64,000 nt of DNA from Bryoerythrophyllum caledonicum. Taxonomy: Eukaryota > Streptophyta > Bryopsida > Pottiales > Pottiaceae. A program made the position numbers and the translations under genes. Each line of letters opens with the position of its first letter. Within the stretch, counting starts at the first letter, position 1. Of this stretch, positions 1 to 64,000 are shown piece by piece. The stretch lies in assembly GCA_963971425.1 (NCBI GenBank), contig OZ020518.1:8845989-8909988 (forward strand), in the 5' to 3' direction. The notes below the pieces were generated by a model. It was not told the DNA's origin and ran no database searches. It saw only the letters and a program-made list of their open reading frames with translations.

Positions 1-1239
1 CTCGCTGTCAAGGAACGAGTGGACAACACTTTTGAGTACTGTAATCGTAAAAAGTTCTATACATAAAGATTGAAGAACACAACCCAAGAACCCTGTAATA
101 TGATTGTTCTTTTTAGGGAGAGTCGATTCGTCTAGCGTTTAATGACTAAGGTCACTTATTAAAGTTAAGATTCTCTAATTTTTGTAAGGAGTTCTTTAGA
201 TTTCTATGTTATTGGGTTATCCTTATAAAAATACTCGCTCAATCTATGCTAATTTATCATTAAATTCTATAATTGTCACTGTAAATCTTAGAATTCTACA
301 ATTCCAAGGCAATAGTCATACATTCTATGGTGTAAGAATTACTTATCAGCGTGCGAGGTCCACCATCTTCAATCTTCAGAATCCCGCTCCCAATAACGCC
401 GTATTTCTCTACACCATCATATAATGCTAGGTTTGCCTCACCACACTCGAAGCAACTAAGGATTACTCCTACAACGACCACATGTACGTGCAGATAATAT
501 CCTATGACAATAGCTCAGAGTTATCTGTGATGCTACAATTCCTATAGTCTTTACACCGATTGTGTTTACACTATTATTATCTGTAGAACAAACCAATTTT
601 TATTCTACTTAAATAGTTTTTAAATTTAGGTCATAGGATCACAATCCATGAATCATTCCTATCAACCTACATACTACGACATTATACCACTGTAATAAAT
701 CATGATCCTCACAACAATTTGTCGTTTACACTTAAATTGCAAGACTTGCTTTACAATTAAATTCCTTCTTTATAGTATAATTTTACCTTGAATTCTTATT
801 CTGAAAAGCAATTCACAAAATTATATAATTTTTGTATCACTTAATCACATATAATCAGGACATCTTTCAGTCAATTTCACTCTTCTCTTAAGTGCAAATC
901 ACTTAGGATCATCCAGTCTTAACATACTAGCTTTCTCTAGGCTAGGACTCACACACTCTTCCGCTCAAATTCTAAACATTATGTGTGGCGCAGGAAATGG
1001 CTGTTTTTCCTGACTATATAGTTCTACAGTTAGAAAAACAGTTTCTTTACAGTTGTAACTTCCATTGTAGAATTAAAACCTTTCGTGTAGACCAATGTCT
1101 TTTCAAATCTCTAATCCTTTAAAGGTTGCAACTTCTTTTTACTCTAACTATTCATACTTCTACATCTTTTAAAACATTTCTGTAGACTAATTTCACTAAA
1201 ATTCAGAAATTGTACGTAAAAACTAAAAAATTCGTCTAC
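1..1239. other. AT-rich sequence, no gene recognised
   Basis: No reading frame here has recognisable protein character; the short open frames look accidental. The stretch precedes the degenerate CACTA exons and may be intron or 5' part of the same transposon, but no CACTA left terminus was found. A short stretch near position 10 (GGAACGAGTGG) resembles the copia purine tract near 10600; this is too little to call. Confidence 0.4.
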
Positions 1240-1515
1240 AAGTACCATGGGGGCCTCGGCAAGGTGACAGAGGAGGCTTTCCACAGCATTTTGAAGGGCC
1301 AGTTGAAGGTGAAGAGATATTAGTTGAAGAAGAGAATGCAAGAAGGGAAGGACAAGCCGAAGCACATTCGGCATGACCATTGGGTGAAGTTGTCAAAACT
1401 CATCTTGGAGGAGAAAAAATAGCTGGAAGTAGAGAAGTTGCGGTACAGTCGAGCGCAAGTGAGGAGGCCGTCTTCAGCCGGGCGCAACGAAGAATACGTT
1501 CGAGCTAATTTGGTG
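1240..1515 (+). pseudogene. Degenerate exon of a CACTA accessory protein
   Basis: One frame reads through a charged, Lys/Glu-rich segment (HWVKLSKLILEEK, then RRPSSAGRNEEYVRANL) and ends at a good splice donor, TTG followed by GTGAGT, at about 1513. The style, a basic helix followed by an AGRNEEYVRA-like segment, resembles plant Transposase_24/En-Spm accessory proteins, but this is judged by eye. Two in-frame TAG codons interrupt it, so it is a relic. It lies upstream of two further exon-like blocks in the same orientation and inside the CACTA repeat field. Confidence 0.4.
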
Positions 1516-1869
1516 AGTCTTCAGTCCTTGTTTTTATGCGTTGAGTGCAAGCATTCCAAGCTTCGTAGACTGCCAGCAGAGTCAAATGATTTTCCTCTAC
1601 TTGGAAAAACTTGGCTCTCTTCGATCTGATCAGCATGTGCTTGTTTCTCCCGCGGTCTGTAAAAGATGTTCTCAGCCTGTTCACGCAGCCCGGGGCTTAA
1701 GGTGACTAGGAGCAGTCATCAAGGTTAGAATATGTGATCATTATCAATAATCAAGTTAGAGTACATGACTTCTCTTAGTCATAGTGTTTCAGTGTGTCGG
1801 TTCTGGATTTCGGAATGAGGCTTCAACCTCTGTCACAGGCTCTTCGGGATCACAACTGATGCTCTCTAG

Positions 1870-2262
1870 TTGAATGCTGATGCTCCCTACTTGAATGCTG
1901 ATGCTCCCAGGGAATCTAACATCTCTATGCAGGCCATTGAGGTGGAGAGAAGCCCAACCAGGGTTGAAATAGAAAGGGAGCTTGCACGGGTCAAAAATGC
2001 CCCTCAAAGACTCATTTCAGGGAAGGAAACCTCCCCAAGTAGCCGAGTGTCTGATGCACAGCCAGAGCACGACAGTGATTGGCGGAGATCCATGGAGAAG
2101 AACATTGAATGCATCATGCAGCACCTGCAGATTCCCGTTGTCACCCCCACGAAGGCATCAAGTGCAAAGAGCAACTCTAGCTCAGAGTCCACCGGCACCG
2201 ACACATCACCAAAGCCAGATCACGTCAAGGAAAGTATCATGCCACTCGAGGTACGAGTATGA
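1870..2262 (+). CDS. Exon-like block of the CACTA accessory gene
   Basis: A 130-codon open frame with low-complexity, Ser/Glu/Lys-rich character. It includes a short amphipathic stretch (DSDWRRSMEKNIECIMQHLQ) typical of the linker in plant En/Spm-associated proteins. The block ends near CGAG followed by GTACGAGT, a plausible donor. Upstream it begins with a threefold near-repeat of a GAATGCTGATGCTCCC-like unit at about 1857-1913. No catalytic domain is visible. Function is inferred only from its position between blocks of TGACTA/TAGTCA repeats. Confidence 0.4.
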   Translation: MNADAPYLNADAPRESNISMQAIEVERSPTRVEIERELARVKNAPQRLISGKETSPSSRVSDAQPEHDSDWRRSMEKNIECIMQHLQIPVVTPTKASSAKSNSSSESTGTDTSPKPDHVKESIMPLEVRV

Positions 2263-2784
2263 TCTTGATGTATTTTGTCTTGAACTTGCATTACAGCTCC
2301 TGCTTGGGCATTTCTTGCAATGTTGTGCCTTAGTTCTAAAAGAATTCAGTATGCCTAGTTCGTGACTGTTCGTAGTCATTGATATAGAACGAGTGACTAG
2401 GCTTGACTAGATGTAGTCATGAAGTTAGAATTTGTGATTGATATTAGTAATAAAGTTAGAATATGTGACTTGTCATAGTCATCAGTAGGAATCTATTACT
2501 ATTCACAGTCATCAACGTTGAATAGTTGACTGGAATGGTCAAGAAGGTCTTGCATTGTTGAACACGTTTATAAATTTTGGCATGCTTAAATGCCATGAGT
2601 GATCCGATCCACATTGACGTTTTGCCTCTGTATTCAGCAGGGATTGCAACAAGCAGGGGCATGCGAATCGTAGCCTACAGATCCGGAGAAGGCAGAGGAT
2701 ATTCTTGCAGTAGGTGATGTAAAGGACTTACATACGTCGGGAACTTCAAACAACCCTGCAGGAGGCACTTAAGAATGCGATATA

Positions 2785-3495
2785 GTGACCATGGCAGAGT
2801 TAGGAGGACGTGCTCCAGTTGTGTACTCGACTTGGCATTTGAAGGCTTCCAGGCTGCCAAAGGAGGACAGTCGCACCCACAAGAAAATGCGTATGAAAGA
2901 AGTGGAGAAGCTGAAGAAAGACCATGACGACCCAAAGAAGCAAAGGGTACTCGGAGGGAGCAAAGAGAAGGCGGAAATGCTGGCCAATATCAAGAGCAAG
3001 GAGGGCAACATTGACAGTCAGCAGAACGCAAAAGGGAAGAGGAAGAAAAACAAGAAAACTAGCACAACAGAGGACAAGCCTGAAAATGAGAGCAACATGA
3101 ACGCATCGGTAAGTGAACATGTAAGTGCCATCAGCCTTAGAGAAGTACATCTTTTTCTCAAAGCAACAATTCAGTCCCAACTGATCCTTGTTTTGTGTTT
3201 TTTTTTCTGATTGGTTGTACAAGAAACCGAGGACCCGGAGTTCAAGAAGGGTGATCCTGTGAGACTCAAGGGACTAGAAGAAGGCAAGGAGGATAAAGTT
3301 GTGGCACTCGGGAAGGTGCAGAACGTAGCTGGAGATTCTCTACACGGGAAAACCATATTTCCAGGTTCTGTGTCTGTAGAAGTGATCAAAAGCCTAGATG
3401 ACAACTACGGTTTGTTTGCAAATATAGAACTAGATGATCCTCCCGTGACCTTGGTAGGACAAGCAGATTTCATTAGCACCTTAATCCGAAACTGA
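2785..3495 (+). CDS. Exon pair with C-terminal domain of a CACTA accessory protein
   Basis: Two open blocks, 2785-3108 and about 3221-3495, are separated by a short intron with donor GTAAGTGA after 3108 and a pyrimidine-rich acceptor ending TACAAG near 3220. The first block is very Lys-rich (GKRKKNKKTS). The second encodes a compact 90-residue module with alternating beta-like segments (VVALGKVQNVAGDSLHGK, then FPGSVSVEVIKSL, then a final TLVGQADF). That arrangement resembles the C-terminal, DUF8039-like module of plant En/Spm-associated proteins. The stop follows IRN at 3493-3495. The family assignment is tentative; the splice signals are visible. Confidence 0.45.
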
Positions 3496-4419
3496 AATCT
3501 ACGACTATGCACAGTAAGAATGGCAGATTCGACTGCATGGCATACGTTTAAATTAGACTAGGGACAGTCAAGTTCTAGTCACAGAAAATCCAATTTAAGA
3601 TTGAATTTTGACTACCGGTAGTGAAAGAAACGAATATACAAGGACTCCACATAGTCATCAGATGATATGGGTGACTATGTGTAGTGAAGTATATTTGACT
3701 CTACAGAGTCGTATTATCTCAAGTCTATGTATGACGCAATACAGTCACAACCACATCACTATGCGTAGTGATCAAACCATTGATATGTTCACTGATACAT
3801 CACTACAATTAGTCATGTCCATCTCATGATTTCAGTATTGGAGACTATGTGTAGTCAATTCGATGTGGCTTTACAGAGTCATATTATCCCAAGTCTATGT
3901 ACGACTTAATGCAGTCAGCACCACACTACTATCCGTAGTGATAAAACCGTTTATATGTTCACTAATACCTCACTACAATTAGTCGTATCATTCAAAAGAT
4001 ATTTCAGTATTTGTGACTAGGGGTAGTCAATTAGATGTGACTCCAAAGAGTCGTTTTTTCCCAAGTCAATGTATGACTGAATTCAGTCACCATCATACTA
4101 CTATGCGTAGTGATAAAACTAGTCATGTGTTGACTATTACCTCACTACAAGTAGTCATCTCAATTAAAAGCTATTTTCATATTGGTGACTAAGTGTAGTC
4201 AACAATATATGACTCTATAGAGTCATATGGTCTCAAGTCCCAGTGCAGGTCCCTATTTGACGTCCTAAAACACTGTGGGAACGCAGCATTGGGAACAAGA
4301 AGTGTCCGATATGACTCCTCGTCAGATTGTCCGAAGCGACTAAGTCCAAATGACTACAAACAGTGCTAGTCACATTTTGGTTTATGCCCTACTGCAGTCA
4401 TAAAACCTAGTCACATTGG
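3496..4419 (+). repeat. CACTA subterminal repeat field (TGACTA/TAGTCA)
   Basis: More than a dozen copies of GACT(A/C)NNNNNAGTC-type motifs occur here. Many form short palindromes such as GACTAGGGGTAGTC, with intervening CACTACAA(T/G)TAGTC units. They recur in three longer near-repeats of about 170 to 190 bp starting near 3665, 3845 and 4015. Such fields bind the accessory TNPA-type protein in En/Spm. There is no coding potential. Confidence 0.7.
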
Positions 4420-4437
4420 GGTGGTTTTCTTGTAGTG

Positions 4438-5490
4438 TCAGTGATGCTCTTGGCCCTTGTTGACCTTGCATTCGCCTCTGTGCCGGGTTTTGTAGCGCCC
4501 GACAATCCTTGACTAGATGCGAGGTTGACAGACAATGTCCACATCTAATTGACAAGTTGTTGTAATCTACTGCTAGTGGCACCGCCTCGCCGGTCACCGG
4601 ATTCATGACGTTGATGTTCATGACGAATGGTTTCGGAGTATCAATGTTGACACAAAAATTTTGGTCTGAAGAGTATCGGATGTTTCTATGTCTGCCAACT
4701 AACCTGCCGATGCAGCGAGCAATGTCCTATATGCTGCTGCGAAGCTCATCTGGCACCGCCTTGAGGGTGATCCACACCGACATCTCGGCCTTGATCGGTG
4801 CGTTGAAAATGAAGCCTGCTACCCAGGGTTGTAGTATACAGGTCCCCCAATGCGAGGTATAAGGAGTGAGCATGAGTAGCTGTTGGGTAGCTGACTCATT
4901 TTTTGTAACAACCTGAAAAAATCCGTTACCTAGGTTGCGCCCAAAGGAACATTCCGCTTAGGCGTCCCTGGATAGTTTCGAGAGCCATGCTGGAATAGGC
5001 TCCCACCTTGATTTTCCACCAACAAAGTAGGCTATTACTGTATTGCGTTGAAAGTGTTCCATTTCCTTTTTCACCTTCTCTTCATCGAGCGTGAACAGGG
5101 CAGCTTGTTTGCATAATAAAAACCCTGTCCCACTACGAAACAAAGAGTCTGGGAGGACCTCACCAGGTGTAAGTTTTGATGGATTGAATTCTGCGTGGCT
5201 TCCTAGGTGTGCCAATGCTACAGCGATTTTTGGCTCCGGCAGCTCGTGTTTGAGTAATGCTTCAGCCTTCCTCCTTTCTTCTAATGTTGTGGGCTTGATT
5301 GGTGCATGTGCAATATGAGCCTTCAATGCGTCGATAAAGCTGTTTGGTGGCGTCGTCTAGGTATCTTCAGGATTTGTGCCACTAATAGAGCCGGCAACTG
5401 GGGGAGGAGGTGGAGGGAAGAAAGCTGGTCGTCCATGGTGCAGGATGCACTTAGAAGCTGTTCCACCCTGCGAACCACCTTTCTGAGCTA
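4438..5490 (-). pseudogene. LINE-type ORF1 (DUF4283 plus zinc knuckle), broken
   Basis: Read leftward, a proline-rich start (FFPPPPPPV region near 5410) is followed by a DUF4283-like RNA-binding domain. The blocks EERRKAEALLKHELPEP, SRWEPIPAWLSKL and AEMSVWITLKAVPDELR are visible, then a CCHC knuckle of the form CGHCLSTSHLVKDC at about 4495-4540. This architecture is typical of plant LINE ORF1 proteins that coat the element RNA. Frame changes and stops near 4960, 5370 and 4730 break it. The CACTA terminus at 4437 truncates it just after the knuckle, so no endonuclease or RT follows. The relative order shows the CACTA insertion is younger. Confidence 0.65.
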
Positions 5491-6112
5491 AACCTAAATG
5501 CTAGCCTGGACAGTTAACCCTAAAAAACTCTAAAAAATGGATCACAGATCACAAGATTACAGGACTTGGTACCAAGAAACCTTGCTAATCTACCTTCAAA
5601 TCCTAAAATCCTATGCACGTAAGTTGAACTGCTTAGCTCCCCTCTTCGAACGTGGATCTAGATCAATAAATGATGCTTGAGCTTCTCCAATCGACGTTGA
5701 GTTGAGCCGCATAGACGTTGTCAATCGGATACAACTAGATTGTGTGTAAGTTTGATGAGGTGCAGTTGCGGTATCGCAACCGCCCGCGAGCTCTCATCGC
5801 GCCCCAGCCCGTTTTTCCCTGACCTATGAATTTCCATAACTATTCCCATGTTTTTCAATTCTGTACTCTACACACATTACAAACTTCTGTGTTTTCTTGT
5901 GCAGGTACGTTGTTGTATTTAGTTTTCTTTCTGTTGCTACCTGTATTTTCTCTTCTCTAGGGTTTTTAGTGGGAAAATTTTATTCTTGTTTATCTTTTCA
6001 AACCTCTAGACAAAGTAGAACTCTTTTGGTTCTCATACGTATCTTAGAATTAAAACCCTAGAACCATTAAGATTTACAGTATATCCATAGCTGTTTCTAT
6101 CTGGTACAAGCC
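5491..6112 (+). other. Leader or 5' remnant of the copia element
   Basis: Non-coding, T-rich sequence between the LINE fragment and the copia gag start. I could not find a copy of the copia 3' LTR (10646 onward) here, so the 5' LTR appears lost or too diverged. TATCTGGTACAAGCC at about 6098 could be a decayed tRNA-Met primer site just before the gag ATG at 6113, but the match is poor. Confidence 0.3.
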
Positions 6113-6900
6113 ATGGACAAGTCAGAAATGGCTGGCCTCAAGGTTTTTGATGGGACAAATTTCAATGTCTGGAAGAGCTTGATGGATATCATCTTCGCTT
6201 ACAAGAAGGTAGCCAGAGTAGTTGACAGAAGAGATGAGCAACCAGGAGATGACTCTACATCCAAATAGATATCAGGCTGGGAGGACGAGAATAATCATGC
6301 GAGGATGTTGATTATGCAAGGAGTTTCATTGTCTGTCAAGGAAGATCTCATATCGTGTAACACGGCTGCTCAGATGTGGGCATAGCTTAGATCCATCCAT
6401 CAATAGAAGTCAGCAGAAAATGTGTACATGATTCAATATGTAGATTTTTATGGTTATAAGATGACGAAGACAGATTCTATTAAAACCCATATCAACAACA
6501 TAGTTCATAAAGCAAGCATCCTAAAGGATCTAGGTGAGCCTCTGAGTGATAGAAAAATTATCACAAAAATCATCATGAGTTTACCTCCAGCCTACAATGG
6601 TACTGTAGCGGCTTCGGCAAATGTGCCTATCAAAGCACAAACTGCCAGTGCTATTACTACTCGGTTATTACAGCAGGAGCATATCCTAAACAATAAGATA
6701 AAGATAATTTGACTGACACAACTTATTTCACCCGGTCACAGCCTGTATCAAAGAAGCTGACGAAGCTTTTCAAACGGGAACAGGATGATCACTATGTCAA
6801 AGAACTGAAATCCTAGACTGTATGCTATAAATGTGATAGATATGGTTATTGGGCCAAAGACTGTACTGAACCGGATCCAAACCAACCTCAAGATCATCGT
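6113..6900 (+). pseudogene. gag: Ty1/copia gag, degenerate
   Basis: The frame starts at ATG 6113 and shows the copia gag pattern: FDGTNFNVWKSLMD near the start, then LSVKEDL, and at 6422-6712 the helical core ending in ITTRLLQQEHIL. Stop codons at about 6267 and 6383 and a frameshift after 6712 break it. A retroviral-type knuckle at 6823-6864 reads C-x2-C-x4-Y-x4-C: the metal-binding His is replaced by Tyr (TAT at 6847), explained by one C-to-T change. Downstream to about 7145 is a Ser/Arg/Gln-rich spacer. Confidence 0.7.
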
Positions 6901-7169
6901 GATGGGATGAAGAGTCATTCTAGTCGTTCAAAGTATGATTCCAGGCAACCTCTGCACGAATCCACGCAGTCTTGGCACGACTCCAGGCAGTCTCACAATG
7001 ATCCCAGGCAATCTCGACAATCTTCATCAAGACAACCCCATTGTGATTATCATCACAAGAGGGCAAACAACCTTATCAGAGGAGCAATGCATGTGCAGTT
7101 ACCACAGTTCACTCTAACCAAGATCCTGCGTCATCAAACCGAAATATAAGTGGAGATTCCTCCTGCGAG

Positions 7170-8837
7170 GACTATGCTTTCACGAAAATATCTGCAAATT
7201 CTGCAGTCTTTTCTGTTAGTGTAGAATCGATTTCTGACCTCTGGTTTGGAGATACTTGCGTGACAGAACACATGACCGATAAGCGATCTTGGTTTTCAAC
7301 ATTTAAACCAATCCCTGAAGGTTCCTGGTTTGTGTCTATGGCAGACAATCGCAAGCTTCATGTTCTCGGAACATGGACGATCTGTATACTTTGTAACATC
7401 AAAGGTGCTAGTAAATGAGGATCACTTGAGAATGTTTTATTTGTGCGTGAGCTGAAACGTAATCTTTTCTCAATAGGCCTAGCTATAGAAAAGGGTCTAT
7501 CGTTCACATCTAGTGGTTCAACCTGTGCTTTAAAATTAAACGCAAGACATGGACCAACAGTTATGGAAGGCACCAGACAAGGGAAGTTGTTTCTAATGTC
7601 GTTTTAGATGATCTCTCCTGATTGAGTGGCTCAGATTGCTACTTTTTCGAATCCTGATGATCATGTTATAAAGCGAAGTATATCTATCCTATGGCATCAG
7701 CGAATGGGTCATGTAAACACTAATACCATGCATCAGATGTTTACCAAGAAGTCTGTACTGGATTTTCCTATTATCCATGATGAACAATATGATCAAACCA
7801 TCTGTGAAGGCTGTGCCCTAGGAAAAAAACACAAAGCGAGTTATAAGCGTGATCCAGACAAGCGACGGTCTTTGACTCCAAGAGCGTTTCTACATTCCGA
7901 TGTATCAGGGAAGAATTCAGTTGAATCCATTGGAAAATCTCTCTATTACATCCTTATCAAGGATGATGCTACCTCTTTTAGATTCGTTCACTTTGCTTGC
8001 CAGAATAGTGAGGCTTTCGTTTTCTTCAAGAAAGTTACACCGATAGTTCACCGGGACACAGAGAATTCAGTGCAAAAATTTCGATCAGATCGTGGATCTG
8101 AGTTCTGCAATCAAGAATTTGATGACTTCCTGGACCTCAATGGGATAAAGCGGGAGAATAGCACACCCTTTATTCCCCAGCACAACGGTTACATAGAAAA
8201 AGACAATCGGACAATTTGCAAATCTGCCAGGAGCATGATGACGACTATGAATATTCTCCTCTTCCTATGGGCAGAAGCTGTAAGCACAGCCATGTATTTA
8301 CTCAACAGGACAATAAATACTCAAACCAAAGATCAGACACCATATGAACTATGGTATGGGCACAAACCATCTATTGCTCACTGTAGAATTTTTGGTTCTC
8401 TTGCTTGCGTTTTTGTAGACAAGAAACACCGCCAAAAATTCCATCCTACAGGCAAATCAGTTCGGTTTATAGGCTATAGTAATACCAGCAAAGGATGGAG
8501 GTTTTGGGATCCAGCTACAAACAAGGTTATTGAGAGCTCAGATGTGCTTTTTGATGAATCTAGTGGAAAGTTTCAGAATACCGATAGCCATCCCACCTCA
8601 AACCATGTTCTTTTTTGTCTCCCAGATTTGCCAACGGCTGTCAACCTCATTCCACCAATTTATGAGATTTTCTCTGATGATGAGCAACCTTATCACCCAA
8701 GTCCTTTGTCTGAACTGAATTTGCAGTTACCAGCAGTGGGAGATTTTGGCGTTACAAATTCTAGCGTTTCAACACCTCGTCATTTATATGATCCTATTTC
8801 TGAGCTTTCCAGCGAACCTATTCATCCCCATTTTTGA
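7170..8837 (+). pseudogene. pol: Ty1/copia protease and integrase region
   Basis: All in one frame with scattered stops. A protease motif at about 7239-7275 reads LWFGDT...HMT, where functional copies have DSG; the Ser-Gly positions are altered. VRELKRNLFSIGLA follows near 7440. From 7626 the frame is open for 403 codons: the GAG-pre/HHCC zinc region (WHQRMGHVNTNTMHQMF and CEGCALGKKHK) and the integrase core with all three catalytic acidic residues (HSDV; SDRGSEF; GYIEKDN). The copia-type C-terminal segment (RFIGYSNTSKGWRFWDP) follows. Order protease-integrase-RT identifies Ty1/copia rather than gypsy. Confidence 0.85.
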
Positions 8838-8957
8838 TCTATTGAAGATCTGTATGCATCCACAATGACAACTGATGAACCAACTCATCATGTTTTAACG
8901 CTGCACCAAACATGATCCGATTCTCATGCATATATAATACAAATAGGGGAAGCATGT

Positions 8958-10505
8958 ATGGAGCCAGCTACGTACAAAGAGGCAATAAAATCTGACTATT
9001 CCAAGGACTGGCAACAAGCTATGCAATGTGAATTTGATTCTCTCGTAGAAAATTGTACGTGGGACCTTGTTGCTCTACCGGCAGGCCGTACTAAGGTACA
9101 ATGCAAATGGGTGTACAAGATCAAGTATAAGTTTTCTGGGGAAATTGATCGGTTTAAAGCTAGAGTGGTGGCAAAAGGTTATTCCCAACGTGCAGGAGTC
9201 GATTACACAGAAACTTTCTCACCTGTGGTCAAGTACTCCTCTATTCGAGTCATCTTTTCGATAGCTGCAGCTTTGAAAATGCATTTACTACATTTCGACA
9301 TTGCAATTGCTTTTCTAAACGGCGATTTACATGAAGATATTTTTATGTCGCAAGTCGAGGGTTTCGTCACATCTGGCTGTGAGAAACTAGTTTGCAAATT
9401 ATGGAAAAGCCTCTACGGACTGAAACAAAGTGCCTAACAGTGGAATTTGAAGTTCGATCAATTTCTACGGACTTATGATCTCACACCGAGTGAAGCTGAT
9501 TCCTATGTATATCATGATGCTAGCATGAAGATTATCATCGGGATATTCATTGACAATGGCCTTGCAGCCTCTACAGACAAGCACAGAATATCCGTTGTTA
9601 TCATGTACCTGGAGACGATGTTTAAAATCGTTCAAGGCCTCATGGATTACTATGTCAGTTTTCAAGTGTATCAAGATCCTCAAACCCATGCTAGAACGCT
9701 TTATCAAGGACGATACAATACAGATGTTCTCCATCGTTTTGACATGTATTATTGTCACCCTGTTTCTACTCCGGCAGATTCTCCAAGTATTCTTTGTGAA
9801 AAGCTATCTGACGATGATCTGGAATTTTTTGGACCATACCAACAAGCTATCGGCTGTCTTATGTATGCCATGGTACTCACAAGGGTGGATATTACGTTCG
9901 CAGTTACACGTTGTCCACAATATTCTTCAAGACCTCGTGTCTCTCACTCGATGGCTATGAAGAGAATCTTTCAATACTTGCGAGGAACTATTTTTCTTGG
10001 CATCGCCTTCTATGGAGATGTTTCTGCTCTGAAGCTTACTGGTTTTGTCGATGTTGATTATTCCAATGACACCAGTGACACGGAATCCAGGACCGGTACA
10101 ATATTTCAACTAGCACATGGGCCGATATCATGGTTGTCAGAGAAACATGGGTGTGTAGCAGATTCAACTATTGAGGCAGAGTTTGTGGCCTTGGTTGAAG
10201 CTGTAAAGGAGGCTATCTGGCTTAGACGTTTGCTGAAGAGTATTGGGCTTCCTCAAGTTGATCGCACGAATATTCTATGTGACAATCAGTCTGCGATCCG
10301 TCTAGGGAAGAATCTAGAGTTTCATAAGAGGACAAAACACATAGAGCGAAAGTATTACTTCTCTCGCAAAAAGTACGAGCAAGGAGAAATCGACGTCCTG
10401 TACATTCATACCAGCGCTCAACTTGCGGATCTTTTTACTAAGGCACTTCCCAAGGAGAAGTTTATTCAACTTCTTGATAAGATCGGAATGTCTTTACAGA
10501 AATGA
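8958..10505 (+). pseudogene. pol: Ty1/copia reverse transcriptase and RNase H
   Basis: Same frame as the integrase. The RT begins MEPATYKEAIKSDYSKDW and includes WVYKIKYKFSGEIDRFKARVVAKGY, then FDIAIAFLNGDL with the first catalytic Asp. A TAA at 9435-9437 splits it. The polymerase YVDD box is FIDN (Asn codon AAT at 9555), a GAT-to-AAT change that should abolish catalysis. RNase H is recognisable from FVDVDYSNDTSDTESRTG, through IEAEFVALVEAVKEAIWL and DNQSAI, to HIERKYYFSR and ADLFTKALPKEKF. It ends normally at 10503-10505. The element is dead. Confidence 0.9.
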
Positions 10506-10586
10506 ACGAGTCGAAGATTATGTATTTTTTGCGTTCCTTTTCTGATATGTTCTTGTCGACTTCAGTTTACTTCACCTCTCTCTTCT

Positions 10587-10649
10587 TTTTAAAACTAAAG
10601 AACGAGTGGGAGTGTTTCTTTTAAAAACTAAAGAACGAGTGGGAGTGTT
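10587..10649 (+). promoter_or_regulatory. Duplicated copia polypurine tract at the 3' LTR start
   Basis: A 31-bp unit containing AACTAAAGAACGAGTGGGAG followed by TGTT occurs twice back to back (about 10587-10616 and 10619-10649). Each copy could act as a polypurine tract followed by an LTR starting TGTT, so the LTR start is 10613 or, more likely, 10646. Confidence 0.55.
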
Positions 10650-10976
10650 GTATTCTAAATACGTTCTTCAATTTTTCATCTATTAGTTGGATGTGTTTGT
10701 TTATCATCCGTTAGTTGGAGGTGTTTGTTTTTCATCCGTTAGTTGGAGGTGTTTGTTTTTCATCCGTTAGTTGGAGGTGTTTGTTTTTCATCCTTTTAAT
10801 TAGGATTTTAGTATTCCACATCTAAGCTTTCTGTCTTCATTGCTGTAGTTAGTTTTTATAATGTAAGCACGTAGATGTGTAGGGAAAGGTTCTAGGGTCA
10901 ACTGAACTATAGTTTGAGGTTTAATTAATTGACTCTTGGATTTATCTAACTAGTTTAGTTCAATAAAAAGAGCTCT
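10646..10976 (+). repeat. Copia 3' LTR, first part
   Basis: It begins TGTTGTATTC after the purine tract and contains four copies of a 28-bp unit (CATCCGTTAGTTGGAGGTGT plus a T-rich tail) at 10677-10788. AATAAA lies at 10962-10967. The LTR is cut at 10976 by the OTA gypsy insertion; its continuation is at 44643, after the duplicated GCTCT. Confidence 0.65.
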
Positions 10977-12777
10977 TGTAGAGCCTAAATCCTAAAAATA
11001 GTTTTTTTAAAAAAAATTAAGTGTAAAAAGGGTTGTAGATATTTGGAGAATCAAATAATTAATGATTAAGTTTACATTAAATAGTTAATTAATCAAGAAG
11101 TACCTATTCATATCCAAGAGATAAGGATTAATGGAAAAAGGGTCGAACTCGCATCCTTTGGGAAGGGTGTGCCTTTACATATCTAGATATGAATAGATGT
11201 GAGGATTTAGTGGAATTAATCTTAATGGTTAATTATAGGCAAAACCGTTTTTCCAAGAGGTGTGCCTCTTGGATTTGAGTAGAATGACTAGCTTGAATTT
11301 TTAGCATTCTTTGCCATTACCATAGAAATTCCTTGGAAGAAGATTGAAGTGAGCCCTAACTTAGGTGAAAAAGCTAGTAATTGAAGAAATCTCTTATGTT
11401 GTAAGAGTATTATGTTATGTGTGAAATTATTAATATATAATTATTATTGAATTTGCATGTGTAGAGTCTTGTGTGTGACTTGAGTCATATGTATAATTAC
11501 AATAATATTTGAACTTCATAGAATAAATTTGACATTGTGTTTTGTAAATGCAATTATATGCATGAGGTATTAATTGTGAATAAATTCCTATGCATAAATG
11601 CATTAATTATTTAGATCTTCATTGTAGAAATTAGGAAATCATCCTAATTAATTATGTGACATGAAATTGTGTGTGTTGATGAATTAAATTTAATGTATTG
11701 CATATGAGTGAAGTATGAATACTTAATGTTAAAACTTCAAGAGATAAAGTTAGGGAAGATCCTAACTATGTCAAAGTGACATTGTGAATATTAATGTAAT
11801 AATTCTAAGTGTATGTAAGGCATTTAGAAATTAATTTGGAGTAAGAAACTTAATGCATTAATGTCAGGAATGCATAAGTAATTGATGTAAGACTTAAGTT
11901 CAAGTATAGAAACTTAAGTATTAAGACATAAGACGGGAGTCTTGTGCATATGTAAATAACAAAACTTAAGTCTACAGTGAGGAAGGACTTAAGTATGAAT
12001 AACAGGACTTAAGTCCGAGGGTTAGGACTTAAGTCTAGAGTGATAGGGCTTAAGTCTAGAGTGAGAAAGAACTTAAGTATTAACGATAGGGCTTAAATCT
12101 GAGTGTTAGGACTTAAGTCTACAGTGAGGGAAAACTTAAGTCTGAGTTACAGAACTTAAGTCATGCAAGTGTAAGAATGAAGATACTCTTTTTGCATTTA
12201 AGTGTTAAGGACTAATAGATAGGTTAGACTTAAGTCCGGACTTAGAGTAGAAATATTTAAAGGCTTAATCTAACTTGTATGTTGTTCGAGTCTAACACTT
12301 GTGATAAGTACGTGAGTACGTGAGTACGTGAACCGTGGGATGTACGTGAGAAGTGGAGCGAATTGCACGAGGTAAGTTCGTGAATTCTAAATGGAATTAA
12401 TTAAGGAATCAACCATGAGTGCAATGGATAGTATCCAAGACCCGAAGATGGCAAAAGTATAGGAAACTAACAAACGTGCATATTCATAGTTAACTCAAGA
12501 GCAAGGCTCTTTAGAAGAGCAAGGCTCTACCTAAGCACTTAAATCCTTGGGATTAATACCTTAAGAGTCGGATGTTAAGTTTGATGTGTTTTAAGGCTAA
12601 ATTCCCTAAAAATGAGTGCATAAACTTAAGTGATTCAATAGAAAGATAGCTTTCGGCCTACAATTAAAGACAAATTACTTAACGGTTGACGCTAGACCAT
12701 CCCGGGAAGAATTTAGAATCATGGAGAGACTCGTGTGAGTCTTGGATGTTTTGTGAAAATGAATTTTCAGGATTACA
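10977..12777 (+). repeat. 5' LTR of the OTA gypsy element
   Basis: 1801 bp, AT-rich, starting TG and ending CA. The 3' copy differs by roughly a dozen substitutions and lacks no segment; it carries one extra unit of about 20 bp in the CTTAAG array. That low divergence by eye (under 1 percent) implies a recent insertion. Internal features are the ACTTAAGT-rich array (about 11895-12170), three tandem TACGTGAG units at 12308-12331, and an AGAGCAAGGCTCT pair near 12490-12530. Confidence 0.9.
11895..12245 (+). repeat. CTTAAGTC palindromic repeat array inside the LTR
   Basis: Fifteen or so copies of (G/A)ACTTAAGTC, a palindromic core, are spaced about 20 to 30 bp apart with related spacers such as TACAGTGAGG and TAGAGTGA. 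The 3' LTR holds the same array plus one additional unit. Arrays of this kind in U3 often bind transcription factors, but no known plant motif is assigned here. Confidence 0.6.
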
Positions 12778-12783
12778 TTTTTT

Positions 12784-12801
12784 TGGCGACCATGCTGGGG
12801 A
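12784..12801 (+). promoter_or_regulatory. Primer binding site of the OTA gypsy element
   Basis: TGGCGACCATGCTGGGGA, 6 nt after the LTR end, is close to the TGGCGCCGTTGCCGGGGA site used by many plant Ogre/Tat/Athila elements (tRNA 3'-end complement). The surrounding bases can also fold: TGGCG and CCAT pair with ATGG and CGCCA at 12802-12813. Confidence 0.7.
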
Positions 12802-13000
12802 TGGTACCGCCAAGTATTAAGTAATTTTTGATTGAAGAAAGTTGTCATTAATTAACTTAAATACTTAAGTATTACTGTGAATTAAAGCGTATTAATGAAC
12901 AAGGAGGTTCATTATACAAAACACAAAAATTAAAGGTTTGATCCAAAGTGAATTGGACATACCTAGTGTGAGAATCCATGGGAGGAAAAGTTAGGAGAAC

Positions 13001-14290
13001 ATGTCTTTTCCATGGGAAATTAATGAACAAAGTCTAAGTGACTTTTTCAAGGGACCATATTTATTTAGCGCCTTATATCGTGTTTATAGAGGTGCGTATT
13101 ATGGTCAAGGTTTTCAATTTTATGGAGCACACCCAAAAATTAATAGAAACTTTAAAGAAAAGTTTGAACAATTACCGATAGAAATTTAAAAAATAATTTA
13201 AAATAAAGTGTGGGATAAAGGTGAAGGATTTAATGAAGTAATTGTCAAGAAAAAGACATTGTATTTGAAATACCAACTATAATTTCTTTTTGCTCAATAC
13301 GGTAGATTAAAACTTCAATCCCAACCTTTAATTTCTAAAGGTATTGGAGCTTGGAACGGATTTAAGTTTGATAAGGAAACTTGTATCTTTATTTATAGTA
13401 AAACTTTACTTCCAAACTAAGGTATTTTTTCCAGATTTCTTGTCCAAAGACCCGGAACTTCCCGTAACTATAGCTTTTGGTTTATTATGTCTTTAATCAA
13501 TGAATTTTGAAAATGAAACATCTAAGGACTTAAGAACTAGGTTGAAAATATTGTTAATAATCTATGAAAAAATAAAGTATAATGAATTAAAATTATTTAA
13601 CCTTTTGGAGAAGGAGATAGAAAAAATTAAGGAAAATAATAAAAATTCAAAAAAGAAGATTGATATCATTAATGGTCTTTTACGGAAATTTAAATATCCA
13701 AGGGAATTAATTATTGAACCTTTACCATTAATGATTAAAATAGAAAATTTTACCCTAACAACTTGGTATCATTACCAAATTCTTTATGGAACAACCATGG
13801 GAGAGTCCTCTGAGTAGAAGATCTAGACTAATAAGACGTATAATATCCAAAATTCAACGTTATTAAACTCTTGCACCTAATGATAGGAAAGAATTAAAAA
13901 TACTTGAGGACGGAATAGACGGATTACTTGGAGAATTAAGTCATTGGGTGAGTGCTGACGAGATGGGAGAGCTGTTGACTATCTTAAGTTATCCTAGGCA
14001 TGTCCATGAAGATGTTAAGGGAATGAATCTTTCAGAGGAGGCTATTTATCTTTGCTAAAATTAAAATTCTAAAAAAATTAAAATTCTAAAAAAATTAAAA
14101 TTAAAAATAAAAATAAAAATAAAGATATAGATAAAAACTCTATGGGGATTACTAATGTCAGGAAAAGACAAAGAGAAAAGAGAAAAACAATAAATTGAGA
14201 GAGCTCAACGTTATAAGAAAAGGACAGAGAAAAAACAGCCATCCATAGTGTTAGGAATACACAATCCTACCTTTAACACTGCCACAACTC
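13001..14290 (+). pseudogene. gag: OTA gypsy gag, N-terminal part, broken
   Basis: Open blocks lie in different frames: 13001-13189 (starting MSFPWEINEQSLSDFFKGP), 13500-13817 (Lys/Glu/Asn-rich helices), and a basic segment running to 14290. The last block, after a TAA at 14191, is in the same phase as the gag frame that resumes at 25626: ...TFNTATT at the left edge and ACT-CTT-TCT at the right edge join without a shift once one copy of ACTC is removed. This shows the methyltransferase gypsy landed inside this gag. No domain was recognised in the N-terminal part itself. Confidence 0.55.
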
Positions 14291-14661
14291 TGTCAGGTTC
14301 GACGCGTTGGAGGGTTTGTGGAGGTTGGTTTACGCGTTGTAAACCAACTAGGAGGTTAAATGGCCCAAGGAAACCCTAGATGCTAGCTTTAGTTGTTAAT
14401 TAGAGTTAGTATTAGTGTTCTTTGACTTTTAGGGCCTTGGTGGTGTCTTTTGACACCTCATTTGGGACTTGGAGTCCAAATGACCTCCACGTGTAGTGTG
14501 GGGAGACTCATCTTTCTCAAGTTGAGTCTCCCACGTGATGGAGTGAGAGAGTGCGTGCTTGCGTGCACTTCTTAAACTTCATTGTTATTATGCGACCATT
14601 CTTTAAGAATGGCATTGGCTTGACTATATGTAGTTTATGAGTATTTTCTACTTGTTTATTA
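14291..14661 (+). repeat. Terminal repeat A1 of the methyltransferase gypsy
   Basis: 371 bp, present again at 25023-25393 (A2) with a single difference noticed (AAACC versus AAATC near 14343). It begins TGTCAGG directly after the ACTC target site. After 14661 the sequence diverges at once from what follows A2, so the left end lacks the B segment that completes the right-hand repeat. Confidence 0.9.
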
Positions 14662-16736
14662 CTTGAGAAAGATCATCACTAAGATATGAGTGTATTCCTA
14701 GTGATTTAGTGACACTTAAAACCTTCAAAATCTTGTGTTTGAGGTGTTTTTGAGCAATGTTTTAGTGCTGAAATTTTGTTGCAAAACCTCAAGTGTGCTT
14801 AGCTAGTTGGATGAGGATCATTAGATAAGATAAGAAGGGTGAGGTGGAGGATTACCTTTGCTAATATTTGTGGATGAAAGTGCGTTGACTTTACGTACTT
14901 CATCCATTGTTTGGTCACGAGTAGTCTGCCTCAGATCCGTTTGGGAGGAGAGAGACGTCGCTGGACGCGGGGTCTGTGCGATGGCGTCGGAGTCTGTGTG
15001 CATGGTGACGTGAGGAAAGGGCGCGTGTGGTATGGGGCGCTGGACTGTGAAGTGCGAGGTCGGGAGCTAGAGGTTGGAGCGAGGAAGTTGACTGCAGGCG
15101 GGCGATGACGAGGTTGGTGGAGGTGACGATAAGCGTGCCCACCTCGAGCGTCCTGTTCTTGTGAAAATGCGCGCTGCTGGGTACCACGGCCTTCGAGAGC
15201 AAGTACTTGGAACTGAGCGTGATGCCGGCCTTACCCCACATCGGGATCAGATTCTCCTCAAATGCCAGCTTGTATGCCCACCCCGCCCAGTATAGCAGCT
15301 ACGTACGGAGGTGACACGGTGGTTTGTGTCTTCCGGTGTGCGTTCTGTGCAGGTGATCTGTTTATGGGTACCGAGTGATATGAGTACCAGGGTCAGAGTA
15401 TGGATTCAGATCTGGACTGTGGCGCAACTTTTTGAGTGTAGCGTGGTTGTACATTGTGCGCGTAAGCGGGGAGTTGGGACGAGGTCTAGGTACCGAGTAA
15501 TGTGAGAGCTACGGGGTTGGTGGTTTCTGTGAGTACAGGCAGATAGGGCTCACTTCGGCGCAGACAGAGCGGTGTGTAAGTAGAGCGGTACAGACATGGC
15601 GGCATTGACAGGTTTTCGGTGAACCACACCCGTACCAGGTCGCTGCTATCCTACCCGACTACTGCTTATATCCGGTTCTCGATACCCGATCTTCTTATTG
15701 GTACCCGGTATTTGATTTATACCCGGTTTGAGAGATTGATACCCGGGACAAGGTTCGTATCCGGGTCTGTGGGTTGATATCCGACGTACAGGTTCATATC
15801 CGAGGTACAAGTTAATACCCGAGGTACAGGTTGATACTCGTGTAGAGAATGGTACCCGCATATGTTTGATTGATACCCTCCTATAGTTGATATCCGCCTG
15901 GTTATTGATACCCGCTTGCTCCAGCTTATACCCGGTGCTGCGGAGACCTGGTCTTTGTGCTGGTACCCGGCTTGCGAGATTCTACCCGGACCAGTGATTG
16001 ATACCCTTGCATTATGTGAGACCCTGTTCTTTGTTAGTACCCCGATCACCTTACTGAAACCCGATTAGCTATTCCATACCCGGTTCTGTAGTTTATACCC
16101 GGGGCAGAGTTTATACCCTGGACAGGGTTTATATCCGGGGCGGATTGATACCCGGGCATACGGTTTCCTTCCCAGCATTAGTTATGATACCCGGTTCTTG
16201 TGCTTCTACCTAGTTCGTGTATTGATGCCATGGTCAGCTGTTGATATCTATACCCGAGTCAGAGGTTGATATCCCTTATAGAGTATGATATCCGAGATGT
16301 CGGGTTGATGACCGGCAGTCGGGTTGATAACCTGTAGTGTGGGTTGATAACCCGGAGTGGGACTGATAACTGATAGGGTGGGTGATATCCACATGGTAGT
16401 AGATACCTATATTTGTGCACGTTTTCTAGTTCTGCTATCGGTACGATTGCTACTTCTCGTCTCTCGTAGCTTCTTCTCGTAAACGGAAAACGTGATATTA
16501 CATCATACGGTATTTGGTTCGCACGATACCCGCACTGGGACTACTTGTGGCTGCCATACTCGTATGAAGTCAGGAAGAACTTGCATGTGAGGTCATGAGA
16601 GGATGAAGGTTTATTATGAGGGGTGATTGCATACACAGCACCTGGTAGGGGGCAAAGTGGACGCTTGGAAGCTTACGGGGACTCTGTTAATATGGTTTGA
16701 GAATTTCAAGGATATTTGGCACTCTAATTATGGACC
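14662..16736 (+). other. 2.1-kb leader of the methyltransferase gypsy
   Basis: This lies between A1 and the first coding frame. It starts AT-rich, becomes GC-rich from about 14940 to 15620, then enters the TACCCG minisatellite. No conserved protein was recognised, and the frames in the minisatellite are repeat artefacts. A canonical primer site was not found; TGGTAGGGGGC at about 16640 follows a CACC rather than a clear LTR end. I see no other feature. Confidence 0.45.
15640..16400 (+). repeat. GTTGATACCCGG minisatellite in the leader
   Basis: Some 25 or more degenerate units of about 20 to 35 bp share a TGATA(C/T)CCG core, often followed by GGNNCAGG and preceded by GGTT. Spacing and sequence drift, so it is an old or rapidly evolving array. 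A similar ATTATACCCGGTTCC occurs at about 46986 in the leader of an unrelated gag-only element. Confidence 0.7.
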
Positions 16737-17378
16737 ATGGAGGGAAGAGGTAAGTCCAAGAAACCCGGGAGGACTAGTGGGCCGAAGGTGGAAATTGATG
16801 GTGAGGTGTTGGACACCTTGATCGATTGTTTGCAGAGCCTACGAGTGAAAGGTTCTCCAGCCACAGCAAGTGGTAGCCACGGGGACTTTGAACTTTCTCC
16901 CATAGCAAAATCTCGCTCGGGGCCTCAGAGTTTGCACAAACCAGGCACGAAGGTGTTGAGTGCAGAATCAGTGAAGTATTGGACTTCACTAGGTGGGGTC
17001 CAGAAGATTCGTTCACTTCGGACAAAGGAGGGAATTCTAGCACCGCTGTGCCGTGCTCGTGGGCAAGTGGGGGTTGAAGACTTAGTGATTGGAGGTAAGG
17101 CCGTGGTTCTACGGAATTCCGGATCCAGATATAGTGTAGAGGTCGAGGACTTCTCTTCAGGAATCCAGTTACCCACCTTCTCCCTCATTTTCACCGAGTT
17201 CGAGAGCGAAGGATTTTTATTCCACACTACCTGGCAGTGGGAGGTTAATACGTGGCAAGAGCGTGCCTCGAGTGTGTGGGATACTCTTACGTTAGAGTTA
17301 TTGGACTGGGAAGTCACACCTACGATCTATGCTCCACAGATGAGAGGGACCCATGAAGCCTGGCAGTTGTTTGAGTAG
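16737..17378 (+). CDS. Leader ORF of the methyltransferase gypsy, function unknown
   Basis: 213 codons, ATG at 16737, TAG at 17376. The N-terminus is basic (MEGRGKSKKPGRTSG). A middle part (QKIRSLRTKEGILAPLCRA) is followed by predicted beta-rich segments, and the C-terminus is Trp-rich (TTWQWEVNTWQERASSVW and LLDWEVTP). No zinc knuckle, protease or other known motif was recognised. It ends 86 bp before the gag frame and is in a different phase. It could be a matrix-like N-terminal gag part, a separate accessory protein, or gag displaced by a frameshift. It is intact, unlike most frames here. Confidence 0.6.
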   Translation: MEGRGKSKKPGRTSGPKVEIDGEVLDTLIDCLQSLRVKGSPATASGSHGDFELSPIAKSRSGPQSLHKPGTKVLSAESVKYWTSLGGVQKIRSLRTKEGILAPLCRARGQVGVEDLVIGGKAVVLRNSGSRYSVEVEDFSSGIQLPTFSLIFTEFESEGFLFHTTWQWEVNTWQERASSVWDTLTLELLDWEVTPTIYAPQMRGTHEAWQLFE

Positions 17379-17464
17379 ATCACGAAACTAGCAATCTGGA
17401 GAACTGGAAGGGTCCCGGGTTTACGCGTAGAAACACCCCCTTCTCAGTAGATGTTAGTGAGAGA

Positions 17465-19021
17465 GTGTTGTCTGAAATTCGTGGTCAATCAAAAGAGTCT
17501 GAGGACTGCGTTTTGCCTGTGGTAAAAGAGGAACAATTTCTAGAAGGCCCACAGGCGGGTGTTCAGGTCCCAGTGTTACCCACAAAACCTTACCAATCAT
17601 ATTTTGATTGGGAGGAAATGGCTTCACCATATGGAGGTGGAGAAAGAGGGGTACGAAGATTTTCAGGTGCCACGGGCACCATCGAAGTCGATGACTTCAA
17701 GAGGGAGTTCACCATGTGGTGTGAACTCCAGAAGTCACGTAACCCCAACTTCAATTCGTATATGGTGTGGAGAGCCTTGTTTGGGTGTCTGGAAGGAGCG
17801 CCACTGGCGGACTACGGAGAGTTCGAGGCAGCTCATTTCACCGAAATCATGGCCTGGAGGGACTTCTACGCACCGAACTACGTGGACGTGTTCGGTGGAG
17901 CACCGAGGGTGACACCCCCACTCTTGTCCAAGGGGAAGATGGAGGAAGGCACGAGCTCAACGGAGGATGTGGAGCAGCCAGAGGCACTGGTAAATCATCC
18001 ACCTCCATTCAATCCCACCGTGGGATTTTTCGTGCAACTCCATAGAAACTACCAAGGACAGAGGGCGGATAAGATGAAGGCCCCGCGTTCCTTCACAGGT
18101 GGAGGTGACGAGTCTCTGAGAGAGGCTCATGCGAGATTAAGGAGACTAATCTCAGCTACTCACGGAGTTACAGAACAACAGGCAGTGCAACATTGGTACA
18201 GTATCCTGAATAAGGAGTTGAAGACCTTGGTTCGCAATGAGGCGTTGCGATTGGGAGTACCCACGACACTACGGTTTGTTTTTGAGACTTCAGAGCGGAT
18301 TGAGATAAACTTACTGGAAGAGAAGGCAGCCATGGGTTTTTTCAAACGTGAAGAGAAGGTCCCAGAGAAGGTTAACGTGGCCAAGGTGGCCATTCCTTCG
18401 TATACTGCAGAGTTTGGTGCCTTTTGCTTCAAATGTGGGAAGCCAGGACACCAGAGGAAGGATTGGAAGGAAGGTAAGACTTCCACACCTCAGACTGGAG
18501 GTTTTTGCTCGGGTTGTGGTGCCAAGGGGCATGCAGAGGCCAGCTGCTGGAAGCTTCATCCAGAGTTGAAGCCAACGGGGAGCAAGGGAGCTAAAGGAGG
18601 CAAGAACAAGGAGTCCAAGACCACTGGAGGGGAGAAGAAGAGTTGGAAGGCCAAATTTGCCGAGTTGGAGGCCAAGATGGAAGCTATGAGTGCCAATACC
18701 AATGTAGTAGGTAGCAAGCCTCAGGTTACTCCCAGTTTTCATGCTGGGGGCGGGTTTAGCTCCGTAGATGATGAATTTGGAGACTTTATGTTGAGTGGTA
18801 TGGCACTTGCCATCAGGGATGGCACACAGGAGGCCTATGCCCTTACACGGAGTCATACTCCAAGTTCTAAGGATGTTCCACGTGGAGCTAGTCCAACTCT
18901 GGATCCCCACCATAGAAAGGATAATCGACAAGCCAGGTTGCCTCAATCCTTCACGTTAGAAGAGATGGTACCGACGTCATCCATGGTACCTCCACCACGA
19001 CTAGTGGCAACCCCCACATAA
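17465..19021 (+). CDS. gag: gag of the methyltransferase gypsy
   Basis: 518 codons up to TAA 19019-19021; the start is uncertain (GTG at 17465 opens the frame; the first ATG is near 17618). The capsid-like core includes FKREFTMWCELQKSRNPN, then NHPPPFNPTVGFFVQLHRNY, then RSFTGGGDESLREAHARLRR and VQHWYSILNKELKTLVR. Two CCHC knuckles follow: CFKCGKPGHQRKDW, whose last Cys is Trp, and the intact CSGCGAKGHAEASC. A Lys-rich tail follows. The frame continues without shift into protease after the TAA, so the stop interrupts a single polyprotein; CAA-to-TAA is the simplest explanation. Confidence 0.8.
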   Translation: MLSEIRGQSKESEDCVLPVVKEEQFLEGPQAGVQVPVLPTKPYQSYFDWEEMASPYGGGERGVRRFSGATGTIEVDDFKREFTMWCELQKSRNPNFNSYMVWRALFGCLEGAPLADYGEFEAAHFTEIMAWRDFYAPNYVDVFGGAPRVTPPLLSKGKMEEGTSSTEDVEQPEALVNHPPPFNPTVGFFVQLHRNYQGQRADKMKAPRSFTGGGDESLREAHARLRRLISATHGVTEQQAVQHWYSILNKELKTLVRNEALRLGVPTTLRFVFETSERIEINLLEEKAAMGFFKREEKVPEKVNVAKVAIPSYTAEFGAFCFKCGKPGHQRKDWKEGKTSTPQTGGFCSGCGAKGHAEASCWKLHPELKPTGSKGAKGGKNKESKTTGGEKKSWKAKFAELEAKMEAMSANTNVVGSKPQVTPSFHAGGGFSSVDDEFGDFMLSGMALAIRDGTQEAYALTRSHTPSSKDVPRGASPTLDPHHRKDNRQARLPQSFTLEEMVPTSSMVPPPRLVATPT

Positions 19022-19066
19022 GCCTTACCACGAGCTGGAGGACTCACAGGAGGTTCGGAAGCACTT

Positions 19067-21019
19067 ATGGAGGCAACTACTTCCATGTGGAAAGCCTCGT
19101 TATTTTCTGCTAAGATGTTGTCACAGGATGGCTTCAGTGTGGCAGAAGTTTTCAAGAATGTAGCCTCAATGTGTGAGTTGGACAACTCCACGGGCGTTAA
19201 TGTGTTGAAGACAGAGATAATCCAGGCAGAGAAGAGCCAGAGTGACAACGTGGAGGGGCTGCTTTCAGCAGCCATGCGTGTGAAGACAATGGCCGCTAGA
19301 CCTGCGATTGAGAGATCATCCATTATCCATGGTGTGGTAGTGGTTGATAATTCCCAAGGTATTTTCCAACTCGTTGGGCCTAAGGGGAAGATATTTGTAC
19401 GTCGACGTGTGCTTCTGGATTCAGGAGCTCAACCTTTGATGCTGGTAGCGTCAACTATGGAAGGGTTGGGATTAACTGGGGATACTTTAGAGAAGTGTCC
19501 CTGGACCATTAGCACATTCATGGGGGGTACAGAGCAAGCCACAGGGATCACAAGGGCTGAGTTGGTGTTACAACTCAACCAAAGCGATGTGGCAGATGCC
19601 AGTTCTATGAAGGTGAAGGCAATCGTTACGGAGGCCAAGTCGTATGATGTCTTGGTGGGCTCGGCGGTGCTATACCCTATGGGATTCACCTTGGATTTCT
19701 GGGAGGAGTCAGCAAACTATAGACCAGGATGGCAAGTAGGAGATGGGCGGAAGGCTCAGCTGCCAGGTCGATTTGTTCGAGTTCTTACTGGTAACTTAGC
19801 TGACCTGTTTGCCTTCTCAGGATGTAGGAACATGAAACCTTCATGGTTTCAGGCAGGTTTTGAGGATCCTTCTATGGTTGACCACATTTCAGAGAAGGTG
19901 GATGCCTACATGGGCAACACGAGTAGTGGAGAGGAAGAAGGATATAGACCTGGGATTGAGGCGGCATGGAGTAACACCACACAGTTGAGGAAGGCCGCGG
20001 AGTTAGCAGTGGAAGAAGCATGGCAACAATCATTGCTACCACAGATGCAACAGGCGACTGGGCTTAATCAAGACATGGGGCCTCCGTTAGACACTGCTAC
20101 CATCCATTGGAAAGCACCAATGGATGGTATCGTATTATTGGAGCTCTTTGGAGGAATTGGCACAGGCCTGGTAGCTGTTTTACAAGCCGGGATCAAGGTT
20201 AAGCGCTACATTTACGTGGATGTGGATGAAGCAGCAAGACATGTGGCCAAACGTCACACAAAGAGACTGAGGACTCAATTTCCAGAATTGTTGGCCACTA
20301 GTGCCATCAAAACCTCTTTCTCTACTCTTGCGGGTGATATTTCTTTGTTGTCAGATGATGACATTCACCGTGTGGGTCATGTGGACCTTGTCATTGCAGG
20401 ATGGCCTTGCCAAGGCATGTCTATGGCAGGCAATCAGAATGGGTTACATGATTCACATTCTTCCAGGTTCTTTGACATGATTCGAGTGATTCGAGTGCTT
20501 CAGACTTCTCAGAGGCAACCGCCTGGTTATATTGTGGAGAACGTGCCCGTGGTGAGTAGTTCGAGGTCCAGGACACTCGAGAGTATGCATAGGATCCATC
20601 AGACTCTGGGATTGCCAGTGTTAATTGATGCGGCTGCAGTAGGGTCCAGGGCACATAGACCACGCTTGTGGTGGACAAACCTGGCACCAGCAGAGTTGCT
20701 ACAGTCCGCGGTGGGTCGTCTTAAACGTCCAGATGTGTATGTGAGTAACATTTTGGATCCTCACAGGACACCACGGCGCGTGTATCACGATGACCAGGCA
20801 CCATTAGCGGTGGTTAACCGCAAGGGGGAACCACGTAGGGCCTTGCCCACGTTGGATAGCTTTGCACGGTCTTATGCCTTCAAGGATAATGGACCTGGAC
20901 TTGTATGGGATTCATTGTCCCAGGAAATGGTGGAGCCCAATGCAAATGAACGAGAGAGAGCCATGGGGTTTCCCACAGGCACCACCGATGTGCCTATGGA
21001 TTTGAATTGCTTGACTTAG
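19067..21019 (+). CDS. Protease and DNMT3-type cytosine-5 methyltransferase
   Basis: 650 codons in the gag frame. The aspartic protease is marked by LLDSGAQPLML (DSGA at residues 118-121). Methyltransferase motifs appear in the standard, unpermuted order: motif I LFGGIGTG (360-367), motif IV GWPCQGMSMAG with the catalytic Cys at 448, motif VI ENVP (491-494), motif VIII GSRAHRPRLWW (526-536), and ERERAMGFPTGTTDV (630-644). The blocks DLVIAGWPC, PVLIDAAAVGSRAHR and MGFP..TTDV match the animal and moss DNMT3 pattern; plant DRM enzymes have a permuted order. A target-recognition region between motifs VIII and X is present. TAG at 21017-21019 falls near the C-terminal end of the domain. It is predicted to methylate cytosine in DNA; specificity is unknown. 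Confidence 0.9.
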   Translation: MEATTSMWKASLFSAKMLSQDGFSVAEVFKNVASMCELDNSTGVNVLKTEIIQAEKSQSDNVEGLLSAAMRVKTMAARPAIERSSIIHGVVVVDNSQGIFQLVGPKGKIFVRRRVLLDSGAQPLMLVASTMEGLGLTGDTLEKCPWTISTFMGGTEQATGITRAELVLQLNQSDVADASSMKVKAIVTEAKSYDVLVGSAVLYPMGFTLDFWEESANYRPGWQVGDGRKAQLPGRFVRVLTGNLADLFAFSGCRNMKPSWFQAGFEDPSMVDHISEKVDAYMGNTSSGEEEGYRPGIEAAWSNTTQLRKAAELAVEEAWQQSLLPQMQQATGLNQDMGPPLDTATIHWKAPMDGIVLLELFGGIGTGLVAVLQAGIKVKRYIYVDVDEAARHVAKRHTKRLRTQFPELLATSAIKTSFSTLAGDISLLSDDDIHRVGHVDLVIAGWPCQGMSMAGNQNGLHDSHSSRFFDMIRVIRVLQTSQRQPPGYIVENVPVVSSSRSRTLESMHRIHQTLGLPVLIDAAAVGSRAHRPRLWWTNLAPAELLQSAVGRLKRPDVYVSNILDPHRTPRRVYHDDQAPLAVVNRKGEPRRALPTLDSFARSYAFKDNGPGLVWDSLSQEMVEPNANERERAMGFPTGTTDVPMDLNCLT

Positions 21020-21031
21020 ATTGTTTCATTA

Positions 21032-21430
21032 GTGGTTACAGAACAGAAGCGGTTAGCTTCTAGTTTGACTAGTTACATGGGTTATTATGAGTTGCGGGCG
21101 GCAGGAGAACCACTTGCCTCTGTCAGGATGACAAGCAAGGTGGTTGGGGGCGAGAGGGCCTTGGCACCTCATCCATGGAACATGTGGGATAACGCAAATA
21201 TTTTTGCGACCACCAAGACAATAGATCTTCACTATGGAGGAGAGAACTGGAGTGAAGGGAGCACATTGGCTCACCAGAGGATAGATTTGGAGGATGTTGT
21301 GGAGAAGATCTTCTTGGAAGAACAGACAGCTCTTGACATGGAAGAAATTGACAAATTGGGTCAATTGGAAGGACTTGGGAGTGTTATTGAGGAGGAAGGA
21401 GGGGAGTCTCCTTCACTGGGGATTCAATAG
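21032..21430 (+). CDS. Polyprotein linker after the methyltransferase
   Basis: This open stretch in the same phase as the methyltransferase frame lies between TAG 21017-21019 and TAG 21428-21430. Its first 25 residues (EQKRLASSLTSYMGYYELRA) probably belong to the last helix of the methyltransferase fold. The rest is an acidic linker (DLEDVVEKIFLEEQTALDMEE) with no recognised domain. The second stop lies between two Gln codons (ATT CAA TAG CAA), consistent with CAG-to-TAG. A canonical polyprotein would read straight through to RT. Confidence 0.6.
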   Translation: MVTEQKRLASSLTSYMGYYELRAAGEPLASVRMTSKVVGGERALAPHPWNMWDNANIFATTKTIDLHYGGENWSEGSTLAHQRIDLEDVVEKIFLEEQTALDMEEIDKLGQLEGLGSVIEEEGGESPSLGIQ

Positions 21431-21439
21431 CAACCAAGG

Positions 21440-22996
21440 GTGGAAAACCCTGCTCCAAAGGAACCGAAGGAGGTGGTGACTAAGGACACTTGGAAACCAA
21501 GAGTAGGCCTGGCGGATGGAGCAGTGGAGGTGGAGGAACATGAGTTCCTGAAGGAGTATTTAGATTGTTTTGCTTTCAGTTTACAAGATTTGGGAGTGTT
21601 GAAGGGGCAAGAAGTGCGTATTAACTTAACCGACGAAGCACCAATTTATCGAAAGCCATACAAGTACAGCGACATGGAGCGGAAGATGATTCGTGCTCGC
21701 ACTAAAGAATTGATGGGTGCAGGGTTGGTGGAGTTGGTTCCTCCAGATTGTGAGTATGCATCAGCAACGGTTATGCCATCCAAGAAGGACATTTATGGTA
21801 ATTGGACTGAGAAAAGGATGTGTGGTGACTATAGGAGAATTAATAAATTCACTAAGTCAGACCGTTATGCAATGCCAACTCCTGAGGAGAACTTTGAGGC
21901 CATTGGCCATGCCAAGGTGTTTAGTACGTTGGATTTACGCTCTGGATACCACCAGATTGGATTGAGAGAGGAAGACAAGGAGAAAACCGCATTCTGGGGC
22001 ATTGACAGGGATGGGTAGGACCGGTTGTTTCAATGGAAGTTTCTACCATTTGGATTGAAGAATGCTCCAGCAGAATTTCAAAGGGTCATGGACAGAGTAT
22101 TCTCGGGGCTGGATTTCGTGAGATGCTATATTGATGACATCATTGTCTTTAGTAGGAATCGAAAACAACATAGACTACACTTGATGGAGGTTTTTGCTAG
22201 ATTGAGGCTTCATGGATTAAAGTTGCACCCTGGTAAGTGTAAATTCTACTTTGATCGCATTGAGTATTTAGGCCACATGATTTATCCAAGTGGATTAGGT
22301 GTGGTAGCCAGCAAAGTGGAAGTAGTGATGTCTATTCCTAGACCACGAGATGTTAGTAGGTTGAGAGTATTTCTGGGGTTGTGTAACTATTATAGAAAGT
22401 TTGTCAAAACTTTCAGTGCTATTGCCAAGCCATTAACCATGTTGACAAGGAATGATCAACCTTGGATCTGGGGAGATGAGCAAGAGGCGGCCTTTCAACA
22501 ATTGAAAGACCGTTTGGCATCAGCACCAATACTTCGGAGGCCTATAGCAGGAAGGACATACCAGCTACACACAGATTGGAGCTCGTTGGGGATTGGTGCA
22601 GTATTGACGCAAATGGATGATGATGGTAAGGAATTTGTGATTGCGTATGCCAGCCGGTCCAACAACAATGCTGAGGCTCAGTATAGCTCGTATGAGGGGG
22701 AATGCTTGGCTACGATATGGGCAATTGCTCATTTTCGGTGTTATCTTTATGGTAACAAATTTCTGTTAGTTACAGATCATCAGTCGTTGAAATGGTTGAT
22801 GGAGTCTGATAAATTGACAGGAAAATTGGCACGGTGGGCCTTGATGTTGATGGAGTATGACTTCAAGGTGGTTCATAGGGCAGGTTTGGTTAATATGGAT
22901 GCAGATGGCCTTAGCCGCAATCCAATTCCAAACCAAGAGGATGATACAGGTGCTAGGTGGCATAGTGAGGGTGAAACCGACCCGTTGCCAGGGTGA
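21440..22996 (+). CDS. pol: Reverse transcriptase and RNase H of the methyltransferase gypsy
   Basis: Same phase throughout, with one TAG at 22016-22018. RT blocks: YRKPYKYSDMERKMIRART, then KRMCGDYRRINKFT, then FSTLDLRSGYHQIGL with catalytic Asp, FLPFGLKNAPAEFQRVMD, and an intact YIDDIIVFS at about 22129. RNase H follows: QLHTDWSSLGIGAVLTQM, then YEGECLATIWAIAHF, VTDHQSLKWLM and NMDADGLSRNP keep the acidic catalytic residues. The TAG follows DRDG and is one transition from a TGG or CAG codon. TGA 22994-22996 separates this from the integrase; a TGG or CGA origin is possible. Confidence 0.88.
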
Positions 22997-23020
22997 CATT
23001 GTTCGGGTTTTCTGGGGATA

Positions 23021-24556
23021 TTGACAATGAAGGGAGACACCACTGGGGAAGCTACTGTGGCCACAGTAGATGAGGATGGAGGTGAGGAGTCTGGGGGCGC
23101 CAGAGATATTCACGAAGACACGAATGTGATGCAGTTTTTGCAAGATGGAGAAACGGTGGCTTCATGGTCTCATAAGGAGAGAGATAGGGTTCTACAACGA
23201 GCCAAGAGGTTTGTGTGGGAGAGGACTCACCTTGTGAGAGTGTGGCCAGATGGTACTAAGAAGGTAGTACCAACTCCAATAGAAAGAGTGAAACTGATTA
23301 AAGACACGCATGAGGACCTTGGACACTTTGGAGTGCGGAGGACTTATAGTCTACTTCAGATTCACTACTGGTGGCGTGGAATGCAATCTCAAGTGCAAGC
23401 TTTAGTGGCTCGGTGTATGGTGTGTGACCAGGTACGAGCGTCTTTTAACGCTCCAATGCCTCAGTTACAACCTTTGCCAATTATGGGCTTAGAATATAGA
23501 TGGAGCTTGGATTTTGCAGGTCCATTGCCAGTGACACCTCGACACAACAAGTATGTGTTGGTAATCATCGAGCATTTCTCGAAATGGATAGAGTTAGTGG
23601 CATTGCCTGATAAGTTCAGTGAGGGAGCTGCTTATTCGTTTCTTGACCGTGTTTTGAGTCGCTTTGGAGCTCCAGCAGAGGTACTTACAGACCAAGGCAG
23701 AGAATTCTTGGGTGAGTTTCAGACGTTGTGTGAGCAAGCGATGATTGATCATCGCACTACTTCGAGGGATCACCCCGTAGCAGATGGATTGGCGGAGCGC
23801 ATGGTGCAAACCGTCAAGAGGGGGCTCCGGAAGTACAGCTTGAAGAAAGGACATCACCAGGATTGGGATTTACAGCTACCATGGATAGCAGTGGGCTATC
23901 GGTTCAGCAAACAGGCATCCTTGGCGTCTTTTTCACCTTACTATCTATTGTTTGGAAGGCACTCGGTTTTACCGAAGGCCATTCAAGCAGATGCTGACAC
24001 CGTGTTGGCTAACATGGACAATCCAAACACGTGGGCTCAAGTGTGTGAGCAACGTGCAGAGTTATTTAAAAGGGTGATGCCTATGGCATTGGAGAACCTC
24101 TCCATTGCTCAACATCGGGATACGTTGCGTTATGCTACAATACGAGGAGGTGGTTATCGACCGCAGGTGCGGCGTTTCACACCTGGAGACTATGTGTATT
24201 TGCAGCAAGCAGCGCCCACCACCTTGGATGTGACAGCAGGAAGGATAATCTTGAGAGTTCGTGAGGTGAAGGACTCAGGAGTGTTAGTGTTGGAGGGTCG
24301 TGATGGCAAGAAGTGGAAGGATCACACACGTAATTGTGCACCTTGTCACTTGCCACACATTGATGGGACAATACACCCTGGTCTCTCTCACATCTCTGTT
24401 GGATTACGTTGTCGATTGTGTGGTAGTGCCAAAAGGGCAGCCACTATGGTTATTTGTGACTTATGTTCTACGGGGTGGCATTTAGAATGCTTAACTCTAC
24501 CTCTGTTGGAAGTAGCAGTGGATCAATGGTCTTGTCCTGAGTGTTTAGCACGTTGA
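23021..24556 (+). CDS. pol: Integrase with C-terminal PHD finger
   Basis: 511 codons, same phase, ending at TGA 24554-24556. The HHCC zinc domain (HEDLGHFGV to CMVCDQ) and DDE core are intact: WSLDFAGPLP, LTDQGREFLGEF, and the Glu in GLAERMVQTVKRG. The C-terminal part has the GPY/F-like basic beta region. The last 50 residues form a complete C4HC3 PHD finger: C464, C467, C479, C482, H487, C490, C505, C508, with the usual Trp (W503) two residues before the last Cys pair. PHD fingers read histone H3 tails, so this is a plausible replacement for the chromodomain of chromoviruses in integration targeting. That role is inferred. Confidence 0.9.
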   Translation: MTMKGDTTGEATVATVDEDGGEESGGARDIHEDTNVMQFLQDGETVASWSHKERDRVLQRAKRFVWERTHLVRVWPDGTKKVVPTPIERVKLIKDTHEDLGHFGVRRTYSLLQIHYWWRGMQSQVQALVARCMVCDQVRASFNAPMPQLQPLPIMGLEYRWSLDFAGPLPVTPRHNKYVLVIIEHFSKWIELVALPDKFSEGAAYSFLDRVLSRFGAPAEVLTDQGREFLGEFQTLCEQAMIDHRTTSRDHPVADGLAERMVQTVKRGLRKYSLKKGHHQDWDLQLPWIAVGYRFSKQASLASFSPYYLLFGRHSVLPKAIQADADTVLANMDNPNTWAQVCEQRAELFKRVMPMALENLSIAQHRDTLRYATIRGGGYRPQVRRFTPGDYVYLQQAAPTTLDVTAGRIILRVREVKDSGVLVLEGRDGKKWKDHTRNCAPCHLPHIDGTIHPGLSHISVGLRCRLCGSAKRAATMVICDLCSTGWHLECLTLPLLEVAVDQWSCPECLAR

Positions 24557-24600
24557 GGGTCTGAGTGGACAAAGTCTAGCATTAAAAATATGTTAGAGGC

Positions 24601-24637
24601 AATTAACGATGGGGGTCTACTTGCACCCGGCCTACCC
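24601..24637 (+). promoter_or_regulatory. Conserved 3' signal shared with the gag-only family
   Basis: TTAACGATGGGG followed shortly by TTGCACCCGGCC. The same signal, in the same order and spacing, lies downstream of gag in three copies of the gag-only family (54071, 59241 reverse strand, 62223). The purine run before TGCA looks like a polypurine tract and LTR start, but the element 3' terminal repeat lies further right, so it may instead be an internal packaging or priming signal. Confidence 0.65.
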
Positions 24638-24788
24638 TTTGTTTGTTAAGTCTTTTAGCGCCTTTTCATGTGGATTACAGTGATTCTATGGTTTTGAGAG
24701 GTTTTCATTCGCGGTTATCATTCAGTTTACATATAAACTGTGTGGTTCGCCGGTGTGAAAGGGGCTTCAGCACGGGCGAAGGGGGCGA

Positions 24789-25020
24789 GTAAAGGGGTAC
24801 TTAGAGACCGCTTACTACTTCTTGGTGTACGAGGTCATGGGTCATTTATTTCTTTTTCCCCAAGTTTGGATTGCTGAAAGTGTGTGTGTGTGCATTGTAT
24901 TATTGTTTTATAGAGGTAACGGTGGTGGTTATGTCACCGTTACTCTCGAGTTGTCTTTGACTGTGCGTTCTCACCTGATTAGCACGATGTTATCTTGGCA
25001 CGATGCGGTTGTGCACGACA
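24789..25020 (+). repeat. Repeat B1 of the methyltransferase gypsy
   Basis: 232 bp beginning GTAAAGGGGTACTT and ending GTGCACGACA. It recurs at 25394-25625 (B2) with five differences, four of them transitions. It is followed by GC and then A2. The contained open frames are not conserved as protein and look incidental. A TGTG run of six repeats lies inside. Confidence 0.9.
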
Positions 25021-25022
25021 GC

Positions 25023-25393
25023 TGTCAGGTTCGACGCGTTGGAGGGTTTGTGGAGGTTGGTTTACGCGTTGTAAATCAACTAGGAGGTTAAATGGCCCAA
25101 GGAAACCCTAGATGCTAGCTTTAGTTGTTAATTAGAGTTAGTATTAGTGTTCTTTGACTTTTAGGGCCTTGGTGGTGTCTTTTGACACCTCATTTGGGAC
25201 TTGGAGTCCAAATGACCTCCACGTGTAGTGTGGGGAGACTCATCTTTCTCAAGTTGAGTCTCCCACGTGATGGAGTGAGAGAGTGCGTGCTTGCGTGCAC
25301 TTCTTAAACTTCATTGTTATTATGCGACCATTCTTTAAGAATGGCATTGGCTTGACTATATGTAGTTTATGAGTATTTTCTACTTGTTTATTA
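25023..25393 (+). repeat. Terminal repeat A2 of the methyltransferase gypsy
   Basis: 371 bp, the second copy of A1 (14291-14661), starting TGTCAGG. It sits between B1 and B2, so A2 plus B2 form a 603-bp unit with TG...CA ends, which would be the expected LTR. Confidence 0.9.
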
Positions 25394-25625
25394 GTAAAGG
25401 GGTACTTGGAGACCGCTTACTACTTCTTGGTGTACGAGGTCATGGGTCATTTATTTCTTTTTCCCCAAGTCTGGATTGCTGAAAGTGTGTGTGTGTGCAT
25501 TGTATTATTATTTTATAGAGGTAACGGTGGTGGTTATGTCACCGTTACTCTCGAGTTGTCTTTGACTGTGCGTTTTCACCTGATTAGCACGATGTTATCT
25601 TTGCACGATGCGGTTGTGCACGACA
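25394..25625 (+). repeat. Repeat B2, right terminus of the methyltransferase gypsy
   Basis: 232 bp, second copy of B1, ending CACGACA at 25625 directly before the target duplication ACTC and the resumed gag frame of the OTA element. Confidence 0.9.
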
Positions 25626-27308
25626 ACTCTTTCTCCATTTAAATTAGATGATGAATTAGAAAAAGCCTTAGAAAAGGCATTGAGACAAATCAAAAGGGAG
25701 AAAACATATAAGACACTGTCCAACCCTCCAAATTCTCCTCAGTCAGAATCAAAGAAAGCACAATTTACCCCAGAAGAGTTAGTACTCGTAGCATTAAAAA
25801 ATCCTAGAAAAGAATATGTAGGTAAAAGAAAAGATAAAAAATATACCACTCACTCTTGTAGTTCTAATAGCCCAAAAGAAGTGAATTGGGAGACCCAAAG
25901 CAAGAAAGCTTGGTCTAATTCCTTAGAAAAGAAAGAATCCTCAGAAGAGGAAGATGAAAAACTTGTTAATGAAGATATATTTAACGTTAACACTCAACAA
26001 CTTGATGAGTTAGAACAATTGTTTAGAACCCCCATACCACACTCCTTAACAATTGATCGTACCTACGAAGTAGGTAACTCCTCAAACCAAACAGACTTTG
26101 AGACTCCCTATCCAAGTTTTTTTGCCCAAAGATTTGAGTCGAAATTAGAAACACCAATATTTACTCACAGTGAAGCAAAAGAATCTATTGACCACTTTCT
26201 TAATGCCAGATCATTGAAAAATGAGGAAGAAAAATATGAGTTTCGTAAGGAAGTGTTAGAAGCATTTAGCCAAATCCTTAGACCTACTACCTTAAACTTT
26301 GACATACAAGAAGAGATTGACCAATCTAGTGTGGAGGAAGAGGAGGTTAAGTATAATCTTATTAACGAGGAAGAGTTTGAAGTAAGTGGGCAAAGTGAGC
26401 CTAAAGGAGGTGAAAGTAAACTTAACAGTGTTGAAGAAGAAGAACACTCAGAACTACCATCACGAGTAGAGAGTCCAGCTGGACATTCCTCAGGTACTTC
26501 TGGGAGGACTTCTCCTTCTGACACTTCTTCTATTAATTCTACCTCTAGCAGGTCCTCACCACCTTCAACCCCTCCTACTCCTGACGACCTTTTGGTTGAT
26601 CCCGTTGCTATGGCGCATCTTAGGATGCTTAATATAGCTCCATTTTCCATATTCTATGGAGATTTAGGAGAGGATCCAGATTCCTACTTGGAAAGATTCC
26701 AAGTAGTAGCAATAACTAACAATCTAGCAGTTGATAAGTATATCACTAGTTTTCCTGGTAATCTACTAGGGGAAGCTCAGAGGTGGTATGCAGCATTAAA
26801 TCTTCTATCAGCAGACTGGGATACTTTAAAAGAGGCATTTTTGGCCAGGTTTAGGCCTCAGTCTTATCATAATACCTTGTAAGATCAATTACAAAGTTTT
26901 CAGATGTATCCTACTGAATCTATAGCGGGTTACTATACCAGACTTAAGAATTTGTTACACAGATGGAGGGATAATGAGATGCCCGAGTCATGGATTACAA
27001 ATACATTCACCAGAGGATTATTAGATCCTTTGTGTATCTATCAAGTCAAACTTTCTAATCCTGTAAACTTAACTGCAGCATATGAGGCTGCTAGAAATTG
27101 GGAAGCTGCTATGGAAAGATCTAACATGTTGTATCAAAACAGAAGAGTTACACAATTAGATCTTCAATATATGCCTATACCTTATCCAATTGGAATGGAT
27201 AGGAGTGGAAGAGACTACTATCCTAAAACAATAACCCATCAATCTCAATTAATGTTATCAGGACCAATCTCAGACAACAAAAAAACATTTAGCCTTAATG
27301 CCTGTTAA
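25626..27308 (+). CDS. gag: OTA gypsy gag, C-terminal part
   Basis: Continuation of the gag frame interrupted at 14290. An acidic, Ser-rich region precedes the capsid core: FSIFYGDLGEDPDSYLERFQ, then LLGEAQRWYAALNLLSADWDTLKEAFLARFRP, and, after an in-frame TAA at 26880-26882, SIAGYYTRLKNLLHRW and SWITNTFTRGLLDP. This is the Retrotrans_gag fold. The TAA lies after YHNTL and one transition (CAA) explains it. A second TAA at 27306-27308 ends the frame before the knuckle region, which continues in another phase. Confidence 0.8.
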
Positions 27309-27354
27309 CAATGAAGAAACTGAAATCCAAGCTTTACAAAAATAATTCAGAGAA

Positions 27355-27984
27355 TTGTCAGTTCAAATTAACGACGGAAAGAATAAGAGACCTAAGGCTA
27401 CAAACCAAAGAACTAATATTTGGTGTAGTAACTGTAAAGGGCATGGACACTTAAGTACAAAGTGTCGATATTCTATTGGGGGAATCCCTAAACTTAAGTG
27501 TGCTTATTGTGGTGCAAAGGGCCATGACATAACTACTTATAGAAATATAAAAGAAGTTAAGGCCTTGGTGCAAGAGCAACCTGCACAAAGTAATAATAAT
27601 AAAAAAGTCCCTTACAGGATTACTTCTAAACAACCCTTTACCAAACCCAGTGATAATAGACGTCCCTGTGGGACAAATGGATACAATCAACATGCGGTTT
27701 GGAGAAGACCATCTAATCAAGATAGGAATAAGGGAGCTGTATGTTTTAGGTGTGGAGAGTCGGGGCATTACTCAAAGGAATGTCCAAATCCACGACAACA
27801 AGTGGGATATAACCCAGTTTGTGGAAAATGTGGACAATCAGGTCATGTTTCTACTTACTGCACTCCTATTATCACAGAATTTCCTATTGTAAGAAAGCAA
27901 GTTCACATTCAAGAGGTAGAATCCTCTAATGCTAGAGATGTGAATTGTCTGGCTGTTGATACACCCCAACGTTTTTATTACTAG
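27355..27984 (+). CDS. gag: OTA gypsy nucleocapsid region with four zinc knuckles
   Basis: In one open frame are four CCHC-type knuckles: CSNCKGHGHLSTKC, CAYCGAKGHDITTY, CFRCGESGHYSKEC and CGKCGQSGHVSTYC. The second lacks its last Cys (Tyr, TAT at 27538), explained by one G-to-A change. Knuckles of this type bind and package element RNA. The frame overlaps the start of the protease frame by 29 bp in a different phase, as at a programmed frameshift or after an indel. Four knuckles is more than the one or two usual for gypsy elements. Confidence 0.75.
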   Translation: MSVQINDGKNKRPKATNQRTNIWCSNCKGHGHLSTKCRYSIGGIPKLKCAYCGAKGHDITTYRNIKEVKALVQEQPAQSNNNKKVPYRITSKQPFTKPSDNRRPCGTNGYNQHAVWRRPSNQDRNKGAVCFRCGESGHYSKECPNPRQQVGYNPVCGKCGQSGHVSTYCTPIITEFPIVRKQVHIQEVESSNARDVNCLAVDTPQRFYY

Positions 27985-29008
27985 ATCACAAGCTAGAAAA
28001 GCTAAGGAACAAGAGCCAATTAGTAATTCAGAAAGTGATTACAGTAAAGTTAAACTTAATCCTGTGCTTAGTAGACAAATGCCTACTATACTAAAGAAAC
28101 CTGAACCACCTAAATCCAATCCAAAAACAATAGACATAACAAATAGTGATTCCCAGACCAACATTAGGCCAAAGCCTATACAACCAAAAGATGTATCTCC
28201 ACCTAAAGATAAACCAAGTATTCCAACAAAGTCGTTGAAACAACCTACTTTTTATAGACCTTCAAAGACCATTGTTAAAGAATCCTCATTGACATTGAAA
28301 AAAAGAAAGTATCATAGAATGATGAGATTAGCTGTTGGGATGAATCCTTATGACATCCTTACAGATTTGGATAGATTACAACCTCAGATTTCCTTAAGAC
28401 AGTTACTTGCTTTGTCACCATCTTGTAAGAATGAATTAACATCCTCTTTAATAAGGAAAAGAGCCAAAATAGTTGAGGACAACAATGTTAAGAAAGCTAA
28501 ACCAAAAACAAACAAAGAGACAAGCAAACTTCAACCTGAGATTGTAAGTGTCCATGATATCTCTTTTGATCCAGGAGCACCCACAGTCGATGTCATTATA
28601 GATGGGACTTTAGTTGATGGAGTCCAAATTGATAGTAGGAGTAGTGTTAATCTTATGAATGTTAACACTATGGAAGAGTTGGGTATAACTAACATAGTAC
28701 CTACTCCTATTATCCTAAGAATGGCAGACCAAAGCCGAGTGAAATCATTGGGTAAATTGTTGCAATTAAACACTATAATTGGTGGGATTGATTATAAAGT
28801 AGATCATATTATTTTTAAAGTAACTGAGTCCATATCAAGCCACCCTATTCTCCTTGGCAGACCTTGGTTATCCTTAGCCAAAGCTAAAGATGACTGGGGT
28901 AAAGGGACGTTAACAATAGGGGAGGGTAAAAGTGAAATAGTGCTACCAATGTTTCCAGTGGAGTACCACGGAGAAACTGAGAATGAGGATTTAGATTGGA
29001 CCAATTGA
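27956..29008 (+). CDS. pol: OTA gypsy protease region
   Basis: 350 codons. The N-terminal half is a Pro/Lys/Ser-rich linker. The retropepsin fold follows, with VDVIIDGTLVDGVQIDSRSSVNLMN and, near its end, HPILLGRPWLSLAKA. The active-site DSG is DSR (AGG at 28637), one G-to-A change from DSG; protease activity should be lost. A short in-between frame, 29109-29318, continues the acidic linker to RT in another phase. Confidence 0.75.
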   Translation: MIHPNVFITRSQARKAKEQEPISNSESDYSKVKLNPVLSRQMPTILKKPEPPKSNPKTIDITNSDSQTNIRPKPIQPKDVSPPKDKPSIPTKSLKQPTFYRPSKTIVKESSLTLKKRKYHRMMRLAVGMNPYDILTDLDRLQPQISLRQLLALSPSCKNELTSSLIRKRAKIVEDNNVKKAKPKTNKETSKLQPEIVSVHDISFDPGAPTVDVIIDGTLVDGVQIDSRSSVNLMNVNTMEELGITNIVPTPIILRMADQSRVKSLGKLLQLNTIIGGIDYKVDHIIFKVTESISSHPILLGRPWLSLAKAKDDWGKGTLTIGEGKSEIVLPMFPVEYHGETENEDLDWTN

Positions 29009-29359
29009 GGCAGATTCTGAATCTGAACCTGGTAACACTAATAAAGTCCAAGATATGCCTACTATTAAGAGTTTAGGCCCTGGAGAATACTTTGTTCCTC
29101 CTATTTAGGTGGATGACTCAGATGCAGCCATAGAGGCATGGAAAAATGCCCCAATATATAATGTGACAATTGAAAAAGAGTCAGATAAGGAACCTCCTTA
29201 TGTAAGTGATTTAGACAAATTACTGGGTGAAAAAAAAACACCTAGTGTCAAACCTTTAATAAAAAATAATGTAGAAATAAACTTAGGAACTAAAGAAGAT
29301 CCTAACCTAAGCCAATAAAAATATATGACGGATTACAACCTCAAGAATATGATGAGTGG

Positions 29360-31750
29360 TTGGAATTTTTTAAGAAAGAGAAAAATGCCTTTGCTTGGAC
29401 ATACAAAGACTTAAAAGGCATACCTCCAGATGTTTGTCAACATCGTATTATCCTAAAAGCAGATGCTAAACCTGTTAGGCAAAGACAATACATGATGAAC
29501 CCGAAGTATTCCTTAATGGTCGAAGAGGAAATTGATAAATTATTGGAGTGTAATTTCATTTATCTAGTACCATTTAGCGAGTGGGTGTCACCTGTTGTCA
29601 TAGTACCTAAGAAAAATGATAAGATTCGCATTTGCCAAGACTTTAGGCAGTTGAACAAAGCCACTAAGAAAGATTTATTTCCCTTACCGTTTTCTGATGC
29701 AGTTCTAGATGGTGTAGTTGGGCATGAGTGCTATTCTTTCCTAGATGGATTTTCGGGCTATAACCAAGTCCAAATAGCTTCGAAAGATAGACCATTAATC
29801 ACCTTCACCACAAATTGGGGAACCTTTGCACATAATGTTATGCCCTTTGGACTGTGCAACGCACCCGCAACTTTCCAAAGAGTTATGACACAAGCCTTTA
29901 CAAAATACCTAAGAAAATTCATGGAGATATTTATAGATGACTTCTATGTATTTGGATCTAAGGAAGATCATCCAAAGGCATTAAAGCAATATTTTGACAG
30001 TTGTCGAGAGTATGGAATATCCATAAATGCTGCTAAGTTTGAATTTGCCACTGTGCATGGTAAGTTATTAGGTCATGTTGTCTCAAAAGAAGGAATTGCA
30101 GTTGATCCTAATAAAGTAGCGATTATACTTACAATGGAGATCCTTGAACACTTAACTGCACTAAAAGGATTTCTTGGATATTATAGGAGATTTATACATA
30201 GATTTACATTTATATCTGCACCTTTAAATTCTTTAACTAAACAAACCTTTATACCTGGAGTTTGGTCAGATGACTGTACTAAGGCTTTTAATAAGTTAAT
30301 ACGCCGGCTTAGCAAAGCACCAATCTTGATTCCTCGAAATTGGGATAAATCTTTTGAAGTTTGTGTTGATGCTTTCAATGTGGCAATTGGAAGTGTCTTG
30401 AGTCAGAAAAATAGTAAAGGTCATGATAGACCCGTATCTTTTGCCAGTCACCAATTAAGTACTGCTGAGAGAAATTACTCTGTCACTAAACGTGAAGGTT
30501 TGGAAATGATCTTTCCTGTCCAAAAATTTAGACATTACTTATTGGGATATAAGTTCACTTTCCACATTGATCATGATGTATTAAAGTACATGATCAATAA
30601 ACCTCAATTGAGTGGACGGATTAGAAGATGGGTTCTACTTTTACAAGAGTTTGACTTTACCATTAATGTGAGACCTGGGAAGATCCATCAAAATGCAGTT
30701 TTCTTATCTAGACTTAGTAAGACAATCAGTCCAGAGTCTATTCATGATAACTTTCCAGATGCACATATCTTTGAAGTTAAAGATGGTATAGAAATACTTG
30801 ACATAATTCCTCAAGAATATGCAGATATTATCTATTATTTGACTAAAGGAATCTTCCCTGTTGATTACACTACTAAAGATAAAACAAGGTTAGTACACCA
30901 ATCTTTACCTTATACTATGATTAGTGGAGTTTTGTATAAAAGAGGAAAAGATGATATACTCAAAAGATGTGTAAATCCTAGTGAAGTGCCTATGGTTTTA
31001 CAAGGTTGCCACACAGATGCATGTGTTGGACATTTTGCGGGGTGGGCTACGGCTCAAAAAGCATTAAGAACAGGCTATTGGTGGCCTACGCTTTTTTCTG
31101 ATGCCACTACCTACATTAAGAAATGTGACCCTTGCCAAAGAGTTGGTAAACCTACAGCTACTAAGGCTATGCCTTTGACACCAATTTTAGCCCAAATCCC
31201 TTTGGAGAAATTGGGAATAGACTTTGCAGGCCCTATTAAGCCACCTAGTCAGATGGGAAAAAAACGTTACATCCTAGTTGCCATAGAGTATGTAACTAAG
31301 TGGATTGAAGCTGTAGCAACTAAGACAAATGATGCAGATACTATAGCAAAGTTTATTTATGAAAATATTATTGCTAGATTTGATTGCTCCAAGGAAATTG
31401 TAAGTGATAGAGGGACTCACTTTATTAATGATACTATTGCAAAAATGTTACAACGACATTTTATTAAGCATCGTAAGTCATCTCCCTATCACCCTAGAGC
31501 TATTGGGCAAACCGAAAAGTCTAATGGCATTCTTTGTAAGATTATAACAAAAACATTAGAGGGAAATGCATCAAATTGGGATTATGAGTTAACTAATGCT
31601 TTGTGGGCCTACCGTTGTACCATTAAAACTACAACTAAGGCTACTCCATTTTCATTGGTCTATGGCTTGGAAGCCATGTTACCAATTGAAGTGGAACTAC
31701 CATCATTAAGGGTTGCTATTTCTGAAAGATTGGGAGATTTGGCTTCTTGA
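29360..31750 (+). CDS. pol: OTA gypsy reverse transcriptase, RNase H and integrase
   Basis: 796 codons without a stop. RT: RICQDFRQLNKATKKDLFPL, then SFLDGFSGYNQVQIA, VMPFGLCNAPATFQRVM, and catalytic FIDDFYVFG. RNase H: VCVDAFNVAIGSVLSQ, YSVTKREGLEMIF, and HIDHDVLKYMI. Integrase: HHCC zinc domain (HTDACVGHFAGWAT to CDPCQRVGK), then DDE residues in GIDFAGPI, SDRGTHFIND and GQTEKSNGIL. RT and integrase active sites are intact, the best preserved of all elements here. Sequence pattern and absence of a chromodomain place it in the non-chromoviral (OTA) plant gypsy branch. Confidence 0.92.
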   Translation: MEFFKKEKNAFAWTYKDLKGIPPDVCQHRIILKADAKPVRQRQYMMNPKYSLMVEEEIDKLLECNFIYLVPFSEWVSPVVIVPKKNDKIRICQDFRQLNKATKKDLFPLPFSDAVLDGVVGHECYSFLDGFSGYNQVQIASKDRPLITFTTNWGTFAHNVMPFGLCNAPATFQRVMTQAFTKYLRKFMEIFIDDFYVFGSKEDHPKALKQYFDSCREYGISINAAKFEFATVHGKLLGHVVSKEGIAVDPNKVAIILTMEILEHLTALKGFLGYYRRFIHRFTFISAPLNSLTKQTFIPGVWSDDCTKAFNKLIRRLSKAPILIPRNWDKSFEVCVDAFNVAIGSVLSQKNSKGHDRPVSFASHQLSTAERNYSVTKREGLEMIFPVQKFRHYLLGYKFTFHIDHDVLKYMINKPQLSGRIRRWVLLLQEFDFTINVRPGKIHQNAVFLSRLSKTISPESIHDNFPDAHIFEVKDGIEILDIIPQEYADIIYYLTKGIFPVDYTTKDKTRLVHQSLPYTMISGVLYKRGKDDILKRCVNPSEVPMVLQGCHTDACVGHFAGWATAQKALRTGYWWPTLFSDATTYIKKCDPCQRVGKPTATKAMPLTPILAQIPLEKLGIDFAGPIKPPSQMGKKRYILVAIEYVTKWIEAVATKTNDADTIAKFIYENIIARFDCSKEIVSDRGTHFINDTIAKMLQRHFIKHRKSSPYHPRAIGQTEKSNGILCKIITKTLEGNASNWDYELTNALWAYRCTIKTTTKATPFSLVYGLEAMLPIEVELPSLRVAISERLGDLAS

Positions 31751-32062
31751 GGGAACATTTTGATAATTTAGAGCGACTCGATGAAATTCGAGCACAAGCT
31801 TATATGAATATGGAAGCAATTCAAAAGCAACGGAAAACTTACTATGATAGTAAGCTAATACCAAAAATATTAAAAGATAATGATCTAGTCTTACTATATG
31901 ATAGTAGATTCTAGAAATTTCCAGGAAAATTTAAAATGAGGTGGTTTGGCCCATGTCGAATGCTTAACTCTTATCCTAATGGTTCTGTTGAGTTACAAGA
32001 TTTTGCAGGGACTATCCATGCAACAAGGTACAACGGTTATAAATTGAAAAAATATGTAACTT
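31751..32062 (+). pseudogene. pol: OTA gypsy integrase C-terminal domain
   Basis: After TGA at 31748-31750 the homology continues in another phase: LERLDEIRAQAYMNME, then KQRKTYYDSK, then a GPY/F-like segment (KFPGKFKMRWFGPCRM) and VELQDFAGTIHATRYNGY. One TAG at about 31911 interrupts it. The final TGA at 32060-32062 ends the coding region. A purine tract AAGAAGGGGG follows at 32081-32090, but no LTR starts there. Confidence 0.7.
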
Positions 32063-34061
32063 GAGGGCAAGTTATGCATTAAGAAGGGGGTAGGACCTCC
32101 AACATGTGACCTCTGAAGTGGTCCGGAATGATCCTAAACTATCCAAGTGAAGGTAAGAAATAATGGCAAAGTTTTGAAGTCTAATTTAGGGTGATTTTAT
32201 AACTTTGCATTAAAAAATTTCTTACTTGATGGGATAGGTCACAAGTTGCTAATAAAGTTACTTGTGTGGAAAATTTTAAATTTTTTTTTAAAAAAAATTT
32301 AAAAATTAAAAAAAAAATTAAAAACTTCTTTACACTATTGGATAACAAGCAAAAGTTTACATAATAATGCCTCATGAGGAAAGTGAAAAATAAAACAACA
32401 AATTGGGAAAGTACCCTTGATTCCTTAATAAGTTAATTTTTGAATGATTGAGAAATGACTCTACTTGGATGGAAGTGAAAAAATAGTTAAAAGTTTTAAA
32501 AATTATTATGAGTTGGAATAAGTCAAAATACTTATAACATCATAATAAAAAAAAATTCTAAAAAAATGGGATTTTAGAAGATTTTGAGAGATCACTATAA
32601 TAACCATGTGGTTATGTTAAAAATAAAATTAAAAAATAAAAGGAAATTTTTAACTACAATTCTCAAATTTGTAAATGATAAAACTTTTTTGACATGATGG
32701 CATGATTATGTACTCGAGTAAGGAAGTAATTATTAAGTTGAAAAAATAAATGCAAGATGAAAAAGAATTAAGTAAAGTTTTGATTAACTTAAAAGCATTA
32801 ATAAAATAAAAGTGAAAAAATCGTGAGTACAAGATCATGAAAGTTAAGTCATGCATTAAGGTTGAGGTTATGCATGAGGAAACTAGATGAGGTGGACGAA
32901 ACATTAATGCCAAGGAAGATGAGCTAGAAGTCACTGTCCACCTGGACAAACACTAGCTGGAACTTGGAAGTCAGTGTCCATCTAGGCGCGAAGCAAGAGC
33001 TAAACAACGATATGTACGAGAAATCACAAGAATGTGAAGATCTGATCACGTCACTAAAGAATAGTACTGGATCCTGGATGTTTTGCCCGATGCGTGATCT
33101 GGCGGTTATGGGCCATCGATTAAGTAATCATGCAGGAGCGGGAAGAAGTCAAAGACAGTTTCTTTACTCATACAGTAAACAATCGCCATAGGTGCAGCTG
33201 GAGAAGAGGAGAGCGATGACTTTAAAGACGAGTTGTGTGAGCAGGATTAGAGGGAACTTGCTTTCATAATTCAGCACAAAATTCTACATTGAAGGTACGA
33301 GGCGTTGATCGAAAAAACGGCGTTGGAAGGTACGGTGTCTCATTGGAACCAAGTGCGATAATTTTTGAGGTAAGTTACTGATACGGTGATACCCTATAGT
33401 CTGCGTCGTTGCCATGAAATTTTAAAATGAGGTTAGATGTGCGTGAGGGTTGAGACCATTGCGGAAAAGTTGAGAGCAGTCTTGATAGTGTGAATATTAA
33501 CCTAATTGTGTTAAGGTCAAGTGTTGTGAGGAAGAATGTTGATTGGCACTATGTTGCAAATTTCCTAAAACTAAGCTGAAGTTAAAAGGGAACGTAAAGC
33601 TGAACGAGTGAGAGTCACTTGCGATAACAATAGTAAACGATGGACTAACTCATGTGATTCTTAGTAACGTGCAGAAACAGTTGAAGAGGAAAGCCTGATC
33701 TCCGAATAGCTGTAACATGTAAGACAAGGAAGTGAATGTGAGGCATGAGATTATTGAGGAAATTATAATTTCTTCAAAGCATTGCATACACCTGTGGTTT
33801 AGTATGATAGGAAATAGGTCATCATACTCACAAGCATAAGAGAGTGTTTGAAAACAGGGCGAGCAAGATGAGTAAACCTATTTACAGGTATCAAAAAGAA
33901 TTAATCAACCGGATGTTGTAAGTTAACGAACAAGACAGGACAATCTCAGTTGAAATCTTGCATGTGGCACTGATAAGCTAAGAAATTTCACATCTGTTTG
34001 AATGGATAAGTAAGATAATCAAGAGTAAACGAACAAGGAAAAATAAAAAATAAAATCTGTC
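32063..34061. other. AT-rich spacer after the OTA pol gene
   Basis: Purine tract at 32081-32090, then AT-rich sequence with long A/T runs near 32270-32330. No open frame with protein character is visible. A short direct repeat (GAAGTCA(C/G)TGTCCA) lies at 32929 and 32971. The expected 3' LTR does not follow the purine tract; I see nothing else. Confidence 0.4.
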
Positions 34062-36956
34062 TTGATGATGACACCGAGTTGGAATATTGACGAAATGTGT
34101 ATGAGGTCGAGCAGGTACGATCCGATGGTAGCAGCAAGGAATCGGAAGACAGACTTTGAGCTCGTTGCGTCAAAAATGATCTACCTGCCGGAGAAACCAT
34201 TGATTCCCAACCGCACCAACTTGGAGAGTACAAGATTATGGCAGTTCTTAGCACAGAGGTGGCCTGAACCGGACCTCCAGCGAGCACGCTTGTTTATCAT
34301 TGCAGCGATCGAGGGGCCCTGGACGAGTTTCATATCGGTGAAGAGGTGGTGTTTTTTGATCTCTCGACAATCAAGAAACACTTCCCTGGTTTGAGTGATA
34401 GTGGTCCAACGTTGGTAAACATTCCCCTTTCGGATCAGAAAACTCTTTTACACATCTTTGAGTCACCAGAGACTGCGAAGGTCGAGAAGAAAGATGCCAA
34501 ACATGGTTATAATGTAGCCAAGGCCAAGGCACGCTGGAAAGGTTGGTTGAATTTCGTGAACCAACGACTGTTATTATCATTGCCGGGTCCTAACATCATT
34601 TCACTTGAAGGATTGGCGGCAGCGTATAGGACATGGCAGGGAGAACGATTCAATTGGGTGAAGATTCTCTACAGGCACATGAAGCAAGAGATGACAAGCA
34701 AGACAACTTGTCACTCTAAGGCATATTTCTGTACCACCTATCTCTCTGAATTTTGTCCTGAATTACGAAAACAAACTTTGTCTAAGGCAGTGGAAGAGAC
34801 AAAGAAAGCGACGAGCTCCAAGAAGAGACCTCAGCGCGGTGAAGTGTCTCAGGAGGAACTTGAGGGCGGAACGAAGAAAGTAGGAGAAGAAACGCCCCCG
34901 TGTGCGTTTACTCCGGAGCCTATTTCTACTCAGCTCGGTGGCACCCCAGAACCGCAGCCTCCGAGTGATGAACAGGTGACCCCACCCGTAGAGACCGTGA
35001 AGATCAAGAAGAAAGCGAGGCGAGAATGAGCAATAGAAGAAGATACTCCAGCACCTCGAAACTTAGTGACTGAGTTGGAGACTGCTGATCAGGGAGCAGC
35101 TAAGAAGGCAACAGCTCCAACGTCGAAGGACGTGATCAACCTCGAAGCGGATGGCGAGACAACCTCCAGAGCTACAGAAGAGCCCTTACCGCAGCTAGGA
35201 ACAAGCCACAACTTCCAAGATCTCAAAGGGTAAGGGGGTAGTAGTTGAAGAACCTCATTCAGCTAAGAAGAAACCTTTAATGAATGATGCTATCCTATCA
35301 TTGGAAAGAAAAGAATTGGAATTGCTGGTAGCTGAGAAGGATGATCTGATAAAGGAGTACCAAAGAACTAACGATGTTATATTTCGTGCTACGGAAGATT
35401 TGGAGCGGGATTCTAACAGGGAGAAGGTGCGAGTTAACGAGGAGCTGCAGAATCTCCACAAAGAGCGGGACCAATGGAAGCGGAACTACAACAGCGAAGA
35501 AGCTTTCCGAAGGGCCATGACACCACAACTGTACAAGGAGAAACGAGAGCTGCAGGAGGAGGTGGCCCATCAGACCGCTAATGTAACACATTGGAAAGCT
35601 AAGTGTGCAGACCTACAGGTACAACTGAAGGAAGCCAAGGAGAAGAAGGACAAGGACCAAGTCCTCTTCAAATGGTGTGAGGAAGTTGTGGTAGGGATTC
35701 GAGAAGCGAAGGAGCTGTGTGATCAGGAAAAGAGCAACAAGGAGCGGTTGGCTCAAGAAATGGTGGTGATGAAGGAACATCACGAAAAAGAAGTAGCAGA
35801 GCTACGGAAGTGTCATGCCCAGAAGATAACCGTGTTGAAGGAGCAACACGTAGAGGCACTAGACACAATGAAGAAGCCACAGAGTAGGAGTACGAGCAGT
35901 CCCTTAAAAGAACGGACTCTCACACCCAAGTTGTAGGGAGAAATCAAGGTTCTTGCCGAAGCGGCCGATAGACTGCAGTTGCAGGTCTCCACTGAGTGCG
36001 AAGCCAAGAAAAAGATGCAACAGTGTTTATGAGATAACGAGTTGCGAGCTCCTCCTCCTTTCTCGTTTTTCCGTGGTTATGAACTCCAGAAGGATACTTT
36101 CTTTAGTATCACACAGATGGCTCTAGGAGCAACACTCCAAGATGAGGAGTTTGACACTTTATAGGCTAGTGCTGATCATTTTTCCAATATGCGGAATTTG
36201 ATTTGTGAAATATTGGCACCAGGTGCCTTACAACTTGCAAGTGCAAGTAAGTTGGTTAATCCGATAGCTGATCTAGGTGCGAGAGTTCTACTCTATTACC
36301 TGACCCTAGAGCACGAGCTAGCATCCAAGAGAGTTTGGGATAGGCCAAACAAAGTTCTTAGATCAGTGAAGATCCCTGAGATCAGGGTATCTACAGTCAG
36401 CACTCCGGAGTCGAGACAACGGGCTGAGATTCTTTATCACGAGGTGCGTGATGAGAATGCTCTTACGGCCACTTTGGCTTTAGTGCAGAGCCACGAGGCC
36501 ACGGCTCAGAGAGGAGAGCTCACTAATGGACACTATGTTTATGAGTATACGCGAGTATGCCATCGTCTGAAGATGGCGGTAGAGGGCCAGCAGTTAGCCC
36601 TCGACAACCTGGAGAATGCCTATCAGCAAATGTTGTTTACTCCACCCCCTTGGGATTTCAAGTTGCCCTTAGGATTAAAGATCTCTTTGGCAGTAGCCGG
36701 CTCTGTTCTAAAACAACGGTACCTGGGAAAATATGAATCCATGTTTGATGCAGCGAGTGAGCAGCCTATCGTGATGTGGGATGCCATAACGTGGTTGTTG
36801 GAGGACTTTGGATTATCACCAATACAGTGGCGACCTTGGGATGTTGTTTACCCGATGATAACCCAAACGTGGCAGACAACAGTTCTAGCGGCGGTAGCAC
36901 TAGATTCTCATCTGTGTCTACTACAAGGACAGAGGCGATACAAGTGGGCACCGTAG
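34062..36956 (+). pseudogene. Gag-like coiled-coil gene of a non-autonomous retroelement
   Basis: Open blocks at 34062-34394, 34346-35029, 35280-35936 and 36189-36956 read in two phases with frameshifts and stops between. The first two hold a globular segment (RLWQFLAQRWPEPDLQRARL; WKGWLNFVNQRLLLSLPG; LAAAYRTWQGERFNW). A Lys/Pro-rich linker follows. The third block is a clear coiled coil of about 190 residues, and the last is a helical domain (LALVQSHEATAQRGELTNGH; AITWLLEDFGLSP). Overall layout resembles the gag-only elements at 51.9-54 kb and 59.3-61.4 kb, but the sequence is not obviously related. No enzyme is visible. It may be an insertion or an extra 3' gene of the OTA element. Confidence 0.5.
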
Positions 36957-37090
36957 GCCAAGATCGACACTGTGCCATACAACTGGCTTATCATCCCTGG
37001 AGCGTTCGATACACCACAGGAGTGCCATTTATCATATAGGTGTCACGGACATACCTTAGAAGACACGTTAGAAAGTCTTAGAAGACTCTA

Positions 37091-37373
37091 GAAGTTTCTA
37101 GAAGACTCTAGGAAGACTCTAGAAGATCCTGGAAAACTCTAAAAGATTCTAGAAGACTATAGAAGGTTCTAGAAAACCTTAGAAGACTCTAGGACTCTCT
37201 AGGAAGTTGGTAGAGAAGCTTCGTAGTTCTTACGAAGTTACTGGAGAAGCTTCTTATAAGAAGTTGTTAGAGAAGCTTCGTAGTTCTTAAGAAGTTACTC
37301 GAGAAGCTTCTTAGTTTGTATGGAAGTCGCTCGAGAAGCTTCCTAGTTTGTATGGAAGTCGCTCGAGAAGCTT
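37091..37373 (+). promoter_or_regulatory. Array of heat-shock-element-like GAAnnTTC motifs in U3
   Basis: Two perfect trimers of the form GAAnnTTCnnGAA occur at 37091-37103 and 37162-37174, within a run of TCTAGAAGACTC-like repeats. Then GAAGCTTC (head-to-head GAA/TTC) occurs at 37215, 37246 (as GAAGCTTC), 37272, 37303, 37335 and 37366. The last two lie in a 31-bp tandem repeat. Heat-shock factors bind nGAAnnTTCn arrays, as in the heat-activated ONSEN copia LTR. Binding here is predicted, not shown. Confidence 0.7.
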
Positions 37374-37396
37374 CCGTAAGGGCCTTACGCCAACAG

Positions 37397-37404
37397 TATA
37401 AATA
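37397..37404 (+). promoter_or_regulatory. TATA box of the chromovirus LTR
   Basis: TATAAATA, 24 bp after the last GAAGCTTC. It is 32 bp before A37429, where the primer-site complement begins, so the predicted start of transcription and the self-primer agree. Confidence 0.8.
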
Positions 37405-37561
37405 GAAGCCGAGGCTGAAGGTGTCTTCAGTCTCGACAACTCACTCTTGTGGTCTAGCCAAGGCCTTCTTGAACCTTGTTCTTGTTCTAGTTCTTGTTCT
37501 AATATCAAGTTAGTTCCCTCTCTTGACTTCAATCCTTCTTCTGAATTTGGTCCCTGACAGT

Positions 37562-37572
37562 TTGTCGAGACT
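37562..37572 (+). promoter_or_regulatory. Self-priming site complementary to the transcript 5' end
   Basis: TTGTCGAGACT, 2 nt after the LTR, is the exact reverse complement of AGTCTCGACAA at 37429-37439, the predicted first 11 nt of the RNA. No tRNA-Met site (TGGTATCAGAGC) is present. Tf1 of fission yeast and sushi-type elements prime this way, with an 11-nt pairing in Tf1. Confidence 0.8.
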
Positions 37573-37834
37573 AACTTCATCTTCAATATCAGAATTAGAC
37601 TCTTTTTGGAGAGTGTGGATCACCCCTCTTCTTGCAAAGTGCACTAACGCATTAGGAGTTGCGGATTACCCTCTTCTAAACTAATATTTTTTTCTTCACA
37701 ATATTGGAGCTTTATTTTTTGTGAGAGAGTGGATCACCCCTCTCCTTAAGAGTATCAAGGCAATTTAGGGGTTTGCTTATTACCCTCCTCTAGACCAATA
37801 TTGTGTTTCTTTAGATTCATTTTTTTCTTTCATA

Positions 37835-38870
37835 ATGGCTGGAAGTCAAGATATCAGTATGACTGAAACTTCCGAGTCCAAGTTAGACGCAATCATGAAC
37901 GCTCTCGCGGTTTTATCAACTAGAACTGCGGAGATTGAAGGAGTTATTGCAAGAATTCATAACGATGGCGCATTTGGGACAGCTCAAGCTGGAATTCACC
38001 AACTTCGCACTTCTATACCGGAAGAAGCAAGTTCGCGTATGGTTCGACAAGGCCCACCTGTTCAACAACAAAAAGGAGCCTCGAATCAGCTTTCCAGATA
38101 AGTTTGATAGTACACGTTCTAAGTTTCGAGGATTCATCAATCAAATTCGATTAATCATAGTTTTGCAGCCTGAACGCTATCCAACGGAAGAATCGCGTGT
38201 TGGATTGGTTGGAACCTTACTTACAGGGCAAGCTTTATCATGGTTTGTTCCATTGTTTGAAAAAAGCTCATCAATTTTGAACAACTTTGAAACCTTTTTG
38301 GAAGCATTTGCGGAAGCATTTGGAGAACATGACAAAGTACGATGGGCTACAATAAAGATTCGATCACTACGACAAGGAGCACGTTCGACATCAATCTATG
38401 CATCAGATTTCAAGCAATTAGCGTGCGATATCAACTGGAATGAAGAAGCCTTGATTAGTCAGTTCTATTGGGGTTTGCGAGACGATGTGAAGGATTTACT
38501 ATTGACTCTTCCTAACCCACGAACATTGAATGAAGCCATTAGTCAAGCCGTGAAGTGCGATAATAGATTGTTTCAACGGCGCCAAGATCACCGCTCCTGG
38601 ACTTCATCAAGACAAGATACGACCCGCCACGCTCCAACCATGTCGGCAAGCAGTTTGAATTCACATTCAGATGTAGAAGACATGCAAATTGATGTAGTAC
38701 GATTGAAACTCCTTGCTCCAGAAGAAAAGAAGCGTCGTATGGAGAAAGGATTATGCTTGTATTGCGGTGACAAAGGTCACAAGGCTAGAAATTGTCCGAA
38801 GAAGCAGAATCGGCACATCATCAAGACCATAGGCGCAATCATTCAGGAAAACAAAGATGTCCAGCCATAA
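37835..38870 (+). CDS. gag: Chromovirus gag, with one frameshift
   Basis: ATG 37835 (MAGSQDISMTETSESK) opens in one phase to 38101. The capsid core follows in another phase to 38870, so an indel lies between about 37985 and 38095. The core shows FPDKFDSTRSKFRGFINQIR, then ALSWFVPLFEKSS, FLEAFAEAFGEHDK, and FYWGLRDDVKDLL, the Retrotrans_gag pattern of Tf1/sushi-type chromoviruses. A single intact knuckle, CLYCGDKGHKARNC, lies near the end. The end overlaps the protease frame by about 80 bp. Confidence 0.85.
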
Positions 38871-39238
38871 TAGGAATCGTGCGGCTGGACAGTTCAATTA
38901 CACAACAACAATCAGGTTCCTATCTTTCCGCTCAGCCTGCCCGTTGTTTTACAATCCCCTTCTCTTTGGGCCCTCAAAACCTCAAAACCTTAGCTTTATT
39001 AGATTCAGAAGCCTCAGCTTGTTTTTTAGATGAAGACTTTGCCAAAGATCACAATATTCCTCTTATACAGAAATCCAAACCTGTTCATGTAGAAGTAATA
39101 GATGGACGACCTTTGTCCTCTGGAAGTGTCACCCATGAATCAATACCTATAGAAGTGACATTTGCAAGCCATAATAGCCGTATTATTTTCAATATCATTA
39201 GAACCCCGTCAAATCCTGTTATTCTTGGCCTTTCATGA
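38792..39238 (+). CDS. pol: Chromovirus protease
   Basis: Retropepsin segment: FTIPFSLGPQNLKTLALLDS, then flap-like ESIPIEVTFASHN and NPVILGLS near the end. The catalytic DSG is DSE (GAA at 39008), one G-to-A change away. TGA at 39236-39238 ends the block. RT continues in the same phase. Confidence 0.8.
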   Translation: MSEEAESAHHQDHRRNHSGKQRCPAIIGIVRLDSSITQQQSGSYLSAQPARCFTIPFSLGPQNLKTLALLDSEASACFLDEDFAKDHNIPLIQKSKPVHVEVIDGRPLSSGSVTHESIPIEVTFASHNSRIIFNIIRTPSNPVILGLS

Positions 39239-39271
39239 TTAGAAAAACATAACCCATCTATAGATTGGAAG

Positions 39272-40768
39272 TTGCGGAAGATGATATTCTCTACAGAACG
39301 TTCCAAGAAAAAACATGTTAAAAAATCAACAATCAAGAAGCCCTTATTTATTAGAGCAAGAGCATTCATGAGATCGTCGAAGGAGAATATTCTATTTGTT
39401 ATCTATGCAACTCCAATTTGCGAAAAAAAGACTCTTGCAACAAGTATACCAGAGCAGTATAAAGATTTTGAAGATGTGTTTCAGAAGAAGAACGCCGGCA
39501 TGCTACCGGAGCACCGACCATATGATTGTGCCATAGACTTACAAGAAGGTGCGCAACCACCTTTTGGCCAAATTTATAATTTATCGCAAACAGAGTTGAC
39601 GGAGTTACATCAATACATTGACAAGAATCTAGCCAAGAATTTCATTCGGCACTCAAAATCACCGGCGGGAGCACCCATTTTATTTGTAAAGAAGAAAGAT
39701 GGTTCTTTACGGATGTGCGTAGACTATCGAGGTCTCAACAAGGTAACAAAGAAGAATCGCTATCCGCTACCTTTGATCTCCAGTCTTCTTGAACAACTTG
39801 GGAGCGCCAAGATCTTTACAAAGATTGATCTAAGGGGAGCTTACAACCTTGTGCGAATCAAGAAAGGAGACGAATGGAAGACAACCTTCCGTACGAGGTA
39901 TGGCCATTTTGAATATAATGTCATGCCTTTTGATCTTACCAACGCTCCGGCAGTTTTTCAACACATGATGAATGACATTTTTCGAGAACACCTAGAAGAT
40001 TTCGTTGTCATCTATTTAAATGATATTTTGATATTTTCTAAGAACCAAGACGAGCACGAGAAACACGTTCGTTTTATCCTCGAAAAATTACGCAAGCGGG
40101 GACTGTATGCCAAACTTGAGAAGTGTATGTTTCACCAATCTGAGACGGAATTTCCAGGATACATTGCAACTACGGAGGGCTTGAAGATGGATCCCAAGAA
40201 GGTGGAAGCAATCATGTGCTGGGAAGTTCCAAAGACAGTTAGAGATGTACAATATTTTCTTGGATTTGCTAATTTTTATCGAGTCTTTATCAAGAATTAT
40301 TCTCGAATAGCTGCTCCGCTCACTTGCTTGACTTGTAAAGACAAGCTTGAATGGGGGCCTTCAGCAGAGAAAGCGTTTCAAGATCTTTAAACGGCATTTA
40401 CGAAGGCTCCAATCTTGGTACATCCGGACTTTACAAAGGCTTTCTATTTGGAAACAGATGCTTCAGATTTTGCTTTAGGAGCTGTACTTTCACAAATGGA
40501 CAACGGCAACAAGCTCCATCCAGTTGCGTTCTATTCTCGTAAGTTTTCTGCTGCCGAGATTAACTACGAGATCCACGACAAGGAACTTCTTGCTATAGTG
40601 GATTCCTTTCAAGAGTGGCGCCACTTTCTTGAAGGAGCGGCGCATCCGGTGATTGTATATACAGATCACAAAAACTTTGAATATTTCATGTCCGCCCGGG
40701 TTTTGAATCGTCGTCAAACTCGATGGAGTATGTCGCTATCTCGATTCGACTTTGTTATCACTAATTGA
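39272..40768 (+). CDS. pol: Chromovirus reverse transcriptase and RNase H
   Basis: RT blocks: [21 protein letters not shown], then [15 protein letters not shown], then [13 protein letters not shown] (Gly to Asp in the usual PFG). The polymerase box reads YLND (Asn AAT at 40019) instead of YLDD. Both changes are single G-to-A transitions, and the second should kill polymerase activity. TAA at 40388-40390 falls between RT thumb and RNase H. RNase [41 protein letters not shown]. It is homologous to plant and fungal chromoviruses. Confidence 0.9.
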
Positions 40769-40810
40769 CTTGGTAAGCAATAAGGTCTATCAGATGCACT
40801 ATCGAGAAGA

Positions 40811-42262
40811 TTGTATCTTACGCCACGGGCCAGAGAAGCAATGTTTGATCAACAACGTACGACATTGCTGAAGCCCGAGCACTTTCAGCTTTCTGCTGCG
40901 TTTGTGTCAATTGATGCTGACTTCCTCAACCAAGTACGTGCAGCGACCATTGAAGATTCTATAGCTCTTGATATCAAACAACGTGCCAATAATGGCAATT
41001 TCAAGGTAGAAGGCGATCTTTTGTACTTTGAAGAGCGACTATATATCCCAAAAGGGCATGTACGACTCCGAGTTCTTCAATCTCGTCACGACTTTCCAGC
41101 TGCGGGACATTTTGGATTCAACAAGACATTAGAACTTATTTCCCGAGATTTCTGGTGGCCCAAGATGTGGAAGGATGTGAAGGATTTTGTCACCTCTTGT
41201 AACATTTGTTCAAGGTCAAAGAATCCTCGGCATCGCCCTTATGGTCTTCTACAACCTTTGCCTATTCCGCGTCGACCATGGTCTTCAGTTTCTATGGACT
41301 TCATTACGGATTTACCGCTATCAAATTCCTTTAATAGCATCTTTGTTGTGGTCGATCGACTTACAAAGATGGCACACTTTATTCCTTGTAAGAAGACATC
41401 ATCAAGCGAAGATACGGCAAGATTTTTTCTTGATAACGTTTACCGGTATCACGGCCTACCAGACGACATCGTATCCGATCGAGGTACCCAGTTTGTATCA
41501 AAGTTCTGGAGATCTCTTTTTGCTGTATAGAAGGTGGATATCAAGCATTCTTCGGCTTTCCATCCTCAAACCGACGGCCAAACGAAACGGGTTAATCAAG
41601 TCTTGGAGCAATATTTACGATGCAGCATCAACTATCAGCAAGACGACTGGACGGCATATCTATCGCTCGCAGAGTTTGCATATAATAATACTCTCCATGC
41701 GTCAACTCAGCAAACGCCATTTTTTTCCAATTATGGCTATCATCCGAAACTTGATTTGCTGACTTCGCCAACCACTAACAATCCAGCGGCTGAAGACTTT
41801 GCAAATCAATTATTACAGCTTCAAAATACTTTGAAGCTTCAACTACAAACGGCCCAAGATTTTTACTATGCATCTACAGATAAATTTCGGACTCAAGCAC
41901 CACCTTTCCACGTTGGAGATAAAGTATGGCTTCTTCGACGGAATATCAAGACCAAGCGGCCTTGTGATAAGTTAGACTACCGGCGATTGGGCCCATTTAT
42001 CATCAAGAAGCAAATCAATCCAGTGGCATTCCGTCTAGAGTTACCATCTTCAATGAAGATACATCCAGTTTTTCATGTTTCCCTTCTAGAGCCTTACAAG
42101 GAATCATCCATTCCTGGAAGACGACAATCGGTACCACCTTCCATTGAAATCGATAATCATGTGGAATATGAGGTGGAAAAAGTTCTTAATTCTCGCCATC
42201 AACATGGCAAGTTGGAGTATTTTATTCATTGGCACGGCTATGATATCAACGAGCGAACGTAG
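40811..42262 (+). CDS. pol: Chromovirus integrase
   Basis: HHCC domain: HDFPAAGHFGFNKTLELI to CNICSRSKN. DDE core: SMDFITDLPLS and SDRGTQFVSKFW supply the two Asp residues. The third residue, normally the Glu of GQTERVNQ, is Lys (AAA at 41585), one G-to-A change, so strand transfer should be lost. TAG at 41528-41530 interrupts the core. The GPY/F-type region follows (KLDYRRLGPFIIKK; AFRLELPSSMKIHPVFHVSLLEPY). All blocks share the RT phase. Confidence 0.9.
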
Positions 42263-42330
42263 GAACCAGAGAAAAATCTGGATAATGCGCCGCAAAAAGT
42301 CCAGGAGTTTCATTAGTGCTATCCTGATAA
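42164..42330 (+). pseudogene. Chromodomain of the chromovirus integrase, interrupted
   Basis: EYEVEKVLNSRHQHGKLEYF, then IHWHGYDINERT, a TAG at 42260-42262, then EPEKNLDNAPQKVQEFH. This is the classic chromodomain pattern YEVEKIL...YLVKWKGY....TWEP.ENL. The TAG occupies the position of the conserved Trp, one G-to-A change from TGG. Two of the three aromatic-cage positions (the Tyr of EYEVE, the Trp of HWHGY) are readable, and the third is the lost Trp. The domain would bind methylated histone H3 and guide integration. Confidence 0.85.
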
Positions 42331-42386
42331 GCCAAAGCCTTTCTAGCAATAACTTCTTCTTGACGACTCTTGACCTTTGACCTTAC

Positions 42387-42403
42387 AAAGATGGGGAGGA
42401 AGG
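42387..42403 (+). promoter_or_regulatory. Polypurine tract of the chromovirus
   Basis: AAAGATGGGGAGGAAGG, 125 bp after the chromodomain stop. An LTR starting TGTCACGG should follow but does not. Confidence 0.55.
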
Positions 42404-42818
42404 AACCCGTGAATCAGTGGTTAGAAACTATAAATTGCCGCTTAAGTTCATTGTTTTATATCTATAGTTTGTTATTGCTTTGTTTAGTTTCTACGTTATG
42501 GAGAGCCAGGAGATAGATACTATGCCACTCATGTTATCTCAGCCTAGAGCTCACGAAGACGACCTCGAGACGAAGAGCCACCTACACTGCGAAGACAACC
42601 TCAAGATGAAGAACCACCTGCACTACGAAGACGACGAAGGATACCGAGTAATAGGTCTCTTGTGATTGTGTTTGAAGTAGAGCCTGCCTTCGACGGTATT
42701 GCCGAGGGAGTTTTTGCAGGATAGCTCCACAATGAAGACACTGAAGCTCATGCCTGGTCGGAAGTCGAAGGCGTTGGACACTATCGATGGTTGCAAGGAC
42801 CAATGAACCACCTACCTA
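42404..42818 (+). other. Junction segment between chromovirus and OTA 3' LTR
   Basis: No LTR of the chromovirus is present. A short ORF (about 42498-42665, starting MESQEIDTMPLM) contains a 36-bp direct repeat in coding phase, EDDLETKSHLHC then EDNLKMKNHLHY then EDDE. Its origin is unknown. The segment ends ACCACCTACCTA directly before the 3' LTR start, with no polypurine tract. Confidence 0.45.
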
Positions 42819-44637
42819 TGTAAAGCCTAAATCCTAAAAATAGCTTTTTTTTGAAAATTAAGTGTAAAAAGGGTTGTAGATATTTGGAGAATCAAATAAT
42901 TAATGATTAAGTTTACATTAAATAGTTAATTAATCAAGAAGTACCTATTCATATCCAAGAGATAAGGATTAATGGAAAAAGGGTCGAACTCGCATCCTTT
43001 GGGAAGGGTGTGCCTTTACATATCTAGATATGAATAGATGTGAGGATTTAGTGGAATTAATCTTAATGGTTAATTATAGGCAAAACCGTTTTTCCAAGAG
43101 GTGTGCCTCTTGGATTTGAGTAGAATGACTAGCTTGAATTTTTAGCATTCTTTGCCATTACCATAGAAATTCCTTGGAAGAAGATTGGAGTGAGCCCTAA
43201 CTTAGGTGAAAAAGCTAGTAATTGAAGAAATCTCTTATGTTGTAAGAGTATTATGTTATGTGTGAAATTATTAATATATAATTATTATTGAATTTGCATG
43301 TGTAGAGTCTTGTGTGTGACTTGAGTCATATGTATAATTACAATAATATTTGAACTTCATAGAATAAATTTGACATTGTGTTTTGTAAATGCAATTATAT
43401 GCATGAGGTATTAATTGTGAATAAATTCCTATGCATAAATGCATTAATTATTTAGATCTTCATTGTAGAAATTAGGAAATCATCCTAATTAATTATGTGA
43501 CATGAAATTGTGTGTGTTGATGAATTAAATTTAATGTATTGCATATGAGTGAAGTATGAATACTTAATGTTAAAACTTCAAGAGATAAAGTTAGGGAAGA
43601 TCCTAACTATGTCAAAGTGACATTGTGAATATTAATGTAATAATTCTAAGTGTATGTAAGGCATTTAGAAATTAATTTGGAGTAAGAAACTTAATGCATT
43701 AATGTCAGGAATGCATAAGTAATTGATGTAAGACTTAAGTTCAAGTATAGAAACTTAAGTATTAAGACATAAGACGGGAGTCTTGTGCATATGTAAATAA
43801 CAAAACTTAAGTCTACAGTGAGGAAGGACTTAAGTATGAATAACAGGACTTAAGTCCGAGGGTTAGGACTTAAGTCTAGAGTGATAGGGCTTAAGTCTAG
43901 AGTGAGAAAGAACTTAAGTATTAACGATAGGACTTAAATCTGAGTGTTAGGACTTAAGTCTACAGTGAGGGAAAACTTAAGTCTGAATGATAAAACTTAA
44001 GTCTGAGTTATAGAACTTAAGTCATGCAAGTGTAAGAATGAAGATACTCTTTTTGCATTTAAGTGTTAAGGACTAATAGATAGGTTAGACTTAAGTCCGG
44101 ACTTAGAGTAGAAATATTTAAAGGCTTAATCTAACTTGTATGTTGTTCGAGTCTAACACTTGTGATAAGTACGTGAGTACGTGAGTACGTGAACCGTGGG
44201 ATGTACGTGAGAAGTGGAGCGAATTGCACGAGGTAAGTTCGTGAATTCTAAATGGAATTAATTAAGGAATCAACCATGAGTGCAATGGATAGTATCCAAG
44301 ACCCGAAGATGGCAAAAGTATAGGAAACTAACAAACGTGCATATTCATAGTTAATTCAAGAGCAAGGCTCTTTAGAAGAGCAAGGCTCTACCTAAGCACT
44401 TAAATCCTTGGGATTAATACCTTAAGAGTCGGATGTTAAGTTTGATGTGTTTTAAGGCTAAATTCCCTAAAAATGAGTGCATAAACTTAAGTGATTCAAT
44501 AGAAAGATAGCTTTCGGCCTACAATTAAAGACAAACTACTTAACGGTTGACGCTAGACCATCCCGGGAAGAATTTAGAATCATGGAGAGACTCGTGTGAG
44601 TCTTGGGTGTTTTGCGAAAATGAATTTCAAGATTACA
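42819..44637 (+). repeat. 3' LTR of the OTA gypsy element
   Basis: 1819 bp, near-identical copy of 10977-12777 with the same TGTA start and GATTACA end, followed by the GCTCT target duplication. The extra length is mainly one additional CTTAAGTCTGAATGATAAAA unit at about 43977-43998. Confidence 0.92.
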
Positions 44638-44642
44638 GCTCT

Positions 44643-44757
44643 TGAGAAGCATTTGTGCATTCAAGTAAGTAATTGTACAATGTGATCTTTAGTGTATTTC
44701 TTAGTATGTATGATTGTTAAGTGATTTGAGCGGTAGAAATATCATAGGACTCTACAG
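44643..44757 (+). repeat. Copia 3' LTR, remainder
   Basis: Sequence following the second GCTCT should be the continuation of the copia LTR interrupted at 10976. It is AT-rich, and its right end is not defined; CTCTACAG at about 44751-44758 precedes a sharp change to GC-rich coding-like sequence. The length of the LTR is therefore approximate. Confidence 0.5.
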
Positions 44758-45681
44758 TACCTCCGCCGCGAATTGAAAGATGACATTAGGACTTCGGGGG
44801 AGGTGCTCCTAGAGGGCGAGCGCGTCCGGGAGTACCTCGTTCTGATCGAGAACGTGGTCAGAGAGTTTCGACCCACGAGTCACGACGTATCCGTGGGGGA
44901 CATCTGCCTGGCGGGCCATTTGCTTCGGGCCGGGATTGCGCTTCTGGTTGCGAAGCATCTGGCGTTTCCCCGGACGACAATTGACACGCATCTTTTTGCG
45001 CCGCCGTTGCTGACATTCGCCAGCATCGTCAACGATATCCTCCAGTACATGTCGACCAACACCGCGGATGAGCGCCTTCGTAGTGAGACGACGAATGAGC
45101 GGCAGCTTTTCTACACCAAGCTCACGGAGAGGATGCAAGAAGGCGGCGTGGGAGACGTAGGCGTGCCGAAGAAAGAGCGGCACTCTGGTGTGGGTATCCT
45201 CGGCAATGCAATCGTGGAGACGGTGGGGAATAAGGAACTGTACCAGGAGTGTCAGGAGTTCCAGAACCTGCACGACTAGGTCCGCCAATTCTACCTCAAC
45301 CGGGACGACATCATCTGCAACCAGTACATTAAGTACTTCAAAAAGCGAACCGACATGGAGGTCGTGGCAACGAGACACAACATCGACATCTCCGAGCAGG
45401 CGATCATCTCGCGGTTCTTCGGAAGGGACACCATGTACATCACAAATGTCTTCCCTTCTGCGAATTTGTACGTCAGCCACGAATACCAAGGGCGGCCCCT
45501 AAAGGCGCACAGTCTGAAGCAGTGGCACAGATTCACGGACGCGCATATTAAGGTGGAAGTATCGGAGCCTCGTCTGCTCGCAGGGTTCATGCACCACACT
45601 CTGGAGCGCCCGCCAAGTAACAGTCCAAGAGTAGCCCTTATCCATCCATTTTCCTCCAGTCACCAGATTGTCCAGTTGTAG
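44758..45681 (+). pseudogene. GC-rich exon-like gene fragment, unrecognised
   Basis: One phase is open from TAC CTC CGC CGC (after an acceptor-like CTACAG) to TAG 45679-45681, interrupted by a single TAG at 45277-45279. It encodes about 307 residues. Recognisable texture: YLVLIENVVREFRPTS, then AGIALLVAKHLAFPRTTIDT, ILQYMSTNTADERLR, and VRQFYLNRDDIICNQYIKYF. It is leucine-rich helical with a basic C-terminal part. Codons end mostly in C or G, unlike every neighbour. I do not recognise the family. It could be a host exon, a transferred gene or part of a virus-derived insertion. The stop (D-stop-V-R-Q-F) is one transition from TGG or CAG. Confidence 0.5.
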
Positions 45682-46229
45682 TCTACAGTCTAACTTTCTT
45701 GCAGGGCCAGCTACAGACGCTTGGCCACAACATCCCAAGACACCAGCTCGTTCATGTAGGTTGTTAAGTAATCCGGGCGTCGGTTTTGCACATTCGAAAC
45801 ATAGGCACATACCCTCAGTACACAGTCACACATGTGCTAACTCTTCAAAAGAACTCTTGAATGCTCCAAAAGCGCCAATTATATCTTTACTAAACCGTCA
45901 TGGAGTAAATGGCTCACCTGATAATCAAGGTAGTACGCATGCTGCATTTCCAGCCCAACAGTAGTCCAGAAATCAGTACACTGATACGTTATCTCTAAAA
46001 ATACGTTGTCTTTTGTTCTAACCCATCCATTTCATCAATTCAAATCGTTCCCCTTGAAGTGAAAAAAGCATAGTATCCATTTGTAATGGGCTTAGCTAGC
46101 ATATCTGAACAAAGCGTGTGTAGGAAGAGCATACCTCCCAAACATCGGCAACCAGAATGGGCTGTCATTCACAGTCAAAGTTCAAACATGACGCAATCAG
46201 TAATTTATAGAGACTAAAATTCATGCTTT
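45682..46229. other. No gene recognised
   Basis: Mixed-composition sequence with no convincing frame. It may include the degraded 3' part of the reverse-strand gag-only element to its right; I see nothing else. Confidence 0.35.
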
Positions 46230-47196
46230 TCACCAGACATGATGTATTAAATGGAAGCCGGCGACAATTGGAACTCTGACAAAATTGTGATTTTGAGCGC
46301 CGCTTACAACATGGCCGAAAACGAGAGGGTTGATAGCATTGGGGGACTTCTTCACCACCAACTTGCCGTTGTCGACCGTCAACCACGCCCACCCGTCATA
46401 CTGGTTGTCGGGTGCGCCTATGAGCTCCGTCACGACCTTCTCATCCTTCGTTCCCCACGCCGCCGCTATCAGGCCGGAACACCCCATGATGTCCAGAAAG
46501 TGGAACAAGGTATGCATGTCTCGGTCGGCCGCCGGGTACTCCGGAATCACCCTCACGATGGGTGGTCCCCCGGTGGCAGCGCTCTTCACCTTCTCCTGCT
46601 TCCCGGATCTCTCGCCGACCATGGCGCTCTTCCGTCAGTCTCCGGTCGTACCTGCACGCACTGACCTCACAAGAACTCTCTAATACTGCCGGATGCTTGA
46701 GGAGCAATTGGCTGAGAAACCTGTAGAAGGACTAAGGGAGGGAAATCGAAAACAGTCCGGAGGAAGAGAAGAAGAAATGGAGGAGGAAGAAGAAAAATTG
46801 TTTTGGGTATTCCCCGTCGGTTGGCCTTTTTATAACGGCCCCAAAGTACGGGATTTCTTCAACGGTAGTGACGTCACCATCAAAGCCTATTAACGGCTCT
46901 GACGTCACTATCGCCATTATGACAGGTTCCGTAGTAGGTATATCCTGATTTCTTCTCCCGGTTCAAGGTGTTTCCGGGTTCCCTAGATTATACCCGGTTC
47001 CCCATGTGACCGGCCGTCCGGATTATGCACTTCGTTAGACCTTTTAAGGACTTAGTTGATCCGGCGCCCATCCTATTTTCTAGTTATTGATTCTGTACTA
47101 TCTAACTCAACTTTACTTATTTTATCACCACTATTTATTTATTTTTAGCCGGATTTTATGGTAAACATCCGAAAACCTGTGGGACGACTTCCCACA
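46230..47196 (-). mobile_element. Gag-only retroelement, divergent copy (5' part), reverse strand
   Basis: Read leftward it starts with the family hairpin (47196-47178: TGTGGGA loop TCCCACA) and the shared AAAATCCGGCTAAAA leader. A promoter region follows, then an ATG at 46622. The 130-residue frame (46622-46230) matches the N-terminus of the other copies: LFHFLDIMGCSGLIAAAWG, then VVTELIGAPDNQYDGWAW, against MGC.GLLEV.WG...EVYVRELIG.PD.KYKG. The remainder of gag and the 3' region are absent. It is the most diverged of four copies. Confidence 0.65.
46827..46907 (-). promoter_or_regulatory. TATA box with two TGACGTCA sites
   Basis: On the reverse strand TATAAAAA lies at 46834-46827. Upstream are two perfect palindromic TGACGTCA sites (46876-46869 and 46907-46900), 31 bp apart. 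TGACGTCA is the core of as-1/TGA-type and CRE-like bZIP sites. They lie about 205 to 290 bp before the gag ATG at 46622. Confidence 0.6.
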
Positions 47197-48476
47197 AGGG
47201 TAATAGGTGAGTATTGAACAAATGTCGTATAAGCTTGTTCTCCAAAGTCCGATGTAGGAAAAAATGCAATACCACCAATCATCAGCTGCATAATTTTTAC
47301 CGGAGATATGACGACATCGTGGGCCCATATTGTGCTTTCTGTGACCATGTATAGTTATCTGATCAAACAGTTGATGTCAACTTCTCCGTTCATCCACTGT
47401 ATCGCATGAGAGATCTTCACAAACGTGCCTCTCGCAACTTCTGCAAACGTCTTCACTTCTTTGAGCTCCGGCAGATTACCACAGCAACATCTGTTGAAGA
47501 CTTTCACCAGGTTTTTCTCTCCCAATTGCATGTAATCGGTATCTACTGTGAACATCCTCGCCCAGATGACATTCATCTTCAATGTACATTCATCCTGATT
47601 TGTCATAGGTTGAACTGATCCACATTGGACCACTGATTAGTTCCTAGTTTAGGTTTAGCTTTGCTGTATATATTCAGGGCTCTTTGCCCTTGTCAATCCT
47701 CTCTCAATTTGATCCTTAACCCTTAAAAGTTGGGGCGACCAAAATCTGGTTGGTGGAAGAATGTAAAATGCTCCCACATGATGATAAAACGTTACTTTCA
47801 TCCAAGTTTTTGTGAAGGTGTTGTCTATGGATGCATGTACCACATGCACTGTAAATACCCTTCATAGAATGTAACTTTTTCTCTAAACAAGAAAATGTTT
47901 GTGACATGGAACTCAACGTAGTGTATTTTAGAAACTTCTAGCCTTATCTCTAAATCTAAATTTAAGTCATTAAAATGATATTTTTTGAAATTGAGTCCAA
48001 CTAATGAAATGAATTTTATCAAATCTAGTTTTCAATCCAATTTCAAAATTTCAAAATTACATAAAATTGAGTAAGTTATTGCAATTTGAACTTTGGACCT
48101 ATTACCATGGATGACCAAATTTCTAATTTTAGCTGAACACGGAAGTTTCATCCACACCACAAGTTTCAGCACAATACTGTACACCTTCAGTGAAATTATC
48201 ATATTTTTTATGCAAAATTAATATATGATAAGAATATTCTTCAAATTTTCTTTAGAAAATCACAACAATTTGAATTTTCATAAAAAAAATCTTGTGTTTT
48301 TGTGACATGAACAAAACATGAGGTGTCATCTTTGAAAAATGAAATAAAAATATTTCCAATTATATTTGATGAAGAATTAGAGCACATATTAGAATAAAAA
48401 TCGGGATTGATGCCACGGTCATAGCTTCATCCTTTAATCAGAGTCTGATGACTGATATTAATAACATGGTATCAGA
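47197..48476. other. Relic of an LTR ending in a tRNA-Met primer site
   Basis: AT-rich sequence with a TATA-like CTGTATATATTC at about 47664. It ends AATAACA immediately before TGGTATCAGAGC, the expected LTR-to-primer-site junction. The LTR start is not defined and no second copy is seen. The part left of about 47640 shows nothing recognisable. Confidence 0.4.
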
Positions 48477-48488
48477 GCCGGGTATACA
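48477..48488 (+). promoter_or_regulatory. tRNA-iMet primer binding site
   Basis: TGGTATCAGAGC, the standard complement of the initiator-Met tRNA 3' end used by most plant copia and many gypsy elements. It is directly preceded by CA. Confidence 0.75.
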
Positions 48489-49949
48489 CAGTGACTACGA
48501 TCCTCAAGAGCAATCTTGGTCTATTGTATTGCCTTTCGTGCAAATCAGATCATCGCATCTGTAGAAGTTCTCATACGTCTCTAGTTGAGAAGTCTGTAAA
48601 ATAGGAAATTCAACCAAACACCAAAACAACCCAAACAACTCAAGTCTACCGGTTTTATTCGTGAATGGATCTTTTTGTTAGTGTGGAATATAGCTTTAAG
48701 GTCACATGTGTTAAGTAATTGAATTCACTTTTAAATTATTCCAGGATATGTTTTTTATGATATTATTAAGACAAAGTATCACTCTTAACCCAGTCAAATA
48801 GATTGTAACCGTGATCCAGTAGATTGTAATCGTGATCAAATTGATAGTAACCGTACTCGTGGATTCATTGACCCTTAATCCTTATAATGTTGTAAACAGA
48901 ATTTAGAGCTTGCAGCTTATCTCATGCAATCTCCCACTTAACTTTTACACTTCCGTCTTCACGTCAGTGATTATCATCCTTCTTTAGATGTTTCTGCATA
49001 TGTAGAATGCATTGAACCACACAATCCATACTTCTCTTTTGTCAACTCACACCCATGACTTCAACTCATAATTCATACTGATATCATCTACTCGATAAAG
49101 GGTGATCAATCCCTTACTGATTACAATGATTTACAATATGCTATAGTTGCTATAGTCATGTCTCTAATTATGAGTCTTCTATTCAACTCAGTTAGCTACA
49201 GAGTCCTTGCATAGTTGTTTTGAATATGCTACACCCCTCTTCTACATCTAAAAATTGGCGAATAAGAAACTAACATCATGCTTAACACGATGGTATTGGA
49301 TTTAGATCTTGTGTAGTGCAAATTAATATTTGACTACATTATTGTGTATAACATTCTCATTCATTAACATTTTGATTTCACAAATATGTAACATTGTATC
49401 AACAATGCTTATTAGATTTAAGATGAAACAATGAAGGCTATTAGAAATTAAAGACACGAATTATTTTTCAATGTTTAGGACATCAAGAATTTTGGACAAT
49501 ATGTACGCAAATAAAATCACTTAAATTTGATTAATGTTATGTGTCGCAAATATTATCATTTGTATTCCTTGTACAAATTGTTTGAAAATGCAACATTGTT
49601 CTTCTTATGTGTTACAATGGTATTCAAATAACTATAATTTATTGAACAACATCAACAAACTCTTTAATAGTCCACATGAAGATATATTTGTCTCACTTAG
49701 CATTTAAGTTATTACCATGCACATCATCCATATTAAATATAATGCACAATGCTATGGTAGCTTTAAATCTCGGAGCACAAAGACATAATTAATTTTTATT
49801 GCCAATGCAATTCTGAACAAGTATTTTAAGCAAGTTCCATCACATTTTGGCCTACCTCACAAGTCCATGGAATTTATGAAAAAATTTGGACACAAGAAAG
49901 ATATCGTAGAGGCTAGAGTATACAAGCGAATGAATAGACCCTACACCCT
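48489..49949. other. AT-rich sequence, no gene recognised
   Basis: The first part, after the primer site, may be the decayed internal region of that retroelement. GTGATC(C/A)AGTAGATTGTAA-like near-repeats lie at about 48800-48850. No frame with protein character is visible. Confidence 0.4.
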
Positions 49950-50189
49950 GAACCCCAGATGCTAGATTGTAGAACCTATAACCTAGACCCTAAACTCCAA
50001 ATGCTAGATTGTAGATCCTACAACCTAGATCCTAAACCCTATAACATAGATCGTAGATCCTTTAACCTAGATCCTACACCCCAAATGCTAGATCGTAGAT
50101 CCTATAACCTAGATCCTAAACCCCAAATGCTAGATCGTAGACCCTACAACCTAAATTGTGAAGCCTGCACCCTGAGCCCTAAGCCCTGA
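49950..50189 (+). repeat. 42-bp tandem repeat (AGATCCTANAACCTAGATCC type)
   Basis: Five or so units contain AAATGCTAGAT(T/C)GTAGATCC then TA(T/C)AACCTAGATCCTAAACCCC. The unit is a multiple of three, so it reads as an open frame with a 14-residue repeat (SYNLDPKPQMLDRR), which is probably incidental. It grades into telomere-like repeats on the right and appears to be built from CCCTAAA-related blocks. Confidence 0.7.
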
Positions 50190-50400
50190 ACCCTGAATCC
50201 TACGCAAGAAACTCTAAACTATGAAACCTGAACCTTGAACTTTGAACCCTACGCAAGGAACTCTAAACCTTGAACCCTGAACTTTGAACCCTAAGCGAAA
50301 AACCTTGAACCATGAACCCAGATTACGAAACCCTAAATTGTATACACGATGTACCCTATTAACCGGGACGTACCGTGCATCGTAAGCCCTGAACCTGATG
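50160..50400 (+). repeat. Degenerate interstitial telomere-like repeats
   Basis: Runs of CCCTGAACCCTAAGCCCTGA and AACCCTGAATCCTACGC variants of the plant telomere unit CCCTAAA. They are imperfect and interrupted, so this is an ancient interstitial array rather than a chromosome end. Confidence 0.65.
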
Positions 50401-51421
50401 TACCGTTAACTTGGTAAGTACTAGACGTTGGACCCTTGTCCCTATGCATATTAGGTGATCATGACTCGTATCCACTCTGAATCGTACGATGTTCATCTGA
50501 ATTTTTTAACCGCAGGATCCTCATGATCATCCAACGTTCTCATTTCCGCGGTAACATAGAAACTAGTCATTCTTTTTTCCCCCTTTGCTGGCATTTTCAC
50601 TCAAAGGTACAAATTAAAATCATTAGTTAGCGAGAGGCACGGAACCGGTATCCACTACCTAGAAAATGATGGTGAATCCCATCCCGCCAAAATGAAGTAA
50701 ACTGAACCACCATCAAATTTTCCTCTCAATTTTGAAAGACGAGGGCGCTTACTCTTGCACTCTTGAAGCTGTTGTTCGTTTTAGGTCAGAATTGGATGTG
50801 AGGTTTCCTATTTGTTCAAGAACTGGACAGTTAGTGAGTGAGGGTTTGAGTTTTGTCCTCCTGTAGATGAAGTAGCCTTCGTCCTACTCCGTAAGCTTCA
50901 AGTCCTTGCGCCTGAGCAGGTTTACGGTGGTCTTCTATTATAGAATGTCTTGAGTTTATTGTCTTTGGTATTGTGTGCCGGAGGTGGGAATGTGGGTGTC
51001 CTCGTTTGATATCACACTCCTCTTTGTTTTGCAAATTGTGCGCTTGATTCATTTACGGATTTTTCTCTTCATAGGAGATTGTTTGATTGAATTAGTTGGA
51101 CGCTGACCAAAGAAATATCGATGGCAAGTAGGTGATTTTGGCCAAGTGGCTGGTGCTTGCCAGAGTTTTAGGTTACCGCCCTTGTTACACGTAATTGCAA
51201 TTTTAGTGAATGGTAAGCTATGGTGTCCAACATCAATTCTTATATATTATTTAACCGTTTTGCAAATGGATTTTGCTATGATACTTTTGTGTAGGGTATG
51301 TGGGATTATGGATACAAATTCTGATGTGTACTACTAAACATGATTCATCCTCATTTAATGCACCCCAAGTTTGACATCATGAGGTGAAAGAGTAGAGAAA
51401 ATTGATCTCAATTATATCATG
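50401..51421. other. Spacer with no gene recognised
   Basis: Mixed composition. It ends with the target site TCATG (51417-51421) of the gag-only element. I see no conserved frame, terminal repeat or regulatory motif that I can defend. Confidence 0.4.
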
Positions 51422-51453
51422 TGTGGGACTCCGTTCCCACATGGTGCCGGAAG
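51422..51453 (+). promoter_or_regulatory. 5' terminal hairpin and primer-like site
   Basis: TGTGGGACTCCGTTCCCACA can form a stem-loop and is followed at once by TGGTGCCGGAAG. A site starting TGG directly after CA is what a tRNA primer site looks like. The same hairpin opens the reverse-strand copies at 61877 and 47196. Confidence 0.6.
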
Positions 51454-51948
51454 ATAACTTTAAAATCCGGCTAAAACAAAAAAAAAATAGTTAATAGTTA
51501 TGTTAGTCCACGCCAGAATACAGCCTATAGTCTCCATGTAGAAATAAGGGCGGATGGGTAGGACTGCAAACCCTAATTAAGCCAAAAGCTGGTAAAATCT
51601 GAGCCGGAGCAGTTCCCGGAATTCTGGGGCAGTCAGTTATCCGGAACTGTCAGCCGGAACCGTCGCCATCAATTGTCATCATGATACCGTACAAACGGCC
51701 GGACTACTTAAGGCTGGGGTTTGGCGGGACACTCTTTCTTCTCACTCCGTCTTCTCGTGTCTAGGCTATCTCTCTCTCTTTCTTTTGCTCTCATTCCCGC
51801 TCTCACACTTACGGTTTTGCTAACCGCTTGCCGTTAGGGTTTGGAATTCAGACGGTTAGAATGGACGTGCGTCCGTTAGGGAGGGTCTTTGTGAGGTTGG
51901 TGCGTGCAGGGACAACCTCGAGGGATTGTGAGGTAATAGGCAAGGCCC

Positions 51949-54009
51949 ATGAAGTCTGTGCCTATGGCAAAGAAGAAGAGGACAGATAGGGATGGGTGCA
52001 GCCGGAGAGACGAAGAACCGGCTGTTGCATTCCCACCCTTGGCACGCATCCTCCCGGATATTCCAGAAGACTTAGAAGAGTTCAACCTGCTCAAGTCGAG
52101 GCTGAAGACAATGGGCTGCGAGGGTTTACTCGAAGTTCCATGGGGCATGCGGGAGGAGGTCTACGTCCGGGAACTCATAGGCACCCCGGACGAGAAGTAC
52201 AAGGGGCTGATGAGGGCCCATCCGGAAAGTTGGGGAGTCCCGGAGTGGTCCCAGGCATATCACTTCCGGGCCGGCCGCACCAAGGTAGTAGAACGGCGGG
52301 ACGAGTTCCTAGCAGACGAGTTTGGTAACCCGGCGGACCCAAAGGACGGCTACAACCTGCAGGACCTTAGGCACCTGGACGCTCAACTCGTGCTAGGGTT
52401 TTTAAACCCTATCTTCCATCCGGAAAAGCCGAAGCGGTTGGTAGCAAAGTGGGCCTGCACCTTCCTTGGGGCATTACGGGAGAAGATAGTAGTGGATTGG
52501 GGAACACTCATGACGGACATGATCAACCGTCTGGTGGCCAATCTCCAGAGGGTGAAGAAGACGGCAACATCCCTGGCATCCTACGTGGTGCACCTCTATG
52601 CGCACCACCAACAGCTCACCCCAGCGGAAATCCGGACGTATGACGTAGTCCTCAACTTCCAGAAGTACGGAGGGGACGAGTCTGAAGAAGGAGAGTCCGG
52701 GGAGGAGGAGCCAGCTCCGGAGGCAGCCAACACCAGCACTCCGGAAGGCCGGAAGGCCACGAAGAGGACTCGGGGGAAAGAACCCGAGACGGAGAGCCCG
52801 GGCATCCACAGCTCCTCCGCGTCGTCCGGAGATGACGAGTCCGGACCCTCAGAAGGGACCAGCCGGAAGAAGAGGAAGGTGGACCGGGACGACTCCAAGG
52901 GTCAGCTCAAGCTAATGGATGAGCTGACCCGCGACATTGGCTGGAGAGTTGGGATCCTCAAAGAGACCAACCACATCATCACCACCAGTGTGGAGCAGAT
53001 CTTCCAGAGCTTGGGCGTCGAACGACTGGAGGATGCAATCAACCGGATGGAGGAACTCCGGAACCGGGAGATGGGTAACAAAGCATTGCATACCCAGATC
53101 GCTTCTCTGTACAAGGTCAGTACAGAAAACGAGCGGAAGACGAAGCAATATCTGGTGGAGGCAGCTCAGGCGGTGGTGGCCCGGAAATTGGCCGAGGACA
53201 GGGCCAACGCTTTCGCAGCCGCCTTACTGGAGGTCCGGGCCTTCCTGGATATTCCGGTGGACGTGGTCAACCGGAGCCGGCTCTTCACCGAACTGGTGGA
53301 GAAGAAGGAGAAGGTCACCCGGGCCAACATCATCCGATTCCTCTTCGATTAGGCGGATAAGATGGGGCAAACCTGGAAACAAATAAAGCTGTTGATCGAC
53401 AACATCGTCGTGGAATATCCGGAAGTACCACCAACACCTGGTCCGGAAGGTACCCCGACCACCACCCGGACTGCACCTCCTCCGGAACCACCGACCAAGA
53501 CCACGCCAGCTCTGGGAACCTCTGCGAATCCGGAGTCCCAGGATACTCCGCCACGAACCCCAACGGAAGGTATCGTGTTTTCCAACCCCAGTACGAGTGA
53601 GATTCTGAAGACGCTTCCGGATCTCCTGTCACCACCAAATATGAGGCTGCCAGATCCTCCGACGGAAGGCGCCCTTCCGGTTGCACCAAGGTCCGTATCC
53701 CGGAGGTTGGCAGACGGACCCCGGAGCCCTTCCGGAAGCTACAGGGACTTGGTCCGGGAGACCGGGTCAGCTTCGGTGGCAAGGACCCCGGCACCTCCGG
53801 TTCCGGAAGGATCACCACAACTGCCACCTCCACCACCGGACGCTAGTACTCCGGTGACAGGACTTCCCCCAGCATCCGAACCCTGGACTCGGAAGGCCAC
53901 CCTTTCGCCAGCAACGTCGAAAAAAGCGAAAGGCAAGGCACGCGTTCCGGTAGAGATCTCTCCCTCCCGCCGGAGTGGGAGAAACCGGGGCCTAGGAGCT
54001 CCAACCTAG
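51949..54009 (+). CDS. Gag-like coiled-coil protein of the gag-only family
   Basis: One frame of 687 codons with a single TAG at 53350-53352. ATG 51949 is followed by a basic start (MAKKKRTDRDG). A globular N-terminal domain contains LKTMGCEGLLEVPWGMREEV and YVRELIGTPDEKYKGLMR, then VVDWGTLMTDMINRLVANLQ. Acidic and Ser-rich linkers and basic KKRKV-like patches (possible nuclear signals) follow. Helical, coiled-coil-prone segments come next (MDELTRDIGWRVGILKETNH; FTELVEKKEKVTRANIIRFL), then a long Pro/Thr-rich tail ending EISPSRRSGRNRGLGAPT. The reverse-strand copy has Gln where this copy has the TAG, so CAG-to-TAG is directly supported. No enzyme motif is present; an RNA-binding or particle role is inferred. 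Confidence 0.75.
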
Positions 54010-55315
54010 GATTAGTTAATTTTTGTACTTCATTTCTTTTGTCTCAGGGTTAGAATCCGGATCAGTAGCGACTAACGATGGGGCCCCAAGTGCACCCGGC
54101 TGCTGCCGGAGTCAATAGCCAGTTTTGTAGTTAGAAAAGGGATTCCGGAGACGGAATTGTTCCGTGATTTCTGGATCTGAGATCCGATCTGGAACTTTTC
54201 CGGATTTCTCGGATCATTTAGATAAGATCTAGCGGACTTCCCATTGTTAGTTAGGAAGATATCTAAGTTTAGGCAGGACTTGGTAAGTACTTAGTAGTAG
54301 GGTTTTGGGCAAAACTCTTTCATCTTGTTGATTTCACTCGGAAATATACGTTACCCTTTTCACTAGATTTGCTACCTTGTGTTATTGTGGGACGTGTGAA
54401 TCCTGTGAGTGACGGATCCATTCTTGAGGGTGTGGTTGTGTGAGGAATTCTTCCGGTCTAGAGTAACGCACTTGTTTTGCCGGAGGGGGAAGTTATCGAG
54501 GGTAGTGTCAGGAGATCGCCCGGGAGAGCTGGAGAGAACTATTGCAAAGGTGTTCCTAGTAGTCCCCAGGGTCCGGAAGTAGCCAGGAGGGGAAGAGATG
54601 AACTGCAGAGGGGTTCCTGGTAATCTCTAAGTTTGCGGAAGAAACCACGTTAAACTGAATTCCGGTCAATACCGGAGTTCTCCCCTAAGATAGGAAAAAG
54701 CCTGATGCCAATACCTAGATAAAATAACCATAGCGAAGCGTGAATCTCTGTTCCGGAGATTTACAATCATACCCCCGGAATGCCGCTATAGCTGGGTTAG
54801 TCTCTGTGTGACCGCATCCGGAAGGCCTTCCGGATGTTGTGAGAGCCGTAGTCCGGTAGCAGCAATCGAATTACCAGTTAGCATAGTAGGGAAAGTGGTG
54901 TTCGGTCACTATAAGTTCCGGACAGTGGGTGCCTAGCCACTTTAAGTCACAGGGCAGTGGGAAACCCAGCCACTTGCACAAAACAGGGTTAGTGGACTTC
55001 GGCCACTCGTTTAAAAACTCCAGGAGACTCTCTGAGGAGGAACAGAGACTAATCAAACCGCCCTCATGATTTCCGGAATCTCTTCTCCGGAAACCATTGT
55101 ATAACATCCGGATCCGGACAGATCCGGATCTAACCTAAGTAATGAAGAACTATAGCTAACTCGTAATCGAATTGCTTAGGTAAGCTTAGTAATCCGGAGT
55201 ATTGGAAGAAGATATTTAGGTCTCTGTGGGAACAAAACCGGAGCGGTTACTTTGGGAAGCTCTTAGTGACAATTAGGAGCATTCCGGAGGAATACTGTCT
55301 CTACGATCTGCAACA
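54010..55315 (+). repeat. 3' region of the gag-only element
   Basis: It opens with the conserved signal (CTAACGATGGGG, then TGCACCCGGC at 54091) and continues about 1.2 kb to CTGCAACA. The copy at 62247-63487 matches along its length, including the final 90 bp starting TGTGGGAAC. Rich in TCCGGA. It could be a 3' LTR whose 5' partner is lost or reduced to the hairpin. Confidence 0.6.
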
Positions 55316-55320
55316 TCATG

Positions 55321-55678
55321 CCATGAATGTGATTCCCGTTCGATCACTACTTTCCATATTGGTTCAATATATTGTGATATATCATTTGGTCTTGTTGCGA
55401 TTACTATACAGTTATCTTTTATGGTCAGTACAGTCTTACGTGGAGCAATCCCAATTTTTGCAGATCCCGGCAGGTTCCGTGGAGATCGAAGTATCTTCCG
55501 GTTGTAGATACCTATCCGTTGATTGACCAAACCCAAGGAAGATCGACAAATCGAGAGATTCTTTGATCCCTACATTGATTGCACGATTCTTTGATCCTAG
55601 GTCTGATACCAAGATACTCGGATATATAGGCAGATTTCCGGAATTATCGGGTTCAAATTAGGATCGAAGGATCCATCG
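55321..55678. other. Spacer before the DUF7869-like gene
   Basis: Unique-looking sequence after the target duplication of the gag-only element. It may contain promoter or 5' exon of the gene that follows. Nothing firm is visible. Confidence 0.35.
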
Positions 55679-56500
55679 ATGTCCTCATCTAAAGGATTGC
55701 CGGATGAGTTTGCTAATCCAACGTATGGAGGCGGTGTTGCTAGCCACACTGATTGGCGTGATGAATTCACCCCCGACATGGAAGTTTCCCTTTGCTACTC
55801 AAACCATGGCACGGTTGGGAAGGGAATTGTCATTGAAGCGATACCCACTAGGCATTGGCTTGGTGTCGACATCAATCTCACCATGGTCGCGATGTCTCTG
55901 CTTAGACCTACTAAGATATTTCATGAGGCTCGCAATCTTATTTTTCGGCCGTTGCAAGAGGGCGTATCTCTCTTGGCGGATTCGATTGGTAGAACGATTC
56001 TCTGGGAGGCATCGCAGGTAGTGTTGCAATCGAGGGATCCTTTGATGGGCCCGGACCTAGGCAATACATTCGGTTCCACTTGCGCCCCTCCTTTTGTCCC
56101 TCAGGCACAATGGGTGGAAATGGTGGTTTGTTGCTATGGCAGTGATGGAAATCTTATGGCCTCTGGTCGTATCAATTGCTCTCTATCCGATGAGCCATTC
56201 CTGGACAGTACTTTGGGAGAGGGGAACATTGGCGTTACTGTGTTTGACTTATTCATCGGGGATCAAGATGACATTATGAGTCATCAAAGGTGGCCCATCC
56301 CCGAATGTAGACTCGAAGGAAGCATGGCCTTAGCGAGACAGTTGCTCATTTCATCCAAATTCCTGAAGCATCGGACCCAAATGCGCATCTTGGTGGTCGT
56401 CCAAAAGCACCGTATCGATTTGTTCATCGCAAGAAGAGAAGTGAGGAGAAGCTCAGTGCGTACTCAAGGAAGACTTGTTAGGATGTGGTTCAAGCGGTGA
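55679..56500 (+). CDS. Open frame upstream of the DUF7869-like transposase, unknown
   Basis: 273 codons from ATG 55679 (MSSSKGLPDEFANPTYGG) to TGA 56498-56500. It includes LGVDINLTMVAMSLLRPTK, ADSIGRTILWEASQVVLQ and RWPIPECRLEGSMALARQLL. No family was recognised. It lies 25 bp before the next coding block in the same orientation and may be the N-terminal exon of the same gene or a separate transposon protein. Confidence 0.45.
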   Translation: MSSSKGLPDEFANPTYGGGVASHTDWRDEFTPDMEVSLCYSNHGTVGKGIVIEAIPTRHWLGVDINLTMVAMSLLRPTKIFHEARNLIFRPLQEGVSLLADSIGRTILWEASQVVLQSRDPLMGPDLGNTFGSTCAPPFVPQAQWVEMVVCCYGSDGNLMASGRINCSLSDEPFLDSTLGEGNIGVTVFDLFIGDQDDIMSHQRWPIPECRLEGSMALARQLLISSKFLKHRTQMRILVVVQKHRIDLFIARREVRRSSVRTQGRLVRMWFKR

Positions 56501-56525
56501 GTTCGCTATCATGCTGCCCTGACGA

Positions 56526-58136
56526 GTGTGTTCAATTATTCCAGCCCCAAGAATCCAAGATACCTTGTTTCTCCGACAACGGTACTTTCTGAAGGACTTT
56601 GACGATCAGCGGGAATATGGAATTGTTGTGGGCGGCCAACTGAGTCACATGGGCAATAATCGGAAACGGACCTACGTTACTTTGCTCGGTCAAGATGTCT
56701 GCGCAACAGCATGGTATAAAATTCATGGTATACCAAAGTCGACATTCCACAGCTATATCGACCAATATAAAAAGGGTATCTTGTCATCAACGCACCGGAA
56801 CAGAGGCGCCAAGCGTCCCCGTCTTGGAACCGTGTAAGCAATGGGTACAATTTCAGCAATCATCAATGAGAACACCGATCACATGCCTCACTAGATGCGG
56901 ATGACTGTACCAAGGCGGATGGACACAGTGAAGTTCTTACCGTCAGGTCATAGCTGGAAGAAAATTCAGGCTGACACCACAGAGGTAAACATGTACACAA
57001 ACCACCTCATTGCTCGAATAATCCTTCTTGGTCAAGCACTCCCATTGCGCGGCGATACCTCACGCTCTTTGGCTTCATTTTATATAATCCAGTATCCATA
57101 TTTGAAATCGTCTTCAGACAATCTTTACGCAACTTTCAATATCTGAACGATCACTTGGTCGTATTAGATGCCTAGATGTCTGTACTCACGTGTTACTGGA
57201 AGCAATACTAGTTTTAATGTGATCGAAGGATCTTTCCATGCCAGTAGTAGCCTCAATGTTGATATTGTTGATACTCATTGTTTGGCTTTGTTTGCAGACA
57301 AACTTGGAGTACGGGTTGCCCAAGGTTTCTCAGTCTGCTGTGAGTAGAATCAAGAAGGAACTCTTCAACAATGTTGCTGTAAAATCTGTAGGCAGTTCAT
57401 TTGCAAAGTGCACCCTCTATGACACTCTCCAGCAGCTCATTAGTAATCCGTGAAGGGCTCCGCCGAGTATATGTCATTCATTGAACAACAACATGCACAC
57501 TTGAACCACCAAGCTTTGTGTAGGCGTGTGTATCATACCTGGAGAGAGGAGTCTAAACGCAAGAAGGGCAAAATCATTTGCATCATCCACGATAAAATGC
57601 ATATTGCCAAGACTGCCATCCCTCATATGCGAGGTACCACGAAACAGAATTCAGGTCTTGGTCAGCTCCCGATGAACGTCACCGGCATGGTCACGAACGG
57701 ACATGGAGACGGTGCCTACGCTCACTATTCTAGTGACTTGTGGCCGGGAGACTCAAATTATACCATCTTGTCGATTGCGAGATTACTTTGACCTCTCGAA
57801 GAACCATCCATTTATGTCACAGGTCGAATTTTTCCTTACGAGCCGACAAACTCATTATTTACGGCATTGCTTAAAGGGAAGTCTAGATGTATGGACGTTT
57901 TACCTACGGTGGTACCGAACTACTCAACTGTAGCCGTCCCACTACCAAACAATCTATATTTACAACTAGACAACTCTGCAAAGGATAATAAGAACCAATT
58001 TCTCATGGCATTCTTACCTATGTTGATTTATCAAAGGGTGTTCAAGGAAATCCAAGTTGGTTTCCTATTAGTCGGGCATACACATGAGAATATTGATGCT
58101 TATTTCAGCCACTTGTCCAAGGCCTTGAAGAATTAG
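56526..58136 (+). pseudogene. DUF7869-like transposase gene, broken
   Basis: Exon-like blocks in order: FLKDFDDQREYGIVVGG, then VTLLGQDVCATAWYKIHGIP and STFHSYIDQYKKGILS (56526-56837); an intron-like stretch ending TTTGCAG near 57297; GSAEYMSFIEQQHAHLNHQAL (57450 on); and IICIIHDKMHIAKTAIPHM. After a TGA at 57789-57791 come LYLQLDNSAKDNKNQFLMAF and VGFLLVGHTHENIDAYFSHL (to 58136). The pattern VC..AWY, LDN..KDNKN, GHTHENIDAYFS is that of DUF7869-type transposase-like proteins; the acidic residues in HDK, QLDN and ENID could form the catalytic triad. Several stops are present, each one transition from a sense codon. The family name is from memory of its motifs. Confidence 0.6.
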
Positions 58137-58397
58137 AATTCATTTATGGTCGCTGATTTGATGAAGTCCTTCATGGAATCGTAGGAGATGAATTTTATGC
58201 CCGAGTTTGTTCAGGAGGTTGCAGATTTCAAATCTTTTGTCTCTGGCTATATATGTGATGGTGCTTGTTGGTTTAGGAGAGATGCACCTCTTCAAATTCT
58301 ACGTTGATGAAGACGGTTGGCCTGTCATGCGTTACAAGATGTCTGCAATTGATCGGCATTGGCTACCTCAAAACAACTCAGGTTTACGTCTTTAGAA
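58137..58397 (+). other. 3' flank of the DUF7869-like gene
   Basis: A short frame (58207-58395) ends at the boundary with the truncated reverse-strand gag-only element. It may hold the last exon. No terminal inverted repeat of a DNA transposon was found. Confidence 0.3.
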
Positions 58398-61300
58398 GGA
58401 GGGTGACCGGACACCACTCTCCCTACTCTGCTAACCGGTGATTTGATTGCTGCTACTAGACTTAGACTCTCACGACATCCGGATGGCCTTCCGGACGAGG
58501 TCACACAGAGACAAGTCCTGACTACAACGACATTCCGATAAGTGCGATTGTGATTCTCCGGAGCGGATGTCACCACTACACCAGAGGTGTTCCGTCTGGA
58601 CCTACGCATCAGGCTTTTTCCTATCTTGGGGAGAATTTCGGTCTTTGACCAGACTCCAAGTTGACACAGATTCTTCCGTGTCCTAGAGATTACCAGGAAC
58701 ACCTCTGCACTTCATCTCTTCTCCTCCTAGCTATTTCTGGACCCTGGAGTCTACCAAGCACACCTGTGCAATAGCCCTCCAGCTCTCCCAAGCGATCTCC
58801 TGACACGGATCTGACCGGTTCCCCCTCTTAGCAAACAAGGTTATCACTCTACTTCCGGAAGAATACTTACACAATCACGCCTACAAGAATGGATCTGTTT
58901 CGCACAATGTCTACACTCCACACCAAAAATACAAGGAAGCAAATCTGGCAAGAAGGTTAAGAAGTATATTCAGAGTGAAAAGAACAAGATGAGGGATTTT
59001 CTCCAGAACCCCACTACTAAGTACTAACTAAGTTCCTTCTAAACTTAGCCTTCCTCCTTACTGTTGAAAATCCGCTAGATCTTATCTAAAAGATCCGAGA
59101 AATCCGGAAAAGTCCCAAATTTGATCTCAGATCCTATAATCTCGGAAAAGTTTCCAACTCCGGAATTCCTATTCTAAGTACAAAAACAGGCAGTCGACTC
59201 CATCAGCAGCCGGGTGTACTTGGAGCCCCATCGTTAATCGCTGTTGGTCCAAAATCTTAGCCCAGAAGAAACGCTATACCTAAACTAACTTAAGTCGGAG
59301 CACCCGGTGCCCGGTTTCTCCCACTTTTGCGAGAGGGGGAGATCTCCACCGGAGCTCGCTGTTTGTTCTTGGCCTTCTTTGCCGTTGCCGGCAAAGTGTT
59401 GACCTTCCAAGTCAACGGTCCAGCCGCCGGAGAAACCCTAGCCGCCAGAGGTTCAGGAACCCGGAGGAGGAGGTGGCTATTCCGGTGAACCTTCCGGAAC
59501 TGGAGGTGTTGGTTGTTCCGGCTCGGAAGCTGACTTGGTCTCCATAACCAAGTCCCCGTAGCTTCCGAAGGGACTCCCAGTTGCGGGCGCCAATCTCCGA
59601 AATACAGACTTCGGTGGTGCCTGGGGGTCAACTTCCGTTGGAGGATCAGGCAGGCGCATCGTCGGTGGCCTCAGTAGATCCGGAAGGTTCTTCAGAGTCT
59701 CACCGTGCTAGGATTGGAAAATATGATGCCTTCTGCCGGTGTCCGGGACGATGGAGTATCGAGGGTCTCCGGATTAGCGGAGGTACCCGGAGTTGGAGTT
59801 GACTTGGGTTGTGGTGGTTCCGGAGGAGCTGTGGTCCGCTCTGGAGTCATGAAGTCTTCCGATACCTGAGCCAATTGGTGCTCCGGGTCCGCCAGAGTGA
59901 TGTTGCTCACCAACAGCAGCATCTGCTCCGAAGTCTGGCCCATCTTCTCCGCTTGATCAAGGAGAAACCGGATGATGTTGGCCCTGGTCACCTTCTTCTC
60001 TTTCTTCACGAGTTCGGTGAAGAGCTGGCTTGGTTGACCGTGTCTACTAGAAACTTTAGGGCCTCCCAAACCTCCGTCAGGGCAGCTGCTGATTCATTGG
60101 CTTTTGCATGCGCCTGTTTCCAGGCCACCACTGCCAGCGATGTCTCCTAGCGAAGGTGCACTACCTTCTTCTCCATCTCTGTGTTGGCTTTCTACATGGT
60201 GGAGATCTGAAGGTGCAACGCCTTCGTGTCACCCTCCCTTCTCCGGAGATCCTCCACTTGGTTGATGGCATCTTCCAGCCAGTCGACTCCCATACTCCGG
60301 AAAACCTGGGCCACACCGGTGGTAACAATGAAGTTGGTCTCGTTGAGGGCGGCCACTCTCCAGCCGACCTCGCGCAGGAGATCATCCATCTCCTTCAGCT
60401 GAGCCTTGGAGTCTTGTGGGTCGAGCTTCCTCCTCTTCCGGCTGGCTTCCGCTGATGGCCTAGACTCGTCTTCTCCGGACGATGCGGATGAACTGCAAAT
60501 GTCCGGACTCTCCGACACTAGCTCCTTCCCTCAGGGCCTTTTTTGAGTCTCCGGTCTTCTTCCGGAGTGTCCGCGGTTGTTGGCCTCGGCACGGGTTCCG
60601 CTGCCCCTCCGGATTCATCCTTTGATTCTTCACCTCCGTGTTTCTGGAGGCTAAGGACTTCATCGTACTGCCTCTGCTCCGTCTGGGTGAGCTATTAATG
60701 ATGGCAGTAGAGATGTACCACATAGGAAGCTAGGGTGGTTGCCAATCTCTTCACCTTCTGGAGGTTGGCCACCACCCGGTTGATCATTTCGCTCATAAGC
60801 GTCCCCCAGTCTACGGCAATCTTCCCCCGGAGTGCTCCGAGGAACGTGCACGCCACTTCGCCACTACCCGCTTCGGCTTTTCCGGATGGAAAATAGGGTT
60901 TAGAAACCCTAGCACTAGCTAGGCATCCCGGTGCAGTAAGTCCTACATGTTGTAGCCCTCCTTCGGATCGGCTTGACCCCCGAATTCCTCCACGAGGAAC
61001 TTGTCTCGCCGTTCCACCACCTTCGTATGGCCGGCCCGGAAGTCGTATGCATGTGTCCATTCCGGAACTCCCCAGAGTTCCGGATGGGCCCGCATCAACC
61101 CCTTGTACTTCTGATCCGGAGCGCCTATCAGCTCCCGAACGTATACCTCCTCGCGGATGCCCCAAGCGACTTCGAGCAAGCCAGCACAGCCCATGACCTT
61201 CAATCTTTCCTTCAAAAGGTTGTACTTGTGCGTGTCTGCAAGGATTTCCGGAAGAACCGGCCTCAAGGGCAGAAGCGCAGCGGCCGGCTCTTCGTCTCGC

Positions 61301-61877
61301 CTTTCGCGCCCATCTCTATCGGTTCTCTTTTTCATGGCCATGGAGACCGTCTTCATCGAATGTCTCTACTTCCTCACTTTCCCTCGATGTTGTCCCTGCA
61401 TGCACTGACCTCACAAAAACCCTCCCAAACGGACACACGTCCGTTGTAACCGTCTAAACTACAAACCCTAACAGGCAGCAGTTAGGAAAATGAGGGAGAG
61501 AGAGAGAGAGCGAGAGAGATAGCGCTGGAGCGGAACCGCAACACGCAAAGAAGAGATGAAAAAGAAGAGTTTTCCCTCGCGTCACAACCTTTTGTAGTCT
61601 GGCCGTTAGTACGGCTCATAATGATAGCAGATGGTGATAGCTCCGAATGACAGTTCCGGATGACAGACTATCCCGAAATTCTGTTAAATACTTTGGTTGT
61701 CCATTTCGCAGCTTTAGGCTCAATTAGGGATTTCAGCCGGGTCCATCCGTCTTCATTCTTGCAAATCGACTATAGGTTTTATTCTAGCACAGACTATCGT
61801 ATCAACTTAACTAATTTTTTTGTTTTTGCCAGATTTTAAGGTTAACTTCCGGCACCTTGTGGAAACGGATTCCCACA
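58398..61877 (-). mobile_element. Gag-only retroelement, reverse-strand copy, 3' truncated
   Basis: It starts at the hairpin (61877 leftward: TGTGGGAATCCGTTTCCACA) and AAGGTGCCGGAAG, with a GA-rich leader (61493-61520). The gag-like gene runs 61356 to about 59290, and the conserved 3' signal lies at 59241-59204. The 3' region runs to 58398, where homology to the other copies stops about 400 bp short of the expected end. It sits head to head with the next copy, sharing the hairpin. Confidence 0.75.
59290..61356 (-). pseudogene. Gag-like gene of the gag-only family, reverse strand, frameshifted
   Basis: ATG at 61356. The N-terminal domain is intact to 60943 (RLKVMGCAGLLEVAWGIREE; YVRELIGAPDQKYKGLMR; then EGYNM and TAG). 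Homology then continues with frame changes: the membrane-distal helices at 60518-60192 (MDDLLREVGWRVAALNETNF), 60069-59692 (FTELVKKEKKVTRANIIRFL, then LDQAEKMGQT), and the Pro-rich tail ending EISPSRKSGRNRAPGAPT at 59290. It has more indels than the forward copy, so it is older or less constrained. Confidence 0.7.
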
Positions 61878-63487
61878 CTCAACGACTTGCAGCTGCCGGA
61901 AGACTACGCCATCAATGGGAAGACGCCTGGAGGAAGATCCTCACAGCCTTAGTACGAGCTTCCGGGACTTCCTCGGAAGACCTGTTGGACGGTGGTGGAC
62001 TCACCAACTGAGGCAATTTCGATGACGGAGTCGCCACCAAAAGCTCCTGGATCTAGATCTCAGAGTTGATAGCCGGAAGCACTGCCTAGGACGTGGACGC
62101 CGGAAGGGTAGGGGTGGAGGAATCGCCTAGGCATAGGAGGCCTAGGCTCAAGAGTGTTCAGAACACCCCCGAGTCAGATCTTGGATTAGAGTTAGGAAAT
62201 TCTTAGTTAAATAGGTTTAGTAGCGATTAACAATGGGGCTCCAAATTGCACCTGGCTACCAAATCCTAGACTAAGAAATTTCATACTTACCTTAAGATTT
62301 AGGAACGGTAAATCCGGATCTCAAATCCAATATTTTTGAATCTGAGCCCGGAGTTATCGGACTTCCGCAAATAAGGCCTTTTTGTTGTTTAGATAAGATT
62401 TGCTCGATTCTTTGCGGATAAGATAGACTTAAATTCAGGAAACTTAGCTCATATTTAGTAGATGAGTTTTAGAAAGCTCATCATCTTGTTTCTTTCGCTG
62501 TGAACATTTTTCAACTTATCACTGTAATAGTTATCTCAAACTTGTGGTGTTAAGTGTTTTCTTGTGAGGAACAGATCCATTGTGATTGGCGTATGGTGAT
62601 TAAGTTCTTTTGCGGTGAGCGTTAGAGTATTTGTAATTGAGGTAACCGGTTGGGACTTGCATTGGAAGAACGCCAGGAAAAGCTGGAGAAGAAATTAGGA
62701 AGGGGTCTGATACTCTTCAGGGTCCGAAGGTAGCCAGGAGGAGAAGAGACGTATTGCAGAGGTGTGCCTGATAGTGTCTAGGGCACGGAAGCTCCGTATG
62801 AACCCGGATTCCGGTTGAGGCTGGAATCTCCCCCTACGATAGGAAAAAAGCCTGGTGTGTATGTCTAGAAGGAAATCATCTTTGCAAGCTGTAAGGCTCA
62901 CTCCGCATAACAACCATAGTACTAACCAGAATGTCCGGATTTGCCTCTGAGTTCGGATTTGTAGTCCGGATTTGCTTTTGCGTGATTGCGTCCTAATAAC
63001 CATCCGGATGTTGTGAGAGTGTTGGTCGAGCAGCAACAATCATCCACCGGTTAGCAAAGTAGGGAGAGTGGGTGTCTAACCTCTTTAAGTTACAAGGCAG
63101 TGGGTGTCTAGTCACTTTAAGCTAGAAGACATTGGAGAATCCGGCCACTTACACAATCAAGATCAGTGGCCTTCTAGTCACTCGTTTAAACAGTCCGAAA
63201 GACTCTCTCAGGAGGAACATAGGTAAATAAAACTCCCTTCCAGTTGTCCGGAAATTAGTTCTGGTAACTATTGTAAGAAGTCTGGAATCTGGAAGGATCC
63301 GCATATTGAGCAAAGGAATGAGTAGGAAAGCTAACATGTGGAGTAGTGTTTGGTAGTTTAATTTTGTAGTTTGGTGAAAAATAAACAATAGGTCTGTGTG
63401 GGAACGACAACGGAGCGGTTTATCTTGGAAGCATTTAGCGACAATTGAGTGTCTTTCGGAGGAATACTGACTCAATGACTTGCAACA
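61858..63487 (+). mobile_element. Gag-only retroelement, internally deleted copy
   Basis: It begins at the shared hairpin (61858-61877) and a CTGCCGGAAG box. It keeps only about 350 bp of internal sequence resembling the end of gag, then the conserved 3' signal (ATTAACAATGGGG and TGCACCTGGC, 62223-62256). The 3' region (62247-63487) aligns with 54091-55315, including the terminal TGTGTGGGAAC segment and GACTTGCAACA end. No target duplication was confirmed. Confidence 0.6.
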
Positions 63488-63699
63488 AATAGTAATCAGG
63501 TAAGAATGAGTAGCATCATCAGTGGCTTTCGATGAACAAAGGCCACCATCAAATTAGAGGAGAAGGCTAATAAATACATCAAGACAACTTTGTCGACGGT
63601 CTGTTGACGAGAGAAGAACATGTAGGACATGAGAAAACATGACAAGGGTATCATATTCAAGTACTTATAAAATTTGTCATGTCTAGCAAATGATTTCAA
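63488..63699. other. Spacer between the gag-only copy and the DUF7869-like fragment
   Basis: Short AT-rich stretch; it reads ATTGCTTGCAG just before 63711. Nothing else is recognised. Confidence 0.3.
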
Positions 63700-64000
63700 T
63701 TCATTGCTTGCAGAAGCACTTTCAACGCGCCCACCTTCTTTCTTCTAATGACTCGGAACTCGTTCAATATCTCGTTTGCATTGTCATTTACAATACTAGA
63801 AATGGTACCCAGTGCCTAAACCATCTGTCGCATGGGCCATAGAATCCATGTATCTCCATGGCTATCTTTCACATATCTAATCTTAGCATCCGCCTTGTAA
63901 TTGTGGTATGCAAACTTCAAAATTCCATGAAAAGGTACCAAGCAACTTTGCAAACCTCAACATTAATCAGGGTAGTATATGGCTTGTGGTGCCCAGGTAC
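63700..64000 (-). pseudogene. Second DUF7869-like transposase fragment, cut by window edge
   Basis: On the reverse strand, INVEVCKVAWYLFMEF (near 63950) and ALGTISSIVNDNANEILNEF (near 63800) match VCATAWYKIHGI and AMGTISAIINENTDHM of the forward copy, in the same order. Both copies carry a stop codon at the same place just before A(L/M)GTIS (TAG here, TAA there). The frame shifts between the two blocks. It continues beyond the window. Confidence 0.5.

Follow-up and report, generated by a model that had tools for sequence, protein, structure and literature searches.

A moss Ty3/Gypsy retrotransposon family with a DNMT3-type methyltransferase, a C-terminal PHD finger and split terminal repeats

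As a rule, DNA methylation works against retrotransposons. A Gypsy element that carries a methyltransferase (MTase) of its own, KnitGypsy-Dnmt3 of Klebsormidium nitens, was published by de Mendoza et al. in 2018 (PMC5890265) and has, according to the main text, Gypsy domains, an unpermuted DNMT3-type enzyme within the polyprotein, evidence of purifying selection and a repeat structure identified by the authors as the one found in DIRS elements. A yeast assay of this enzyme gave no methylation, which the authors consider inconclusive. The word PHD does not occur in the main text, and the portion of the paper available gives no account of readthrough, a self-primer, target duplications or the repeats. 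SymbioDIRS-Dnmt3 of Symbiodinium, described in the same text, also carries a DNMT3-type enzyme, which methylates CG in yeast, and has repeats arranged as A-coding-B-A-B and two domain orders, but it differs from the element reported here in its tyrosine recombinase, its retroelement order and its dinoflagellate host. In plant chromoviruses a chromatin-reader domain follows the integrase, the Tcn1/Tf1 group is self-primed, and both duplicate 4 or 5 bp of the target (Neumann et al. 2019, PMC6317226); their reader is a chromodomain rather than a PHD finger, and neither 'PHD' nor 'methyltransferase' appears in the text available. Ginger1 DNA transposons share a Gypsy-like integrase with extra C-terminal domains and 4-bp duplications, one family (Ginger1-9_HM) having a PHD finger plus Ulp1, but according to the text available they are cut-and-paste animal transposons without reverse transcriptase (RT) or MTase (Bao et al. 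2010, PMC2836005). A 2019 opinion paper stated, in the part available, that methylase-encoding transposons are absent from land plants such as tracheophytes (PMC6338049).

The window, a 64,000-nt stretch of the genome of the moss Bryoerythrophyllum caledonicum, carries at nt 14291–25625 a member of an abundant, multicopy family that, judged by its sequence, is a Ty3/Gypsy retrotransposon with ORF0, an ORF1 for Gag, protease and MTase, and an ORF2 for RT, RNase H, DDE integrase and a PHD finger, all on the forward strand. A preliminary description had placed a retroelement at nt 17465–24556; its domains are real, but the element is larger, and ORF0 and the terminal repeats had not been reported. 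The 4-bp target-site duplications (actc) lie at nt 14287–14290 and 25626–25629, and joining the flanks with a single actc restores the open frame of another retroelement, which reconstructs the empty site.

ORF0 (213 codons, nt 16737–17378) is in a different phase from the two following frames. ORF1 occupies the phase from nt 17375 to 21430, with the first in-phase ATG at 17618, and ORF2 (nt 21431–24556) follows in the same phase. A single phase from 17465 to 24553 holds all domains, from the CCHC knuckle and the protease with its DSGA motif (18.8 and 18.5 bits, both under Pfam's own cut-offs) through RT with YIDD, RNase H and the H2C2 and DDE integrase (Pfam) to the PHD finger. The order protease–RT–RNase H–integrase with a DDE enzyme is that of Ty3/Gypsy. 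The preliminary description had taken this region for one continuous phase and one polyprotein. The phase is indeed shared by the domains listed, but it is not one open frame, being broken by stops at 19019, 21017, 21428, 22016 and 22994, and the MTase ends ORF1 while the PHD finger ends ORF2, with a probable leaky stop between them. Two stops in ORF1 (19019, 21017) and two in ORF2 (22016, 22994) are lesions of the window copy, which is decayed and dead; both ORFs are open in other copies of the family.

Decay was rejected as an explanation for the remaining stop, at 21428, as it is conserved across loci. At the ORF1/ORF2 border, TAG CAA CCA (nt 21428–21436) is found in 12 of 13 loci: all eight near ones (L001–L008, with L001 the copy in the window) and four of the five from the diverged subfamily 2. 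It matches the tobamovirus-type readthrough consensus UAG CAR YYA, as given in the text available (PMC3542737). The motif also occurs at three further places in the window, so that only its conservation at the border of two same-phase ORFs counts. The UAG at 21428 is probably a readthrough stop, and since it separates the ORFs, the MTase sits on the Gag side. A leaky stop here predicts far more methyltransferase than integrase.

The repeats of the element are laid out as A1...B1-A2-B2. Repeat A1 (371 bp, nt 14291–14661) begins with the integrase-defined left end TGTCAGG, of which TGTCA fits the TGTNR ends that Ginger1 has in common with Gypsy elements (PMC2836005, text available), and shows one difference from its direct repeat A2 (371 bp, nt 25023–25393). 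B1 (232 bp, nt 24789–25020) is separated from A2 by a gc dinucleotide (nt 25021–25022), and shows five differences from its direct repeat B2 (232 bp, nt 25394–25625), which finishes with the integrase-defined right end CACGACA. Separate inheritance of B1 and B2 was rejected, as no differences between them are fixed across copies. All 30 right-end loci, which were chosen for resembling this layout, have B-2nt-A-B, and in all 30 left-end loci A has no B within the preceding 1.5 kb. A further form, A-internal-B without terminal repeats, accounts for 27 of 57 sampled right ends (exact sites), and two such copies, L076 and L084, adjoin MTase matches with open frames of 1371 codons. Judged by eye, TG..CA ends and 4-bp duplications, as is usual for Ty3/Gypsy, are present in all 13 copies for which both ends were read (9 of 9 paired B-gc-A-B copies and 4 of 4 paired A-internal-B copies). 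The two direct terminal LTRs of Ty3/Gypsy elements are replaced by one or other of these layouts. Ordinary LTRs at 14290 and 25022 were rejected because of the second repeat pair and the ends found over many copies; an LTR is recovered only by taking B-gc-A as its sequence and treating the insertion as permuted.

The primer-binding site (nt 14661–14673) is the exact reverse complement of nt 14510–14522, the loop region of a hairpin at nt 14501–14532, and is thus complementary to the element's own RNA, as in Tf1-type elements. The 13 nt pair without a mismatch in 26 of 30 left ends, among them a copy in which primer and site have both changed in matching fashion. The complementarity points to the loop as a probable self-primer; no tRNA was found within the window. 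Because the primer site comes right after A1 and a purine-rich tract (nt 24778–24788, probably the polypurine tract) immediately precedes B1, the LTR of reverse transcription is B-gc-A. The integrase seems to cut inside this LTR, presumably at the gc, since the TG..CA ends of insertions differ from the B-gc-A boundaries.

The best overall explanation, which we consider fairly probable, is a two-ORF Gypsy element that combines a leaky stop, methylation of its cDNA, cutting at B/gc/A and docking by the PHD finger. Readthrough of the UAG would yield much Gag-protease-MTase and little Pol, and the packaged MTase would methylate new cDNA in the particle, which would reach the nucleus bearing the same marks as DNA of the host. 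Reverse transcription would give a canonical cDNA with B-gc-A as LTR, the cDNA ends would join, and the integrase would cut B/gc/A within an LTR. The product, A-internal-B-gc-A-B, would be the sole form in which both ends have the primer/R region, as a further round requires. The PHD finger would dock the integration complex on histone H3, in place of the chromoviral chromodomain. We infer both cDNA methylation and PHD-guided integration from the sequence, and the self-silencing and choice of sites by histone state proposed in the preliminary description remain suggestions of the same kind.

A joined 2-LTR circle offers two equal B-gc-A sites, and a second isomer, A-B-gc-A-internal-B, would be expected. 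It was found at none of the 30 left-end loci and at none of the 100 A/B junctions listed when these were set against the 100 of 249 A/primer-site boundaries listed. Free opening of the circle was rejected on this ground, and something must choose the cut site. Tentatively, and with somewhat less than even confidence, we propose that the DDE integrase ignores the ends of reverse transcription and uses a composite B/gc/A site inside the LTR on circularised cDNA. Bacterial copy-out/paste-in transposons use a circle-junction route, of which this would be the retroelement version. If true, the split direct repeats are a permutation, many sterile repeat-less copies are left behind, and the route is coupled to cDNA methylation by the element's own enzyme and to PHD-guided targeting. 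Insertion with shifted ends points to an unusual copy-and-paste route, and the end structure offers a concrete account of the repeat layout noted in 2018 for Klebsormidium.

The repeat-less copies could also arise after insertion. If all insertions began as A-internal-B-gc-A-B, later recombination between B1 and B2 would leave A-internal-B, and that between A1 and A2 would leave A-B, an alternative for which we see the chances as evenly balanced. It fits the missing isomer, and 59 of the 100 A/B junctions listed are without a listed internal/B1 boundary before them (the list covers 100 of the 302 boundaries of this kind), but the large share of A-internal-B among the sampled exact sites, the long open frames near some of these copies and the frequency of this form for young copies speak against it. 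The A-internal-B copies may nevertheless stem from recombination of B1 with B2 rather than from integration.

It is unlikely, in our view, that the enzyme targets host chromatin or RNA in place of the element's own cDNA. Its place on the Gag side would yield much enzyme, and de Mendoza et al. raise, in the text available, an RNA target for the enzyme of a Symbiodinium LINE (PMC5890265), but fusion to Gag suggests, if indirectly, packaging.

Still less likely is regeneration of the ends in the manner of PAT/DIRS elements, by which the split repeats would be templated on the internal B1-A2 junction, as has been proposed for tyrosine-recombinase elements, and not derive from a cut LTR. The A...B-A-B layout is shared, the Symbiodinium DIRS element with DNMT3 shows it, and the missing isomer would be accounted for. 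The split direct repeats are present here, but Pol has a DDE integrase, and no tyrosine recombinase was matched in the two pieces scanned, nt 16737–17375 and 17465–24553. The primer site and purine tract also occupy the very positions that a canonical B-gc-A LTR would require. DIRS/PAT elements are not known to make a target-site duplication; TG..CA ends and 4-bp duplications mark every copy of the moss family with both ends read.

The C5 MTase domain (nt 20105–21016; Pfam E = 7e-14) has motifs I, IV (PCQ), VI (ENV) and VIII in unpermuted order; in the window copy 14 residues of motif X are absent. DNMT3A is its best solved relative (53 bits, against 36 for DRM2 and 33 for HhaI) and is collinear with it, which bears out the earlier assignment as DNMT3-like and unlike the permuted DRM. 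The C4HC3 PHD finger (nt 24386–24553; Pfam E = 2e-9), likewise recognised earlier as complete, lies at the extreme C-terminus, and each of its eight zinc ligands is at least 90% conserved in 33 aligned sequences. It is a probable histone reader by sequence and occupies the place after the integrase in which chromoviruses carry a chromodomain, for which Pfam found no match here. The PHD finger is present at each of the 30 right-end loci, among which the window copy is counted, and subfamily-2 loci hold MTase and PHD within one stretch. Copies lacking one module, which the preliminary description had named as evidence against its reading, do not occur among these loci, and the modules are paired across copies. 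Between subfamilies, dN/dS for pieces located by sequence patterns was 0.04–0.05 (MTase), 0.04–0.06 (RT), 0.06 (integrase C-terminus) and 0.06–0.09 (PHD), and both modules are under purifying selection. The notion that they ride along without serving the element is hardly credible: the window copy is broken, and the integrase-bearing MTase relatives P0274, P0275, P0293 and P0312 have no PHD match, so the pair is not universal, but neutrality expects dN/dS near 1, the values are RT-like, copies with open ORFs exist, and the same modules recur in other bryophytes and algae. A large family encodes its own methyltransferase under selection, and its integrase bears what is probably a histone reader.

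As in Klebsormidium, an unpermuted DNMT3-type MTase is found in a Gypsy polyprotein. Literature searches returned no paper that, in the text available, names an element with both MTase and PHD; a search on PHD, integrase, gypsy and Volvox returned no paper, and the available part of a paper on LTR elements of bdelloids mentions none with PHD. The preliminary description knew of no described element with both, but each of the two combinations has been published or is common, and, compared by domain, eight other proteins hold the pair. In plants and green algae, other proteins (Klebsormidium P0133, P0159; Volvox P0217; Calypogeia P0134, P0140, P0230; Marchantia P0211) share the H2C2 and DDE integrase with a PHD finger behind it but have no MTase in the same record; in P0211 Pfam finds PHD only, though 67% of the query aligns. 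P0133 and P0159 could not be tied to KnitGypsy-Dnmt3, and no protein named Klebsormidium is among the MTase matches listed. The Pfam scan of P0274 also gave no PHD.

Within the family, ORF0 is 72% identical in the one subfamily-2 copy read, with shared start and stop (dN 0.22, dS saturated), and has no Pfam match. Marchantia, Calypogeia, Sphagnum and Closterium all have relatives of the MTase, and the liverwort and moss proteins show that methylase-encoding transposons occur in bryophytes. The MTase tree comprised 63 of the 91 proteins that had enough of the MTase, plus two family rows, the rest, of unassigned architecture, being dropped; in it, P0273 sits among the Marchantia rows.

The element at nt 14291-25625 is a Ty3/Gypsy retrotransposon that encodes its proteins in two open reading frames (ORFs), split at a conserved UAG codon (nt 21428), and not in the single polyprotein of the preliminary description. 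The domains listed there all scored in the named phase (CCHC knuckle, aspartyl protease, C5 methylase, reverse transcriptase (RT), RNase H, H2C2/DDE integrase and PHD finger), with the knuckle and protease below the Pfam cut-offs, but the phase, reported as continuous, carries five internal stops. Four of these, other than 21428, are damage of the window copy, as are the 14 residues missing from motif X. The sequence around 21428 reads CAA TAG CAA CCA, and the stop is kept in all eight near loci examined (L001-L008, the window's own copy being one of the eight). TAG CAA CCA is also kept in four of five loci of a diverged subfamily (subfamily 2, with about 82% identity in the methyltransferase (MTase)), and the remaining locus has a sense codon. 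This context at the ORF border matches UAG CAR YYA, which PMC3542737 gives as the consensus for efficient readthrough. Three further instances of the nine-base pattern lie in the window (both strands scanned), and by itself it would be a weak argument; the case is built on its being conserved where the two ORFs meet. Since the stop is conserved in a leaky context, the MTase would come last in a Gag-protease-MTase protein, and the PHD finger would close the Pol extension. The amounts of the two products may be set by the readthrough ratio.

The proposal that the MTase is DNMT3-like agrees with its collinearity with DNMT3A (53 bits) and weaker matches to DRM2 (36) and HhaI (33). The best solved relatives of the PHD finger are those of MLL3, KDM5B, PHF12, KMT2D and CHD4, with UHRF1 also listed; judged by eye, a clear aromatic cage is not evident in this finger, which might read some state of H3.

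Copies lacking one of the two modules in the same frame had been named beforehand as an observation that would speak against the pairing; the PHD finger was found in 30/30 right-end loci, split by a frameshift in one and with single residue changes in several, some at zinc ligands. By our own count, 21 of 112 scored MTase matches, drawn from 2064 candidates of a first look, were free of stops over the match and lay in an open frame of 1250 codons or more. Where the five subfamily-2 loci were followed onward from the MTase, ORF2 is open to the PHD end in some and broken by stops or deletion in the rest. Comparison between subfamilies gave a dN/dS of 0.04-0.05 in the MTase (328 codons, 2 by 4 loci compared) and of 0.04-0.06 in RT; the integrase C-terminus had 0.06 and the PHD finger (55 codons) 0.06-0.09, taking in only loci where the search pattern found the full piece; MTase dS was 1.5-1.8, near saturation. 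By these ratios, the MTase and PHD finger are both kept between subfamilies. Ahead of Gag lies ORF0 (nt 16737-17378; 213 codons), in which no known domain was found. Its start, stop and 72% identity are kept in the one subfamily-2 copy read, with a dN of 0.22 and saturated dS, compared with dN/dS values of 1.1 and 2.1 for its two alternative frames; on this comparison it is conserved and under selection. The near copy L004 has, by eye, unrelated sequence ahead of the protease region.

The ends are built from two repeats, A (14291-14661 and 25023-25393) and B (24789-25020 and 25394-25625). The right-end layout B-2nt-A-B was present in 30/30 loci, chosen by likeness to that layout, and left ends start with A in 30/30 loci (L053 two bases short), with no B within 1.5 kb ahead of the first A; the window's own copy is counted in both sets. 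Flanks beyond the last B and ahead of the first A vary between copies, and 9/9 copies with both ends are flanked by a 4-bp duplication (read by eye). With the element and one duplication removed in silico, the site is spanned by a restored reading frame that runs on into a gag-like ORF of another retroelement (25608-26882 plus the left flank before 14290); the element sits inside this ORF, which is open over the joined empty site. A2 joins B2 exactly in 29/30 loci, with a 4-nt filler in one. A hairpin within A has a loop region whose exact reverse complement is a 13-mer at the end of A1. The complementarity is exact in 26/30 left ends; of the others, three are changed at one base in A and the fourth at one in the site. 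One exact left end carries a G/C exchange on both sides, and also in its A2, as expected for a primer site templated by the RNA of the element itself. Three of five subfamily-2 loci contain the loop sequence, the other two having no A2 there, and the one inspected has the same hairpin. Of 200 shuffles, two folded as well as the hairpin region (z -2.6). Given this 13-mer and a purine-rich tract immediately 5' of B1, the LTR for reverse transcription would be B-gc-A (605 bp), whereas the inserted DNA starts at A and ends at B.

Within copies, 0-7 of 232 sites differ between B1 and B2 and 0-4 of 371 between A1 and A2 (nine pairs), with no fixed B1/B2 difference among them, which suggests that a single template serves for both repeat copies in every cycle. 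In the window copy, the Bs (24788-25020, 25393-25625) differ at 5 of 232 sites and the As (14290-14661, 25022-25393) at 1 of 371, an excess in B although both should date from insertion.

Genome-wide, allowing up to two mismatches, there were 302 internal|B1 boundaries, 143 A|B junctions and 249 A|primer-site boundaries. When the exact internal|B1 sites were taken in listing order, the first 57 (C1 to C6:4794850) comprised 17 with B-gc-A-B and 40 others, of which 13 run on into gc-A (scored on gc-A, not on B2) and 27 end at B in unrelated DNA, giving 30 with the gc-A continuation versus 27 ending at B. Four A-int-B copies (without terminal repeats) with both ends show 4-bp duplications, read by eye. 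The second isomer of a freely opened 2-LTR circle (A-B-gc-A-int-B) was found neither in the 30 left-end loci nor at 100 A|B junctions compared with 100 of the 249 A|primer-site boundaries. An extra A-B unit is present at the right end of L019 and of L069 (subfamily 2), the latter with two A|B junctions.

MTase searches, each scoring just the 8000 candidates sharing most words, gave matches in Calypogeia fissa and Sphagnum, and longer ones in Marchantia, Calypogeia, Sphagnum and Closterium; integrase-PHD matches came from Klebsormidium, Calypogeia, Marchantia and Volvox, and a matched Riccia protein had no PHD finger. The closest named relatives are liverworts and mosses, which is the ground for taking the host as a probable bryophyte. 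Among 76 MTase-bearing proteins, the MTase lies before RT in 11, after the protease in 41 (no further domain in view), and after RNase H in eight, seven of these with integrase downstream. MTase and PHD finger occur together in 8/76, with RNase H first in five. In P0278, P0279, P0287, P0289 and P0291, the MTase is placed between RNase H and integrase, with the PHD finger further on, a second architecture. Four proteins with MTase and integrase (P0274, P0275, P0293 and P0312) gave no PHD match, which counts against generality. In the MTase tree (rooted at its midpoint, with long branches and without host enzymes), the MTase-after-RNase-H proteins group in a single clade of 13 rows (100/100), and those of the bryophyte type in a second of 40 rows (96/96; one row mislabelled). 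Further MTase-before-RT rows fall outside both. By this tree, the module either shifted its place in the polyprotein or was captured repeatedly. The PHD finger may be the older addition, as Volvox has it without a visible MTase.

The KnitGypsy-Dnmt3 element, its selection and DIRS-like repeats have been described; its enzyme gave no methylation in yeast, a test that its authors regarded as undecided because human DNMT3B failed in it too (de Mendoza et al. 2018, PMC5890265). The joining of an integrase to a PHD finger already has a precedent: in Ginger1 DNA transposons a Gypsy-like integrase is joined to further domains, among them a PHD finger in one family (PMC2836005). The preliminary description knew of no element with both MTase and PHD finger: no title or abstract opening found, in a search mostly outside subscription journals, reports that combination or such an end structure, but the pair itself is present in the eight proteins above.

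The architecture, selection and boundaries of the element are established at the sequence level. In a possible cycle, the MTase would be packaged and would methylate the cDNA, the cut would be made inside the LTR, and the PHD finger would dock. In 39 repeat pairs, C/T-type differences (unpolarised) amounted to 2.2% at CG (17/766), 2.8% at CHG (12/425) and 1.2% at CHH (41/3329), alongside 22 transversions; this weakly hints that inserted copies are methylated, by whatever agent.

Elsewhere in the window, a 1.8 kb direct repeat of 98% identity (10977-12777 and 42819-44637) represents another recent repeat family, and the G+C-richer part carries an inverted pair with 73% identity over 3.5 kb (51421-54909 and 58403-61878).
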